A DNA stretch of 64,000 nt from Cladocopium goreaui (taxonomy: Eukaryota; Sar; Dinophyceae; Suessiales; Symbiodiniaceae): NCBI GenBank assembly GCA_947184155.2, contig CAMXCT020001512.1:1-64000 (forward strand), in the 5' to 3' direction. The translations under genes were made by a program, and so were the position numbers. Below are positions 1 to 64,000 of this stretch, piece after piece; the stretch's first letter is position 1; each line of letters opens with the position of its first letter. The notes below the pieces were generated by a model. That model did no database searches. It saw nothing but the letters and a program-made list of their open reading frames with translations, and was not told the DNA's origin.

Positions 1-1
1 T

Positions 2-3000
2 GACTCGAAAGCACCCAAAGCCGATCGCCTCGAGGACCAGGTCATTCCGCAGACACCCAAAGCTGTGCCTCTTGAGTCCAGATTGCATCCGCCACAAGAT
101 GAGTACGAATACGAACCAGGTACGCCTCTACCAGCCGACAGCGATGTCGAGCCTGATGCACCCGAAGCGCCCGTATTTCCAGATCTCAAATTGACCCCTA
201 AAGGTGAAATAATTCCAGATGGACATCATTGGGATGGTCACCGGATTGTACGTAACTACAAAGGTTCAAAGCGTCCGGAGGGGATCGACTCAGAATTGTG
301 GAAGATGTTAGGACCCCAAGATAGGAAGTTGATCATCGAGGAAGAAGCAAAGAAAGCAGCCAAGGAGCAGGAGGAAAAGCCAGCATCTTCGTCTGGCAGC
401 AAGGGCAAAAAGAAGAAGTCTTCGCCGGCCCGGCTTGAGGCAACTCAACGCCCTCCTGCAACTGCAAAGCTCGTAGGCAATGTTTGGGAAATTATTCCAG
501 CCACTTCCCAAAAGTTTTCCGTGCCGGCAATGCCAAAAGTTGCCGCGCCTGCCACAATTGAGCACCGGCCTCGAATTAGAGAGCTCGTCAGAGAGAAGAT
601 CAAGGAACTTGAGTTCAAGGTCGCACTCGAGCTTTTCGCTTCAGTTGCTAGGCTTGTATCAAAAGATGAGATTGCCAGCAACCCCAAGGCCAAAGCCGCC
701 CTTGATAAGGAGTGGGATAATCTCCGTAATAAGGGTGTTTGGGATGAGAAGCGTGTTCGTGAATGCCGCGACATAGTAGCTGAGGCTCGTCGCAATGGCC
801 AAACTGTGCACCTAGGTCGAATCTTTGAGGCTTGCTATGAGAAGGGCTCTGAATTGCCTGAATCAGACCCTCGCCGGAAGTTCAAGGGTAGGACGGTTTT
901 CCAAGGGAACAATGTCAGGGACGAGAATTCTGATCACGCACTCTTCAACGAGTTAGGCTCTTCCCCAGCATCCATGGAAGCAGCAAAGCTGCTAGATGCT
1001 TTTGGTAGTCAGCCCGGGTTTTCCAAACAGCAGGCAGATGCAATCCAAGCCTACATACAAGCCCTCTTCACAGGGGTGCCCACATGGTTGTCACTTCCAC
1101 GCAACAGATGGCCCAAAGATTGGGAGAAAAAGTACTGGCAACCCATGGTTCCTATGTTACTTGCCCTTTATGGTCATCCTGATAGCGGGGGTATTTGGGA
1201 AAATCATCTCAATAGCCGTGTGGTGAAACAGGGTTGGAAGCAAATTTTACCTGACATTTGGCATTCAATTTTTCATCATCAAGAGCTCAACTGTCTTTTG
1301 GTTGTGTATGTAGATGACTTCAAGATGGCTGGCCCCACTGCTAATCTGGAAAAGGCATGGGCAAGCGTCAAGGCTGCAGTGAACATTGGTGATCCTGAGC
1401 CATATGACCGCTACTTTGGCTGTATGCACCGTGAATTCCAAAACATCCGGTTGCCTTCGCAGGCACACCCTTTCGCATTCGCCTTTGAAGCCAAGAAGTC
1501 AGCAGCCGCACAACACAGAACACAAGACTGGTGGGAGCATGATGAAACCAACATGGCATGGATAAGACACCACATTCAACCCCGCAAAAGATTGTACCAG
1601 CCGGTTGATGAGGGGGGAGATGTAACTTGTAAAAATTCGAGTCGCATTACTTTCTTTGACAAAAAGGTCACATTGAAAAGTTGTCCTAGCATCACCGACG
1701 GGAACAATCAGGGGGGCTATGATGTTTATACAGATGATTGGAAAACATCTAGCAATCAAACAAATGAATTCTGGACAGGAAAAACAGTTTTCTGTTACGG
1801 ACAAGATGGACCTGACAAATTCAAGCAGTTTGCAATGGCAAGTAAAGCCAGACCAGGACCACATCGCGACAAACGCGAGGCGAAAAAGGAAGCCAAGGCC
1901 TCTAAGTTCAAGGGGGTTGATCACGCTGTGAAGACAAAAGCTGGCGTCATGGCCAAGCCCGTGAACTTAGTGAGGTATGACATGAGTGATTTCCTGGGGT
2001 CCTGCGTAGAAAACTATTGTAGTCTCGCAAAAGTCAGCCCATCGTCCTTAAAAGAGGTGCCAACACCATTCACAGATGCTGGCATCGCACGGCCCACACT
2101 CAGTGAAGATGAAAAGCCTGGCAAACTCCAGCCAGTGGCCAGCAAGATCTTGATGAAGATACTCTTTGCCGCCAGAATGGCAAGGTTCGATTTGTTGCGT
2201 GCCACACAAAGCTTAGCATCAAGAGTGACAAAATGGTCCATAGAATGCGATGTTGCTTTGCATAGATTGGTGTCATACATTCATTGTACAAAGCACCATT
2301 TCCTAGAGGGTTTCATTGGGGATGCCTTTGATGAATGCCAACTCTGGCTTTTTGCCGACGCAGATCATGCAGGCGAACATGATAGCAAGAGTACCACTGG
2401 CAGTGCCATTGTGCTTGTAGGCCCCAACACATATTACCCCTTAAATGCATTCAGTAAGAAACAAACGGTTGTTGCAATATCTTCAACTGAGGCTGAGGTA
2501 GTTGCCGCAAATCACAGCATGAGAGCTGAGGGCATTCCAATGCTGGCCCTGTTTGAGCAGTTGAACCTTTTCAAGAAGCTACAGGGTAAGCCAGCTCGCG
2601 ATGCCGCGAAGCCCCAAGAAGATGCCGTGTTCACTAGGATCCACCCTGAAATTGATGAAATCCGTAATGGGAACGTCGATACAGGTTGTAGTGCAGCGGA
2701 CATCAACTCCCTCAAGGCCAGTTTCCCTGAATTTTATCAAGTCAAATTTATGGAGGACAACCAGGCGACTATTACAGTCATGTCCACCGGTTCATCAGCA
2801 TCCATGAGACACATGAACAAAACACAAAACATCAACTTCAAATGGTTGAAACAGCAATTTGAATGTAAACAGTTCGATCTTCTCAACGTAGGAACCAGTT
2901 TCCAAGTTGCAGACATTCTTACAAAACCTTTTACCCGACCAGCCCTTTGGTTGCATGCCATTCATCTCATTGGCATTGGCCCGACAAAGGTGAAAGAAGC

Positions 3001-6000
3001 AGCAGCCCGCCACACCGCGGTGCCGAACTCCACTAAGGTGCCAAAACTAGCAACCGCTGCCGGGAATCAGGGGGGCTCCCAAAAGTCTTTTAAGCCCAGA
3101 ATGTTGATCGAATTTTGCTGCTCTAATGATTCGAAGCTTAGTACCCCAAGAAAGTCCAATGAAGATTGCCACTGCATTAGGGTTACCGAAAAAGAAGATG
3201 GTACCACTACCAGCTGTCGGCAACGGCTAGCCTCCCAAGTCCAAGATTTCAGAAATGATTTCAATGATGGCACTTTGATACTTTACGCATCATTGCCTTG
3301 TGTTGGAGGTAGCCCATGGGGGAACGTGAATGGCCTTACTGTTGAGGGTCAAGAAAGAATCAAAGAGCAACAAAAACAGTTTACCAAGTTGTTCAAATAT
3401 TTTGTCAAACTTGTGGATGAAGTTTATGATGAACGAACCTTGATAGCATTTGAACTGTCCAAGAATTGCAAATATTGGAGATGGCCGATGGTTAGAAAAT
3501 TCCTCATAGAACGATCCATGACTACTCATCACTTTGATGGTTGCATGTTGGGTGTTCTTGGAAACAACGGTCAACCAATGAAGAAAAGTTGGACCATTGC
3601 AGGAAACTTCAAAGAACTTGCGGTGTTAGACTCATTCAAATGTGATGGCAAACATGAGCATGATCAAAGTAGGGGCAAAGCTCTTAAACTTGCTGAGAAC
3701 TATACCTTCAAGTTGACTGACATGCTCCATGAGTGTTTCCGGGTAGCTGTGGTGGGCCAAACATCTAAAAGGATTTCACCCGCTGTCATTCGTGCCTGTC
3801 CTGCTAAAATGGCTGACTCGCGATATGCCACAGCACACCCGGCCAGCCGCGAGGCTGCGCTCGAAGCCACACGTGAGGCTAACAAAGAAGCATGGTTGCT
3901 CCTTCACAATCGCATTTTGTTTGCATTGGCCATGCGCAATGAAGGTGAGAATCAGGCTGCTCAGGACCTCGTGGATGGACTGATGACTGAATGGACGCCG
4001 GCTTCGGCCCTGAGGTTCTACGGTCGAGAGGATCCGCTTGCAGAATACCTTAGCTTCTGCTTTTTGCCAAAGGAGTCCCACATTGAAAAGATCATGTTGC
4101 CAGAGATGCCCGTCAATGATGTAATCTGGATCTTAGTCTCTGACTCGTCATGTGCATTGATCACAGGGCGTAGGAAAACACTTAAGAAGTTTGACCTGTC
4201 CGAGCATTACCGGCAGCGCAAGCCTAAGTATGTGACTGAGTTCATCCATGAGATGCTCTGGGGCAAGACTCTGCAAAAGCTGGTCAAGCGTGGGATTGAA
4301 TTGGCCGCGGACGCCCGCGAGCGCTATCCTGATGCACGCATCAACCTGCATTTGTCCTGGTTCGGAAATGAATTGGTAGGAGAGGATGGGATTGCCCAAA
4401 ATCCAAATTGGCCGTACGACGGCCCCAACGGGCACTGGCCCACGATCCTGGATGATTGTGAGCGCCACTTGACATGGTTTGTCAACAAGGCCCGGGAGTT
4501 GGATTTGCAGTCGGCCGGTCTCACGACCGCGCCTTGGAGCGCAGATTACGGCATCCATCCTATCTTTGACCAGTTCTTTGATGTTTTGGAGCCCCGATTT
4601 AAAGCTCTAACCAGCAGCCCGCAAGGGCTTGCCAATCCGAAGTATCCGTGGCTGAAAGCAAAGGGGTACGCCGATGCAATGGAATTCAGAGACCAGTGGC
4701 ATTTCGCCAACTCTGAAGAAAATCGCACGCGTCTTGCTGCCTATTGGACAGCTACCCTTTTCGCAATTGATTGCGGCTGGCGGGTTGGTCGGATTGGTTT
4801 GCAGCTTACTGAGTGTGGCCAGGAAACATGGGATGATTTGCGGAGGAACATGAGCGCCGTCCTGGACGAGCTGCCAAGATCCTATCAGGAGACATGTGCA
4901 AACATCACCAAGTTGCTTTTTGGAGAGTCCCGAAGACACATCACGCCGACGGGCAGGTCATTCACCAAGGAGGACGTCGAAGCTCAACAACCAGACACCG
5001 AGGACTACATCGACACCAAAACGATGCCTTCTGGCACGTTTGCTGAGCCTCCCAAAGATGACCCTCCAAAGGCCGCCGGCGACGGCGAGCCCGCTGCATC
5101 CAGCAGAGCAACAATCCTGGTCCAAACGGCTGAGGTCATGTTGAAGTCGCGGCCGAAAGCAGCACCAGCACCATTGGATGAGCCTGCAGATGACAAGAGA
5201 GCCACATCCAGCCAGTACCAGCCGCAGGCAACTGCGCGCTTAGAGGGACATGCATCCGGCCACGTGAAAGCATATTGGATGGAAGAGCATTTGCCTGAAT
5301 ACCAATATACAATTGTGACCAATGCAGACGGGGACGATGTGCCCGGTATCCTCTTTGAAGGTACGGCGTATGAGCTGGAGCTGATATCGGCATCCGACGT
5401 TGAGACCATTGCTGGCCAGACTCGTGTCGACAAGAAATTTTCTGATTTTGCAACTCGTGTCAACAAAGTTTGCAGGGGGCATGGATCCTGTGCCAAGGTG
5501 CCAATGGACAAAGACCTTTGGATTGACTTGGAGGATTTTGCCAAAGCCTTCCGCAAGGAAGTGCCCCCAGATGTTTTCATCACTGTCTCAAACCTGTTTG
5601 GCACCGCAATGAAGATCGACAAGCATGGCAAGAGTAGGTTCCAATTCTTGTGTGCAAAGATCTCCCATTTTCCTGTCGACAATGGCCTAGGCATGCCGTA
5701 TTATCCTGTAAAAATCCGTGCAATTCAGGGTCATTCCGAAGCTGCCTTGAAAACCGCAGGGGGTCTTTATGCCAATTCAACCATGGTGTATTGCTCAAAC
5801 CAAGTATCCCCCGAGCGAAAAGCCGCCTTCACTGGCGTGCCCTTGTGTGCCATGACTGAGGTCCCTGAGGTTGTCTTCCATCGCACGATGAGAAGCAGCT
5901 GGAAGAGCATCGCACAGAACGGCCTGATCCCAGGCGGCGGTGACACAGTCAACAGTGGCCGTGCTCATATCTACATGGCAGAACACTGTATCGGCCTGTA

Positions 6001-6079
6001 TCGGCACACAGGGGTATCGGTCTGGATTAAGAGCAAAATGTCCAGTCGAAGTCAAAATCGCGATGCGGCAAGCAGTTGA
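2..6079 (+). CDS. Copia pol (RT-RNase H) fused to methyltransferase-like, SGNH-like and Tpt1-like domains, 5' partial
   Basis: No stop precedes the first codons, so the frame enters from outside the window; residues below are counted from the GTG at 65. Residues 1-160 are a proline/lysine-rich linker. Residues 165-500 are a Copia RT, with motif-A aspartate near 325 and YVDD at 415-418. RNase H spans about 760-965: Asp765, the STEAE glutamate, the EDNQ aspartate and the ADILTKPF tail. Residues 1008-1240 look like a C5-methyltransferase Rossmann domain (IEFCCSNDS as motif I, SLPCVGGSPW as motif IV, FELSKN in the motif VI position). Residues 1345-1510 have SGNH-like blocks (VSDSS, WFGNEL, DYGIHP). 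Residues 1785-1990 match Tpt1/KptA, including the family signature IRAIQGHS and FHRTMRSSW. The frame leaves Tpt1 homology near 6011 and stops at 6077-6079. RT and RNase H are secure and Tpt1 nearly so; the methyltransferase and SGNH calls rest on short motifs. Confidence 0.85.
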   Translation, partial: DSKAPKADRLEDQVIPQTPKAVPLESRLHPPQDEYEYEPGTPLPADSDVEPDAPEAPVFPDLKLTPKGEIIPDGHHWDGHRIVRNYKGSKRPEGIDSELWKMLGPQDRKLIIEEEAKKAAKEQEEKPASSSGSKGKKKKSSPARLEATQRPPATAKLVGNVWEIIPATSQKFSVPAMPKVAAPATIEHRPRIRELVREKIKELEFKVALELFASVARLVSKDEIASNPKAKAALDKEWDNLRNKGVWDEKRVRECRDIVAEARRNGQTVHLGRIFEACYEKGSELPESDPRRKFKGRTVFQGNNVRDENSDHALFNELGSSPASMEAAKLLDAFGSQPGFSKQQADAIQAYIQALFTGVPTWLSLPRNRWPKDWEKKYWQPMVPMLLALYGHPDSGGIWENHLNSRVVKQGWKQILPDIWHSIFHHQELNCLLVVYVDDFKMAGPTANLEKAWASVKAAVNIGDPEPYDRYFGCMHREFQNIRLPSQAHPFAFAFEAKKSAAAQHRTQDWWEHDETNMAWIRHHIQPRKRLYQPVDEGGDVTCKNSSRITFFDKKVTLKSCPSITDGNNQGGYDVYTDDWKTSSNQTNEFWTGKTVFCYGQDGPDKFKQFAMASKARPGPHRDKREAKKEAKASKFKGVDHAVKTKAGVMAKPVNLVRYDMSDFLGSCVENYCSLAKVSPSSLKEVPTPFTDAGIARPTLSEDEKPGKLQPVASKILMKILFAARMARFDLLRATQSLASRVTKWSIECDVALHRLVSYIHCTKHHFLEGFIGDAFDECQLWLFADADHAGEHDSKSTTGSAIVLVGPNTYYPLNAFSKKQTVVAISSTEAEVVAANHSMRAEGIPMLALFEQLNLFKKLQGKPARDAAKPQEDAVFTRIHPEIDEIRNGNVDTGCSAADINSLKASFPEFYQVKFMEDNQATITVMSTGSSASMRHMNKTQNINFKWLKQQFECKQFDLLNVGTSFQVADILTKPFTRPALWLHAIHLIGIGPTKVKEAAARHTAVPNSTKVPKLATAAGNQGGSQKSFKPRMLIEFCCSNDSKLSTPRKSNEDCHCIRVTEKEDGTTTSCRQRLASQVQDFRNDFNDGTLILYASLPCVGGSPWGNVNGLTVEGQERIKEQQKQFTKLFKYFVKLVDEVYDERTLIAFELSKNCKYWRWPMVRKFLIERSMTTHHFDGCMLGVLGNNGQPMKKSWTIAGNFKELAVLDSFKCDGKHEHDQSRGKALKLAENYTFKLTDMLHECFRVAVVGQTSKRISPAVIRACPAKMADSRYATAHPASREAALEATREANKEAWLLLHNRILFALAMRNEGENQAAQDLVDGLMTEWTPASALRFYGREDPLAEYLSFCFLPKESHIEKIMLPEMPVNDVIWILVSDSSCALITGRRKTLKKFDLSEHYRQRKPKYVTEFIHEMLWGKTLQKLVKRGIELAADARERYPDARINLHLSWFGNELVGEDGIAQNPNWPYDGPNGHWPTILDDCERHLTWFVNKARELDLQSAGLTTAPWSADYGIHPIFDQFFDVLEPRFKALTSSPQGLANPKYPWLKAKGYADAMEFRDQWHFANSEENRTRLAAYWTATLFAIDCGWRVGRIGLQLTECGQETWDDLRRNMSAVLDELPRSYQETCANITKLLFGESRRHITPTGRSFTKEDVEAQQPDTEDYIDTKTMPSGTFAEPPKDDPPKAAGDGEPAASSRATILVQTAEVMLKSRPKAAPAPLDEPADDKRATSSQYQPQATARLEGHASGHVKAYWMEEHLPEYQYTIVTNADGDDVPGILFEGTAYELELISASDVETIAGQTRVDKKFSDFATRVNKVCRGHGSCAKVPMDKDLWIDLEDFAKAFRKEVPPDVFITVSNLFGTAMKIDKHGKSRFQFLCAKISHFPVDNGLGMPYYPVKIRAIQGHSEAALKTAGGLYANSTMVYCSNQVSPERKAAFTGVPLCAMTEVPEVVFHRTMRSSWKSIAQNGLIPGGGDTVNSGRAHIYMAEHCIGLYRHTGVSVWIKSKMSSRSQNRDAASS

Positions 6080-7667
6080 AGCTGGTGTCATCTTTAGTCG
6101 CACAGAAATGGATGGTATTTTGTGTTCAGAACGCATTCCACCGCAGTTTCTGGTCAGCATCTCAGAAGAAGGACAGGTGCTTTGGACCCGCGCCGAGAGC
6201 AATCTCGAGCCCAGTTCATGGACAGGCGCGGAATCAGCCTCAGCACCGAAATCCAAAGCGGTCACCCTGACTGCCCGAGATGATGCAAATGACGACCCAA
6301 TGGATGACACCAGCACGGGGCGACCCGATGCCAAGTCCACTGATGATGATGCAGCCACTGCCTCAATGCAAGTTGACCAGCCGCCCGCAAGGACGCGCCG
6401 TGTTTACATTGCACCTAAGTACTGCGAACCTTTCATGGGCTCCTGTCCCCTCTGCCAGGTTGAGTACGTCAGTGGCCAAGTGACATGCACCACATGTGGG
6501 TTTGAGCCACTCCCAGTGGACGAAAGTGGCGATACAAAAGATGCCAACAAACCCAACAGGAGGACCCGTATCCTTGAACGGCGAATGCAAAGTCTCGCCG
6601 GGTTCGGAATGTTTGGGAAGATGAGCGGAAGCTTGCTGACAGCCTTGACGGAAGAGCAAGCCAACCTGCTACGCCGAGAACTGGGCCCCAGGGGAATCAC
6701 ATCCGTGGAATCAGCAGTCCTCAAAGACTGCCGCGACAGGCATCGACGTGCAAAAGCGCTGGGCTACGAGGACGTGGAAGACAGATACTCCAGCGACGTC
6801 ACTTTTTGCGACCGCATCCACGGTGAGGGGAAGGACCTGCAGGACTGCATATTTGACGACATGTTCGCATATGGCAACCTCCCCGATCCCCCAAGGACCA
6901 AAGCTCAGATCTCGGCTGGCGTCGCCGCCAATGCCCAAAATGAAAACTGCTTATCTAAGTTGATTTTCATGTCCCAGCCTCGAGGTGTTGATGGTTTCCC
7001 AGTTGAGTTCCGCAAAACATGGAAGAAGGTCTGGGGTTTCATGTTCGGCCGCCACATTTTTACAGAGGATGAATATGTCAGCTACATCGGCCGTCGTGGC
7101 GCATTCCGTGGCCTGTTGACCTGGAAGGGCACTGTCCAAGTTCCTTTTGATGGCACTCTTGATTTCCTCGAAAAGGTGTATGAGGAAAACCTTCCATTGG
7201 TTCGGGGCAACCTTGAACGCAAAGAGAAGCAGAGCGCCGCTGCAAAGGCTGGAGGTCCTGGAGGTCATAAGGCCGACCCCACGGTCGCGCCCACCACTGA
7301 GCGAAAACGCAAAGCCGAAGCTGATGCATCCGTCACCACACATGATACTGCCGCCTCAAGCTCTGCTCGCGCAGATGCCTTGCACGCTGATGCCCCAGTT
7401 GACCCCAACAATGCACCATTTCTTGCACCCGAACCACCAACACCCAAAGCAGGAGCGCGACCATTCTTGGAGCCTGAGACACCGCCCACTGCAAAAGCAG
7501 CAAGCAAAGGAGTCACATCAAAGGCTGCAAGCTCCGGTCGCCCGGATGCCTCCTGGAGTTGGAATCGTGATCACTATGGTGCACGCCGAGAATGGAGTTT
7601 CTGGCGTGGGGCTTGGTATTACCGTGACGAGGCCGGCGGCCGGTGGATCTATTGGAACCGCAGGTAG
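6015..7667 (+). CDS. Continuation ORF: Tpt1 C-terminal part, zinc ribbon, unknown domain
   Basis: This frame (open from about 5940, one base on from the upstream pol frame) resumes Tpt1 homology at GLRAKCPVEVKIAM and continues through VIFSRTEMDGIL and IPPQFL, which match the end of Tpt1 domains. The join therefore needs a +1 shift near the GGGG run at 6011-6014. After an acidic linker comes a likely zinc ribbon (CPLC, then CTTC, about 6444-6505). A charged region of about 240 residues follows that I do not recognise, then a proline/alanine-rich stretch and a tryptophan/arginine-rich C terminus (about 7555-7667). Either the two frames are joined by programmed frameshifting or a one-base change split one original protein. 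No independent start codon with clear support is visible at the junction. Confidence 0.7.
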   Translation, partial: YRSGLRAKCPVEVKIAMRQAVEAGVIFSRTEMDGILCSERIPPQFLVSISEEGQVLWTRAESNLEPSSWTGAESASAPKSKAVTLTARDDANDDPMDDTSTGRPDAKSTDDDAATASMQVDQPPARTRRVYIAPKYCEPFMGSCPLCQVEYVSGQVTCTTCGFEPLPVDESGDTKDANKPNRRTRILERRMQSLAGFGMFGKMSGSLLTALTEEQANLLRRELGPRGITSVESAVLKDCRDRHRRAKALGYEDVEDRYSSDVTFCDRIHGEGKDLQDCIFDDMFAYGNLPDPPRTKAQISAGVAANAQNENCLSKLIFMSQPRGVDGFPVEFRKTWKKVWGFMFGRHIFTEDEYVSYIGRRGAFRGLLTWKGTVQVPFDGTLDFLEKVYEENLPLVRGNLERKEKQSAAAKAGGPGGHKADPTVAPTTERKRKAEADASVTTHDTAASSSARADALHADAPVDPNNAPFLAPEPPTPKAGARPFLEPETPPTAKAASKGVTSKAASSGRPDASWSWNRDHYGARREWSFWRGAWYYRDEAGGRWIYWNRR

Positions 7668-8290
7668 ACGATGATTTTCTTTTGTAGCATAGCGCAAGAT
7701 GCGGCATGGTAATGTGCCTTCCTTGCAAAGCTGCGCTGGGTTTTACGGGCTTGAGCTTTTTATAGGGACCTTTGAAAGACTGCATAAAAATGATAAAAAC
7801 CAACTAAAGAAATTTGGCTACCCGCGAGGGTATGCTCTTCTGGGTTATTCGTTCTCCGCAGTCGTCCCTGCTCGCCCGAGGGGGGTGTAAAAACTCCTGC
7901 AGTAAAACCATGTAGTATATATATATCATCGATCTACTCTGTAGCGTTGGTTCAAAAGAGCTGAGTGCTTACCGGTTTGTTGCGCCCCCATATAGTCATT
8001 GTACTATATTGTTGGCTGACCTGGTAAAATACAGGTTCACCCCATGAAATCGCATGGAAACCTTGGCTAAGCCATCTTGAAAAATCCCCTGAAATTCCAT
8101 GAAGAAACCTTGGTTAAATCATCCTTTTCAGTACCATTATATGATAAAGGTCAATCCTATGGTATCTGGAAACCAATGCATCTTTAAGGTGATACCCTAT
8201 ATTTTCAGTGGTTCTTTTATATGATATACATTCCATAAAACCATCCTTTCCCGTGGAAAATCTCCGGAAAAAACCCATTGTGTCACCCTA
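7668..8290. other. Non-coding: 3' flank of element A and AT-rich DNA
   Basis: About 240 bases after the stop resemble a 3' untranslated or LTR region (GC-rich to about 7890). A short TA run follows at 7917-7930, then AT-rich DNA with degenerate repeats of a CCATGAAA/CCTTGG type. No LTR boundary could be fixed and no gene is visible. Confidence 0.5.
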
Positions 8291-8293
8291 GGC

Positions 8294-8386
8294 ACGTTTA
8301 CGGTGACACAGCCAGAGCCGGTTTTGGTGAAGGGCTCAGGAGGCTACCTGGTAGCGTGGCACCTTGGTCGCCGAAGTCCAATTTAA
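8294..8386 (+). CDS. Candidate host exon (weak)
   Basis: A GC-richer island follows an acceptor-like CCCTAG and reads as about 30 residues (beginning TFTVTQPEPVLVKGSG) before a stop. Possible donors CTG|GTAGCG and TTG|GTCGCC lie inside it. Composition differs sharply from the surrounding AT-rich DNA. No family is recognised, and no partner exon can be joined with confidence. Confidence 0.25.
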   Translation, partial: TFTVTQPEPVLVKGSGGYLVAWHLGRRSPI

Positions 8387-8421
8387 CGAAACGACACGGG
8401 GAGCTCTTGGTGAATGGGATA

Positions 8422-8655
8422 CCCTCCGGTAAACGTTTACAGTTATGGAAATCACCAAGATTAATAGGTACATCAACTACTGATTGGTGGTGACTGGAAC
8501 ATGACTGGATGACATGACTTTCCCATCATATTGGGAATAATAATCCTATCTGACGAACTCATATTTTTCAATATTTTTCAGAGGGGTAGGTATACCACCA
8601 ACCAGACTATAAATGGGCCATTTACGATAGCAAACTGTTAGAGAAAACCGGAGGG
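8422..8655. mobile_element. F1 inverted-repeat element interrupted by an F2 element
   Basis: The ends CCCTCCGGTAAAC and AACCGGAGGG are flanked by TA on both sides (8420-8421, 8656-8657). Removing the F2 insert at 8480-8605 and one copy of its ACTA duplication leaves about 104 bp that align with other F1 copies across the junction (AATAGGTA ... CATCAACTATAAATGGGCC). Confidence 0.75.
8480..8605. mobile_element. F2 inverted-repeat element nested in F1
   Basis: It starts CTGATTGGTGG and ends CCACCAACCAG. The 4-bp direct repeat ACTA flanks it (8476-8479, 8606-8609). It contains the family core TGACGAACTCATATTTTTC followed by AGAGGGGTAGG. Confidence 0.75.
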
Positions 8656-9901
8656 TACAAGATCAATGGCCATTTTAGATATCTGAACTGGAGGTACCTA
8701 CCATGCTTACCAACAGCCAATGTAAGGGCTATGTAAGGAGGGATATACCCCAATTTCGATTGCTGTATGGTACAGCACATCCGGTCCTGAAATTCCAATT
8801 GAAAAGATGGGATTAACCATGGCTAAAATGGTTGTTTAATAGGATAAATAATGGTGATTTGTGATGGATTTAGTGGTGTTTACTTGGAGTTAAATCACTA
8901 AATCCATTAAATCACCATTAATGGTAAGGGGATTACCACCCTAAAGCCTCTGGAAAATCATGGCCGTGGCTGGAAAATCACTTCCACGAACATCCAGTGG
9001 TTTTTTCGACGATTCAACGGTGATTTATGACTTTAGATCAGGCGCTTAAAAAACTGATGATTTTTTGAAAACCATGCTGCCATGGTGCCATGTCCTTGGT
9101 CAGTTGGGGGTAGAAGTATAGGATTAGCCAGCTATAAAATGGCCCAGTCGATTTATAGTGGATGACTACCCAGCTATAAGCTATGGTGGATCTTTACCAG
9201 AGGGCTCCCAGATATGGACCACTTGTTTGCATAGCTGGAGCTGCGACCCCACTTGCCACATGATTTCCAGATTCCAAGCGGTTGGATTTTATTTTAGGCG
9301 GGGTGCCCACTAACGATGTGGAAAAGGTGTTGGGGGAATCCTGGGGAAACCGGAAAATGATCTACAAATAGTAGGCTAACATCCATATCGATGTTTGTTT
9401 CCAGAAGGGTCACTGGTCACTGGTCGAAGGACTAGTACACACTTACCAACCAGCTTTTAAGTTCTAGGGATTCTAGGTCACCTTGGAAATGAATCCTGAC
9501 ACTCTACGCGGGAGTAGCGCCCGCCGGAAAATACGGGGGAGGGATAAAGCACGAAGATGGTACAGAGTAAAACTGGGCAATACTTACTTGTGCTTAGTAG
9601 GGAATGAGGGAATGATCCATAATCACTAGTAATAATCATCCCATTCCCCCATTCCCATCCATTCTCTACTAAGCACCACTAAGAATATTATCTGGTAGTT
9701 GAACATAGCTATGGAAAATCACGGTGATTTTTATGGAAAATCATCGCGCTAAATTGGTCATTTTCCACATTTTCCACCCTGTGTTTGAACTACCACAGGG
9801 CATCCCAACATAAAAACACCCCTCAAAATGGATGTGGATCTCTTACCGAATTCGCCACGGTTGGCTGATCAAATCTGGGTCATCCCCTCAATTATGGTAT
9901 T
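8656..9901. other. Non-coding AT-rich DNA with fold-back repeats
   Basis: No gene is visible. A hairpin-forming tract at about 8850-8930 alternates GTGATTTA-type and TAAATCAC-type words. A decayed F1-like right half (TTTACCAGAGGG) lies at about 9120-9208. A fold-back occurs at 9591-9677, listed separately. Confidence 0.4.
9591..9677. repeat. Fold-back repeat, about 87 bp
   Basis: GTGCTTAGTAGGGAATG near 9592 is mirrored by CATTCTCTACTAAGCAC near 9660-9676, with further internal complementarity (GAATGAT / ATCATCCCATTC). It forms an almost complete hairpin and may be a small inverted-repeat element of another family. Confidence 0.5.
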
Positions 9902-10073
9902 CCCGGCCTGGTAAACGTTTACAGTTTGCGAACTGGAAAATCAAAAATTCGGAATAGGTAAATCAACTATAAATCAACTATAAATTAACTATAAATCAAC
10001 TATAAATCAACTATAAATGGATAGAAATGAGCCATTTTCAAGTTCGCGAACTGTAACAAATTACCAGGTCGGG
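9902..10073. mobile_element. F1 element with internal 11-bp tandem expansion
   Basis: The ends are CCCGGCCTGGTAAAC and TTACCAGGTCGGG, with subterminal GTTTGCGAACTGG / AGTTCGCGAACTG. The centre holds about five copies of an 11-bp unit (ATAAATCAACT, with one variant), which lengthens the element to 172 bp from the usual 105 bp. Confidence 0.65.
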
Positions 10074-10404
10074 TATATTAGGTCTTGATTCACCTCATTG
10101 ACTTCCCATCCCCATGAAATCGTAGTGACAACTCCCCGAAATTGGTGGATCTTCCAGCCGCGATTTGAGGAAAATATCCCAGCCATCGATTCAACGAACA
10201 TATCCCAAAATATCCTCGATTTGGGGTCACATGCGCCCATTTTTTTTTGAGGCTCCAAAACGGATACCATCCGATTTTTTGGATTAGATCTCCAAAACGG
10301 TTTGACCAAAAAAAAAGAAACGCCATCGTCACAGCGAGCCAGCAAGGAGCCAGCAAAATGCATCCCAGGACCGGGCTCTATGCCAATGGGATTTGCTAAG
10401 AATA
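10074..10404. other. Non-coding AT-rich DNA
   Basis: Contains ATATCCC/GATTTGGGG words and A/T homopolymers. The short open stretches on the minus strand here have no recognisable content. No feature is supported. Confidence 0.4.
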
Positions 10405-10510
10405 TCGCCGGTTTGCGAACTGGAACATGGCCCAGTTAGTTCGTGGATTTTACCCATGAAAAATGGTGGATCTTTCCACTTCGCAAACTGTTAGTTCGTT
10501 TACCAGAGGG
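10405..10510. mobile_element. F1 element copy
   Basis: It begins CGCCGGTTTGCGAACTGG after TA (10403-10404) and ends TCGTTTACCAGAGGG. Length and internal words (AAAAATGGTGGATCTTTCC) match F1. Confidence 0.55.
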
Positions 10511-10980
10511 TTTTTGGTGATACCCTGGTTGATTGGTAAATTTGTTGTTGAAACTTATACTACCTATATAATTTATGTTTTTTTCCTAAGCCATGGCAGG
10601 GAAACCCAGATAAACCAACTAGTATACAGTATAACATATAATGGATATTCTGGATTGGCTCCATAATGTGTATGTATATTAATGTACATATATTTATGGC
10701 TTCAACATATTGTAACTATTCAAACATGGATATATTGGAGATGCAGCCCGCTATAACTTGATGGAATTCATGGTTCATGGCCCGCAAAAATGAGTTTTCA
10801 AAAACTGTGAAAAAAGGGAAGTCTTCGCACTAAATGTGCCCTTTATAGCTGTGTTAATTTGCGGGGAGCAGTGCAAGACGATCACTTTGGGTTGGTAAAC
10901 CACAAGAATATTCGTATTAGCTTACTTCAGAGTCACTGCGAGTAGCCTCAAAACAAAAAGATGTTGGGATAGAATCTCAG
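10511..10980. other. Non-coding AT-rich DNA
   Basis: No coding signal, short TATA-type runs, and the beginning of a decayed inverted repeat (TACCCTGGTTGATTGG) at about 10520. Nothing else is supported. Confidence 0.4.
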
Positions 10981-11087
10981 CCGGTTGGTGGTTTGGAACA
11001 TTTTGTATTTTCCCCAATAGTTGGGAATGTCATAACCCCAACTGACGAACTCATATTTTTCAGAGGGGTAGGTATGCCACCAACCAG
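10981..11087. mobile_element. F2 element copy
   Basis: It starts CCGGTTGGTGGTTTGG and ends CCACCAACCAG. The family core CAACTGACGAACTCATATTT then TTCAGAGGGGTAGG is intact. The flanks TCAG and CCAG are an imperfect 4-bp duplication. Confidence 0.7.
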
Positions 11088-11231
11088 CCAGTCATGATTG
11101 AGATTTTGATGTTGGACAGTTTGATCATGTTGATCATTTCTGGGGGTACCAAGCAAACCATTTCTGGGATCTATGCCATCTATGTAGAATTTCCAGCTTT
11201 ATGGGTATATATATATATAGGTATAATATAT

Positions 11232-11275
11232 ATGAGGTGCATGTTTTCATGTGAATGGTGCCAGAATCTTTGGCC
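11232..11275 (+). repeat. Split direct repeat A1 of element B
   Basis: Forty-four nucleotides, beginning ATGAGGTGCATG, match 18834-18877. The first possible start codon of ORF1 (11255) lies inside it. Confidence 0.85.
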
Positions 11276-11572
11276 CGAATGAGCCTTCGCCCTCTGACGA
11301 CTGGTTTGTCAGCAGGGTCATCGGTCGCTTTAGCGCTTAAGCTATTTGAGTGGGCTGATTCTGCGCACTTTCAGCCCTTGCTTGCTGGTAGCTCTTCATC
11401 GAGCCGCTTCATTGAACCCTGGTCATTCATTTTGGGATTGCTGACTAGTTTGATCATTTACGCTACCATTGAGTGGGCACTAACATTGAGGTGGTGCTTG
11501 GTTCAGTGGGTAGACCATCAGGTGAATCACAGGCCAGCGCATAGGCCTAAGGAGCTGTATAAGCTCCTTTGA
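11255..11572 (+). CDS. Element B ORF1, small membrane-segment protein
   Basis: The frame encodes 105 residues from the ATG at 11255, which lies inside terminal repeat A1; the ATG at 11279 is an alternative start. The middle (around SFILGLLTSLIIYATIEWAL) is hydrophobic enough for one transmembrane helix, followed by a basic tail rich in His and Arg. No family is recognised. The stop codon overlaps the next ORF's ATG in the string TGATG (11570-11574), which suggests coupled translation from one RNA. Its position ahead of the gag-like ORFs makes it a candidate accessory or leader protein. Confidence 0.5.
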   Translation: MVPESLARMSLRPLTTGLSAGSSVALALKLFEWADSAHFQPLLAGSSSSSRFIEPWSFILGLLTSLIIYATIEWALTLRWCLVQWVDHQVNHRPAHRPKELYKLL

Positions 11573-12234
11573 TGAGTGACCGCGTCCTGGCCTTGGAATC
11601 TGAGGTTAGGAAATTGAGGCGGGAGCTGCGAGACTTAAGCAGGGATTTTGATTGGGTGTGCAGGCATTTGCGCATTGTGCTCCCGCAGGACGAAACTGTA
11701 AGTGGCTCACCACGTGATTTGTCAGTTCATCTGTCTGGTGGTGAATCTGAGGGGAGCTTCTCAGTGGTGAGCAGTCGAGCTCGTGGGTATTCTGCTCCAC
11801 ACCGAGGTTCAGATTTAGTTCCTGAGGGGACTGTGGCTAGGACTTCACCGACATCATCGGCTTCTGGCAGGTCTCCTACTCTTGGTGTATCAGCTGCAAC
11901 TGGGCCGACAGCGGCACTCTCTTGGGCTGAGCGTGAGGAAATTGCTGAGGGGATCGGACGGTTTTTCACTCGCTGCCTGCAGGGCCAGCACCGTGGTTCA
12001 AGTGGGCGAGATCGGAATCCACTGCCATCTCGTCTCTGGCTTGTGGCTCGGGACTTTGAGGGGCAGGTTTACACCCCCGTCCGAGTTTTCCGGTCCTGGG
12101 GCTCTTGCAAAAACATCTGCAAGCGCTTTGAGGACACAGGTGATTCAGTGTTTGTTGGAGTTCCCTCGGAACGTGAAGCCCGGACCGTGGTGCGTGCAGC
12201 TGGCCTCATTTGGCCAGGTGTGCTGGAGCGATGA
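11572..12234 (+). CDS. Element B ORF2, coiled-coil protein
   Basis: The ATG at 11572 is chosen because it overlaps the ORF1 stop (TGATG). The 220-residue product starts with a charged heptad-like helix (MSDRVLALESEVRKLRREL), followed by a Ser/Thr/Gly-rich linker. A folded C-terminal region of about 100 residues contains RDFEGQVYTPVRVFRSWGSC and ends GLIWPGVLER. No family is recognised; a structural or RNA-binding role would be inference only. The stop overlaps the next start as ATGA (12231-12234). Confidence 0.6.
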   Translation: MSDRVLALESEVRKLRRELRDLSRDFDWVCRHLRIVLPQDETVSGSPRDLSVHLSGGESEGSFSVVSSRARGYSAPHRGSDLVPEGTVARTSPTSSASGRSPTLGVSAATGPTAALSWAEREEIAEGIGRFFTRCLQGQHRGSSGRDRNPLPSRLWLVARDFEGQVYTPVRVFRSWGSCKNICKRFEDTGDSVFVGVPSEREARTVVRAAGLIWPGVLER

Positions 12235-12965
12235 GCGCCGAAGCCGCTGAGGAGCCGTTCGACGAAGCGGCTTCTAGTCCCTATCTGTTTGTGGATGGGG
12301 AGGTGAATTCAAACTTTGAACTTCAGATTTTCACTGCTGATTTTGCTACCGGCAGCCCAGCATTTCCATTGCTGCTGATAGCTGAGTTTGAGGGAAAGTC
12401 TTTAGTAGCTGTTCCAAGTCAAGCATGGCACCGCAGTTCCAATCGCCGCAGGATGGGCGTACCAGGTGCTCTTTCCAAGCCAACTGCAGTCGAAGTACTT
12501 GCAGCAAAATTAGATACTCCGCAAGTCAGTGCCGAAGGGATCAATTTGAAGACATGGATTGGATACCTTCGAGCAGATCTTTTGACTCATTTGCAGCCGT
12601 ACTCCGAGACGGAGAACTGCGACTTTCATTTTCTGGAGGAGGATGGCGAAGTTTACATCCCCCTAGCGGCTTCATTGATTGCAGCCGCCCAGGATCATTT
12701 TGCCTTTTTCTCAGCTCAAGAGGAAGTCGCTCCGCAGACTCGTGGCGTGCGCGACGACTTGGACGGAGAGCCGCTGGGAGAACCAGGAGAACCTGGATTG
12801 GCAGCCTTGGGCGCAAGAATGACTCAGGTGGAGAGTGTGTTGGATTTTCTTCAAGATGGCATGAGGACCTTGATGGCTCAACAGAGCATGGGACAAAGGA
12901 GGCAGCCTGCGGCTTCACAGGCCTACCGGGAGACCCCGGCAGCTCCAACTGCCCAGCCGAAATGA
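12231..12965 (+). CDS. Element B ORF3, unknown acidic protein
   Basis: The ATG at 12231 overlaps the ORF2 stop by four bases. The 244-residue product has an N-terminal beta-rich-looking region (SPYLFVDGEVNSNFELQIFT), an acidic middle, and a C-terminal helical stretch (ALGARMTQVESVLDFLQDGM) that could oligomerise. No known domain is recognised. It ends six bases before the next ATG. Gag-like or nucleocapsid function is possible from position only; no zinc knuckle is present. Confidence 0.6.
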   Translation: MSAEAAEEPFDEAASSPYLFVDGEVNSNFELQIFTADFATGSPAFPLLLIAEFEGKSLVAVPSQAWHRSSNRRRMGVPGALSKPTAVEVLAAKLDTPQVSAEGINLKTWIGYLRADLLTHLQPYSETENCDFHFLEEDGEVYIPLAASLIAAAQDHFAFFSAQEEVAPQTRGVRDDLDGEPLGEPGEPGLAALGARMTQVESVLDFLQDGMRTLMAQQSMGQRRQPAASQAYRETPAAPTAQPK

Positions 12966-12971
12966 GGCTCT

Positions 12972-14018
12972 ATGTCTTCGTCAAAGAACCCAAACCCTCA
13001 AGCAGCTGGACTGTTTCCGCACCTGGACAAAGGTGTAGTGCAGGCAGCCCTGCAGGCGGATGTGCCAATGTCGAGTCTCAAGCAGATGGAGGATGTTGTT
13101 TCCCAGAATGTCAAGGCCAAGAAGGTGAACGATGTCAAGACCGGGGTGACTCTAGATCCTCTGTCAGAGCACGAGGACGCGCTCGAAGTTGCAGCACGAG
13201 AGGCAGAAGATGCTGGGTATCAGGAAGAAGGCCTTCCTGTTGGCCGTACTTTGGACAAGCTCACTGCGATCATGGAGATGTTGACAGAGGAGCGATGCAA
13301 GAAGGCCTCAACCTCGAAGTTGGATGCGGCACTGGACAATGTTCAGGGCTCGGGATCAGATGCTACGTCTTTAGGCTCTGGCAAGAAAAGTGCCGCGGCG
13401 AGAAGAGCGCTGAGAACGGCTTTTCAAGATCATCCCAAGGAGATATACAAGATGGTGGAGCGCCTCATGTACGAGGATCTGAACGCTCAGACTTTGCCTC
13501 CAGGTCAGCTACCGAGAGGCCTATCAGCAAGAGCTTGGGTCGAGTTTCGCAGTCGGATCACTGCCTACAAGGCCTCAGCTTACAGTGCCTGGTCGCTCAG
13601 TGGTGTCTTGGACAGCCTGATTGCAGGCAACATCTCTCAAGCGCGAGCTCGAGCTTGCTTGGGGCTGCTTCAGATCGACCAAGCATGCATCGATCGTGGC
13701 AACTATGTATTGGCAGCCGAGTTGAGCCTCGAGATTGGGCCTCCGCTGAATGCCCTCAGCCAGCATGTAGCGCCCGACATTCAGCAGGGCGAAGCACCGT
13801 TTTCCAGACTGCTGGACAGCCGATGGGCCGAGATAGCACTGGGGCACCTCAGGGACCAGGAGGACTATTTGAGTCGCCGACGAAATATCGGCAAGGGTCA
13901 GAATGCAAAGTCGGAGAGCACCGACGAGATTGCCACGCACTCCCCAAAGAGAAGGCCAAAACCGGCTGCAAAGCCGAAGGCTTCCCAGCAGAGCTCCGAC
14001 AAGGGCCAAGATGCATGA
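12972..14018 (+). CDS. Element B ORF4, gag-like protein
   Basis: A 348-residue hydrophilic protein. The first half is acidic with helical stretches, the centre is Ala/Arg-rich (around SAAARRALRTAF), and the C-terminal tail is strongly basic and lysine/proline-rich (HSPKRRPKPAAKPKASQQ), suitable for nucleic-acid binding. It directly precedes the enzyme ORF, the usual place of Gag in this order. The start at 12972 lies six bases after the ORF3 stop, and its stop overlaps the ORF5 start as ATGA (14015-14018). No CCHC knuckle was seen. Confidence 0.6.
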   Translation: MSSSKNPNPQAAGLFPHLDKGVVQAALQADVPMSSLKQMEDVVSQNVKAKKVNDVKTGVTLDPLSEHEDALEVAAREAEDAGYQEEGLPVGRTLDKLTAIMEMLTEERCKKASTSKLDAALDNVQGSGSDATSLGSGKKSAAARRALRTAFQDHPKEIYKMVERLMYEDLNAQTLPPGQLPRGLSARAWVEFRSRITAYKASAYSAWSLSGVLDSLIAGNISQARARACLGLLQIDQACIDRGNYVLAAELSLEIGPPLNALSQHVAPDIQQGEAPFSRLLDSRWAEIALGHLRDQEDYLSRRRNIGKGQNAKSESTDEIATHSPKRRPKPAAKPKASQQSSDKGQDA

Positions 14019-17000
14019 ACACCGACAATGTCGATGCTAGTCCTGATAGTGCTGGCTCGCCTGCGGGGTCTCCTAAATCTTTACCTGGCACGCGTGCCGC
14101 CACTGTCAATGTTGAGGGCTTTTTGAATTCATTGCCGAGGATGCTGCTACAGACAAACTGCGGCCTCCAAAGTTTTTTGCTCACCATCGTGAATAGACCC
14201 CATGGCAGCTCGCCTGTTACGTCAAAGCCTGGATGTACATGGCCATGTCCATTGCCCTATCCTGAAGTCTTTGGCAAAGATGTTGCTTCGAAAGTGTCAA
14301 ATGCACACCTCAAGCGGCTCGTCAACCTTCAGGTGTTGACACTTGACTGGTTCCATTTGGGATGCCCGGAAGTGGCTCCTTCTTTTCTCTTTTTGGGATC
14401 AAAGCTCAGTGCAAAGCAGTGGTCGGCCATTAGAATGATGGAGTTCCTGGCTTTTGATCGGAATTCACCTAAATTCGTAACTGCCGCCGAGATGGGTCGT
14501 TCAGCGACAAAAGTTGAAGATTTGCAAGAATGCATGGATGTTCTTGGCAGAGCAGTTGTTTCTTTGCATGATTTTGATGGCAGCTACAGCCCTTTGAAGC
14601 CATCAAGATGTGGTATTTTTGATGAGACGTTGTCATCTGGTCAGGTTGTTGGAAGAGTCGACAAGGACCCGGTTATGACTGCCAAGCCGCTTGAGGCTAC
14701 GCGTTTGAATTTTCCTGGGCCACCTTCTTTCAACCCACGCCCCTACATGGATGCTGAAACTATTGAGCGATATGATTCTCCACTACAGACTGGTCATGAG
14801 CTTGGTGAAATTTCAGAGGATCCACCTCGTGTTTCAGTTAGAGCAACAAAGGAAAACAAACTGCTCCTGTACCGCAAGTTGGCTGAATCTGGACGACTCA
14901 AACCAGTGAAGAAATCAACCGTCCTTGTGAATTTTTCATCTGGTTTGTTTGCTGTTGGAAAGGATCATTTACGAGACCGGCTGGTACTGGATGGGCGGCC
15001 AGCGAACCTGGCCGACAAGGCCCAGAAGAAATGGGCCAGGGCTATGGCTTCAGCGTCAACTCTTTCCCAACTTCATTTGCCTGCTGAATTTGATTTGTGT
15101 ATTTCTGGGGAGGACCTTAGAGATTTCTTTTATCAATTTCAAGTTGGAGATGAACGTGTGCGAAGGAATGTGCTGTGTGACCCTGTCGATCTATGTGATG
15201 CTCCAGCTGTATTTGGTGACGGTTTTTCTTGGGATGAAGATCCTGTCTATGTGGGTTTATCCACGTTGGCCATGGGTGATGTCAATGCAGTTGAATTTGC
15301 GCAGAGCAGTCATCTAGGACTTTGTTTGCAGCACGGTGTTGCATTGCCACATGAACTATTGACATTAACTGGTTCTGTTCCCCGTGGTTTGTTGCAAGTT
15401 GGAATCATTGTAGATGACCTCATTGTACTTGAACAAGTTCTCAAGTCAATTAGAAGCCATGACCCTCCTTTGCCTACGCAAGCTGATGATCGAATCAACA
15501 AAGCCTTGAGCGCATATGCCAGCGTTGGCTTGGAGCATAATCCGAAGAAGGAGTTCAAAAATGAAACCTGCGCTCGCTTCTGGGGGCTTGAAGTTGACGG
15601 CGAAAAAGGTTTGCTGCGGGCTTCAACACTCCGTTTGTGGCCTTTGTGTTTGATCACTATGAGGGTAGTCAGACTGGGTCTAGCAACAGTGAGCCTTCTG
15701 GAATCACTTGCTGGCAGTTGGGTTTCCATTTATGGGGTCAGACGGAAACTTTTTTGCATTCTCAACCTCATTTTTGAACCATTGGGAATACCCGATCAGA
15801 AAAAAGTGCTGCGACTTTCTCCTGAGCTGATCTCAGAACTGTGTTGCCTGGTCATTATGGGAACCCTTTGTGTAGTTAACCTACGAGCTGGCTTCTTCGA
15901 TCATGTGGTGGCGACAGATGCATCTGAAAAATGGATGGCGGGGGTGTCTGCTCCCTGCCCATGTAATGTGGTGCAGGAACTGGCAAGGTTTTCTCTGCGC
16001 AAAGCTGTATGGACAAAGTTGCTGTCACCATTGCAGGCTAGAGACAGGGTTGCTGGCATTTTGGACCCGGCTGATGAATTACCTGATGAACATTATGATA
16101 CTCATCCTTTGTGGGTTCTGATGGCAAGAGCTTTAAGGTACAAAGAAAGCTGGCGTGAGCAAGTTCGCAGATATACTCACATTAATGTGTTGGAGCTGCG
16201 AGCTCACCTGCGTCATGAGCGCAGACTGGCTGCATCTCGAAAATCTTTGCGCGTGCTATATGGCCTTGACTCGCAGGTTTCATTAGGGTGCCTCATCAAG
16301 GGCAGAAGTTCGTCATGCAGCTTGAACAATGAGATGCAAAAGAACATGTGTCATGCAGTTGCCAGCGATTTATATGACATGTACATGTACTTTCCCAGCG
16401 CTGATAATCCAGCTGATGGACCCTCTAGAGAATCTGATGTTCCTCTTCCTTCAGAACCTTTGCCTTTTTGGTGGCATAGCTTAGCTGAAGGACAAGCAGC
16501 CTTGTTTGATGAGTGGATGACTTCTTTGAATTTGGATACCTTTCTTGGTGGCGTTGATTTTTCCGAATTGTACAGTTGCGAAGATGTTGATTTGACGACG
16601 GGCGCTTTCGAGAAGAGAGTGAATTTTTTGAAGAGATGCAGACATCCTTTGTCTGCAAAGAAATCGCATAAAAATGCACTGCACGAGAATACCATGAACA
16701 TGCTGCACCCAGAGCTTGCTCATAGGGAAGTTTCCATTGATCAGAATTGCACGATCCATGCTGAGGCATGTGAGATTTTGTTGTCCTTTCGTGATGATCA
16801 GTTTTTCTTCTCTGGTGATATCAAAGTGATTACTCAACCTGGGGCTCTTGATCTTTTTTCTGGCAAATGTGGTGTAGCAAGGGCTATGGTAAAAGCAGGA
16901 GCGCCGTGGGTGCTTACATTTGATTGGGAGCGTTCTGCAAGTGAGGATTTGCTTGATTGTGAAGTTCGAATGAAACTCCTTCGCCTTATTCAGCTCGGCG

Positions 17001-18559
17001 CCTTCAAAAGTGTCGGTGCTGCTCCCATTTGCTCCAGCTTTTCAGTTGCTGTCACTCCGCCAGTCAGGAGTAAGAAATATCCTAGAGGAATCCCTGGCAT
17101 GAGAGTCACTATGCGATGCAAAGTGCGGCAGGGCAATTCACATTCTGATTGGGTCATTGAAGTCGTTGAGCTCTGTGAGAGTGAGGGCCTAGTCTGGTGG
17201 GTTGAGAACCCTGATACATCGTTTTGGTGGCATCAGAAGCGCTGGAAGAGATTTAGGCATTCGTGGTCATCTAACCTTTTTCGTTTTTGCATGTGCAGGT
17301 TTGGGACGCCATGGCGAAAAGCGACAAGGATTGCTACTAATAGCTCTATGGCAGGACTTAGAATGTGGTGCTCTTGCACTACCCCGCATGTTCAACTCAG
17401 GGGATTCTGTGCTGCTAGAGCAAAGGCATGGACACTTATTGCTCAGCCATATCCGCGAGGCCTATGCAGACTTATTGCTACATCAGTCTGTCAGGATGTA
17501 GGATGGAGTGGCGAGTCCAGGTTCAACATATCCAGATGTGCAAAGTGTGGCCCCATGAGAATTGGGGAAGCCAAAAATCCTGGCCCTAGAAGACCCAGGA
17601 TGACACAGTCGTTTTCCTTGGAAACAGTTTCAGCCCTCAGTGCGGCCACAATTGCATTGGAAGCACGGTTGCTGCGTGAATTTTTTACGTGGTTTTCACT
17701 TCGTGCTCCAGATGTTGACCCTCATACCATTTTTCATCAATTGCCTATGTATTTGCCTCAATGCCTTCGCGCGTATGGTGATTTAATGTTCCAAAGCGGA
17801 GGATCGTTATTTAATCTGAGACATGTCATCCTGGCTGCACAGAGATGGTGCCCAGTAGCCAAACCCTACATGCAACATGCTTGGGATATTGTCGAGAGAT
17901 GGGAACTGCAGTGTCCAGTTGTTCATAGGGTACCGGTACCAGAGATGCTCATGAAGGCAATGTGCTCAGTTGCTTGGCACAGGCAGTGGTACACGTGGGT
18001 AGGGATCACAATCCTCTCTTTTTATGGTGCAGGAAGACTTGGTGAAGTTATTCAGTGCAAACGTTCTGATTTGGTTTTACCTGGTGATTTATGCACTGAT
18101 GTAGAGGCTGTCTTTCTGCGTTTGCAGCGTTTCAAGTCTCTCCTACGCCAGCCTGCCAGAGTTCAACACATGAGGATTGCGGATAGTTATGCGGTAAAAT
18201 TGCTTTCTGTTATTTTTGGTCGATTTGAGTCTGATGAATTGTTATTCCCTGGCTCTCATCATCAATATAGGAAACGTTGGGACTTGTTGCTGCAAGATTT
18301 CATGATTCCAAAGTCTGCTGGAATTACTCCTGGTGGATTGAGAGGTGGCTCAGCAGTTTTTCACTACCACTCTGGAAAACCGATTGCTGATATTCTTTGG
18401 ATGATGCGGCTAAGATCCCAGACAACTCTTGAAAGCTATCTTCAAGAAGTAGCAGCTCTCAATGTGCTTGGTGCCCTTTCGTTGTCTTCGCGAGATTCGA
18501 TCAAAGCTTTTGCTACCACTTTTTCTCTGCTGACTTCTTCTTTGCCGTCAGGGTCGTGA
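14015..18559 (+). CDS. Element B ORF5: RT, RNase H, C5-methyltransferase-like and tyrosine recombinase polyprotein
   Basis: The frame is open much farther upstream, but the ATG at 14015 is chosen because it overlaps the ORF4 stop and the upstream part is a shadow of ORFs 3-4. The product is 1,514 residues. RT: LSTLAMGDVNAVEFAQ and IIVDDLIVL (VDD at 466-468). DIRS-type RNase H: TDAS (Asp635), NVLELRAH, GLDSQVSLG, ADNPADGPSR. Methyltransferase-like domain: ALDLFSGKCG (Asp946) as motif I, PICSSFS with Cys1006 as motif IV, WWVENPDTS (Glu1064) as motif VI. A Cys pair and NPGP (residue 1188) follow. Recombinase: GRLGEV (Arg1341), GGLRGGSA (Arg1443), LESYLQ (Tyr1475); the usual HxxR histidine appears as glycine. 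Order and repeats fit Ngaro/DIRS. Confidence 0.88.
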   Translation: MNTDNVDASPDSAGSPAGSPKSLPGTRAATVNVEGFLNSLPRMLLQTNCGLQSFLLTIVNRPHGSSPVTSKPGCTWPCPLPYPEVFGKDVASKVSNAHLKRLVNLQVLTLDWFHLGCPEVAPSFLFLGSKLSAKQWSAIRMMEFLAFDRNSPKFVTAAEMGRSATKVEDLQECMDVLGRAVVSLHDFDGSYSPLKPSRCGIFDETLSSGQVVGRVDKDPVMTAKPLEATRLNFPGPPSFNPRPYMDAETIERYDSPLQTGHELGEISEDPPRVSVRATKENKLLLYRKLAESGRLKPVKKSTVLVNFSSGLFAVGKDHLRDRLVLDGRPANLADKAQKKWARAMASASTLSQLHLPAEFDLCISGEDLRDFFYQFQVGDERVRRNVLCDPVDLCDAPAVFGDGFSWDEDPVYVGLSTLAMGDVNAVEFAQSSHLGLCLQHGVALPHELLTLTGSVPRGLLQVGIIVDDLIVLEQVLKSIRSHDPPLPTQADDRINKALSAYASVGLEHNPKKEFKNETCARFWGLEVDGEKGLLRASTLRLWPLCLITMRVVRLGLATVSLLESLAGSWVSIYGVRRKLFCILNLIFEPLGIPDQKKVLRLSPELISELCCLVIMGTLCVVNLRAGFFDHVVATDASEKWMAGVSAPCPCNVVQELARFSLRKAVWTKLLSPLQARDRVAGILDPADELPDEHYDTHPLWVLMARALRYKESWREQVRRYTHINVLELRAHLRHERRLAASRKSLRVLYGLDSQVSLGCLIKGRSSSCSLNNEMQKNMCHAVASDLYDMYMYFPSADNPADGPSRESDVPLPSEPLPFWWHSLAEGQAALFDEWMTSLNLDTFLGGVDFSELYSCEDVDLTTGAFEKRVNFLKRCRHPLSAKKSHKNALHENTMNMLHPELAHREVSIDQNCTIHAEACEILLSFRDDQFFFSGDIKVITQPGALDLFSGKCGVARAMVKAGAPWVLTFDWERSASEDLLDCEVRMKLLRLIQLGAFKSVGAAPICSSFSVAVTPPVRSKKYPRGIPGMRVTMRCKVRQGNSHSDWVIEVVELCESEGLVWWVENPDTSFWWHQKRWKRFRHSWSSNLFRFCMCRFGTPWRKATRIATNSSMAGLRMWCSCTTPHVQLRGFCAARAKAWTLIAQPYPRGLCRLIATSVCQDVGWSGESRFNISRCAKCGPMRIGEAKNPGPRRPRMTQSFSLETVSALSAATIALEARLLREFFTWFSLRAPDVDPHTIFHQLPMYLPQCLRAYGDLMFQSGGSLFNLRHVILAAQRWCPVAKPYMQHAWDIVERWELQCPVVHRVPVPEMLMKAMCSVAWHRQWYTWVGITILSFYGAGRLGEVIQCKRSDLVLPGDLCTDVEAVFLRLQRFKSLLRQPARVQHMRIADSYAVKLLSVIFGRFESDELLFPGSHHQYRKRWDLLLQDFMIPKSAGITPGGLRGGSAVFHYHSGKPIADILWMMRLRSQTTLESYLQEVAALNVLGALSLSSRDSIKAFATTFSLLTSSLPSGS

Positions 18560-18620
18560 CAAACGCTGGCGCCTTCGTCAGTACTGGTCCAACCTAAACC
18601 TGGACCGTTTCCTGCAAGAG

Positions 18621-18835
18621 TGGATCAGTGTGATCTACAATTTCTGCATGATGCTCTTCTGCTGGTGATTTCGACATGAAATGGATTTCCTATGCGTTAG
18701 CCTTTGAGGACACCATCTTCATTTCCCAGCACTTGCGTTTGATTTGCTGCAGACTCGCCCGATCTTGCTTGGGAACGGTGGTGAAAAAGACCGTTCAGCC
18801 TCTTTGCACAGCACACCAAATGGCAATGCAAACAT
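18621..18835 (+). repeat. Split direct repeat B1 of element B
   Basis: A 215-nt segment from TGGATCAGTGTG to GCAAACAT matches 18907-19121 with no differences seen by eye. It shares its last AT with the start of A2. Confidence 0.85.
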
Positions 18836-18877
18836 GAGGTGCATGTTTTCATGTGAATGGTGCCAGAATCTTTGGCC
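18834..18877 (+). repeat. Split direct repeat A2 of element B
   Basis: Same 44 nucleotides as A1 at 11232-11275. A 29-nt C-rich spacer (18878-18906) separates it from B2. Confidence 0.85.
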
Positions 18878-18906
18878 ACCCCCACCTCCCTGGCAGAGCC
18901 ACTCCT

Positions 18907-19121
18907 TGGATCAGTGTGATCTACAATTTCTGCATGATGCTCTTCTGCTGGTGATTTCGACATGAAATGGATTTCCTATGCGTTAGCCTTTGAGGACACC
19001 ATCTTCATTTCCCAGCACTTGCGTTTGATTTGCTGCAGACTCGCCCGATCTTGCTTGGGAACGGTGGTGAAAAAGACCGTTCAGCCTCTTTGCACAGCAC
19101 ACCAAATGGCAATGCAAACAT
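18907..19121 (+). repeat. Split direct repeat B2, right end of element B
   Basis: Second copy of the 215-nt B repeat. It ends GCAAACAT against a TATATATT flank that resembles the left target. Confidence 0.85.
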
Positions 19122-19252
19122 ATATATATTAATATTAAAACATGTATTTAATAAAAAGAACCAAACAAGAGGCTACAACTATACTTATATGATGAGCTAT
19201 ATTAAATCAACATTAGCATCTTAAATCACATCCATATAACCGTAGTCGCCAG

Positions 19253-19411
19253 GAGCACCCAATTGCCTCGCTCGCCGTGGAGCAGAGCCTCCGCTGGCTG
19301 CTGAACGTGACTGGGCTGGACGCGGAGGACGCAGCGCTGGTATCTGCGTCGGTGGAGGAGGTCAATGGCACGGAGGATGACGCTGAGAACGCAATGGACA
19401 TGGAGATGTGA
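19253..19411 (+). CDS. Candidate terminal host exon
   Basis: A 159-nt GC-rich island follows an acceptor-like GTCGCCAG and reads as 52 residues plus a stop. It starts EHPIASLAVEQSLRWLLN and ends acidic (TEDDAENAMDMEM). Third positions are mostly G or C, unlike the AT-rich flanks. No family is recognised and no upstream exon can be joined, partly because element B lies immediately upstream. Confidence 0.4.
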   Translation, partial: EHPIASLAVEQSLRWLLNVTGLDAEDAALVSASVEEVNGTEDDAENAMDMEM

Positions 19412-19741
19412 AGATTGGAAGATGGGGATGGTGAAAAAAAAAAATTGGACAAATGGGGTTCTAAGATAGTTTCATTTTATGAAAAATACGAGGAATTTTG
19501 ATGGGGATATTTCATGGAAACTACCCACTTGAGCCATGGGTATCATGATGCAGAAACAGGATACTGCTCATCGATTCACCAGTGTCATAGTGTCATGCGC
19601 AACAAGACTGGTGGGCTTCAACCAACAATGGGGATAGCTATACGCAACAAACGAACGCAACAAGATCCAAGTGGCTCGTGCGTTTTTTTTACGAATCTAT
19701 GGGAAGTTAAAAACCATTGAGTTCATTGATTCTCCCAGCTA
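19412..19741. other. Non-coding DNA
   Basis: An A-run at 19434-19444, otherwise mixed DNA without a supported gene. Several CGCAACAA words around 19590-19665 suggest decayed repeats. Confidence 0.35.
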
Positions 19742-19851
19742 CCCTTTGGTAAACGTTTACATAACTGTGGAAAATCACCATTTGTTATGGGTAAATCAAC
19801 TATTTCGACTGGGCCATTTTCAATAGCTTTTTGTATGTTTACCAGGCCGGG
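19742..19851. mobile_element. F1 element copy
   Basis: The ends are CCCTTTGGTAAACG and TTTACCAGGCCGGG, with TA on both sides (19740-19741, 19852-19853). The GGGCCATTTTCAATAGC arm is conserved. Confidence 0.7.
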
Positions 19852-19855
19852 TAAC

Positions 19856-19932
19856 CCATATATATATATATAAATATATCTATATAATATATATATATAA
19901 TATATATATATATAATGTATATTATATATATA
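19856..19932. repeat. TA-rich microsatellite
   Basis: Alternating TA runs with short interruptions directly after the F1 element. Confidence 0.8.
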
Positions 19933-20633
19933 AACCGCATTGAAACTAGAATTTTCAATTGCCATGTTTGATTACAAAAAAGGGCGCCAGAGATTTGGGG
20001 ATGCGGCTCTTGACTACCTCCATACCCATAGTCATCTATAAACTCGAATAGAAAAACACTGATATAACACCATCAATATATTTCATTATAATTAATTATA
20101 TACAAAAAAATCATGATGTTGTTATCCATGATATTGTTTAAAGAACCATATTTATCATATTTAATATGTCCCCAACCTTGGTTGATTTTTGAAGCTTTCA
20201 ACATGCAGCAGACATTCGTTGGGCGCTGAGGCAGCAGACATCCTCTTTGAGATTGAGTGCCTCGCCCCATGGGATCCAACGTGGAGAATGGTAACGGAAA
20301 ATAGCAACGAGCATCAAATCCCTGTTTCAAGGAGGGCACCAGGTTCTTGAGACCAGGGTTTCAGCAAATTTGAGGCGCAACACATACAGGTATTCCACTA
20401 CATACATTCTCACATGTGGTTTTTAAAAGGTTTTACTTTGGGGTTTCTTTAGGGTTCATTTAGGTTTCTTTAGGGATTCTTGAAAGGGTTAATTTTAGAG
20501 TTTTTCTAGGGCTTTTTCCAGGTTCATTTCTTTGTGTTTTGGGCTTTGGGCCGCAGATTCACCGCAAAGGGTTGATGACAACGACGTCTTTGGGTTTGCA
20601 AACCCAGAGCCATCTATAGCTATTATATTTTTA
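19933..20633. other. Non-coding AT-rich DNA
   Basis: Contains imperfect repeats of GGGTTTCTTTAGGGTTC type at 20430-20520. No gene is supported. Confidence 0.35.
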
Positions 20634-20741
20634 CTGCTTGGTGGTTTGGAACCATGGAATTTTATTTTTCCATATATTGAATAATCATCCCAACTGACGA
20701 ACTCATATTTTTCAGAGGGGTAGGTTGAAAACACCAACCAG
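20634..20741. mobile_element. F2 element copy
   Basis: It starts CTGCTTGGTGGTTTGG and ends AACACCAACCAG. It contains CAACTGACGAACTC and TTTTTCAGAGGGGTAGG. The flanks TTTA and TTGA match at 3 of 4 positions. Confidence 0.7.
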
Positions 20742-20913
20742 TTGATACCATCCCGAATGGCTCCAGCCCTCGTTGTCTTCGGCAAGGCTTCCCACGCAGA
20801 ATGCCACGACGCTGCTGGCGCAACTGGTCGAAGTCTTCGAGGAGAAGCAGCACGTCTTTGCCGTTCAGGCGGGCCATGGCTATCATGACAATATCACCAA
20901 CAATCACCGGTGA
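20742..20913. CDS. Candidate host exon, strand uncertain
   Basis: A GC-rich island directly after an F2 copy. On the plus strand, after CCACGCAG, it reads NATTLLAQLVEVFEEKQ and runs to a stop at 20911. On the minus strand it reads MARLNGKDVLLLLEDFDQL. Both have codon-like third positions, so the strand is undecided. No family is recognised. Confidence 0.3.
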
Positions 20914-21689
20914 TTATTGTGGTTACTAACTTACTAACCATTGAATATGATACAAAATCCGAGTAGATCATGGGGTGATAATGGGGAGATCATGGGGAGA
21001 TCATGTGCTCCTTTCGGTCGCATGGATAAGGGTCACCAGAGGCTCGGCCTGAGAAGTACCCCCATCAAGTCCGACTTTTTTGGAGCCCAGGAAACGCTAT
21101 GGTTGGAGGGGCTTACTATTGGTGGATACCCTTAAGTTTCCATGTCCGGGGTGTCATTCCATACGATTTTTTTTACCATACCAATCATTGTGGGAAAGAA
21201 TCTCATGGGCAAACAATGACTGGCTCCAGTTGCAATCACCAAACCGATACATCGCCATGAAAAATCAGACAGTTCCTAACTCGTGTAGCATTCTATGGAC
21301 AAGTATGCATGAATACGTACATGTAGAATCATGTATATAAATGTATAGAAAATTACAAAAATATCTACAGGAATTTCCCCCAGTTCCCATTTATACATGT
21401 TAAGATGATGTAATATCCACATGTTTTGCATATTCATATAAAGTTGTACAAACATCATGGATGATCAGTGGCGGAATATTGTGGATGGGTCAAAATTTAA
21501 GATTCAGGGGACCACAGATTTTAGTCTATTTTTTGTATTAGCTATCAATTTTTGACCACTGGACCCATATGAGTAATATCACTGTATGTAACACTGTTGA
21601 TAGGGATTTTCCATGAAATAAACCATCCAGCGATAAAGGGGTAGCTCCATTTTAAGAAATCCCCGTATACAACCTACGTTAGATCACGG
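20914..21689. other. Non-coding DNA
   Basis: Mostly AT-rich. A short GC-richer patch at about 21005-21075 could be another small exon but has no clear splice pair. No feature is supported. Confidence 0.3.
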
Positions 21690-21773
21690 ATGAACATCTC
21701 GACCCATGCAGAGGCAGCTCTTCGCAACACGGGCGTCGACTCCTTGCGCTTTGGCATAGCTGGCTGGAGATGA
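21690..21773 (+). CDS. Candidate host exon (weak)
   Basis: Reads MNISTHAEAALRNTGVDSLR and ends FGIAGWR before a stop, with GC-rich third positions in AT-rich surroundings. GTTAG just upstream could be an acceptor. No family is recognised. Confidence 0.25.
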   Translation: MNISTHAEAALRNTGVDSLRFGIAGWR

Positions 21774-22507
21774 TAACGATGGTGGTGCCAGGGGGGATGA
21801 ACAAAATGGTGTTTTTTCATGGGATTTTAACGACCAAAAAAGAGGATTTCATAGGAGTTTTCATGTGATTTGACCTATTGAGCAATGTTCAAAAGCCCTG
21901 TTGGTTGATAGGAGGTTATACGGACGGTTATACGGTTATACTACCCTGGTAGATTTACAAAGCTGTTGTTTGTAAACCAATGGTAGACTATCACTAAAAT
22001 TGAACCTGTGAACTGTCGAACATATGTAGGATTCAACACCAATTGGTACATAATAACCACCACAGATCATGCGGTTCTTGATAATAATTGGTACGGGTTG
22101 ACCAGCGGTTGTGTTAGGATTTTAGCCAACACAATGTGCGACAACGAGGATATAAACCCATGAATGATGTGACAAGATGGCGATCCAAACAAGAATAGAG
22201 GTTTAACTACCCATCATGGGATCTCATTGATGTTTATGCGTTACATGCTGGTTGGTGGATGCTTCATCGTAGGTTTATACTACCTGGTTAAAAACCAATT
22301 ATTGTAACCGAATTGAGTAATTAATTACCATCATGATCTAACCAGGGGGGAATAAAGCGGGTGACTTGGGCAATGGTGTCGCTGGGATCCAAATCTGGAA
22401 ATTTGGAATCTATGAATCTGCGTACCCTTCAACGGAGGCTTCTTTTCAGAAACGCGCACGAATCTTACCAAACGACTCATAATCACCTATATATCCCATT
22501 AACTATA
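21774..22507. other. Non-coding AT-rich DNA
   Basis: Decayed F1-like ends appear at about 21951 and 22276 (TACCCTGGTAGA, CTACCTGGTTAA). A coding-like stretch at 22330-22470 has no clear boundaries. Nothing firm. Confidence 0.3.
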
Positions 22508-23146
22508 GATATCCCATGGATAAGTCCTCTTATATTTTCTCCCACTATTTGATGGGCAAAGAACCCGTGTCGGAAATTGACCAAGTCGTTGGTGTTTTTT
22601 TCGTGGCGCCGACTTCCTGGTTGAATCGTTGTGCTCTTTTTTCGGAATTCGCGTCGTAGGAGAAGAATGAACTGACTGTTAAGCCAGTGCTAACAAGAAA
22701 TCAATTAGCTTTGGGGTATCCAATTTATTGATAATTGATTTACCAATAACCAAACTTTTGGGGTATCCAATTGCCAACAATATTCATAATCCATGCCGCA
22801 AAAGTTTGGATTAAATGGGGGACCGTGAGCATTTTTCACCATGGCACGACATCTCCCAGGCCATCAATGGCCATCTTTTCCAGGGCTCCAATGTATGATT
22901 TATAGCTGATTATCCCATGATTTATAGCGGGATAACCATCAATTAATGGGATATTAACTATATATTGGGATATTAACCATCTATATCTATCATTATATAC
23001 ATGGGATAATTGGGATAACCATCAATATATAGTTAATATCCCATTGATAGTTAACCGTTAATCCATCAAATATTTCGTTAACTAGTCGGATTATCCTATT
23101 GATGGTTATCCCATGTTTTTTTTCGAGGACTTATCCATGGGATATC
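22508..23146. mobile_element. Candidate 640-bp TIR element
   Basis: The 20-bp left end GATATCCCATGGATAAGTCC continues CTC and is matched in reverse complement by GAGGACTTATCCATGGGATATC at the right end. TA flanks both sides (22506-22507, 23147-23148). The interior has many smaller fold-backs (GGGATAACCATCAAT types) and one 38-codon open stretch near 22553, which lacks transposase features. Confidence 0.5.
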
Positions 23147-23228
23147 TAGAGTTTTCATGGGATAACCATCGATGGAGATTAATGACTTGTAGATGATTGT
23201 CACATTCAAAACCCAAAAAATAAACATA

Positions 23229-23339
23229 GCCCCTGGTAATTTGTTACAGTTCGCTATTGAAAATACCACATAGAAATAGTTGATTTACCTCTTCAAAATG
23301 GTGATTTTCCAGTTCGCTATGTAAACGTTTACCAGCGGG
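23229..23339. mobile_element. F1 element copy
   Basis: The ends are CCCCTGGTAATTTG and CGTTTACCAGCGGG, with TA at 23340-23341 on the right. It is the subfamily with CAGTTCGCTATTGAAAAT and TTTTCCAGTTCGCTATG arms. Confidence 0.65.
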
Positions 23340-23904
23340 TATCCAAAAAATGATCAATCCATTTCACATTTCTAAACCATATAAAACCATCATTTTCAGA
23401 TTTTTTGTGCCCTTTATACATGCCTATCTAAACCTGTATTTTTCTCCAATCAACATTAATTCAGCGCATTGTCGATGGTAAAGTTTCCGGTTAAGTTCCT
23501 CTGATGTTCGACGACACAAATTCCCATGGACAAAACTCTGAGAGTATTTTGAGATGACAAAAACCCATCATTTTGAGTCAAAATATGTTAGATTGGATGA
23601 TATGTTCATGAAACATTAGATAGATCAAGTTTGATCGAAAAAAATCAAATGTTTTTTATTTCCGATCCAAACTCGATTATTGGGATGATGTTGAATCAAT
23701 ATCTCATTTTCAGATGATCTCTTTAAATATATATATATATATCATATATTCATTAAAATTAGATAAGCTGTGATAAACTCGGATTATTGGGATGATTTCA
23801 GATTAGATAAACTATGATCAACTTAAGGATTTATAGATGGATTAATATCAATATATTACAAACTGACAAGCTGATGATTTTTCCTCCCATCAATCGCTTC
23901 CAAG
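23340..23904. other. Non-coding AT-rich DNA
   Basis: A TA run at about 23725-23745 and two similar stretches (CTCGATTATTGGGATGAT at about 23672 and 23778). No gene is supported. Confidence 0.3.
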
Positions 23905-24043
23905 GTGGAACGCCAGCATTTTGGAGTTCTTCGTCAACTTCAGCGTCGAGGACGAGAATTTGACCGCAGACCTGGCCTACGTGGTGCCGCCGCAGATTTT
24001 TGCACAAGGCGATTTCGTTGGCTTCGAAATCGGCGAAAAACAT
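23905..24043 (+). CDS. Candidate host exon
   Basis: A GC-rich island after CTTCCAAG and before a donor-like CAT|GTGGGT. It reads WNASILEFFVNFSVEDENLT, then ADLAYVVPPQIFAQGDFVGF and EIGEKHV, with mostly G/C third positions. The minus strand is also open but has weaker codon-like bias. No family is recognised. Confidence 0.35.
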
Positions 24044-24935
24044 GTGGGTGGAAGAAGAATTACTATAGTTATCTATAGTGACATAAGAATTACTATAGAT
24101 ATTCCATGATATTCCCATTAATATGGGTAAAACAATCATAAAGAATCCCCCAAATCACCATTCCCAAATGGGTGGTTTACAAGAATTACTATAGTTAATT
24201 ACTACTAACAAAATGATAAAATGGGGGTGGAGAAGGACAACATATTGTTAATTGGTACCCATTGGTCATTTGGTATTCGATTATATTGATAGAAACTATT
24301 ATGGGATTGCAATAGGAAGTTACTTGTCATCTTCCACTTGCTGGGTGAAGCAAGAATAGTAGTGGTAAGAGTAATGGGACTTCATGATTGATGGTGGACA
24401 TGACAATCAAAATGTGGATTTAACGGTAGAAATCCAAGTACAAATGGTGATTTAACCATCCAAAAAAACACATCTGGTTATTTAACAGTTTACTATAGAC
24501 AAAAAAAGGCAAATATAGGCAAATCACCCATCAATATTCAATTGTCCAATTGTCCATAGCTGTGGTTTGATTTGGACGTCACCAATAAGGGCTTCTTAAC
24601 CACCAATAACCACTGACAGAGGCTAATTGACTAGCCATCATTGGGGACCTTTAATAAGTGCGGGATTTTAATAAGGAAACATTCAGATTGCACCAGCAAA
24701 AAGGAGTATGTAGCCAAGAAATTGGCACTTAGAAACTTTGTATGAATCAATTTATGGCTCTGTATGGTGTAAACATCAAACATGGCGAATTAACTATATG
24801 TGTCATTGGTCAATCTGGTGTGAAAACTGTGTTTTCACCAGGAGATTTTGGGGATTTAACCAGCAAGAATGGGCATTTGAACCGGTGATTTCTTGGTTTT
24901 GTCATGGGGGAGAACAGCATCAAGAATGGGACTTA
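24044..24935. other. Non-coding AT-rich DNA
   Basis: Repeated words such as GAATTACTATAG occur at about 24056, 24084 and 24181. No supported gene or element. Confidence 0.3.
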
Positions 24936-25166
24936 CTCGGCCTGGTAAACATACAAAAAGCTATTGAAAATGGACCATTTATAGGTAATTTAACATGGAT
25001 AATCTATGGTTAAATTTATGGATAATCTATATGGTTAATGGTTAATAGTTAATTATACTGGTAATTTATCTAACATAGCTATTGAACATGGCCAGTTCGA
25101 AATAGTTGATTTTCCCAGCTATAAATGGTGGATGTTTCCATAGTTATGTAAACGTTTACCAGAGGG
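24936..25166. mobile_element. F1 element pair (half copy plus full copy)
   Basis: A left half starts CTCGGCCTGGTAAACATAC at 24936. It is followed by GGATAATCTATGGTTAA repeats, and then a complete copy at about 25057-25166 that ends CGTTTACCAGAGGG with TA after it. Confidence 0.55.
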
Positions 25167-25367
25167 TAACCTTGGAAATGCCTATGCTTTGGGCGGAACG
25201 GTGTCAGGTTTTTTTACCATCGAAGAAAGGAGATGCAGTCCCATCGGGTAAGCCATGAACACATCGGAGAGTTCACCCGCTTTTTATTTGGGGGAACTTT
25301 TCACGAATCAAGATTTTTTCGCCACTGAAGAACAAGGCCAGAAATGGTGCAGGATTTTTTTGTTCTA

Positions 25368-25478
25368 CCATCTGGTTATTTAACATAGCCATGGAAAATC
25401 CCTTATAAATGGAGGTTTTAATGGGAAAATCCTCTATAAATGGGCCATTTTCCATGGCTATGTTAAATAACCAGAGGG
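25368..25478. mobile_element. F1 element copy
   Basis: The ends are CATCTGGTTATTTAACATAG and CTATGTTAAATAACCAGAGGG, a near-perfect fold-back of the GGTTATTTAAC subfamily. Confidence 0.7.
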
Positions 25479-25937
25479 CAATTTTGCACCTTAAATTTTG
25501 GTGGGATATGGCCAGCAGAAATGGGATATCATCACTTTAAAAATTGCCGCCTGGACCGCCACTGATATGGGATCCACTTTTCGCATGGGACCATTCTGAG
25601 CATTTTTTGATCAGTGCTTGGGTATATATGGGGATATATAGCTTAAATATAGGATTATATAAATAATGAGAAAAACATAAAAATGGAAATTATTGAGCAG
25701 TTGTCATCTTAATTGTCTGGAGATCATTTGCCAGTACTATGGCCTATTTTTTGGCACTGTTTCCCAAAATCATGAGGGTAATCATGGGTCAATATTGGGG
25801 TAATCACTATTTTTCTCGGTCTTGTTGACCAGTGTCGACCGTGTTTGACACAAAAAAATCTGGGGTGATGTTGGGGGATTTCGCACATGTCAGGATTGAA
25901 GGACTGAGAAAACAGATGATCTATACATGATGATACC
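25479..25937. other. Non-coding AT-rich DNA
   Basis: A TATATGGGGATATATAG tract at about 25623. No gene or element is supported. Confidence 0.3.
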
Positions 25938-26059
25938 CTGGTTGGTGGTTTCAATCATGGCTTTTATTTTCCATTTCATATATGGTACGTCATCCCAACC
26001 CCATTGACGAAGTCCATCATTTTTCAAGATGGTTAAAACATGTTAAAACCACCAACTAG
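25938..26059. mobile_element. F2 element copy, second subfamily
   Basis: It starts CTGGTTGGTGGTTTC and ends AAACCACCAACTAG, with perfect 4-bp duplication TACC (25934-25937, 26060-26063). The interior is the GGCTTTTATTTTCCATTTC and CAACCCCATTGACGAA variant. Confidence 0.8.
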
Positions 26060-26670
26060 TACCTCATGTATCATGGATAAGGGCTATAAAAACGCACCTT
26101 ACTTTAAGGGTTTTCCTAACGGAAGATGATGGGATTTTCCGAAGCGAATTAGCTGGGTGCCTGGAAATGGACGACACCAAAATAACATTGTAAATCCATA
26201 CGAAAACATGTTGACTAAGATTACTATGTGATTATGTGACTAATTATTGTGAACATTATTATAATTTTATGTGACTATGTGTTCCATTCTTCTTCTTATT
26301 AATATTATCACTATTATTATGCTAATCATTTTATGCGAAAAATATGTTTTGGTGATTTTGGGGTGGCCTGTATCAGCTGCAAACATGGGAGGTTTCCAAG
26401 CCATGAACATCACCGGTATTTTACAGCCATGGACATGATGAGCACGCAGTAGTGTCGTGACCAATTTTTGGATAGTTTTGAATGAAGATGTATCATCTTT
26501 CAGATGATTCATCCCCAGCATGATGAAGTCGGATTTATATCCAACTATAACTTTCATCCCAGTTTATATTCCCTAACATTTGGGTGCATATCTCTGACAT
26601 TTGATTGAATATCGACTATAATTAACACATCCAACTATAACTAATTTGGCTTCATATCCCTAACAGTTGG
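26060..26670. other. Non-coding AT-rich DNA
   Basis: A triple near-repeat of ATATCCCTAACA/TTTGGGTG type at about 26567-26675. No gene is supported. Confidence 0.3.
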
Positions 26671-26850
26671 GTGACCTTCAATTCGGATATTTACGAACGG
26701 TCCGAACGCGCAGCTGCTCCGTTGGAAGAGCTTCCGGCGGAGTATCTGACGCTGATCATTGCGGCGTCGGTGTGCCTTGGTTGCCTTGGTTGCCCAGAGG
26801 TCCTGTGGTGGGATTGGACGGAAAATCACCAAAATCGACCAAGATGGTAA
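26671..26850 (+). CDS. Candidate host exon (weak)
   Basis: GC-rich DNA reading VTFNSDIYERSERAAAPLEE, then a hydrophobic stretch YLTLIIAASVCLGCLG, open to a stop at 26848. A second frame is also open over the same bases. No family is recognised and splice sites are uncertain. Confidence 0.25.
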   Translation: MTFNSDIYERSERAAAPLEELPAEYLTLIIAASVCLGCLGCPEVLWWDWTENHQNRPRW

Positions 26851-26916
26851 TGGTGGTTTAATTCGGATTTAATGGGATTTAATTAATGGAATTCAATGGG
26901 AATTAATGGGAATATA

Positions 26917-26982
26917 CCCTCTGGTAAACTCACATAACTATGGATAATCTATGGTTAATGGTCTATGATATTTACTGGAGGG
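26917..26982. mobile_element. F1 internal-deletion copy
   Basis: The left end CCCTCTGGTAAACTC follows TA. The right end is ACTGGAGGG and only 66 bp lie between them. Confidence 0.45.
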
Positions 26983-27340
26983 TAGTATATGGTTAATACA
27001 TGGTTCATATATGGTTAATATATGGTTTATATATATCAATATATCTGGGTAAATTTCATCACGACCTCACTGTTCTCCCGAACCCTGGAAATCATGGTTA
27101 GATTGCGGGAAATCATCCCCAAATGGCCGAACTATTCAGGTTAGTGAAATACTAAAATTTACCCAGCAATATGGTTAGCCCCCGAAATTTAGCGAAGAAC
27201 CCTGCCGGAGGCTGGAAGATTACGTCTCACTCAAAATGCTGTGTTTTCAGGGTCTATGACATTCACTGGAGGGTAGCATACGGTGAATACATGGTCCATA
27301 TATGGTTGATATATCAATATATGGTTCATATATGGTAAAT
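26961..27340. repeat. Local duplication flanking F3
   Basis: Bases 26961-27040 (TCTATGATATTTACTGGAGG and following ATACATGGTTCATATATGG) recur with changes at 27251-27340. Confidence 0.5.
27045..27166. mobile_element. F3 inverted-repeat element, uninterrupted copy
   Basis: It starts CTGGGTAAATTTCATCACG and ends ACTAAAATTTACCCAG. It matches the copy at 60256-60487 outside that copy's F1 insertion, with shared ACGACCTCAC, AAATCATGGTTA, AATCATCCCCAA and AACTATTCAGGT. Confidence 0.7.
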
Positions 27341-27672
27341 TAGGCCAGATGTAATGGTGTAGATATCGTGGGATGGGTAAGCAGCAATATGATATTTAGG
27401 CAGTTTTTGCTGGACTATCGTGTTTGGCCGGTATTGAATCTCGTGTTTGGTAAGTTATACCTTGTTCAAATCACTCGCGTTGGCCGATTTTATACAATCA
27501 CATGTGTGCCAGTGCCAAGACCCTGGTTAGCCAGCAAACCCCTGAACCACAGGAGAATCATTACTTGAAGTGATAGCAAAGTGATGTGTGCCGGAAGGGA
27601 AAGTGAAACATACCTTCCGGCAATGAAACTTGGCAATGGAAAATGACCCGTTTATTGCTGATTTTCCCATTA
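27167..27672. other. Non-coding DNA
   Basis: Contains the second half of the local duplication and mixed DNA to 27640. No gene is supported. Confidence 0.3.
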
Positions 27673-27773
27673 CCCTCTGGTTATTTAACATAGCCATGGG
27701 AAATGGCCCATTTATAGATCGTTTACCTATTAGAAATTGTGATTTTCCATGGCTATGTCAAATAACCAGATGG
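27673..27773. mobile_element. F1 element copy
   Basis: It runs CCCTCTGGTTATTTAACATA ... CAAATAACCAGATGG with TA on both sides (27671-27672, 27774-27775). Confidence 0.75.
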
Positions 27774-28265
27774 TAAACCTCCATTTAGTTCTGGGATTTC
27801 TTGCCACGATTGATTACTGGAGGTAGGCTGCGGCCAGTCGGTGGGCAGTCCAGTGGAGGGTATTTTAGCCTTTTCAGTCAACTCCTAAAGCAGCTGAAAA
27901 TGGAGATTTCCCATTGCCATGTTAGATTATTGGAGGCATTTTTTGACTAGTTAGCTAAGTTGGTAAACGCAATTCCAATTTCACTTGGGTTTTTGGTATA
28001 TCGAACTAGTGAATCGGGGATTGTAGGCCAACAATCCCATCGCCCTAATATTAAACACCCCCAAAAATGTGTAAATTCACAACCCCAAACTCCAAAACCC
28101 ATACTTTCTGGGTGTTTAGAAAAAAGCTTCCCCTTTCTCCCTGCCGAGGATTGTATGTCTTTGTTGTACAGTGGCCATTTATATCGTCAGGCAGTGTGGT
28201 GAACAGAGATTTCCGGCAGGAGGATTTTGGGTGGTTATCCCATCAAGTAATGGAAATTATATGGG
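27774..28265. other. Non-coding DNA
   Basis: A somewhat GC-richer stretch at 28060-28230 is open in two frames but has no recognisable product. No feature is supported. Confidence 0.3.
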
Positions 28266-28379
28266 CTGGTGGGTAGTTTCAATCATGGCTTTTATTTTCC
28301 ATTTCATATATGGGATGTCATCCCAACCCCATTGACGAACTCCATCATTTTTCAAGATGGTTATTGCACCACCAACCAG
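28266..28379. mobile_element. F2 element copy, second subfamily
   Basis: It starts CTGGTGGGTAGTTTC and ends CACCACCAACCAG, flanked by TGGG and CGGG. The interior is nearly the same as the copy at 25938. Confidence 0.7.
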
Positions 28380-28483
28380 CGGGAATATCATAGGATATTT
28401 GTTGTTTGGTTGGGGTCAAACGGTTTCCAAGAATGTTGATTTATTTTTGGATATACAAATGGTGATTTATTCAGGATATACAC

Positions 28484-28768
28484 ATTATATATATACTATT
28501 TTAGTGGGAATGCACATATATATATAATTATATACTGTAATATATGTATAATTATATTATATATATAATTATATGATACATATATATATATATATAATTT
28601 TAATATATATATATATAATTATATAATTATATTTATTTAATATATATATGTGATTATTCAACATATATAATTGTAATATATATATATTTATATTTAATAT
28701 ATATTTATATTTAATATATATATATATTTAATATATATATATAATTATAATTACTATATATATATATC
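28484..28768. repeat. AT microsatellite, about 285 bp
   Basis: Almost pure TATATA, ATAATTATA and TTTAATATATA runs. Confidence 0.9.
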
Positions 28769-28966
28769 ATATAACCAACAACTAGCGTTACCCCCAGTAC
28801 TCAAACGTGGCTGGCTCTGAAATTCTCTATAAATCGAGGTTTATGCCTGGGAAATCATCGATTTAAATGGATTTTCTTGTGCTTCGTTTGATTACCGGAG
28901 GGTAGTATCTAGAACATGCTTGCGTCCCAGGGTCCAGTTGATGCATGGGGGATAGCCTGACAAGTA

Positions 28967-29068
28967 CCCTCTGGTAAACTAACATGGCTATTGAAAATGG
29001 CCATTTATAGAGGATTTACCCATTAAAAATGGTGATTTTCCATAGCTATGTAAACGTTTACCAGAGGG
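28967..29068. mobile_element. F1 element copy (best consensus)
   Basis: CCCTCTGGTAAACTAACATG and ATGTAAACGTTTACCAGAGGG form the ends, TA flanks both sides (28965-28966, 29069-29070), and the arms fold back over nearly the whole 102 bp. Confidence 0.8.
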
Positions 29069-29514
29069 TAGGTCAGGTTTTCAGAACATTTTCAATGACC
29101 AACTATGAATCACCAACCCAAATGCCTGAGTAATGATTAACTATCTGGATCTGGCCCATATGCAAAGCGCTCAGAATCAACCCACATTCAGAATCAGTCT
29201 TCATCATCAAGCAGACTTTCGGGGCCAACGGGCCGGGTATCAACCAATTTCAGTTCCTGATGATTTTTGATAAACTCAACATAATGGTTATGAATCAGGA
29301 ACCATGACAATAACGGTTTGACATGGTTTGACATGGGTTTCTCATAATGGTATCAACCAATTCCTGATATTCTTCTTTTGACATGTTCTGACATGTTCTT
29401 AGTCAAGGGATTGGATTGATTGGATTTCCTCCTATCATGTCCCCATAAACTTGATGGTGAACTTCCCAGGTTGGCTAGTAACCCCCAACTGCAGAGGGTT
29501 GAATACCATAAGTA
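29069..29514. other. Non-coding DNA
   Basis: Repeats of TTTGACATG(GG/TT) at 29317-29400. No gene is supported. Confidence 0.35.
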
Positions 29515-29868
29515 CATATATATATATATATATACATATGCCCCATTGTATTCCCACTCATCTCAACACATTTTCTTGGTTTAGCCACCTTTCATTTATG
29601 GCAACAACCAGCATTTTTTGTGGTTTCATTTGCATGGGCCAGCTGAAAAAAAAATCCACGTCTTAGATCATTGCTGATTAAATCCCTAGTGTGTCCACAT
29701 GATGAGGCTATTGTATATGGCCATCAACCCTATTTCTCACACACACACATATATATACTATATATATATGCCGTATATTTTTACATACATTGTATATACA
29801 TAATATATATATATATATATGTGTGTATAGTGCATATGCGTGTATATATATATATAGCTGACTTCCCC
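29515..29868. repeat. TA and CA microsatellites
   Basis: TATATA runs at 29515-29537, CACACA at 29741-29749 and TATATATATG/GTGTGT runs at 29749-29860, with mixed DNA between. Confidence 0.75.
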
Positions 29869-30192
29869 AAACAAATGTGTGCATGTGCATACGTATTTGC
29901 ACTCCACACAGTTAATTTCACCCATGAAATGATATAAATTCTCACTTGCTCCCATCGATGCACATTTGGTACAGAAGTTACACAAGTACGTATTCTTATC
30001 ACGGTTTTAATCATAACCGCATTTTCATCATCGTTTGTTTTATATCAATTTCATGTATATGCTTAATATGGTACATGTATATGTATGTATATACTGCATA
30101 TACATATACAGTAGTTTTATTGTTATCAATGTTTTATTCTGTTCATCGTGTTTGATGCCATCATTGTCATTATCATTGTTGTTATCATGCTT
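29869..30192. other. Non-coding DNA
   Basis: Includes ATGTATATGTATG words at 30050-30110. No gene is supported. Confidence 0.3.
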
Positions 30193-30338
30193 ATTTTAGT
30201 GTGTGTTTTTTTGGTTGTGGTTGTGGTTGTGGTTGTGGTTGTGGTTGTTGTTGTTGTTGTTGGTGCTGGTGTTGGTGTTGTTGGTGTTGTTGTTGTTGGT
30301 TGTTGTCTGTCTGTATGTCTGTCTGTCTGTCTGTCTGT

Positions 30339-30369
<31 letters not shown>

Positions 30370-30690
30370 GCTGTGTGTTTGTGTGTTTGTTTACTTGTTT
30401 GGTTGGTTGTTTGTGTGTTTGTTTGTTTGTTTGCTTGCTTGTTTGTTTGTTTGTTTGTTTGTTTGGTTGGTTTTGTTTGGTTTTGTTTGTTTGTTTGTTT
30501 GTTTGTTTGGTTGTTTGTTTGGTTGTTTGTTTTGTGTTGTCTTGCTTTGTTTTGTTTTGTTTTGTTTGTTTGTTTGTTTGTTTGTTTATTTGTTTGTTTG
30601 TTTGTTTGGTTTTGTTTGTTTGTTTTGTTTTGTTTTGTTTTTTTGTTTTTTTGTTTGTTTGTTTGTTTGTGTTGTTGTTGTTCTTCTTCT
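30193..30690. repeat. Compound G/T-rich microsatellite, about 500 bp
   Basis: In order: GGTTGT repeats, GTTGTT/GGTGTT, then TGTC and TGCC tetranucleotides (30304-30370), then long TTTG/GTTT and TTTTG tracts. The plus strand has almost no A for about 480 bases. Every frame is open, so the Leu/Val/Cys-rich readings are artefacts. Confidence 0.92.
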
Positions 30691-30732
30691 TGCTATCATC
30701 ACGAACCCCAGACATTAGCATCTTGCCCAGTC

Positions 30733-30868
30733 ATGACATCTGCCAGGTATTTCGGCGGTTTCTCGGCCAAAGAAGAACCGGAGGTAGAGGTTCCGGTCAG
30801 CTCCAGCTCGGCAGTCCCAGACATGGACAGGAATGGGCGGTGGTGGCTTTTTGTGCCCCAGAAATGAT
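30733..30868 (+). CDS. Candidate terminal host exon (weak)
   Basis: GC-rich DNA just after the microsatellite, reading MTSARYFGGFSAKEEPEVEV and continuing to FVPQK before a stop at 30866. It has codon-like composition, but no family is recognised and the acceptor is unclear. Confidence 0.25.
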
Positions 30869-31289
30869 GAAAACATGTGATAAAATGTGGAATATCTTTG
30901 GAAAATATGGAGAGAACCATCAAAACATGTTGAAAGAATTGGTTTGGACCATCAAGACATACGCAAAAAAAAGAGGGGAAATCTGGAAAACTTCCATGGA
31001 TAGGGCTGAGCCAGCCAAAACATATATATATATATATTTTTAGAGTTGACGCTCTCCGCATCAGTTGGCCCTTTATTTCGCGTAGGCCAGTTGCCATCTC
31101 ATCACAGGTCAGAGCATAGTGAAGAAATTGCATCGTTTTTCGGCGCCAGCACATCTATGATGTATACAAGTAGAACCCGCGCAAGGCGGGTGGCAGAAGT
31201 TTCCAGGTTTAAGAAGTGTAACGCTATAGTATAGGATCCAAAGACAAGGTTTGCCCATAGGAGATGCAGCGGATCCTCACAGCTTCTCA

Positions 31290-31650
31290 ACTGTTCTGTG
31301 AATTCGTCGTCACTTTGCCTCAGCCCTTTTCAATTGTGACCATCACTTCTCAACTCTTCTCAGACCATCTCAGCTCTTCTCAATTTTCGCAACTCTTTTC
31401 AACAGCTTTCAAAGTTGGTTCATCTCTTCCCACCTCAGCTCAACTCTTTTCACCTCTTCCATGCTCTTCTCAACTCTTCTCAACGACTCTCAACTCTGCC
31501 CACCTCGTTTTAACTCTTCTCAACTCTTCTCACCTCTTGCCACCTCTTCAACTCTTCCCACCTCTTCTCACCTCCGCTCAACTCATCTCACCTCTTTCAC
31601 AGCTCATCTCAACTCTTCTCACCTTCTCAACTCTGGCCAACTCTTCTCAA
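31290..31650. repeat. CT-rich tandem repeat (CAACTCTTCTCACCTC type)
   Basis: Degenerate repeats of a 10- to 19-bp unit built from CAACTCTTCTCA and CACCTCTTC run for about 360 bp. Confidence 0.8.
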
Positions 31651-31654
31651 CCCG

Positions 31655-32345
31655 ATGCTTACACACAGAGCAAGCTTTTACACGGAGAAGCATTTACACA
31701 CAGCAAGCTCTTACACAGAGAAGCTCTTACAGACAGAAGCCTTTACGCACAGCAAGCTTTTACACACAGCAAGCTTTTGCTCAGAGAAGCTTTACACAGA
31801 GAAGCTTTTACACAGAGAATGTAAAAGCAAGCTTTTGCACACAGCATTTTTTTTCACAGAGAAGCTTCACATTAAGCCCTTGCACAAAGAGAAGCTTTTA
31901 CACAGAGAAGATTTTACACAGAGTAAGCTTTTTCACAGCGCAAGCATTTGCACAGAGAAGCTCTTACACAGAGAAGCTTTTACACAAAGCAAGCTTTTAC
32001 ACACAGCAAGCAAACACAGCAAGCTTTTGCACAGGGAAGCTTTTGCACAGAGAAGCCCTTTCACAGAAAAGCTTTTACACAAAGCAAGCTCTTACACAGA
32101 GAAGCTTTTGCACCGAGAAGCTTTTAGCTTTTACACAGAGAAGCTTTTACACAAAGCAAGCTTTTACACGGAGAAGCTTTTGCACACAGCAAGCTTTTAC
32201 AAAGAGGAACTTTTACACAAAGCAAGCTTTTGCACAGAGAAGCTTTTACACACAGCAAGCTTTTACACAGAGAAGCTTTTACACAAAGCAAGCTTTTGCA
32301 CAGAGAATTTTTTTCACAGCAAGCTTTTACACAGAGAAGCTGCTA
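31655..32345. repeat. Tandem repeat of AAGCTTTTACACAGAG type
   Basis: About 690 bp of short units alternating CAGAGAAGCTTTTACA and CACAGCAAGCTTTTGCA. All plus-strand frames are open, giving repetitive readings; I treat it as satellite DNA and not as a gene. Confidence 0.85.
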
Positions 32346-32879
32346 ATTACACAGGATGCACCAAAATTAAACATATCTGCTGCCAAAGCACCATTCGCAA
32401 CCTTCATGCAGCCATTACATTTTACAATTTACGGTTCTCAGCTGCAAGAAACAATAGTATTCCGCACGCACCCGCAGCAGCGAGAAACCTTGACGCAGCC
32501 ATTCCACTGCGATCTGCAGAGACTGAGTTGCCAAGCGCAATAGAATTGCAACACAAAACTGTAGAACGCATTGCTTTGATGCACCAGTCCAATGCACAAA
32601 GTGTCTCAACACATGCAAAACACAATAGCACAGCAGCAACAAAGAAGAGAAAAAGTCGCCTGCAACACTCAGTTCCACTGCGAGCGCATTTCGAGCAAGA
32701 TTCCACGGCAAAGCGACGGCGCCCGAGACCGTCGCGCGCGCGAGCCTACTTTTCTCCGCAACAGAACCTCCGTGCACCCGGAAAAACACAATGTTTCGTG
32801 CAAATCCTAACATTCAAATCGCATCCATGATGTGGCAGTTCCAATGCGATCTGCCAAGAATGACTTGCAACACACAATA

Positions 32880-33897
32880 ATCCCTTCCTCCTAATACTAA
32901 ACCCCCCCCCCAATACAAAACACGGCAGGTAGTTTTTAGTATTAGGGGGGTATTTATTATTAGGGAACCAAATCGAAGTCACGTTAATTAATTAATTAAA
33001 TTTCCTTATATAACGCAATTAAAATATTGCCAAAAATGGCAGTTCGAAGCTTACCTAATACTAAATTAAAACCCTTAATACTAAAAACTATTTTTCCGAT
33101 CTCAAAATCAATTTAATTTCCTTATATAACGCAATTAAAATATTGCCAAAAATGGCAGTTCGAAGCTTACCCCTAATACTAAATTAAAACCCTTAATACT
33201 AAAAACTATTTTTTCCGATCTCAAAATCAATTAAATTTCCTTATATAACGCAATTAAAATATTGCCAAAAATGGCAGTTCGAAGCTTACCCCTAATACTA
33301 AATTAAAACCCTTAATACTAAAAACTATTTTTTCCGATCTCAAAATCAATTAAATTTCCTTATATAACGCAATTAAAATATTGCCAAAAATGGCAGTTCG
33401 AAGCTTACCCCTAATACTAAATTAAAACCCTTAATACTAAAAACTATTTTTTCCGATCTCAAAATCAATTAAATTTCCTTATATAACGCAATTAAAATAT
33501 TGCCAAAAATGGCAGTTCGAAGCTTACCCCTAATACTAAATTAAAACCCTTAATACTAAAAACTATTTTTTCCGATCTCAAAATCAATTAAATTTCCTTA
33601 TATAACGCAATTAAAATATTGCCAAAAATGGCAGTTCGAAGCTTACCCCTAATTGCTAGAGTAGCCAGGCAGCTTGGAGTGAGGGATTGGGACTAGGCCC
33701 CCCTAATACTAAACACCCCGGGGTGAACTAGTTTTTAGTATTAGGGGGGAGAACCCACAAATGGTAGGTTGATTTTTAAATTGTTGTTTAAAGGGGATCA
33801 ATTAAAAGTCAAATTGGCCAAACTGAAATTTTCGGAAATTGGAGATGGATGCCTGTTTTTAGTATTAGGGGGACGTTTAGTATTAGGAGGAAGGGAT
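32880..33897. mobile_element. 1.02-kb TIR element with TA target duplication
   Basis: The left end ATCCCTTCCTCCTAATACTA is mirrored exactly at the right end as TAGTATTAGGAGGAAGGGAT. TA flanks both sides (32878-32879, 33898-33899). The second copy of the surrounding direct repeat keeps the empty site ACACAATACAATCGC with a single TA, so the duplication is read directly. No transposase is present; the interior is a 119-bp tandem array and more CCTAATACTAAA/TTTAGTATTAGG fold-backs. Confidence 0.8.
33005..33650. repeat. 119-bp tandem array, six copies
   Basis: The marker CTTATATAACGCAATTAAAA begins at about 33005, 33121, 33240, 33359, 33478 and 33597. The first interval is 116 bp and the others 119 bp. 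Copies after the first are almost identical. Confidence 0.92.
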
Positions 33898-34340
33898 TAC
33901 AATCGCAAGACGCTACTCAAGCAGCCATTCCACTGCGATCTGCAGAGACTGAGTTGCCAAACGCAATAGAATTGCAAGACGCTGCTGTAAACCACATCGC
34001 TGTGATGCACCAGTTCCATTGCACAAAGTGTCTCAACAGATGCAAAACAAAATAGCACAGCAGCAACAAAGAAGAGAAAGAGTCACCTGGAACCATCAGT
34101 TCCACTGCGAGCGCATTTCGAGCAAGATTCCACGGCAAAGCGACGACACCCTAGACCGTCGCGCGCGCGAGCCTACTTTCCTCCGCAACGGAACCTCCGT
34201 GTACCCGAAAAAACACAATGTTTCCTGCAACTCCCAACATGCAAATCGCATCCATGATGTAGCAGTTCCAATGCGATCTGCCAAGAATGACTTGCAAAAC
34301 ACAATACAATCGCAAGACACTACTGGAGACCAAGTACCTT

Positions 34341-34550
34341 TCTGGGCTAGCGAGAAGGTGACGTCATGATCTCCTAAGGCACATGCCAACTGGACACAAT
34401 GATCTCTGGGCTAGTGAGAATGTGACTTCATGATATCTTAAGGCACATGCCAACTGGACACAATGATCTCTGGGCTAGTGTGAGAATGTGACTTCATGAT
34501 CGCTTAAGGCATGTGCCAACTGGACACAATGATCTTTGGACGAGTGAGAA
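34341..34550. repeat. 64-bp tandem repeat, three full copies
   Basis: TCTGGGCTAGTGAGAATGTG and the CATGCCAACTGGACACAATG block recur at a 64-base period starting near 34341, 34405 and 34469. A diverged fourth start lies at 34533. Confidence 0.85.
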
Positions 34551-36114
34551 TAAAACCATCCGTAACTCGGAGTTTCCTCCGTGAAACTTCCTTTGAAAAT
34601 TTACTTAACGATAAAGAAATTTTGGTGTAATTTAATCATGATTTTGGTATTTTGCCAATTTGATGATGTAATCTGAATTTCACTTAAATCAAGTTTGAGA
34701 ATTGGGAAAGAGACAACATGCTGCAGTTTACACCCTTTTGCCGTGTCAGTTAGTTGCAAAAAAACCGTGCAAAATCTACCCCGTAGTTCAAAAGAATTGG
34801 CTCCACAGTGATCCGGGCTTAACTAAAGTAGAACGACGTCACCACAACATCACTAGGGCTGATGGTCACTGGAAATAATTCCTTAAATGATCTTCCTTCA
34901 GCGTGGTGAATTGTTGCAATTAAAATCCAGGTATTCTCATTGGATTGGCAGGAAAATCTACAGTAGAACCATAAAATATGTGGTGACAGAACAAAAAACA
35001 TGATTTGGTGGGGAAAACCAGCCAGTTTCCCGTAGATTTTCCCTTAAACCAACCCATTGATATTGTGTTCCTCGACTTCCCGCTATGGTTTCCTTGTTAA
35101 CATGGCCATAGCTTGGGTGGTGTTCCATTGACACATCCAAATATCCTAATGTCGATGTGTATCCCATTACAACCTATTGTATAATAATGTATAATATGTA
35201 TATATATATATACATACACAAGCAATATATACATATATATATATGTGTGTGTATTGTATTCCATTATAACCCGCTATATCTCCTACATCCCTTGTATCCG
35301 CTATCCCTTATGTCCCCGTTTTGTACCCTTGTGCTGAGGTGCTGGCGTGATGCCAGATGGAAAGGTGGGAGAATTTTGCGCCGCAACAGACCATGGAGAG
35401 TAAACTAAAATTGCAGGGTCAGACATTGGTAAATTGCCAATAATCAAACCCATTAATTTGTGGTACACCCACTAATGTTGGTCATTTTCATTTTAGTATT
35501 TCTGTGGTAACTCATCCTTAATATTGCCATCCTCAATATTGCCATGAATGGGCGCTACAAAACATCCAATATTGGAGGTGTATTATTAGGGTTCCCACAT
35601 TAGTTGGTTGCTTACACAATCATTCACATATGTATTTTTAAACCTGAAACATTTTTGCCTGAAATTGAAAGTGCCGTATTTGTACGTGTTTCAGGTTTTC
35701 AACACATAAACAAAAATTACACAAAATGATGTGATGATCAATCCAAAATTTGTGGTGAATTGTCATGATTTTATTTCTGCTGACATTTTGGAACTGTTGC
35801 TACGATCCCAACATGACCCGAGATCGGTCACTTTTGAACTTGGATGGCGAGAACTTGATGGGCAAATCTCCCAAAACGGTAGAAACGAATGATGGTTGGA
35901 TGGTTATTGCTGACCCCCCTAAGTTTTTCCAGTTTTTTCCATGGCTCCCAACAAAATCCTGGTTTTCCAACTTATGATACTTCTGTCATCTATTCATTTT
36001 GGGTCCCTGCTTTGGGGTATCTAACATCGGCTGGCAGGATTGCCAGGAAAAAACCATGGGAGGGTGAGCCAAACATGGGAGAGTTGACAAAAACATCAAT
36101 ATAATCAATACTAG
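34551..36114. other. Non-coding AT-rich DNA
   Basis: A TA/CA microsatellite at 35198-35255, otherwise mixed DNA. A GC-richer patch at about 35320-35405 has no clear gene structure. Confidence 0.35.
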
Positions 36115-36216
36115 CTGATTGGTGGTTTGGAACATTACTTTCATTTTTCCATATATGGGGAAGAATCATCCCAACTGACTTTCATATTTTTCAGAGGGGT
36201 TGAAACCACCAACCAG
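36115..36216. mobile_element. F2 element copy
   Basis: It runs CTGATTGGTGGTTTGG ... AAACCACCAACCAG with perfect 4-bp duplication CTAG (36111-36114, 36217-36220). Confidence 0.8.
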
Positions 36217-37248
36217 CTAGCCAGTGCTGAAATTTTGAAGACCCAGAAAATTGCTCAATAAACAACATTATCTTGCATTCAACATCATTGTTTTGGTGCC
36301 AAAATTCCGCGCTCCAGACATGCCATACTCCTAGCGATCTGAAAATGACCAGACCAAACGCACAAATATGTGTTAATACTGGTGGGATCATAACAAATGG
36401 TTTCAAGGCACGTACTTTGAATATCTTTGAATCTGGTTTTTGGATTTGGTTGTTGATACACAACATGATACATATTATAGATCATGGATACGATATCATT
36501 TTACTATGGATGATTTTATGATTGTACAATCGGGGGAATTTTCTTTCTCTTCGATGTGGACAATAATTTTTCCTATCTTTTCCATAGAGATATTAACGAT
36601 GCCTCATCGTCAGATATCAATACAGCAACTGTTCAATATAATATGATTATACCTGTTGTAAATCATATTATCATTGTAGATAATAACTATTAGATATCCA
36701 TAATAATGCCAAAAACCCAATAATGAACCAACCCATTTATCAACCATTTGAGGGTCATTTTATATCATCCCACTCATAGAGGTACGGTATACCCAATAAT
36801 AACTCCAATTTGGGATAGTTTGTTATTGGGCCTACCACATTCCTTAGATAACAACTGCTAAATACTTAGCTTAATACAGCTCTTGAATATTTCCATAAGT
36901 TGTATCAAACTCAAGTAGATGGTTTTTCCAAGAAAACTCCAAAAACAGTATAGTATATATGGATATATTATGATATATTACTTTGGTAAATTCACACAGA
37001 CCCTGAAAATTTTAGTGGAAACGAATCTTCCAACCCATATCTGGCAGGGTCGTCATGATAATTTAGCAGAGGGTATAGGATAACATGTTAGAATTATATT
37101 TCATGATATATACATGTATATATATAAATGAATGACCATGATGGTAATATTCTAAACCATCAATTGCTATAAATTATTGCAAACCAACATTATAGGATAA
37201 TAGATCGTAACAGATGCTTACTAATATATGGTATATGATATATTATGA
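36217..37248. other. Non-coding AT-rich DNA
   Basis: No gene, RNA or clear repeat is supported apart from short TATATA runs near 36955 and 37110. Confidence 0.35.
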
Positions 37249-37356
37249 TGGTTGGTGGTTTGGAACATGAATTTTATGACTTTCCATATATTGGGAATGT
37301 CATCATCCCAACTGACGAACTCATATTTTTCAGAGGGTTGTTTTACCACCAACCAG
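37249..37356. mobile_element. F2 element copy
   Basis: It runs TGGTTGGTGGTTTGGAACAT ... TTACCACCAACCAG with the CTGACGAACTCATATTTTTC core. No clean target duplication was seen. Confidence 0.65.
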
Positions 37357-38164
37357 ATTTGGTTTTTACCTGGTTTTTATCTCATAGCCCAGATTATTTT
37401 TAGGTTTACCAGGTTAGTGAATTATTATTGCAATTTGCCCAGATATATAGTTTACCATATAAATATATATATATATTACTAATGATTGTTTACCATATCT
37501 TGGTTAGGGGTTATCAATTGGCCCGCCGTTGGCCCGTGCCAGGCGGTCATCTCAGGTGGAAGTTGGGGAGCCGTTCCGAGGGGAAGGAAAGCTGCGAGGA
37601 AAAACCAAGGAACATGTAGAAAACTAAGGACTAAGGAAGAAAATTAAGGAACACCTGGAAAACCTGGAACAAGAACCAAGGAAAACCTGAGCAAAAACCA
37701 AGAACAAACGGTATGTTTAATGATTTTAACATATTTTAACTATTAAATAACTGACTTTAAGTAACAACATATAGTGACCATCAACGAAAAATAGGGATTT
37801 AACCAACAAACACAGCGGTGTAATATGGGAGTTAATGGGGGTATGATATATATAAGCAGAATCGGGAATATCTGAATTAGATTTGACAAATAATTTCAAA
37901 TGAATAGAGACAACCGGGTTCTAAATTCCAAATCTTGGGTTGAACATAGACCAGGCTTACTTTTCAAAATCATCTCACTAAGATGTTGGGTATTTATAAA
38001 GGGGATATATGTCACCAAGGTTTTTTCACCAACTATATTGAGATGTTTTGTGCGAAATATTTTGTTTGACTGGGGTGATAGGTATCATAAGTAACAATGA
38101 TCAACTTGTAGTGTAAAGATATTCAATGTGTCCAATGTGATAAAATGGTTGTTTGTATGACTTA
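37357..38164. other. Non-coding AT-rich DNA
   Basis: Bases 37505-37620 are GC-richer and hold AAACCAAGGAAC-type near-repeats to 37700. No gene is supported. Confidence 0.3.
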
Positions 38165-38255
38165 CACTCTGGTAAATACCAACAGTTCGCTATTGAAGCC
38201 ATGGCCCATTTAGATCGTTGGTATTTACCTATTAAAAATGGTGATTTTTTTCACA
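38165..38255. mobile_element. F1 truncated copy
   Basis: The left end CACTCTGGTAAATACC and both arms (CAGTTCGCTATTGAAG, TTAAAAATGGTGATTTTT) are present, but the right TIR is missing. Confidence 0.45.
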
Positions 38256-39102
38256 GCAAAAACCCACGAGTTGGAGGATTCAGAATCCCTGGATGTGCAG
38301 CCGCAGGACTCCTGAGACCGAAAACCACAAATTGCGAATAGAAAATCTGCCAAGCCAAAGCAAAAAATGTCGCAAACCACCATAAACCATCCCCCAAACC
38401 ATAAATGGATGGAATTTTTATGTCATCCCTGAATGGTAGTGAACCCCGCATTATCAAATCATTATCATCCATTGTCCCCCAACAAAATTATTGGTCAACT
38501 CCACATCATATGCCTATGATACATAACTGGATGGAAATCATACCAGAGATTCCACTCGAAGTTCAACTTGTAACAGCAGATCAACAAACCGACAAACCAT
38601 TGATTCATTTAAAAGCTCTAGTCCTGTGTCCAACCATAATATCACACAATGACACATGTTTTTTCGGATTTGAAGAATTGTGTACCCCTAAAATTGGCGA
38701 AATTTGGCCCTAAATAAAATATACCCCATCAAATAATACACAGCCTAAAATGGGGATATAACATGATATAACCCAAAAAATAACTGTATTTGATGGCCTT
38801 TTTTGGGGCAACAATCTCATTTTGGCACATCGACAATCATCGACACCCTAAATGTTCTTCGCAGCGCGCCAGCTGCGGAGGTTCGCAGGTGATGATCCGT
38901 GAACCTCCAGAAGAGGAGATCAACCACCGCTGAGTCGTCGATGGTTGATGCGAAGAAAGTGTTTTTTTTAAGGGGAATCAATGGGAATATCATGTTTTTT
39001 TCCATGAAGATTTTCCGAGTCGATGATTTTCGGAGGACTTTCCCTTTTTGGGCAATCCACTACGACTGGAGATTCCGTCTTTTTGGCAATATATGTTATA
39101 TA
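38256..39102. other. Non-coding DNA with one exon-like patch
   Basis: At 38820-38965 a GC-richer patch is open on both strands (minus strand reads TIDDSAVVDLLFWRFTDHHL). Neither strand has decisive splice sites. Otherwise no feature. Confidence 0.3.
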
Positions 39103-39204
39103 CCCTCCGGTAGACTGCTACATAGCTATTGAAAATGGCCATTTATAGTCGATTTTCCCATTAAACATGGTGATTTTCCATAGCTTTGTTAGTTTACCAG
39201 AGGG
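39103..39204. mobile_element. F1 element copy
   Basis: It runs CCCTCCGGTAGACTG ... TTAGTTTACCAGAGGG with TA on both sides (39101-39102, 39205-39206). Confidence 0.75.
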
Positions 39205-41032
39205 TATGTATATATATATATATTTTTTTTGGGGGGGGGTCCCTTTTCGCAAATCCAAGATGACGTGAGTGGTTGCACTTTGCAAACTATCCAGGTGAGG
39301 TGGGATTTCCCCATCATCAACAGATATGGAAAGATAATGAAAGATATCCAATGGGTCAACACCATTCAAAACCTATGACATGACATGAGCTGCGAGAAAA
39401 AAAACGGCAGTGGCAGCCCATTTATACCAGCTATTTTGATGTGAACGCAAGGGCTGCAGGGTTTACCAAAATGGCTTCCATAGCAACGTGTTAAATCACT
39501 TTAAAGGGTAATTGTAAGATTAATCATCGACATGAGGATATTCATATATATATATATACATATTAATGATGGATTGGGAATTGATATCTGATGAGATGAG
39601 AACATCTACTCTCATATTTTCCTATATTTGTACTATATTTTTCCATCGTTTCCTTTATTTTCCAGCCACAGCCCATGTTTTTTTCCCAGCTGTCGTCAGC
39701 CATTGGGAATGTCCACCTCCAACATCGATGAAATGGTTGGAGTTGGGCGGCAAACATGTTGGAGCCAAAAACACGGAGACTTCTTTAACTAAATTATTTT
39801 TGGAGGTAACAAATTTAGGAATACCCTACAAATTTAAGAGATTAATATATAACTAAATTTGGAGTTTAAAAAAACATAGGGTCAATAATCGTTAATATTT
39901 GTTATTGAACATAGGGTAAACAATCTGACTGCAAATCACCGTTTTTGATGTCCCAAATCGCAATCTGTTCAATAACCATGGTAACCATAGGGTATCTTTT
40001 GCCAAAAATAGCTGCAAACATCTGCACTTCGATGTGGAAAAACCATTGATCATTTTTGGAACCGGCTTCCCCATGGGTCCACATCTTTCTGGTTCACAAG
40101 GTCGCTTGTCGAATTCAGCTCTTGAGAGGTGTCTGTCCGGAAAATCATGTGATATGAGAAATATATCCAGAAATGGGGGTTTCCGAAGTCAGTTTGGGGT
40201 ACCCATAGTCATCACCCATTGTTGTGGCTGGGATAACTTCCATGAACCATCCAGCGATAAAGGGGTAGGTACGGTACCTCCATCTATGGAAACTCCAATT
40301 TCCCATGCCGCGATGGAGGTGCCCCTACCACATCCCCAGTGACCCATTTCTTGATGCATTCCCTTGATCAATGGGAGATCTTCAGGATCCTAAAATGGAG
40401 GTACGTTAGTACCATAGGTACGTTAGTACCATATTTTTGGCCATATTTTGTGGGGATATTCCCTGAAATTTAGGCCTAAAAAATAGGCCTTATATATGGT
40501 AGGTACCTCCAATTTAGGTTCCTAAAATGGCCATTGACTTGATGTTTTTCCATGATGTTTAGTCCCGATGTTGCAAAAAAAGGACGGGTACTTGTAGTAA
40601 ATTCTTCCATGCACATTCACTACTTGAGCATGCTTGGAATCTACCATGTTTGAGGGTACAAATATGGTTCATATTAGATTGGAATCTGTATTTGCGATCA
40701 AGTATGGTACAAATCTACCTTCTTTGGTATCAAGTATGGTACAGATTCCAATAATTTGCTGGTGATTTGTACCATCCAAGTACCCATGGGGAAACCTTGG
40801 GCACAGGCTCCAACAACTAGTGGCGCCCGGATGATGATTTCATTTTGATGGGGTTTTCCCCCTCAGGTTTCCCAGCCTTTTAGAAATCCATTTGGCTATT
40901 GGTCAAAACCCTGTTACACCTAGTGAACCCCAAAATAGCTGGGATTTATGGATGTTCATCCCACTAAAAATGGTATTTTCATAGGTAACTTGACCCACCC
41001 CCATTTAAAAGAAATGGTCACCATCGTTGCAG
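39205..41032. other. Non-coding AT-rich DNA
   Basis: A TA run followed by T and G homopolymers at 39208-39240, repeats of GGTACGTTAGTACCAT at 40400-40432, and repeats of AAGTATGGTACA type at 40700-40745. No gene is supported. Confidence 0.35.
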
Positions 41033-41104
41033 GATGCTCCGATCTCGGTGCCGTCTTCTTTGAAGCTGCCGCAGCTCGGAATTGACATTTTTCGACCCAA
41101 ATCC
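41033..41104 (+). CDS. Candidate internal host exon
   Basis: Seventy-two bases lie between a good acceptor (ATCGTTGCAG) and a consensus donor (TCC|GTGAGT). They read in one phase as DAPISVPSSLKLPQLGIDIF then RPKS, 24 whole codons. It is followed by an F1 element within the presumed intron and by another candidate exon at 41239. No family is recognised. Confidence 0.4.
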
Positions 41105-41127
41105 GTGAGTTGGGATTTGGAAGATTA

Positions 41128-41235
41128 CCCGGCCTGGTAAACATACAAAAAGCTATTGAAAATGGCCATTGAAATAGTGGAATTACCCATTGAAAATGGT
41201 GATTTTCCATTGTTTTGTAAACGTTTACCAGAGGG
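41128..41235. mobile_element. F1 element copy inside a presumed intron
   Basis: It runs CCCGGCCTGGTAAACATAC ... CGTTTACCAGAGGG with TA on both sides (41126-41127, 41236-41237). It fills most of the 134 bases between the donor at 41105 and a possible acceptor TAG at 41236-41238. Confidence 0.7.
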
Positions 41236-41238
41236 TAG

Positions 41239-41340
41239 TTTCTGCAATTTTTGGAGAAGCAGAACGAATATATCAATATGTCAACGCAGATGAGGGAAAT
41301 GGAACAGGTTGCTGCGACACAACCAGAGATTTGGTGGTAA
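41239..41340 (+). CDS. Candidate terminal host exon
   Basis: Starting after GAGGGTAG it reads FLQFLEKQNEYINMSTQMRE then MEQVAATQPEIWW and a stop, 34 codons in the same phase as the 41033 exon, with a coiled-coil look. A second frame over the same bases is open to 41402, so the reading is uncertain. Confidence 0.3.
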   Translation, partial: FLQFLEKQNEYINMSTQMREMEQVAATQPEIWW

Positions 41341-41831
41341 CGAACGTGCCCACAGAATATGGTGGTAAGAGGCAGCGTTGCGCCGCCGAACTTGAAAACT
41401 GAGAAGAATATGGGTTGAACTGTTGAACCATCAATAATAAAGCATCTATATAGAGATTTAGACGAAAAAAACAAATGCTGGGGGTACTTTTGACCATGGA
41501 ATGGTAGTTGGGGAAATAGATTGGTGAAGATACGCAGCTGGTTTATGTCATGGAACATCCAAAAACTGGATGATGAAATGGGGTCGCACTATAGGAAACC
41601 TCCATATTTTCCATGTGATTATGTGGATTATGTATGGAATCCATGTATGGAATCGTTGGTAACCGGTAACCCATTGAATATGGATTTAGGACTGGTTGCT
41701 GGTTTCAACATAGCACTGAACTGAAACTCATCCCGGAATCCGTTCTAGATTAGACTTCAGTCTTGTACATGTTCTTTTTTGTGAAGACTTTTCGGCTACA
41801 CTCGCCGTGGTGAGTGTGTAATTTTTGATGA

Positions 41832-43589
41832 ATGTCCGGTGCACAATATGGCTACGTGGATCCATCTATTGACAAAGCTGCAGCAGATGAAACTGATGAG
41901 GTGGAGCTTGAGGTTGTGTGCTTGACCGGAGAAGGACTGAAATTGAGCGTCAATCGCTCCATGCTTGGGTCTGACCTGCGCAGGTTGGTGTCAGAGAAGC
42001 TTCCATGGAAGCCAGGCGCAAAGCTCGTCGTGCATCATGTGAATGGAAGTCTGACGCTGGATCAAAACTTGCGAGAGCAAGGGATTGTTGGAAAATCTGC
42101 AACGGTGTCCTGCACTTACATACCAACTAATGTGTATACAGCCTGGCGTTATGCCTGTGATCTCCCAAATTGTGAGCGAGAGTTTGCGCTGGAAGGTGTT
42201 ACACATCTTGAAGGAGCACCTCATGGAGAATATCATCTCCTTAGGAGCCTTAGAAGCATCACTTTTGACCACAATTTCAATCAAAGCCTGGAGCGGGTGA
42301 CCTTGCCATCAAGTCTTCAAAGCTTGAGTTTTGGCGACAGTTTCGACCAAAGCCTGGATCGGGTGACCTTGCCATCAAGTCTTCAAAGCTTGAGTTTTGG
42401 CCACTGTTTCAACCAAAGCCTGGATCGGGTGACCTTGCCATCAAGTCTTCAAAGCTTGAGTTTTGGCGACTGTTTCCATCGAAGCCTGGAGCGGGTGACC
42501 TTGCCGTCAAGTCTTCAAAGCTTGAGTTTTGGCCTGAAATTCAACCAAAGCCTGGAGCGGGTGACCTTGCCATCAAGTCTTCAAAGCTTGAGTCTTGGCG
42601 ACTGTTTCAACCAAAGCCTGGAGCGGGTGACCTTGCCGTCAAGTCTTCTAAGCTTGAGTTTTGGCTTCTGTTTCGACCTAAGCCTGGAGCGAGTGACCTT
42701 GCCATCATGTCTTCAAAGTCTTCAAACCTCGAGTTTTGGCGACAGTTTCGACCAAAGCCTGGAGCGGGTGACCTTGCCATCAAGTCTTCAAAGCTTGAGT
42801 TTTGGCGACGGTTTCGACCAAAGCCTGGAGCGAGTGACCTTTCCACTGAGGCTTCAAAGCTTGAGTTTTGGTCGAAAATTCAACCAAAGCCTGGAGCGGG
42901 TGACCTTGCCATCAAGTCTTCAAAGCTTGAGTTTTGGCGACTGTTTCAACCAAAGCCTGGAGCGGGTGACCTTGCCATCAAGTCTTCAAAGCTTGAGTTT
43001 TGGTTTCTGTTTCAGCCAAAGCCTGGAGCGGGTGACCTTGCCATCAAGTCTTCAAAGCTTGAGTTTTGGCGACTGTTTCAACCAAAGCCTGGAGCGGGTG
43101 ACCTTGCCATCAAGTCTTCAAAGCTTGAGTTTTGGCGACTGTTTCCAGCGAAGCCTGGAGCGGGTGACCTTATCATCGAGGCTTCAAAGCTTGAGTTTTG
43201 GGTCTGGTTTTGACCAAAGCCTGGAGCGGGTGACCTTGCCGTCAAGTCTTCAAAGCTTGAGTTTTGGCCAGGAGTTCAACCAAAGCCTGGAGCGGGTGAC
43301 CTTGCCATCAAGTCTTCAAAGCTTGAGTTTTGGCCACTGTTTCAACCAAAGCCTGGAGCGGGTGACCTTGCCATCAAGTCTTCAAAGCTTGAGTTTTGGC
43401 CAGGAGTTCAACCAAAGCCTGGAGCGAGTGACCTTTCCACTGAGGCTTCAAAGCTTGAGTTTTGGCCGGAAATTCAACCAAAGCCTGGAGCGGGTGACCT
43501 TGCCATCGGGTCTTCAAAGGTTTGGCGCTTTCAATGGTGGTGAGACTTCTTCACGTCTGGTCTATGTGAGTTCCGCAGTTTTTTCTTAG
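41832..43589 (+). CDS. FNIP-repeat protein with ubiquitin-like N-terminal region
   Basis: An intronless 585-residue protein from the ATG at 41832. Residues about 14-95 look like a beta-grasp/ubiquitin-like head (VELEVVCLTGEGLKLSV, then LTLDQNLREQGIVGKSATVS). From about residue 150 there are 19 units around SLERVTLPSSLQSLSFG followed by a variable CFNQ/SFDQ/EFNQ junction. This matches the 22-residue FNIP leucine-rich repeat pattern of amoebae and large DNA viruses, and forms a probable solenoid for protein binding. One unit carries an insertion (QSLQTSSFG). A two-unit block with VTFPLRLQSLSFGRKFNQ occurs twice, which indicates internal duplication. There is no signal peptide or membrane segment, so it is probably cytosolic. 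No partner is known; related genes are, to my knowledge, numerous in dinoflagellates. Confidence 0.8.
   Translation: MSGAQYGYVDPSIDKAAADETDEVELEVVCLTGEGLKLSVNRSMLGSDLRRLVSEKLPWKPGAKLVVHHVNGSLTLDQNLREQGIVGKSATVSCTYIPTNVYTAWRYACDLPNCEREFALEGVTHLEGAPHGEYHLLRSLRSITFDHNFNQSLERVTLPSSLQSLSFGDSFDQSLDRVTLPSSLQSLSFGHCFNQSLDRVTLPSSLQSLSFGDCFHRSLERVTLPSSLQSLSFGLKFNQSLERVTLPSSLQSLSLGDCFNQSLERVTLPSSLLSLSFGFCFDLSLERVTLPSCLQSLQTSSFGDSFDQSLERVTLPSSLQSLSFGDGFDQSLERVTFPLRLQSLSFGRKFNQSLERVTLPSSLQSLSFGDCFNQSLERVTLPSSLQSLSFGFCFSQSLERVTLPSSLQSLSFGDCFNQSLERVTLPSSLQSLSFGDCFQRSLERVTLSSRLQSLSFGSGFDQSLERVTLPSSLQSLSFGQEFNQSLERVTLPSSLQSLSFGHCFNQSLERVTLPSSLQSLSFGQEFNQSLERVTFPLRLQSLSFGRKFNQSLERVTLPSGLQRFGAFNGGETSSRLVYVSSAVFS
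42280..43530 (+). repeat. 66-bp coding tandem array (19 units)
   Basis: Units of 66 bp built on GTGACCTTGCCATCAAGTCT and CTTCAAAGCTTGAGTTTTGG. Because 66 is a multiple of three, other frames are also open over long stretches. Units differ mostly in the variable junction. Confidence 0.93.
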
Positions 43590-44757
43590 TTTCGTTTCAT
43601 AGGTTCCCTGATATCGGAGCAAAAGCGGTCTCTTGTGTTCCCTAGGGCCCTAGGGCATTCTAGTGGGTAAACCCTGGCCGGGGCGTTTCATCACTTTGTT
43701 TTTATTGCATTTTGATGGGAACCAAGCAGCTAAATATCAAGCTTTTTGGAGATTATCTAAGGTTTAGCCGTTTAGCCATGACATTATGGCCCTGAATCAA
43801 TATCTAAGCCGAGCTTTATTTGACATCGCAAGACGTCAACATTCACCGCAAATACGGCCGTAGGTGTGTTGCTTTGGTACCATTTACCAATATTTAACCC
43901 AACAAAGTCACATTGAGAATCCTGATTGGAACACCAAGTTTGACTATGCATTTTCGGCATGATGTCAACCCAGGATCAATAACCTCTGACCCTTAATTGG
44001 AAGAGTTACCTCCAAACAAATCGATAAATTATGATTAAGGCTGGTAGCGAGGAGCTTAGCACAAAATCTAATCTTTTGCAATGATGGTATTTATTCCCAG
44101 GTATAAACCTCTAGTGGGATTTTCCAGCCACGGGCAGGTATACTTTAACAGTTTGCTATCGAAAACCACCATGGTTTGATGTTTAATAGGTAATTCATCG
44201 TAAATAATTTTCCGTAGCAAAGTGTCAAATTGCCAGAGGGCTCCAGTTTACTCCAGGAAGCTAGTGGTTCACCCAGAAGAAATAAACCCTTGATGAAAAT
44301 AGGGTTTTCTCGCAAGCCCCAAAAGATAGGACACGTAATTTATAATAACAATTTCGCATCCGGAACGAATTCCTAGCGTTCATTCTGGGGGCACCATACC
44401 CCAAATCTTCATGATAAATGATTACGAAAGTTGCAACCCCCCCTTTTCTGTAAATTTTATAAACTTGGTGGGTTGAAACCTCCATGATCCCCATAATTCT
44501 TCATGGTGGTGAAAATATCATGGGTTCATATATTATTAGCTAACTATGTAACAATGATTCTTTTTTATGGTTGGGTTCAATCCCTTTATTTTCAGCAAAT
44601 CCCAATCTTGGGAGCTGAACAATGATCAACTTGAACACATTCATAGCATAGCAGAGTAATCCCCCAAAAAGATGCAAACAAGTCATATTTATCACAGTAT
44701 TTCAAGGTCGTTTTTTTCCTTCCATGTTTCTATATCTTTTTTGGGGTTGTCAAATTA
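43590..44757. other. Non-coding DNA with a decayed F1 copy
   Basis: The region after the FNIP stop is moderately GC-rich to about 43690, then AT-rich. Bases 44139-44240 resemble an old F1 copy (TTTAACAGTTTGCTATCG ... AATTGCCAGAGGG). No gene is supported. Confidence 0.35.
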
Positions 44758-44857
44758 CCCTCTGGTAATTTAACATAGCTATTGAAAATGACCATTTATA
44801 GTGGGTTTTCCCATTGAAAATGGTGATTTTCCATAGTTATGTTAGTTTACCAGAGGG
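44758..44857. mobile_element. F1 element copy
   Basis: It runs CCCTCTGGTAATTTAACAT ... TTAGTTTACCAGAGGG with TA on both sides. Confidence 0.75.
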
Positions 44858-45412
44858 TAAACAGTCTATTTATTGGACACTCATATCCCTACTTAATCTC
44901 CATCGATTGCCGTTGCGCCAGCTCAGGATCCAGAACAAGAGTTTCTTGGAGATGAATGTGGTGGCACTAGGATGCAACTAGGTTTTTTTCAAACCAAAAC
45001 ATGAAGATAGTGACTAGTGGTTGTAAACCACAACATGTTCATAAAACATATATAACTAACATGAGGATATAAACCAAAACATGAGGATAATATATGAATT
45101 TTACTTCAATAGATAGTGGTTCTGGATTATCGAGATATTTTGTGGGAATACACAAGTGGGAAAATGGCTGTGGATGTGATAAATTTGCTGGATCAACCAA
45201 GTGGATAGTTTAGTACAACTCAATCTCTTGCAATAAAGCTGGCTGAACTTAAACCGATGTCACGTCTCGACGTCATCATCGAAAATCGGCTTAGCAGAGG
45301 GGCATCATTCCCAAAAGCTTGAATTTTCAGGTTGGTGAATTACGCTCCACATGATGCCGGAGAAACAATGAGATATTTGGCTTGTAATTAATGGGGATTT
45401 ATATATATATAT
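44858..45412. other. Non-coding DNA
   Basis: An exon-like patch at 44900-44975 (plus strand reads LNLHRLPLRQLRIQNKSFLE after a pyrimidine-poor tract) is too short to call. A TA run ends at the left LTR of element C. Confidence 0.3.
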
Positions 45413-45597
45413 ATCTAAATTGGAAGCAGGCCAAGTATGAACCTCCTGGTTCCTTCCCACCGGCCTCCAGGCCAAAACGAAAGGACACTTTCACTCCATC
45501 GCTCGTGAGTCCGAAAAGGTTCCTATCAATTGGGATTGATCCGATATGTATACGGATGCAACGACCTTGGCTGACATGGATGCTGTGGCAACAACAT
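45413..45597 (-). repeat. 3' LTR of element C
   Basis: Matches 52778-52962. On the minus strand it starts TGTTGTTGCCACAGC; the other end (TTTAGAT) lacks the usual CA. Confidence 0.85.
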
Positions 45598-45748
45598 TGG
45601 TACTATCTACAAAAACAAAAAGGGACCTCAGGTGCTCCCACCTGGTAATATGCCCATCCGTGGCAAAGGAAAACTCAGGAAAAACGAAATAAGCTATTGT
45701 GTTGCCGCATCCTCTGTACTTCAGCTGCATCCAAAACTAGGCTGCATC

Positions 45749-46330
45749 TCATTTGAAAATTCGCACTACCCCGGTGCCAGGGACCATTGGAAGCTGATTC
45801 TCCTGAGAGCACTCATCAGTGCGGACGCAGAGATACAAGCCTAAATCTAAAAGGTGACCCTTGGCGGAATCTACTTGATTCATCACCCAGCGAACGTATG
45901 TGCGCTTCTCTTCTTCGATCAAGCGGCTGGCAAACAACTCCTCGTAGGACATGCCAGGCGTGCCACGCTTGTTCATGTACTTGCCAAACTGAATCACTGA
46001 GCGCCCCCAACCTTCCACATCACTCACCCCTGCTGGTAAGAAGATTGCCTTACCATGGGGAGTGCGGCCCAGCAAGGCTGGTGATGCCAACGGCTCTGTG
46101 GATCCAGGGATTGTGCAGTACGGGCGCTTGCTTGACTCGCCCTCATCACTCACTGGATTGAGACGTTTGGAGGCATCATTCATTGCCCCCCCGTGATTCA
46201 TTGACTCCACTACTGAGAAGCTGCCCGGCGTGGAAGGTTCGCCACTTTCTTCTGAGAGGGCTGCACGGCTCAGAAGGTCTTGCAACAAGGCCTTCTCTGC
46301 TGACGACAACGGCTGGAGATGTTGGCTCAT
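45749..46330 (-). CDS. Element C extra ORF between pol and 3' LTR
   Basis: A 193-residue ORF starting MSQHLQPLSSAEKALLQDLL, in the place where some LTR elements carry an accessory or env-like gene. The N-terminal third is Ser/Glu-rich. The C-terminal half contains a compact-looking domain (GKAIFLPAGVSDVEGWGRSV, YEELFASRLIEEEKRTYVRW) with no membrane segment or signal peptide. I do not recognise a family. A standalone ATG lies 162 bases after the pol stop, so a spliced or reinitiated message would be needed. Confidence 0.55.
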   Translation of the reverse strand: MSQHLQPLSSAEKALLQDLLSRAALSEESGEPSTPGSFSVVESMNHGGAMNDASKRLNPVSDEGESSKRPYCTIPGSTEPLASPALLGRTPHGKAIFLPAGVSDVEGWGRSVIQFGKYMNKRGTPGMSYEELFASRLIEEEKRTYVRWVMNQVDSAKGHLLDLGLYLCVRTDECSQENQLPMVPGTGVVRIFK

Positions 46331-46492
46331 GACGGCGACCTACAAGGGTTGTGTAGGAGTCAGGGCACTTCCACCTTTGAACCAAGGATCTGGGCAAAAC
46401 TGCGGCTGAAAGCAAAACTGCCGGATTAATTAATCCTATACATCCAAAATTGCTTGGTGTTTGCACTAACATGTTTCATGCAAGTGGAACGC

Positions 46493-49400
46493 TCACTTGG
46501 CGGAGTTTGACTTGGTGCGCAACCTTCGTTGTCTTTCTTCTGACTGAAGTTTCAATACTGATTCTTCTGAACTTATTTGATATCGGTTGTTTCTGATACA
46601 AGCTCGAAGCAAATCAGTCGGATCACCAGCGCTTTTGGTCAGAGAATCTGCTAGCATTCTGTTCGTCGGTACCCATCTAATCGATGCCAACAACCGGCCC
46701 AAGCTCTGTCGAAGGATTACGATGTCAATAGATGTTCGACGGTCTTCCACCGCAGTAGGAGAAGAGACTGCAATCAGGTGATCATAAAGTGATTTACAAT
46801 CGGTAACTACCACTGGGGGACGTTGTTGAAGATGTTGAACATATTCTCTCACATCAGGGATTCCTTCGATGGCTTCCGCTAACAACAGTGATGTCCACTC
46901 CAACGTTCCCGTGGCTGCTACCATAGATTGAGCCTCTGCTGCTAATGTTGACCCCACTGCTCGGTGAAGACGAAAGGATTTCCACACGGCTGGAGTCCAG
47001 GTCGTTTCAACACCTTTGTCCAAAGCGTCAGTGGTGAATCCTATGATATATCCAGCCTGAGTGTGAACTCCAACATTCGCAAAAGCTGCATCGGAGTGGC
47101 AGCAAAGTCTCAGTTTATCCAATGGTATTGGTTGAAAAGTTATTTGAAGATCTGAAAATTGCTTGGCTCTTCGGATGATGTTGTTTGCTTCAAGTAAATT
47201 GTGGACAGTGGGACTGGGAAAACATTGTTGACTGAGACTGGTCTGTGCTGCTACGTCCGGTCGGCTCTGGGTGGCCAACCAGTTTAAGCTGCCATTGATG
47301 CCGCGGAGTATGCTAACTTCTTTCTGATCCAATTGTGCACGGCGATCAGACTTTCGGCTCTGAGGCAGGTGCGCTGGTCTGAGGGATTCGGAAAACGCTT
47401 TCTGAGACATGGTGATTGCACCTGTCACTGTGTCCTGGTTGTAGTGGGCTCCACAAAACTCGCCCTCATTGAGACGCCATTTTCTGTAGGGGAATCTTTG
47501 ACGGAGATATGCCAATGATTTTTGGTATTTACTCCCGGACCCTCCAGTTGCTGTATCATCAACATGTGCTCCTAACACCCCAGTAAGCTTGTTCCCTTCC
47601 CTCATCCAGTACAAGCAGTTATCATATTTACTGCGCTCAAAACCGGCTTTCAAAACTTCTTCGTTGAAGACTTTATACCAGGCTGCTGGGGCATCATTCT
47701 GTCCATAGACATTTCCTAACACCTCGATCATGCACTCCGGGTCAATTCCCGGGATGCCCCCTGGTGGGAGATTGGCATACAGGGGACGGTAACAGCTTGG
47801 TATCGGACCTGCTTCAAGGAAGGCACCCTTGATGTCACCTAACTGCAACTGCCAACGGTTTGAAGACATTAGTTGAAACATCACTGTCCGTCCCATCTGT
47901 GACAAGGTTGGCGACTGCAACTGTCCAGCACTGGCCTTGGTGGTTAGGTCAGGATCTAAATGACCCTGGAGACACCATCTGGCTTTGACTCTCCAGTGAT
48001 CTGCGTTGTTGGGGTCAGCTATACCACCGTTTTCGACTATGTCTTCTTCAGGTTTCTTGACGATGACAAACCTACTACCCATCACTCGATCCGACCTATG
48101 TTTTCTAACCCACCTTGACTCTTTGGCTGACAGCACTCGCACGGCATTCTTGTCAACCAAAGTCTGCCATTCGGACACCTTGGCCTGGTCCACTCTTGCC
48201 TGCAACATGGGTTCGTTTTTGCTGGCAGAAATCTCCTTTTGAGCTCTTTTCTGGAAATACTGATTAACAAACACTTCGATAGCATTATCTTGAGTGTTTT
48301 TGAAGGTGTTCCACAACTCATGAGATTCCTGTTGATTGCAGCATGCGGACTCTACGTAAGCTATGGCATGTTGAACCATGTCGATGTTCTCGTCAGTGCG
48401 AGAGACCTTTGGCGCTGGTTCTTCAGCTGGAATCTCTGCTGGTCTCTTGCCGGCTGCTGACATGTCTTGGTCTTCTTGTTGAACTGCGTCATCAATCAAT
48501 TGTGGCACAACTTCACGCATAACTTCGACAAAATCATCATGACGCATGGCAGCAGGACGGAACATGGTCAGTGGTCCACCTTTGGATGGAACTCGCATGC
48601 GTCGAACTGGGCCATAGCTGGACGGTGTTTCAGCAGGCTCTTTACTTAAGGCATCATCTACAGCAGGTTGGCTAGATGAGCTGGGAGCACCTGTTGATCC
48701 AGTCTTGGGTTCCTCACAAGATGGTTCTTTTGGGCCCGTCTCTGTACATCCAGGATCTGTGATCTTGGCTCGTTCGGCGGAAGTTCCTTCCGAGGCATAA
48801 GGCAACGGCAACGATTCACTGGCCGGATGCGGTGAAGCTGAGGCACTACTGACACGGTCTCGTTGAGCTACTATTTCATCCTCTTGGGGAGGATAGGCTT
48901 GTGAGAGCAAATCAAGATATTGAGAGCTACGGAAAGTCCCTCCCTCTATCATGTCTTTGATACCCAACAGCTCAGACCCTGATGTGGCAATGAGTGCTTT
49001 CTCTTCATTGGTGGCCAATCTCACATGCTCGGGTGCACAACGGATTATATGGTTTCTGTGAGCTATTATCACATTACGCCCCACTAACCCAATTACTATG
49101 CCACTACCATGCCATTTACCACCCCTTGACAAAACCCCCTGGGACCACTTCTGATCGCGCCAGTATGCTACCACTTCACCGGCTATGAACGGCTTGTCTC
49201 GCCGAGGGCGAGCTAGCAAGGCTTTGCGAAGGGTTCGATCGTCCTGAAGAGACAGGACTGCTCTTCTGGCCGCATTTCGCACTTCGTACGACTTGGCAAT
49301 GGCTTCATCCTGCAAGGATACAGTGCTGGGAACAGTGCTGACAGGTTCAGACAGTAGATCTCCTGGCAGGTCTGGGTTCTTTCCAAACACTCTTTGACTG

Positions 49401-51244
49401 GGCGTGAAACCATGGTTTTGAATCATCTGGTTCTTGACGTGTGATTGTACCACGCATTCTAACCATTCTTCTTTTGTGGATGGGCCCCGTTCTTCAATTA
49501 CTTTGGCTAAAACTCTAGCAAACCACCCACCATGAACTTCAGTTTTTCCCAACTGCCAATGAGCCCCTCCTGCCGTGACAAGTACATGTGTTCCCTCCAA
49601 CTCCGTAGGTTCAACCATAGACTTCCCCAAATTGGTGCGAGCAGGATCCATCACAATTTCTTTGGGAGGACCTGCCCACTGCACCCACCGTTCCAGGTAA
49701 AGTTTCCGGATGACTGCGGCTGTTTCGGTTTCGAAAAACGGCAACATAAGCTGAAAGGAAGATGCATGGTCAACACAGTTGAGAGCAGGAATTTTTTGGT
49801 TAGGCTTCCATCCTGGCAAATACTTAACATCAAGACCCACCCTTTCATTGAACTCTTGAACAGCGGACGTCTTCCCCGGATTGGCTGCCGTGGGGGCTTG
49901 TCTGGCTGTGCAAAAATCACATTGCAGATCTCGGGCTAAGCGGATGGCTTCTTCGGATGCCTGACCGTGTTTGAGCACTCTGACCAAGTCCTGATTGCTT
50001 GGGTGTCCAAGATTTTTGTGAAGGCGATGCAACGTGTTTTTAACTTTCTCTGGATCGGCCAACTCCTGGACGGCCAGTGACTCAAACACAACATCGGCAG
50101 GGATGGCGCAGTGATCTTCAATGCATTCTAGAGTTTCCACTGTTCGATTGAAGTTAGGCACTGTGGCTAACACTGCTGACACGAATTCTGCCGTGTAAAT
50201 GCCGGCATGCTTGCTGACTAAACCAACTTCCGGTTCAGATCCTGCTATCACTCGGTGACATCTGTGTTCGGAGTGATCATCACCTGGGCACGCGCGCTGC
50301 AGGGATCGCATGTTTTCATGGCTACACAGTAACTTCGTGTTCTTCTTGATCAGCTGTTTGGGATGGTTCTGAGTAGCAGGAACATGCAGGTTAAAGCAGC
50401 ACATGTGTGTGTTGAAGGCATGGAACATCTCACTCCACTTGACAAACTGTGGATCATCCCAGGTGCATGATGGGCTCGGGTGTTCAAACATGAAACGACC
50501 ACCACAGTCGATCTGCTGTTGGATGAGTTTCTTACAAAACTCTCGTTGCTTCTTGAGTCGCACCCTACGTTTGAGGACTTCGTGAACAGGGATTCTAAGA
50601 GAATTGATATGAAACCAGCCTCCGGCATCAGTGCAAGGTGGACACAACACCATCAGTTCAGGAGGATGATCCTTCATTTCCTGTAAAACCCAGGCCTGAG
50701 TTTTCGGATCATCCAGATCCCATCCATTCTTGATGTCCAAGGAAAGACCACGCAGTCCAATCTTCTCAACCTCCGGAACAAATCGGGGTGGGCAGAAAAC
50801 TTCAACCACTGCATACTTACTTCCTACCCTAGGTTTCTTGACCGCTGTTTTCACCTGTTTCTTCAGCTTTCTCAACTGCTTTTTGGTAATGCCACCTGCT
50901 TTCTTGCTGCTAGATATGGCGTTTACTGCATGACATGGTTGAACATGAGCAGAACTCTTGACGGTGGCAGGTTCATGGGAATGACAAGTACAAGACACAC
51001 CCTCGGATGAGGGGGCAGGGACAGCAAGACCAGGCTTCTGACTCTCATTCTTTTCATCATCGTCATTACGTTTATCCCCACTTATTCCCGTCTTATGGTT
51101 ATCCCCAGTTACCCCAAGTTCATGAATGCTCTGCATCAGGGCATTCGGCAGTCGAGCCTCGACCATGGCAACTTCAGGAGAGGCGTTAGGTTTTGGAAAA
51201 TCCAGCGCTCCCAACACATATTGACCAGCGGCATTGGATTTCAA
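46493..51244 (-). CDS. Element C pol: methyltransferase-like domain, integrase, RT, RNase H
   Basis: A frame of 1,583 residues (counted from TTG at 51244; no ATG at the junction). Residues 143-290 are methyltransferase-like: VVEVFCPPRF in motif I position, VLCPPCTDAGGW as a PPC motif IV, FMFEHPSPSC in the ENP/ENV position. An HHCC zinc-binding pre-integrase follows (LHKNLGHPSN, CDFC; about 405-447). Then the integrase core: Asp in LDVKYL (about 470), Asp in VMDPAR (about 530), Glu in KTEVHGGW (about 569). RT has GDIKGAFLEA and HVDD (about 1227). RNase H has CHSDAAF, STLAAEAQS, VTDCKSLYDH and MLADSLTK. The order integrase-RT-RNase H is Copia. The frame is one base back (-1) from the protease frame, overlapping its stop. 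Confidence 0.92.
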   Translation of the reverse strand: MKSNAAGQYVLGALDFPKPNASPEVAMVEARLPNALMQSIHELGVTGDNHKTGISGDKRNDDDEKNESQKPGLAVPAPSSEGVSCTCHSHEPATVKSSAHVQPCHAVNAISSSKKAGGITKKQLRKLKKQVKTAVKKPRVGSKYAVVEVFCPPRFVPEVEKIGLRGLSLDIKNGWDLDDPKTQAWVLQEMKDHPPELMVLCPPCTDAGGWFHINSLRIPVHEVLKRRVRLKKQREFCKKLIQQQIDCGGRFMFEHPSPSCTWDDPQFVKWSEMFHAFNTHMCCFNLHVPATQNHPKQLIKKNTKLLCSHENMRSLQRACPGDDHSEHRCHRVIAGSEPEVGLVSKHAGIYTAEFVSAVLATVPNFNRTVETLECIEDHCAIPADVVFESLAVQELADPEKVKNTLHRLHKNLGHPSNQDLVRVLKHGQASEEAIRLARDLQCDFCTARQAPTAANPGKTSAVQEFNERVGLDVKYLPGWKPNQKIPALNCVDHASSFQLMLPFFETETAAVIRKLYLERWVQWAGPPKEIVMDPARTNLGKSMVEPTELEGTHVLVTAGGAHWQLGKTEVHGGWFARVLAKVIEERGPSTKEEWLECVVQSHVKNQMIQNHGFTPSQRVFGKNPDLPGDLLSEPVSTVPSTVSLQDEAIAKSYEVRNAARRAVLSLQDDRTLRKALLARPRRDKPFIAGEVVAYWRDQKWSQGVLSRGGKWHGSGIVIGLVGRNVIIAHRNHIIRCAPEHVRLATNEEKALIATSGSELLGIKDMIEGGTFRSSQYLDLLSQAYPPQEDEIVAQRDRVSSASASPHPASESLPLPYASEGTSAERAKITDPGCTETGPKEPSCEEPKTGSTGAPSSSSQPAVDDALSKEPAETPSSYGPVRRMRVPSKGGPLTMFRPAAMRHDDFVEVMREVVPQLIDDAVQQEDQDMSAAGKRPAEIPAEEPAPKVSRTDENIDMVQHAIAYVESACCNQQESHELWNTFKNTQDNAIEVFVNQYFQKRAQKEISASKNEPMLQARVDQAKVSEWQTLVDKNAVRVLSAKESRWVRKHRSDRVMGSRFVIVKKPEEDIVENGGIADPNNADHWRVKARWCLQGHLDPDLTTKASAGQLQSPTLSQMGRTVMFQLMSSNRWQLQLGDIKGAFLEAGPIPSCYRPLYANLPPGGIPGIDPECMIEVLGNVYGQNDAPAAWYKVFNEEVLKAGFERSKYDNCLYWMREGNKLTGVLGAHVDDTATGGSGSKYQKSLAYLRQRFPYRKWRLNEGEFCGAHYNQDTVTGAITMSQKAFSESLRPAHLPQSRKSDRRAQLDQKEVSILRGINGSLNWLATQSRPDVAAQTSLSQQCFPSPTVHNLLEANNIIRRAKQFSDLQITFQPIPLDKLRLCCHSDAAFANVGVHTQAGYIIGFTTDALDKGVETTWTPAVWKSFRLHRAVGSTLAAEAQSMVAATGTLEWTSLLLAEAIEGIPDVREYVQHLQQRPPVVVTDCKSLYDHLIAVSSPTAVEDRRTSIDIVILRQSLGRLLASIRWVPTNRMLADSLTKSAGDPTDLLRACIRNNRYQISSEESVLKLQSEERQRRLRTKSNSAK
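50370..50820 (-). other. Methyltransferase-like domain within element C pol
   Basis: It carries a VFCPP motif, LCPPCTDAGGW and FEHPSPSC in the spacing expected for C5-methyltransferase motifs I, IV and VI. The equivalent domain in element B has LDLFSGKCG, PICSSFS and VENPDTS. The recognition domain cannot be outlined by eye. Confidence 0.5.
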
Positions 51245-52221
51245 TTCCAGTTCGACTGCTCCAGAAAACAGTTTGCACCCAACCGTTTGAGTGCCGGTCT
51301 GGACAATAAAAGAGGAGCATCCCCTTTCACCACTGCAGCTTGAACATTTCCGAAGCGGCCTGCGAGACCTATTGGCATGATGACGACTTTCTGAGAAGTC
51401 TCACGGTCACCGTTCCCAAACTTGAACACATTTGTTTCAGTTTTGAACTCGGGGCCAAATCGACCATCCTGAGTCCAGATCTTCTGAAACTGTTCCAAAG
51501 TCCGCTCACCAATAATTGTCTTACCGCACCCAGAGTCCAGTACTGCATATCCCGGGCTACTGACCAAAAGCACCTCAGTTGAAATGGGCTCCAATTGTTG
51601 TTCACTTCTCACTGCAGATTGCGATCGGCGATGTCGCAGCTTTTGTAGCAAAGTTTCAAAAACTCCTACTGATGCCACGAAAGACGGTTGAACCTCTTCA
51701 TCCACCGCCACATAGCTTGCTGCATTCTCTTTGGAGACGTTCTTGGAAGAGGAGGCAGAGTGTGAACCTGAAGTCGAGGTTGCATCTCGCTTCTGCCTGC
51801 ATTCCCTCGCCCAGTGGCCTGTGCGGCCGCAGCGATTGCACTTTGTCTTGCGTTTCATCTCCTCAATCTCCACACGAAAGGATCGCTTCATCTCTTTCGC
51901 TTGATCGAAGCGTCGAGACTTCTGCAAGCGAGCTATTTCCGCTCTCTTCTCTTTCCATGTAGTTGCTAGTACTTCTGCTACTTCTTGTTCTAGGTATTCC
52001 AAACCAGAATCATCATCAGCAACCTTTTCATGGTCAGCTAGAAACATCTCGATGTCATCAAAACCCATCACCTCTTTGTCACCCAGTGGAGAATCACCTT
52101 GCTCATCCTGTACCAACGCCACGGCACGTCGTTTTCCGACTATAAAGTCGGGATAACAGCTTCTCATGGCCTTGCTGATTTCTTCTCGCTTGAGAATGCC
52201 CAGTGATCTTCCCTTCACCAC
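51241..52221 (-). CDS. Element C zinc knuckle and aspartic protease frame
   Basis: 326 residues counted from GTG at 52221. A CCHC zinc knuckle (CNRCGRTGHWARECRQK, about 126-142) is preceded by a charged helix. The retropepsin active-site motif follows in YAVLDSGCGKTIIG (about 224-237) and a hydrophobic VVIMPIGLAGRFG later. There is no good ATG at the start: the frame overlaps the upstream gag stop by seven bases and is -1 to it. The stop overlaps the pol frame by four bases. Confidence 0.85.
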   Translation of the reverse strand: MVKGRSLGILKREEISKAMRSCYPDFIVGKRRAVALVQDEQGDSPLGDKEVMGFDDIEMFLADHEKVADDDSGLEYLEQEVAEVLATTWKEKRAEIARLQKSRRFDQAKEMKRSFRVEIEEMKRKTKCNRCGRTGHWARECRQKRDATSTSGSHSASSSKNVSKENAASYVAVDEEVQPSFVASVGVFETLLQKLRHRRSQSAVRSEQQLEPISTEVLLVSSPGYAVLDSGCGKTIIGERTLEQFQKIWTQDGRFGPEFKTETNVFKFGNGDRETSQKVVIMPIGLAGRFGNVQAAVVKGDAPLLLSRPALKRLGANCFLEQSNWN

Positions 52222-52703
52222 GGCCTGTTGTTATCGTTGAGACCACTCCATTTTAGAAGCATATATCCACGAGCCTCTTCTGGAAACTTGACTCCACTTT
52301 TCCTTTCACACCTATCAAACAGCTCTGTGGCCCGGCTCACCCAGTTTCTCAACGTCTCGCCTTCTTTGGCCCTGAGGTTGAAGACTTCGTTGAGGACTTC
52401 GCCAAGCTCATCAGATTCGTCGCGTTCTGGAAACCTGGAATCCAGCATCTTCAGTAAGACCGTTTCTCCATCGGCCTTTTGATACTCTGTCGGATCCACA
52501 TGTTCAACTGTCTCCAGTGCTTTTCCAGATAGGCATGTAAACAGAAAGGAGCCACGTGCTTCCTTGGGAAGCTTGTCCATTGTTTGAAACTTGTTCACCA
52601 ACCACAATTTCCATCTTCTGTACTCCTTGTAGTCCTCCGACTCGCCGCTGAAGCAGCGAATCCCTCCAGACGCGTCACTAGACGACGACTGTCCGGAAGA
52701 CAT
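52215..52703 (-). CDS. Element C gag
   Basis: A 162-residue capsid-like Gag, starting MSSGQSSSSDASGGIRCFSG. It contains EYRRWKLWLVNKFQTM, FLFTCLSGKALETVEHVD, LLKMLDSRFPERDESDEL and ETLRNWVSRATELFDRCE, the usual helix pattern of Copia Gag. The ATG at 52703 is the first after the 5' LTR and primer-binding site. It ends LNDNNRPW followed by a stop that overlaps the protease frame. Confidence 0.85.
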   Translation of the reverse strand: MSSGQSSSSDASGGIRCFSGESEDYKEYRRWKLWLVNKFQTMDKLPKEARGSFLFTCLSGKALETVEHVDPTEYQKADGETVLLKMLDSRFPERDESDELGEVLNEVFNLRAKEGETLRNWVSRATELFDRCERKSGVKFPEEARGYMLLKWSGLNDNNRPW

Positions 52704-52762
52704 GGATGCTGTGCTCGCGACTCCTCCTGGAGTCTGAGTAACTGCGTAAGCCGGTCAGCGGA

Positions 52763-52776
52763 CCGGCTCCGCTACC
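52763..52776 (-). promoter_or_regulatory. Primer-binding site of element C
   Basis: Next to the 5' LTR the minus strand reads TGGTAGCGGAGCCGG. Its complement ends in GCTACCA, as an initiator-methionine tRNA 3' end does. Most Copia elements prime from that tRNA. Confidence 0.6.
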
Positions 52777-52777
52777 A

Positions 52778-52962
52778 ATCTAAACTGGAAGCAGGCCAAG
52801 TATGAACCTCCTGGTTCCTTCCCACCGGCCTCCAGGCCAAAACGAAAGGACACTTTCACTCCATTGCTCGTGAGTCCGAAAAGGTTCCTATCAATTGGGA
52901 TTGATCCGATATGTATACGGATGCAACGACCTTGGCTGACATGGATGCTGTGGCAACAACAT
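52778..52962 (-). repeat. 5' LTR of element C
   Basis: Matches the 3' LTR at 45413-45597 over 185 bases with a few substitutions. It should contain the promoter, but no TATA-like element could be assigned. Confidence 0.85.
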
Positions 52963-54578
52963 ATATATATGTGTGTGTTTCACCCAAAACGGTGATATGA
53001 TCATGATATAACCCAAGCAGAACACATGCAATTAGTACACTGTTGGCCATATCCCGAAACAACAAGTCAATGATGGAAAGTGAACATTAGCCTTAATTAA
53101 AAACTAGATGTACTTTGTTTTTGGGAGAAATCAAACTCTATGCCCAATGCTTTTGGATGGTGTGAAATTCTGTTCGACCCCCCATATGCCAATGGATTGT
53201 TTCAGATCCTTCAACTGGAGGTTTGTGGGCCACTTGGAATCCAAGGTCTCTAGCTGTGCGTGAAGTGCTGGGCAGGTTTTTGTGAAGCATCCCTGATGGT
53301 GGTGAAACCATGTAAAACCACCATTGAACCAATGGTTCAAGCACAACTATGTCATATAATATGAATCATATACCCATGAAATTCTGAGCAAGACCATCGA
53401 TTTTTGACACCACATCCGTCCGCAGTCGACACCACATCCCATGGCTAAACCTCGATCTCGCGGAGGTCGACCGAAATCTGGAAATTATCCCACAATAGCC
53501 GAACTATTCAGGTTAGTGAAATATTATATAATTCATCCATATATATATATACAAATATATATAAATATATTTACTAACCAGCTAAAGCAACTAAACATTT
53601 TTTTTTGGTGGGGTATCCAAGATTGGCAATGGATGTGGAAACTCAAATCCCGGAGTTTTACCCAATGCCACGCCAGGCAACCAAAAATGAACACAAGAAT
53701 TCGCTGCTATCATGACATATATTTACTGTACTGGTTTGGTGTCATGATTCCCAAACGCATAGCGAAGGCTTCTACGACATCACTTCACGCTCTTTTCTTT
53801 TACTGTCTTAAAATATCTTAAAAAAATATGGTTACCAATAAGCAATGGTTACCGAATATTATTAGTAACCACTATTAGTTCTGTACAATCAATAAACAGA
53901 ACTGATTGTACATATACTGTATATATTTGTATGCATTCGGCTTCGAGGGTTAGATCAGTTTTTGATGATTGCTTGCTCAGGTTCAAAGCCAAAGGACGAG
54001 GAGCGAAAGGGAAGACAGGGGTCAAAAGCCAAGGGCTTTTCAATGGTTTTCATGGACCAACTATGGGCTCCAGAAATTGGATTTAGCCCATCATTACCCC
54101 TTGCGGAAGATGATGATCGTTGCGGAAGTTTTGAGTCGTCAAACGACAATATGGACAGATGCAGCAGGAGTGAGAGCAGGCAGAGAAGAGAAAGAGTTTG
54201 AAGAGAATAAGTCAGAAGAAAGAAGATCAAGTGCGCGAAAAGGTAAAAAAAATCGCAAAACACTGTGCTTTTTCCAATGTTTTGTGGCTTCAGAGGGTCG
54301 AAAAGTAGGCTGAAGTCAAAATGCTAAAAACACCTCATTGTCGGACCACGTTTGGACGTTGAAATGTGGAAAAAGTGCGTGCCGTTGTGGCACGAAGCAC
54401 ATTTGGAAGGGAAAAGGGTAAAAACACCATATGTTCGGACCACTTTTGGAAGTTCAGATGTGAAGCACGTTTCCAAGTCAAAGTATGAAAAACACCACGT
54501 TCGGACTGCTTTTGGGCGTTCAACTGCGCCACACAACACCACACTACACTGCATTGCACTCTACAACTACAATCAAAA
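52963..54578. other. Non-coding DNA with an F3 remnant
   Basis: Bases 53465-53525 resemble the right half of F3 (GACCGAAATCTGGAAATTAT ... AACTATTCAGGTTAGTG). Bases 53985-54310 are coding-like but broken and unrecognised. No gene is supported. Confidence 0.35.
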
Positions 54579-55033
54579 ACTACTACAGCTACAGCTACAG
54601 CTACAGCTGCAGCAACAACAGCAACAACAGCAACAGCAGCAACAACAGCAACAACAGCAACAACAGCAACAACAGCAACAACAGCAACAACAGCAACAAC
54701 AGCAACAACAGCAACAACAGCTACAACAGCTACAACAGCTACAACAGCTACAACAGCTACAACAGCTACAACAGCTACAACAGCTACAACAGCTACAGCA
54801 GCTACAACAGCTACAACAGTTACAACTACCATTACCACTACCACACAGCTACAGCTACATCTACAACTACAACTACAACAAACAACTACAACTACAACTA
54901 CAACCACAACTACAACGCTACCGCTACCGCTACCCCTACGACTACCCCTACCGCTACTGCTACCGCTACCACTACCACTACCACTACAACTACAACTACA
55001 ACTGCAACTGCAACTACAACAAACAACTACACC
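54579..55033. repeat. CTACAG/CAACAACAG/CTACAACAG compound array
   Basis: About 455 bp: CTACAG hexamers, then the 9-mer CAACAACAG, then CTACAACAG, then CTACAACTACCACTACCG mixtures. Every frame is open, giving poly-Gln/Asn readings that I treat as artefacts. Confidence 0.93.
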
Positions 55034-55210
55034 AGTAGCACCGCGCAAGGTGATGGCGGAAGTTTCAAAGATAGGAAACTATAGGAGAGGTGAGTTGTTG
55101 TGATGCATGGATGGCAGAGCGACTGATGGACCGAATTGTGGTTGGAGCTGTGCTTTTTGGAGTGGTTGCAGTGGTCACATCACCCACAACTGCTGGATGT
55201 AGCGCGGTGT
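55034..55210. other. Spacer between complementary arrays
   Basis: Unique-looking DNA that would form the loop if the two flanking arrays paired. No gene is supported. Confidence 0.4.
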
Positions 55211-55438
55211 AATGTAATGTAACTGTAGCTGTAGCTGTAGCTGTAGTTGTAGTTGTAGTGTAGTGGTAGTGGTAGTTGTAGTGTAGCGTAGTTTCAAGTA
55301 GCGTAGTGTAGTTGTAGTGGAAGCCGTGGCTGTACCTGTAGTTGTGGTAGTGGTATCGTTGTAGTTGTAGCTGTAGTTGTAGGTGTTGCTGTAGCTGTAG
55401 TTGTGGTCGTTGTCGTATCCGTAGTCGTAGTTGGGGGT
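55211..55438. repeat. GTAGCTGTAGTTGTAG array, complementary to the upstream array
   Basis: Runs of TGTAGCTGTAGTTGTAGT and TAGTGGTAGTGG are the reverse complement of ACTACAACTACAGCTACA and CCACTACCACTA in the array 180 bp upstream. Confidence 0.88.
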
Positions 55439-56184
55439 AGCCCATTGTCAGGCAAACCCAAATGTGGGATAATGATAGTGCCGGTGTGTTCATCAAGAGA
55501 ACTGGGCATATCAACCTTACAAATGAGATATAACTATATACCCAGGTGCTCCATGCTCCATGCATGGAATTGTCACCACCATTTACCCACAAGTGGCGGA
55601 AATGATATATATTTTCAACACATGGAGCATATGGGATGCATATAATATATAGGCCATATAGGCTAGGCAGCAATGATCAAAGGATTTTGACCAACAAACG
55701 TGGTTCACATAGTTCTTGGAATGCTGGAGTAGCCAAATTTTCCTGGGCGATGATCACTTTGGGGGTTGAACCTGGTCGATTCATTAGGAGGTCGGTCACC
55801 CACGAACAGTGATAACTTGCTATGGTGCCAGTCAAACAAGTCCTGACTTTGTTGTTGGTCTCCGCAAATTGGCTGGTGGAATCTGTTGATGAAAAAAATG
55901 CAACCAGAGAACCCATTGGCTTTCTGTAGTTTCAGTCTTAAATTAAGACTATGTTTTTTGTGGATGAGTTTTGCGGGAACCGACAGCGGTCAAAGGTACG
56001 TCACAAATAGAACCCAACCATACCTGATGTCAACCAAAATTTAGGTGGATGATGTCACACAGGTTGGGTGAAATCCCAAATAGCTTACAGCATCCACATG
56101 TTTGATGAAAATATCATCCCTCTAACTAACATAGACCCTGTCAATAGAGGATTGAATGACGATTCGTTTTCCAAAAATTGGTGA
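55439..56184. other. Non-coding DNA with one coding-like stretch
   Basis: Bases 55677-55916 are open on the minus strand (containing ASYHCSWVTDLLMNRPGSTP) with codon-like composition, but no family or splice sites are recognised. The rest is featureless. Confidence 0.3.
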
Positions 56185-56685
56185 TTCGCAGGGTCTGTGT
56201 TTGTGGATCGAGATCTTGCCCGGCACCGGTGGGCCTTTGATGATCTTGCTGCTCGAGTTGTCCGAGCGGTTAGTGACGATGATCGTAATTTCTATGAAGA
56301 TCTTGCAACTCATGCTGGTGATGAATCCGCCAAAGGAGCCCGTGAACTATGGCAAGCCATCAAGCATGCTCTGCCCCGTTGGAGCAACAAACGTCGAGCC
56401 AACTTGCGATGCACTGGGCCTTCCATCGCTGATCAGCTTGAGCACTATGACCAGCTGGAAGCGGGTCACGAGATCTCCTATGAGCAGTTGCTACATCGAT
56501 GTCATCAGGCTCAGCGTCAAGCATCATTGGACATTCCCCTTACCATGAAACTTAGGGATTTGCCTACAAGGATTGATGTCGAAGCCCTTGGATGCAATAT
56601 CAAGGTGAACAAAGCTTCTGGCATTGACATGATCATCCCCACTGCCTTGAAGGATGCATGCCAATGCGTAGCATTTGATGGGTGA
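56185..56685 (+). pseudogene. Non-LTR retrotransposon (LINE) remnant
   Basis: A frame with no ATG start, bounded by stops at 56182 and 56683. It reads as the segment that precedes RT in LINE ORF2: LWQAIKHALPRWSNKRRANL, then LRDLPTRIDVEALGCNIKVN and KASGIDMIIPTALKDA. The last part matches the usual N-K-A-x-G-x-D motif at the start of non-LTR RT. The catalytic RT core and the endonuclease are absent. It is probably a 5'- and 3'-truncated copy. Confidence 0.6.
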
Positions 56686-56930
56686 AATCCGAAGCGTAGG
56701 TAAAATCATGTGAACTTCCCACATGATCAAACTGGAAATATGTTTGGTGAATATTATACCTGGTTGGTGGGTGACTCATTATCCCAGTAACTCCATGATT
56801 GGTTAGTGATTATAGGGAACCTGATTTATAATCCATTAGCTTTTGGAGTCAGATTTTTCATCCATTATTGATTATAGGTTAGTGATTATGAGAAACATGA
56901 TTTATAACCTTTATTAGGAACCATTTATAA
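56686..56930. other. Non-coding DNA
   Basis: Repeated GGTTAGTGATTATAGG words at 56790 and 56876 and a half F2 end at about 56760. Confidence 0.3.
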
Positions 56931-57030
56931 CTGGTTGGTGGTTTCAAACATTTTTATTTTCCATTTCATATATGGGATAATCCTTCCCATTGCCTTTCAT
57001 ATTTTCAACATGGTTAAAACCACCAACCAG
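56931..57030. mobile_element. F2 element copy, second subfamily
   Basis: It runs CTGGTTGGTGGTTTC ... AAAACCACCAACCAG with perfect 4-bp duplication ATAA (56927-56930, 57031-57034). Confidence 0.8.
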
Positions 57031-57422
57031 ATAACCATTACTTGGAGTACCCTATTCTCAGACAAGAGCATTTTATTGGTCAACCAGCCCGGGGAACCCA
57101 GACTCTCTGCATCGCCCCTGCAGGCTCTTGAAGGCGCCAGTGGGAAGTTGGGATGTTTTTCTCCAACGCCCAGCCATATGTATATCTATATGTATAGATA
57201 TGTAAAACATAGCTATATACAACCTATAGAGATCATATACAACATATATATGTATATATATATCATATTATATCTCTATATCATATAGTTGTATATGATC
57301 TATATAACATATGATACATAGTAATTTTAGTTTGTTTCTTTTAACTAGGTCAATCTTACATGGATACTTTAATCCTTTAGTTTTTGGTATCAATGGGATT
57401 TTCTCCGCTCATGGCTCGCCAG
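57031..57422. other. Non-coding DNA
   Basis: A GC-richer patch at 57080-57165 and a TATATA-rich tract at 57176-57320. No gene is supported. Confidence 0.3.
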
Positions 57423-57494
57423 GCCTCTGCGACAACTTGGAGGAGCTGGGCATCAACTTCGACTCGGAGGAGCTGGAGCTCTTTTTGGTGGATG
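57423..57494 (+). CDS. Candidate host exon, possibly EF-hand family
   Basis: Between GCTCGCCAG and a donor-like GATG|GTTATA, GC-rich DNA reads LCDNLEELGINFDSEELELF then LVDG. The spacing resembles the helix after an EF-hand loop (L-x-E-L-G-I-x-F-x-x-E-E-L). Only one short exon is seen, so this is tentative. Confidence 0.35.
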
Positions 57495-57590
57495 GTTATA
57501 AAATGGGATTTTCTGTAGTATAAAATGGGATTCTTATGGGAATTTTCCATTATACTACAAGTATACTCTTTAGATAATTCTATAAAATTA

Positions 57591-57697
57591 CTGATTGGTG
57601 GTTTGGAACATGACTTTTATTTTCCCCAACCAGATTGGTGATGATGATCCAATCTGGCTTTCATATTCTTCAGAGGGGTGGCCCAACAACCAACCAG
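57591..57697. mobile_element. F2 element copy
   Basis: It runs CTGATTGGTGGTTTGGAACAT ... AACAACCAACCAG with flanks ATTA and TTAT (a shared TTA). Confidence 0.65.
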
Positions 57698-58043
57698 TTA
57701 TGATTATCACCCATTATTACCTATTATTACTATCAATGGTGATACATATTAAAAATTATTACTTATTATTACTATGAATATGGTTATTGGTGGATGGTTA
57801 TGATTATTTCTCACCCATTTTAGAATCGATTGGATAATCTATCCACCAAGAAGTCATAACCATTTTATTGGAAATCTATGGGTTTTCCAATAGATCACCT
57901 AATATATTAATCATGATTAGCTATCCATGTGGAAAAACTATCCATCATTATGATAATCCCAATTAGAGATGGCTGGTTATGATTGGCTATGGATCAAAAT
58001 TAAGGACCTTGGGGACCAGAGATTATCAAGATTAGTATAATTA
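57698..58043. other. Non-coding AT-rich DNA
   Basis: ATTATTACTATTATTAC runs near 57710-57770. Nothing else. Confidence 0.3.
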
Positions 58044-58144
58044 CCATCTGGTTATTTAACATAGCCGTGGAAAATCATCATTTTTAATAGGTAAACTATC
58101 TATAAATGGACCATTTTCCATGGCTATGTTAAATAACCAGAGGG
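58044..58144. mobile_element. F1 element copy
   Basis: It runs CATCTGGTTATTTAACATAG ... CTATGTTAAATAACCAGAGGG with TA on both sides (58042-58043, 58145-58146). Confidence 0.75.
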
Positions 58145-58529
58145 TAAGCCATTTTGTTGATCATACATAGTTGTAGATTATCACCCATTTTAATCATGAT
58201 TAATGTGGGCACCTATGTCAAAAGAGTATATGAATCATGATTTATGTGGATACTCGATTATCAGCCAGATGGTCATGATTATCAAGATTATCAAGATTAA
58301 TATAGTTAAACCAGTTTATTAATCATACATAGCCATAGATTTCAACCTATACATCATATACACATATTTTATTAATCATGATTAATGTGGGAAAACTCAA
58401 TAATCGACCTATCATTTGGATAACCGATTATCAACCAGATGGTCATGATTATCAAACATACATGATTATGTGGATGAATCTGGTTGATAATCCAAGGAAC
58501 TGGTCGTTTAATCCATGGTTTATAATATA
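58145..58529. other. Non-coding AT-rich DNA
   Basis: Duplicated phrase around ACCAGATGGTCATGATTATC at about 58265 and 58435. No gene is supported. Confidence 0.35.
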
Positions 58530-58632
58530 CTCTCTGGTTATTTACCGGTTCGCTATTGAAAATGGCCATAAAATAGTTGATGTTCCCATTAAAAATGGTG
58601 ATTTTCTATAGCTATGTTAAATTACCAGATGG
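58530..58632. mobile_element. F1 element copy
   Basis: It runs CTCTCTGGTTATTTACCGG ... GTTAAATTACCAGATGG, CAGTTCGC-related arm variant. Confidence 0.65.
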
Positions 58633-60255
58633 TTTTTATGGTCCAAGAAAATCATCCATGGCTGATACGGACCATTGATGTGGATATAATATGATGGGGA
58701 TATCATGGGAATACGACCAGCAATAAACCATATATGGAACACTGTAGAATTATATTTGGACTTTGAAACTTTAATTAAAACGAAATTTTAGGGTGATTAT
58801 ACTGCCCCATATATATATATACATATACATATGCAAATATATATATATATACATATTATGGCCTCGCCAATAATAGATGGTTGATAAACCTTTATGATAG
58901 ATATTCATGACTCAGTTGAAATTTTGAACGTTGGGATTTTGGAGGAATAGCTTAGGCATATGATATGGGATAAATTTTAGTTGATATGGAATCATAATGG
59001 AGCTGATCTGGAATCAGTCCGGAGTTGATATGGTTGGTTTGATGGATTTTTTGGTATACGACATCATGATAGGTTCTTGAGATCTTTTGGTGGGATTGTT
59101 TGATGGAATTGTTTTAACATCTTACAATTGATATGATTATTATATATTTATATTCTGATATTAATATCATGGTATGTATATTATATATACTGCAAATAAT
59201 AATGTTATATGATATGAATGTGTTTTTCATGATCTCATGCGGTGTTGTCTTTTTGCACAGGATTAGCCATTAATATCATATAACATTATTACTTGTTGAT
59301 ATATATACATATATATGTGTGAATCTCTTCACATTGAAATATCGCCCCCTTCACCCCCACATTACTCCTGGATTAAGAAATCCCTGGAGAACTGTCAAAA
59401 GGTATCCGTTGGCCGTTTTGTTCGGAGTTGTTTCAAGTATTTCATCAGGGCTTATTTACATAGATAGCTAGTATTCCTCCTCTGGACTACCCTCCTGCAA
59501 ACTAATAACTACAATAGGAGTTGTGCCACCATGAATTGAGATCATATTTTTCGGAAACCATCGATTTTTCGCTATGTTCCAATTGGTTGATGTAGATCGT
59601 AACCAGCAAATGGCGATCAAACACTATAGTCACCACATAGTCCTGGATTGGCATATGGCCAAGCGCTGAACTAGAACTAGGCTGAACTTTATCAGATTTT
59701 TGTAGAAAATACCTGGATGCCCTGGATTTGCCAATAGCCAAACATCTTTCTTTTGGGTCCGAAAATGGGTTAGAGGTTTTCCCCTTAACTTTCAGACAAA
59801 CCCAAATCTCATATCAAGCTGCTTTTGTATCCCATCCGCATCACTATTCTGATTCTTTGCTGTCACCTTGTAGGTTTTAGAGAAGCATGTCATGGCAGCA
59901 AAAGATCTTGCTGAGATTCACACGATAATAGCCGTTACGTATATTTCATGGATCTTAAACTATTAATGGGAAACTATTATATGTAACTATTAAGCCATCA
60001 TTATCATTATACGGCATTTAACTATTATATGAAACTATTATATGTTCCAGTATTGATCTCATCAAACTATTTGAGCCATCATTATCAATAGTGTCCTGCC
60101 GAGATGCAAGCAAATTTATACCGTTTTCATGTGGTAAACCCAATAGTAAACCATCCAAAAAATAGGGGTTTACTGTTGGGTATACGCCAAAGCGGATGAT
60201 GTTTACAGCATGGTTTTTCGTTGATGGCAGGTTTACCATGCCCCATTCATCCCGT
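58633..60255. other. Non-coding AT-rich DNA
   Basis: TA runs at 58808-58855 and 59300-59320. No gene, RNA or clear element is supported. Confidence 0.4.
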
Positions 60256-60487
60256 CTGGGTAAATGATTTCACGACCTCACGTCGCGACCGAAGCCTGAA
60301 ATCATGGTTACCCTCTCCTCTGGTAATGACTAACAGTTCGCTATCGAAAATGGCCATTTATAGTTGATGTTCCCATTAAAAATGGTGATTTTCCATAGTT
60401 ATGTTAGTTTACCAGAGGGTAGATTGCGGGGAATCATCCCCAAGTGGCCCAACTATTCAGGTCAGAGAAATATGATAAGTTACCCAG
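60256..60487. mobile_element. F3 element interrupted by F1
   Basis: It starts CTGGGTAAATGATTTCACG and ends GATAAGTTACCCAG. Removing the F1 insert and one TA leaves 121 bp that align with the intact F3 copy at 27045-27166. Confidence 0.75.
60311..60419. mobile_element. F1 element nested in F3 with readable empty site
   Basis: F3 reads CATGGTTAGATTGCGGG when empty (27093 onward). Here it reads CATGGTTA, then CCCTCTCCTCTGGTAATG ... TTTACCAGAGGG, then TAGATTGCGGG. The duplication is exactly TA. Confidence 0.85.
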
Positions 60488-60805
60488 ATTTTGGTTCGTT
60501 TCCTGAGATTCAATCTGTCATACCAGTCATATACCAACTAGGGATGAATCAACCCGACTGTTCCAGGGATTAATACCCCATTAGTACCATTAACAGTTCA
60601 TATACCCCACTAATAAACCAGCCAAAATCTTGGCCCAATAGAGGTTTCCGATTGGTTTACCACAGTAAACATAAATGTTAAATGGTTAACAATTTAACAA
60701 TAACAATTGGTTCATAATCATATCCCATATCCATATTTTCGGTGTCCTAAAATAGGACTAGCCCCAAATCATCCATTTTTTGTGGGCGGGATTTTCCATG
60801 AAATA
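60488..60805. other. Non-coding AT-rich DNA
   Basis: No feature is supported. Confidence 0.35.
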
Positions 60806-60935
60806 CGCTCTGGTAATTTAACAGTTCGCTATTGGACATGGCATGGCCATAGAAATAGTGAGTTTTCCCATGAAAAATGGTGGATCTTTCCATAGTTTTT
60901 TGTATGTTTCATAGCTATGTTAAATTACCAGAGGG
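60806..60935. mobile_element. F1 element copy, lengthened
   Basis: It runs CGCTCTGGTAATTTAACAG ... GTTAAATTACCAGAGGG with TA on both sides. A duplicated arm (TTTTTTGTATGTTTCATAGC) makes it 130 bp. Confidence 0.65.
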
Positions 60936-61721
60936 TAACTATTAACCATTAACCATAGATTATCCATATATTAACCATTTATAGATGGTTTACCCAGCCA
61001 TAAACCATTTGAAGTCCCATTATCCATATCATATTATCATATTATCCCATTATTATCCCATATCACTAATATATATATATACACATATCAACCATAGATT
61101 AACCATAGATTAACCATAGTAACTTACCATTCCCAGTCATAAACTTACAATGTTTATATATTTTTATAGCTACAAACCATTAGATTCACCATAGATTATC
61201 CATGTATTAACCATTTATAGATGTTTAATCCCATTGATTGTAGATATATCATGATATATCACCAACAAAAACCATAGTTATTGGGTAACTATTAACCCTT
61301 AATTAACCATAGATTATCTATAGATTAACCATATGTTTACCACAGGCTATCATTCCATGGTGACTTTGGATTGGATCCATAAACCATAGAAATAGTGAGT
61401 TACCCTCTGATGAACCACTAGATTCACTATAGATTATCCATGTGTCAAGAATGCAGTGAAGGCCCACGAAGTCCCCACAATTCCAATGCCAAGGTCGGCA
61501 GCAGCGCTTTTGCTAGAAGCGCAGCGTTGCGTAGTCACATGTGGCGCATACGTCCCACCACTGGAACATCAAACAGCGGCGGAAGACGCCAGCATGAAAG
61601 ACATGTATGCAAGGATGCGGATGCAAACTTCACACAGAGGAAAGTCACTAGTTCAAAAGGGTCCGTTTCGGACTTCGTTGATCTCTTCGGATCAGGGGTA
61701 CAAAAGCAAAGGAAAATGGTG
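60936..61721. other. Non-coding DNA and 3' flank of element D
   Basis: Repeats of TTAACCATAGATTATCCATA type run to 61440. From about 61445 GC rises in what is probably the untranslated 3' region of element D; no LTR end could be located. Confidence 0.4.
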
Positions 61722-64000
61722 TCACACGCCAGAACTGCTCGAAGCGCGCGCTTGCATCGCCATTCGAACCTCTTCATCAGGAACTCCGGAAGCGCGAAGG
61801 CGAGCTTCATCATCAAGAATCGCCGAGGCTTCGGCCAGCACTTCGGGATCTTCATCAGCAAGCCCATTTGCCATGAAGTTGTCCATGTCTTGGGCCAGCG
61901 TGGTGTTGTTCATGTCATGGATGTAGGGGGTCACATAGAAGCTTGCGCAGTTGTCGCAGGCATGCAATTCAATGACTGCACTGCGGTAGAGCTGATAGCA
62001 TTGATCGTCCAGATGCCAGACGCGTCCACGAGGCGCATGATAGATGGGCCGGCCAACCGTGCATCTGTTGTGCACATGATTGTGGATTTCTGCTCGGGCA
62101 CGGCCAACAACATCTTTCGCTTCGTTGAAGATGGCACTCAAGCGACCAATCTGTCGCACGTAACCCATTTTGTGCCGGTTCATCTGGCGGCACTGTTGAT
62201 CCTTCTGCCAAAAACTGGCTTCAAGGCTCTTGAGCTGTTGCTGCAGGCGTCGGACTTCTCGATCTGCAATGATCGGTCCACCAGGAACAGTCAGTTGCTG
62301 GACCTGTCGGGTCAGCTCCTCGATCTGGTCCTGCAAAGCACAGTTCTCCACTATCTTCTCGTCCAAGCGGGCAGACAGGCGATCACTTCGGATGTGCCTC
62401 TGTCTCAATATGTGATTTCTTCCAATCCACCATCCATGTACCCAACCGGTGAGGTAGGTACCCACCACAAAGACCACCAAGGTCAGCACCACAACGGCAT
62501 CCCAGAAGTAGTCCCAGTAGGAAGTCTTCGGCTCCTGGATGACGTCGATGTAGGGACAGGTGTCAGGTGTGATTGGATCGCTCAGAGGAGCAGCGGCAGC
62601 ACCAAGTGGTTGCAGAAGTCCAAGCATGAGAATGCAAAGGGCAAAGCGCAGCAATGCTCGAAGAGAAAGGATCATCCATACGCCCTCAAACTTTGTTTCC
62701 GGGTCGTAGGAAATGTCCATGATCGGGGTGTGCACAATCGGCAGGGTGTCGTTGAAGTTCAGGTCAATGGCTTGGCCAGGACGTGGCTCGTCAGGAGCTG
62801 CAACAGCCTTGCCAGACATCTCATCCCAGTCGTTCATCTCATAGTTGATCTCCTCGCCAAAACAGGCAAAGGTTTCTACAGGGACGTCCTCAGTGGTCTC
62901 AGGTTCTTCCACCACTGTGGCAAGAGGCTGCGAGAACTCATCCCTGCTGGCGTTGCGGTCAGAGAGCTTCTTGCGCTTGGCCGCGATGTAGTCAGGATCC
63001 CAAGACAGCTTGATCCTTCCGTAGCGAAGGCGGTCTGCCAGCAATTGGCGAGTGCCCTCTTTGGTCAGGGAATCTGCATACTGTCTCTCACTGGAGATCC
63101 ACTTCAAGCGGCCACCAAGCGATTCCAGCCCTTCTCGCAAGACCTTGATCTCCAATCCAGTGCGCTTGTCTGTCAAGCCACTGCTGAGGCTCTCTCTGTA
63201 GTAGCTGTCGTAGAGGGCTTTGGCGTCTGTGACAAGCGTAGGCTCCAAAGGGCTCGGCTTGTGCAAGATGTTGGCAAGTGGCTCGTTCGGCTCCAAAAGG
63301 TGTTGGTAGAAGCGGCAAACAAAGTCCATGTTGTCGCAGGCCTGACTTGCTGATTGGGCTTCGGCTCCAAGACTCGAGCGGGCAACTCGTGGCAACTTCG
63401 ATGAGCGCCAGTCAATGATATGGTAGGCTCCTTCGGTGCCATCAAAGACGTCTTTGGAGACCAGCATGGTCAGGTAGCCACCTTGTGAGGATCCGTCACG
63501 TCGAATGTCAAATGCTGCATCGACCATTGTAACAAGTCGTAGATCTTGCACATCACAGATGCGTTCGTAGCAAAGTGCTACGTCAGCGTTGAGCTTGGCA
63601 AACTTGAGCAAGCGATTGGCATCGTGGATTGATTTGACCAGTCCGGCAGAGACTTGTCCAGCCAAAAGAGATGTAGAGCACTGCAGGTGCGGTTGTGATT
63701 GCACAGCGGGCCATTGTAAGGACCCAAGCAAGCCTCGCATCTGGGTGACCTCAGACGGTGTCATGTAGTCCTCAGGACCTCGATCACGTTGAAGTGAGAT
63801 GGGCTTCACCTTGCGCAGATACTCTGCGTGATCCACCTTCCATCCACCAGTCGGGGTCTTTTGAAGGCTTGCGCCACAGTACTCCAGCTTGTCCTGGTCC
63901 TTCCATTCGCGGAAGTTGAAGATCTGCCGAAGCTGCTTAACAACGTGTTGGTAAACCAAAGATTCTTCAAGTCCACCTCCAAGCATATCATCCACGTGGA
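61722..64000 (-). CDS. Element D Copia pol 3' part: RT end, RNase H and a membrane/coiled-coil extension
   Basis: The frame is open at the window edge, where it encodes HVDDMLGG, the RT catalytic motif; everything upstream is missing. Residues (from GTG at 63995) about 150-320 are Copia RNase H: TMVDAAFD, SSLGAEAQS, LVTDAKALYDSY, QYADSLTKEG. The 440-residue extension has no counterpart in ordinary Copia pol. It holds an acidic linker, a hydrophobic segment (WMILSLRALLRFALCILMLG, about 440-470) and a second (DAVVVLTLVVFVVGTYL, about 496-515). A long coiled coil (about 535-630) follows, then a Cys/His cluster (HLDDQC, HACDNCASFY, about 660-695) and an acidic tail. Two membrane passes joined to a coiled coil are compatible with an env-like or membrane-anchoring role, but that is inference. 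Confidence 0.8.
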   Translation of the reverse strand, partial: HVDDMLGGGLEESLVYQHVVKQLRQIFNFREWKDQDKLEYCGASLQKTPTGGWKVDHAEYLRKVKPISLQRDRGPEDYMTPSEVTQMRGLLGSLQWPAVQSQPHLQCSTSLLAGQVSAGLVKSIHDANRLLKFAKLNADVALCYERICDVQDLRLVTMVDAAFDIRRDGSSQGGYLTMLVSKDVFDGTEGAYHIIDWRSSKLPRVARSSLGAEAQSASQACDNMDFVCRFYQHLLEPNEPLANILHKPSPLEPTLVTDAKALYDSYYRESLSSGLTDKRTGLEIKVLREGLESLGGRLKWISSERQYADSLTKEGTRQLLADRLRYGRIKLSWDPDYIAAKRKKLSDRNASRDEFSQPLATVVEEPETTEDVPVETFACFGEEINYEMNDWDEMSGKAVAAPDEPRPGQAIDLNFNDTLPIVHTPIMDISYDPETKFEGVWMILSLRALLRFALCILMLGLLQPLGAAAAPLSDPITPDTCPYIDVIQEPKTSYWDYFWDAVVVLTLVVFVVGTYLTGWVHGWWIGRNHILRQRHIRSDRLSARLDEKIVENCALQDQIEELTRQVQQLTVPGGPIIADREVRRLQQQLKSLEASFWQKDQQCRQMNRHKMGYVRQIGRLSAIFNEAKDVVGRARAEIHNHVHNRCTVGRPIYHAPRGRVWHLDDQCYQLYRSAVIELHACDNCASFYVTPYIHDMNNTTLAQDMDNFMANGLADEDPEVLAEASAILDDEARLRASGVPDEEVRMAMQARASSSSGV
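61722..64000 (-). mobile_element. Element D: partial Copia retroelement
   Basis: Only the 3' part lies in the window; it differs in RNase H sequence from elements A and C, so it is a separate lineage. No LTR could be assigned. Confidence 0.75.

What the first reader, a model, noticed from the sequence alone, without database searches (positions are those of the whole stretch)
2..7667. Copia element carrying a chain of RNA/DNA-modifying domains
After RT-RNase H, element A encodes methyltransferase-like, SGNH-hydrolase-like and Tpt1/KptA-like domains and a zinc ribbon. Tpt1 removes a 2'-phosphate from RNA using NAD and is normally a tRNA-splicing or RNA-repair enzyme. A retroelement combining chromatin-mark and RNA-end chemistry could silence-proof its DNA and process or disguise its RNA. 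I know of no described Copia element with this set.
Basis: partly seen in the sequence, partly recalled or inferred. Interest (0 to 1): 0.88.

Follow-up and report, generated by a model that had tools for sequence, protein, structure and literature searches.

The report
Retrotransposon carrying three captured enzyme domains
A very large mobile element of the Copia type, present in many copies in this eukaryotic genome, carries three extra enzyme-like parts behind its copying machinery - a DNA-methylating type, an ester-cutting type and an RNA-end-repair type - and they look preserved by selection, which suggests that mobile elements can bring along their own nucleic-acid chemistry.

The parts
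1..8033 (+). Copia LTR retrotransposon (element A), 5' end cut off by the contig start; one broken copy
   Evidence: window = C1512:1-64000; 27 of 39 long matches elsewhere end at 8033-8037
2..6079 (+). ORF 1: stretch ahead of RT, RT, RNase H, MTase-like, SGNH, first part of Tpt1-like domain
875..1420 (+). Copia reverse transcriptase core (RVT_2; YVDD at residue 436)
2072..3001 (+). RNase H region (STEAE at residue 828; bounds set by me as query)
3098..3787 (+). C5-cytosine-methyltransferase-like domain (PC motif; FELS in place of ENV)
4112..4771 (+). SGNH hydrolase domain (DS, GNE, DxxH blocks)
5432..6182 (+). Tpt1/KptA-like domain, both lobes; frame 2 to about 5995, frame 3 from about 6000 (10 extra bases in this copy)
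5928..7667 (+). ORF 2: end of Tpt1-like domain, linker, zinc ribbon, conserved region, aromatic C-terminal tail
   Evidence: unbroken in P0003/P0004 across the break
6444..6497 (+). zinc ribbon motif CPLC-x10-CTTC
7878..7885 (+). polypurine tract GAGGGGGG
   Evidence: same tract right before the 3' LTR in four of five other copies (in C6089 the LTR bounds are blurred)
7886..8033 (+). 3' LTR, 148 bp, TGTA...TACA
   Evidence: 97% identical 148-bp copy in L029 next to a primer-binding site

Best explanation
Shown (I put this part at about 0.97): an autonomous-looking Ty1/copia-type LTR retrotransposon of about 12.6 kb whose single polyprotein of about 4,020-4,040 aa reads gag with two CCCH fingers - protease - integrase - RT - RNase H - C5-MTase-like - SGNH hydrolase - Tpt1-like - zinc ribbon - tail, recently active, with the added domains kept by purifying selection. 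Inferred: fused to the end of Pol, the added enzymes enter the virus-like particle with the RT. The primer is a cleaved tRNA: the primer-binding site is complementary to what looks like an anticodon arm ending at about position 40, as in Drosophila copia. Cleaved tRNA ends can carry 2',3'-cyclic or 2' phosphates; the Tpt1-like domain removes or ADP-ribosylates such a phosphate with NAD so that the end can prime. The MTase-like domain marks the new cDNA, as proposed for the dinoflagellate LINE and DIRS elements with DNMTs. The SGNH domain deacylates a still unknown partner, as proposed for LINE esterases.
For: Single-frame architecture in relatives: 5 of 13 and 8 of 12 hits carry the precomputed Tpt1 Pfam domain. 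14 of 150 scored Tpt1 matches of the own genome lie in frames of at least 4,000 aa. Copy on C5598: LTRs 170 bp identical, TSD ATATC, tract GAGGGGGG, one 4,026-aa frame; four of five copies with 99.3-100% LTR identity and a 5-bp TSD. Folds of all three domains in one model; profile match to human tRNA 2'-phosphotransferase 7yw3 (E 3.2e-4). Catalytic residues conserved. dN/dS within subfamilies: MTase 0.07-0.14 (4 pairs), Tpt1 0-0.11 (11), SGNH 0-0.31 (4). Primer-binding site GGTTATCAGCCGTAGTCTC directly after the 5' LTR, identical in 7 of 7 copies whose 5' end I held; it does not begin with TGG as a site for a tRNA 3' CCA end would. Drosophila copia uses a half-tRNA (PMC5371799, passage) and fungal FunCo1 Copia elements have a site matching an internal part of a tRNA-Lys (PMC5445492, passage). 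KptA handles 2'-phosphates left after metal-independent RNA cleavage and sits in a few viral polyproteins (PMC9503650, passages).
Against: The tRNA that would match the primer-binding site was not found: every genome search for it did not complete. Tpt1 tetrad His is Gly in 12 of 12 rows, and in human TRPT1 mutation of any tetrad residue abolished RNA ADP-ribosylation (PMC6582358, passage), although the equivalent His mutation slowed step 2 of a bacterial Tpt1 only threefold (PMC6333775, passage). No CpG depletion in the element. The MTase-like domain is shorter than DNMT3A's and motifs VIII/IX were not tested. Accessory domains diverge faster between the two subfamilies compared (MTase 60%, SGNH 35%, Tpt1 34% against RT 77% identity). 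8 of 13 hits of the first protein search lack the Tpt1 Pfam label: most stop or break before or inside it, and P0015 matches over 16% of the query only. Earlier, weaker searches: A1 profile found no Tpt1 structure, P0011 alone found 7yw3 at E 0.15. No transcript or protein data. No RT or RNase H dN/dS baseline (script stopped before it).
Confidence: 0.35

Rival explanations
1. Same element, but the Tpt1-like domain acts as an ADP-ribosyltransferase that caps or masks RNA or DNA 5' ends (disguise or protection), rather than cleaning a primer.
For: Human and bacterial Tpt1/KptA ADP-ribosylate 5'-phosphorylated RNA ends, human TRPT1 also DNA (PMC6582358, passages); NAD-lobe residues are kept (H 11 of 12, T 11 of 12, GxR 11 of 11 aligned rows) while the His that contacts the junction 3'-phosphate (PMC6333775, passage) is lost.
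Against: In human TRPT1 the whole tetrad was needed for this activity too. No macrodomain or NUDIX family among the 24 Pfam families listed for 12 members, several of them incomplete.
Confidence: 0.2
2. Same element, but the Tpt1-like domain repairs element RNA or tRNAs damaged by host RNases, or counters a host RNA-based defence.
For: This is the role proposed for KptA in phages and considered for the few RNA-virus polyproteins that hold it (PMC9503650, passages). Tpt1 domains recur in other retroelement contexts of the same genome.
Against: No RNA ligase or 2H phosphoesterase among the 24 Pfam families listed for 12 members, several of them incomplete, so the rest of a repair pathway would have to come from the host.
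Confidence: 0.2
3. The added domains are passengers or structural modules without catalysis (binding, spacing).
For: Tpt1 tetrad His replaced in 12 of 12 rows; fast divergence between subfamilies; the CpG ratio gives no sign of self-methylation.
Against: Catalytic residues tested for MTase and SGNH are invariant in the rows that cover them; dN/dS under 0.15 in 17 of 19 within-subfamily comparisons.
Confidence: 0.2
4. Chimera: RT-RNase H of an element next to an unrelated host gene, or an assembly error.
For: Only the break at 5995-6000 in this copy.
Against: Many copies, 14 single frames over 4,000 aa, LTRs and TSDs outside the whole chain.
Confidence: 0.01

Closest known systems
SymbioDIRS-Dnmt3 and SymbioLINE-Dnmt retrotransposons (de Mendoza et al. 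2018, PMC5890265; abstract and two results sections read)
   Same: Retroelement carrying a C5-cytosine methyltransferase domain in or beside Pol; many copies; purifying selection
   Different: Those are DIRS and LINE elements; that paper states that the abundant Symbiodinium Copia elements lack any DNMT domain, and its text holds no Tpt1, KptA, phosphotransferase, esterase or SGNH. Here the domain is in Copia, not seen by Pfam, and followed by SGNH and Tpt1-like domains
Bdelloid rotifer LTR retrotransposons with GDSL/SGNH ORF3 (PMC5408684, passages) and LINE ORF1 esterases (PMC3905857, search listing and start of abstract only)
   Same: Retrotransposon-encoded SGNH hydrolase with conserved catalytic residues
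   Different: There a separate ORF3 or an ORF1 domain; here inside one Copia polyprotein between MTase-like and Tpt1-like domains
KptA/Tpt1 domains in viral polyproteins (Beihai picorna-like virus, Botrylloides leachii nidovirus) and jumbo phages (PMC9503650, passages)
   Same: Tpt1-type domain in a mobile element, in the two RNA viruses inside a polyprotein
   Different: None of those is a retroelement; the paper's text has 0 occurrences of 'retrotranspos' and 'retroelement'
Drosophila copia half-tRNA priming (PMC5371799, one passage; exact tRNA positions recalled)
   Same: Copia element whose primer-binding site does not match a tRNA 3' CCA end and fits an anticodon-arm sequence
   Different: Drosophila copia has no Tpt1 domain (recalled); the tRNA here is not identified

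Membership tests
Ty1/copia LTR retrotransposon | integrase upstream of RT-RNase H in one Pol | tested here: met
   profile match to Ty1 integrase 7z0h ahead of RT (E 4.7e-4, 0.009); motif order in P0006, P0009, P0013, P0017-P0019; in relatives, as the window lacks that part
Ty1/copia LTR retrotransposon | RVT_2-type reverse transcriptase | tested here: met
   precomputed PF07727 in P0014 and P0015; 8 of 12 members match RVT_2 at E up to 5, best 6.9e-6; in the window, P0009 and P0011 below the curated cut-off
Ty1/copia LTR retrotransposon | LTRs TG...CA, 5-bp TSD, PBS, polypurine tract | tested here: met
   4 of 5 copies; fifth copy C6089 has 87% LTR identity and no TSD; window itself holds only the 3' LTR
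C5-cytosine DNA methyltransferase | fold | tested here: met
C5-cytosine DNA methyltransferase | catalytic PC Cys (motif IV) and Glu (motif VI); motif names recalled | tested here: met
   17 of 17 rows each
C5-cytosine DNA methyltransferase | motif VIII/IX and target-recognition domain | not tested
   domain is shorter than DNMT3A's; not examined
SGNH/GDSL hydrolase | Ser, Gly, Asn, Asp-x-x-His blocks | tested here: met
   S 17 of 17, G and N 16 of 16, D and H 14 of 14 rows
SGNH/GDSL hydrolase | fold | tested here: met
Tpt1/KptA RNA 2'-phosphotransferase | Pfam PF01885 above curated cut-off | tested here: met
   P0005 40.7 and P0011 45.9 bits vs 26; window copy 22 bits, below it; all 150 scored genome matches over cut-off, of all element types
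Tpt1/KptA RNA 2'-phosphotransferase | two-lobed fold | tested here: met
Tpt1/KptA RNA 2'-phosphotransferase | Arg-His-Arg-Arg catalytic tetrad | tested here: not met
   aligned rows: first Arg 13 of 13, His replaced by Gly 12 of 12, third Arg 12 of 12, fourth R 9, K 2 and E 1 of 12 (the E is a stray row, P0013, that lacks the domain). Hence filed as Tpt1-like domain, not as a proven 2'-phosphotransferase
half-tRNA-primed Copia element | PBS complementary to an internal tRNA segment | tested here: inconclusive
   19-nt PBS conserved in 7 of 7 copies with a 5' end; reverse complement fits an anticodon arm (own reading); tRNA gene search did not complete

The most novel reading that the evidence does not exclude
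Retrotransposons of several unrelated types in this genome have repeatedly taken up a Tpt1/KptA domain, in at least two types downstream of a DNA-methyltransferase-like stretch, because their replication depends on RNA-end chemistry: in the Copia family the Tpt1-like domain, with a changed active site lacking the His that contacts the 3'-phosphate, has become a dedicated processor of the cleaved-tRNA primer end. That would be, to my knowledge, the first element-encoded enzyme that makes its own reverse-transcription primer usable.
Probability: 0.2. Interest if true: 0.92.

Novelty: new variant of a known kind. Interest (0 to 1): 0.8.

Why it matters
It adds Tpt1/KptA to the list of enzymes that retroelements have captured and puts a cryptic DNMT-like domain into Copia, the group that a 2018 study of Symbiodinium said lacks one. 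How Copia elements obtain a usable 3' end on a half-tRNA primer is, as far as I recall, an open question; an element that carries an RNA 2'-phosphate enzyme next to a half-tRNA-type primer site makes it directly testable with one purified domain and one cDNA end-mapping experiment. Recurrence in another retroelement type of the same genome suggests a general need rather than an accident.

Tried and rejected
Chimera with a host gene or assembly join: rejected. Self-methylation signature as CpG depletion: not seen; element 0.72, other measured window stretches 0.57-0.64, two other copies 0.64 and 0.66. Spliced-leader motif in the window to prove a dinoflagellate host: 0 matches, so the host stays a guess. 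Relation of the second Tpt1 element type to the window's DIRS-like element: best local match E 5.5 in the part of the list shown. Independent origins of the Tpt1 domains: the tree groups the Copia domains (100/99) and the second type (100/99) apart, but 6 of 13 forks are open and two rows (L041, L042) are long branches, so separate capture is likely, not proven. L041 and L042, fetched for the dN/dS test, did not match the window family at E 1e-6 and fell out of it. C520 has a frame change inside SGNH (two pieces), so its SGNH ratios (0.18, 0.31) may be inflated. The first structure job left the Tpt1 part below pLDDT 50. Foldseek 'pdb' library: never accepted. tRNAs in the window: none by ARAGORN. 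PMC5014426 was opened for half-tRNA priming and did not help (passages); PMC11453091 passages name Copia only for heat-activated copies.
Full report
What is in the window. ORF 2..6079 and the overlapping, frame-shifted ORF 5928..7667 form the 3' two thirds of a Copia element. The window is bases 1-64000 of contig C1512 of a genome of 1.17 Gb in 6,202 contigs, so the missing 5' part is cut off by the contig. Against Pfam only RT (E 0.001) and Tpt1 (E 1.9e-4) show, both under the curated cut-offs. The frame change near 5995-6000 falls inside the Tpt1 domain; against three of three relatives compared the window has 10 extra bases there. Relatives P0003 and P0004 run through that point in one frame. 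A DNA search with 7500-8700 gave 39 long matches elsewhere: 27 end at query 534-538, that is window 8033-8037, 12 at 459-484, none goes further; one more match is 45 bases long (40 of 3,165 candidates scored). The last 148 bp before 8033 read TGTA...TACA after a GAGGGGGG tract.

Other copies. A protein search with residues 1040-2025 gave 13 hits, one of them (P0006) standing for 1,297 member sequences (only the 8,000 best candidates were scored); 5 of the 13 carry the Tpt1 Pfam label, the others mostly stop or break before or inside that domain, and P0015 matches over 16% only. A second search from P0011 gave 12 hits including itself, 8 with the Tpt1 label. Motif order in the full-length hits P0016-P0019 (3,599-3,973 aa) is gag with two CCCH fingers, protease, RT YVDD, RNase H STEAE, MTase LPCxGGSPW, SGNH, Tpt1, zinc ribbon (not every regular expression fires in every one, but the aligned regions of P0016-P0019 are there). 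In the own genome, 150 of 1,496 first-look candidates for PF01885 were scored and all 150 passed the cut-off, element types mixed; 14 of these lie in open frames of 4,020-4,039 aa and 26 in frames of at least 3,400 aa without a stop. The copy on C5598 has 170-bp LTRs identical to each other, the 5-bp duplication ATATC and one 4,026-aa frame. Of five copies paired for LTRs, four have 99.3-100% identity and a 5-bp duplication; the fifth, C6089, has 87% and none. Such copies are young.

Selection. Nei-Gojobori dN/dS on genomic copies (window, C520, C1335, C2768 in one subfamily; C5598, C6033, C2247 in the other), within subfamilies: MTase 0.07-0.14 (4 pairs), Tpt1 0-0.11 (11 pairs or part-pairs), SGNH 0.08, 0.18 and 0.31 plus one pair with no replacement change; the two high SGNH values involve a copy with a frame change. 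So 17 of 19 comparisons are below 0.15. Between subfamilies dS is saturated or nearly so and identity falls from 77% (RT) and 75% (RNase H) to 60% (MTase), 35% (SGNH) and 34% (Tpt1). The script stopped before an RNase H baseline was made, and copies C5927 and C691 fell out because they belong to other families. All three domains were thus held by purifying selection while copies spread, though the last two tolerate much change.

Priming. Directly after the 5' LTR, seven of seven copies for which I held the 5' end read GGTTATCAGCCGTAGTCTC, in both subfamilies including that of the window copy, whose own 5' end is missing (nine other loci scanned hold 3' ends, flanks or the other element type, two of them fetched on the wrong side). 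It does not start with TGG, the complement of a tRNA 3' CCA. Its reverse complement, GAGACTACGGCTGATAACC, can be read as a five-base stem, the seven-base loop CTGATAA with U33 and anticodon GAU, and the start of the 3' stem; this is my reading, and it ends at about the position where Drosophila copia's half-tRNA is cut (position recalled; half-tRNA use from PMC5371799, passage). A site matching an internal part of a tRNA is also reported for fungal FunCo1 Copia elements (PMC5445492, passage). The tRNA gene itself could not be sought because the genome search did not complete (23 tries, last).

Mechanism. Tpt1 removes a 2'-phosphate from RNA with NAD in two steps; the His that is lost here contacts only the junction 3'-phosphate in the crystal structure and its mutation slowed step 2 threefold, while the arginines matter much more (PMC6333775, passages). 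In human TRPT1 loss of any tetrad residue abolished RNA 5'-end ADP-ribosylation (PMC6582358, passage). A terminal 2'-phosphate on a cleaved tRNA has no 3'-phosphodiester neighbour, so loss of that His would fit a primer-end substrate; this is inference. The viral survey proposes KptA for cleaning ends left by metal-independent RNases and finds it in a few viral polyproteins (PMC9503650, passages). For the MTase the published idea is methylation of the element's own cDNA (PMC5890265, sections 6-7); here the CpG ratio gives no support. For SGNH the published ideas concern particle assembly or membranes (PMC5408684, passages).

Recurrence. Twenty-two of the 150 scored Tpt1 matches score 92-101 bits; the seven of the 22 that I looked at (L004-L008, L022, L027; L021 is L006 extended) belong to another element type. 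Four ORFs of two of them were scanned with Pfam (E up to 0.1), which gave Tpt1 at about 94 bits and nothing else; an RT with MDD, an RNase H and a degenerate MTase-like stretch ahead of Tpt1 are my own reading of the translations. All seven keep the LRH motif. Relatives exist among public proteins (4 hits). L042 shows an RT and, in an overlapping frame, Tpt1; L041 a Copia-type RT fragment and a Tpt1-like ORF on the same strand; the RT readings are by eye. The Copia Tpt1 domains form one group and the second type another (100/99 each), with unresolved deep forks. Three matches of 174-180 bits are stand-alone; L002 and L003 look bacterial (C1 is 7.4 Mb), L001 could be the host enzyme.

Known or new. 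Cytosine methyltransferases in retroelements, SGNH domains in LTR elements and KptA in viral polyproteins are each in print. Searches for a retroelement with Tpt1/KptA found none: 0 papers, 3 papers, judged unrelated from titles and abstract starts, 28 papers of which 10 were listed, none by title, 2 papers, none by title. This covers open-licence PubMed Central only. The text of PMC5890265 holds no Tpt1, KptA, phosphotransferase, esterase or SGNH. A Copia element with all three domains is, as far as I can see, undescribed.

Noticed in passing
window 12177-18559 (+): DIRS-like element: ORFs with RT, an MTase-like stretch (ALDLFSGKCGVARAM...) and a tyrosine-recombinase-like C-terminus, read by eye; Pfam gave no match for ORF 12392-18559.
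   Followed up: no
window 46493-52230 (-): A second Copia element (RVT_2 E 8.5e-9) with an MTase-like stretch (VEVFCPPR...LCPPCTDAGG, by eye) ahead of the integrase region instead of after RNase H.
   Followed up: no
window 61722-63998 (-): A third Copia-like RT-RNase H ORF (by eye) with a C-terminal extension that holds a likely transmembrane segment and coiled coil.
   Followed up: no
L021, L022, L027 (G000 C251, C680, C945): A different retroelement type with a better preserved Tpt1 domain (LRH kept) behind RNase H and a degenerate MTase-like region; 22 scored places in the genome at 92-101 bits, seven looked at.
   Followed up: partly
L042 2-3201 and L041 1-3251: Two further contexts with Tpt1-like ORFs next to reverse transcriptase ORFs, possibly separate captures.
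   Followed up: partly
G000 C1 (7.38 Mb), C5523: Contigs with bacterial-looking Tpt1 genes; the assembly may hold bacterial sequence.
   Followed up: no
window 41832-43589 (+): ORF of near-identical repeats (LERVTLPSSLQSLSFG), leucine-rich-repeat-like.
   Followed up: no
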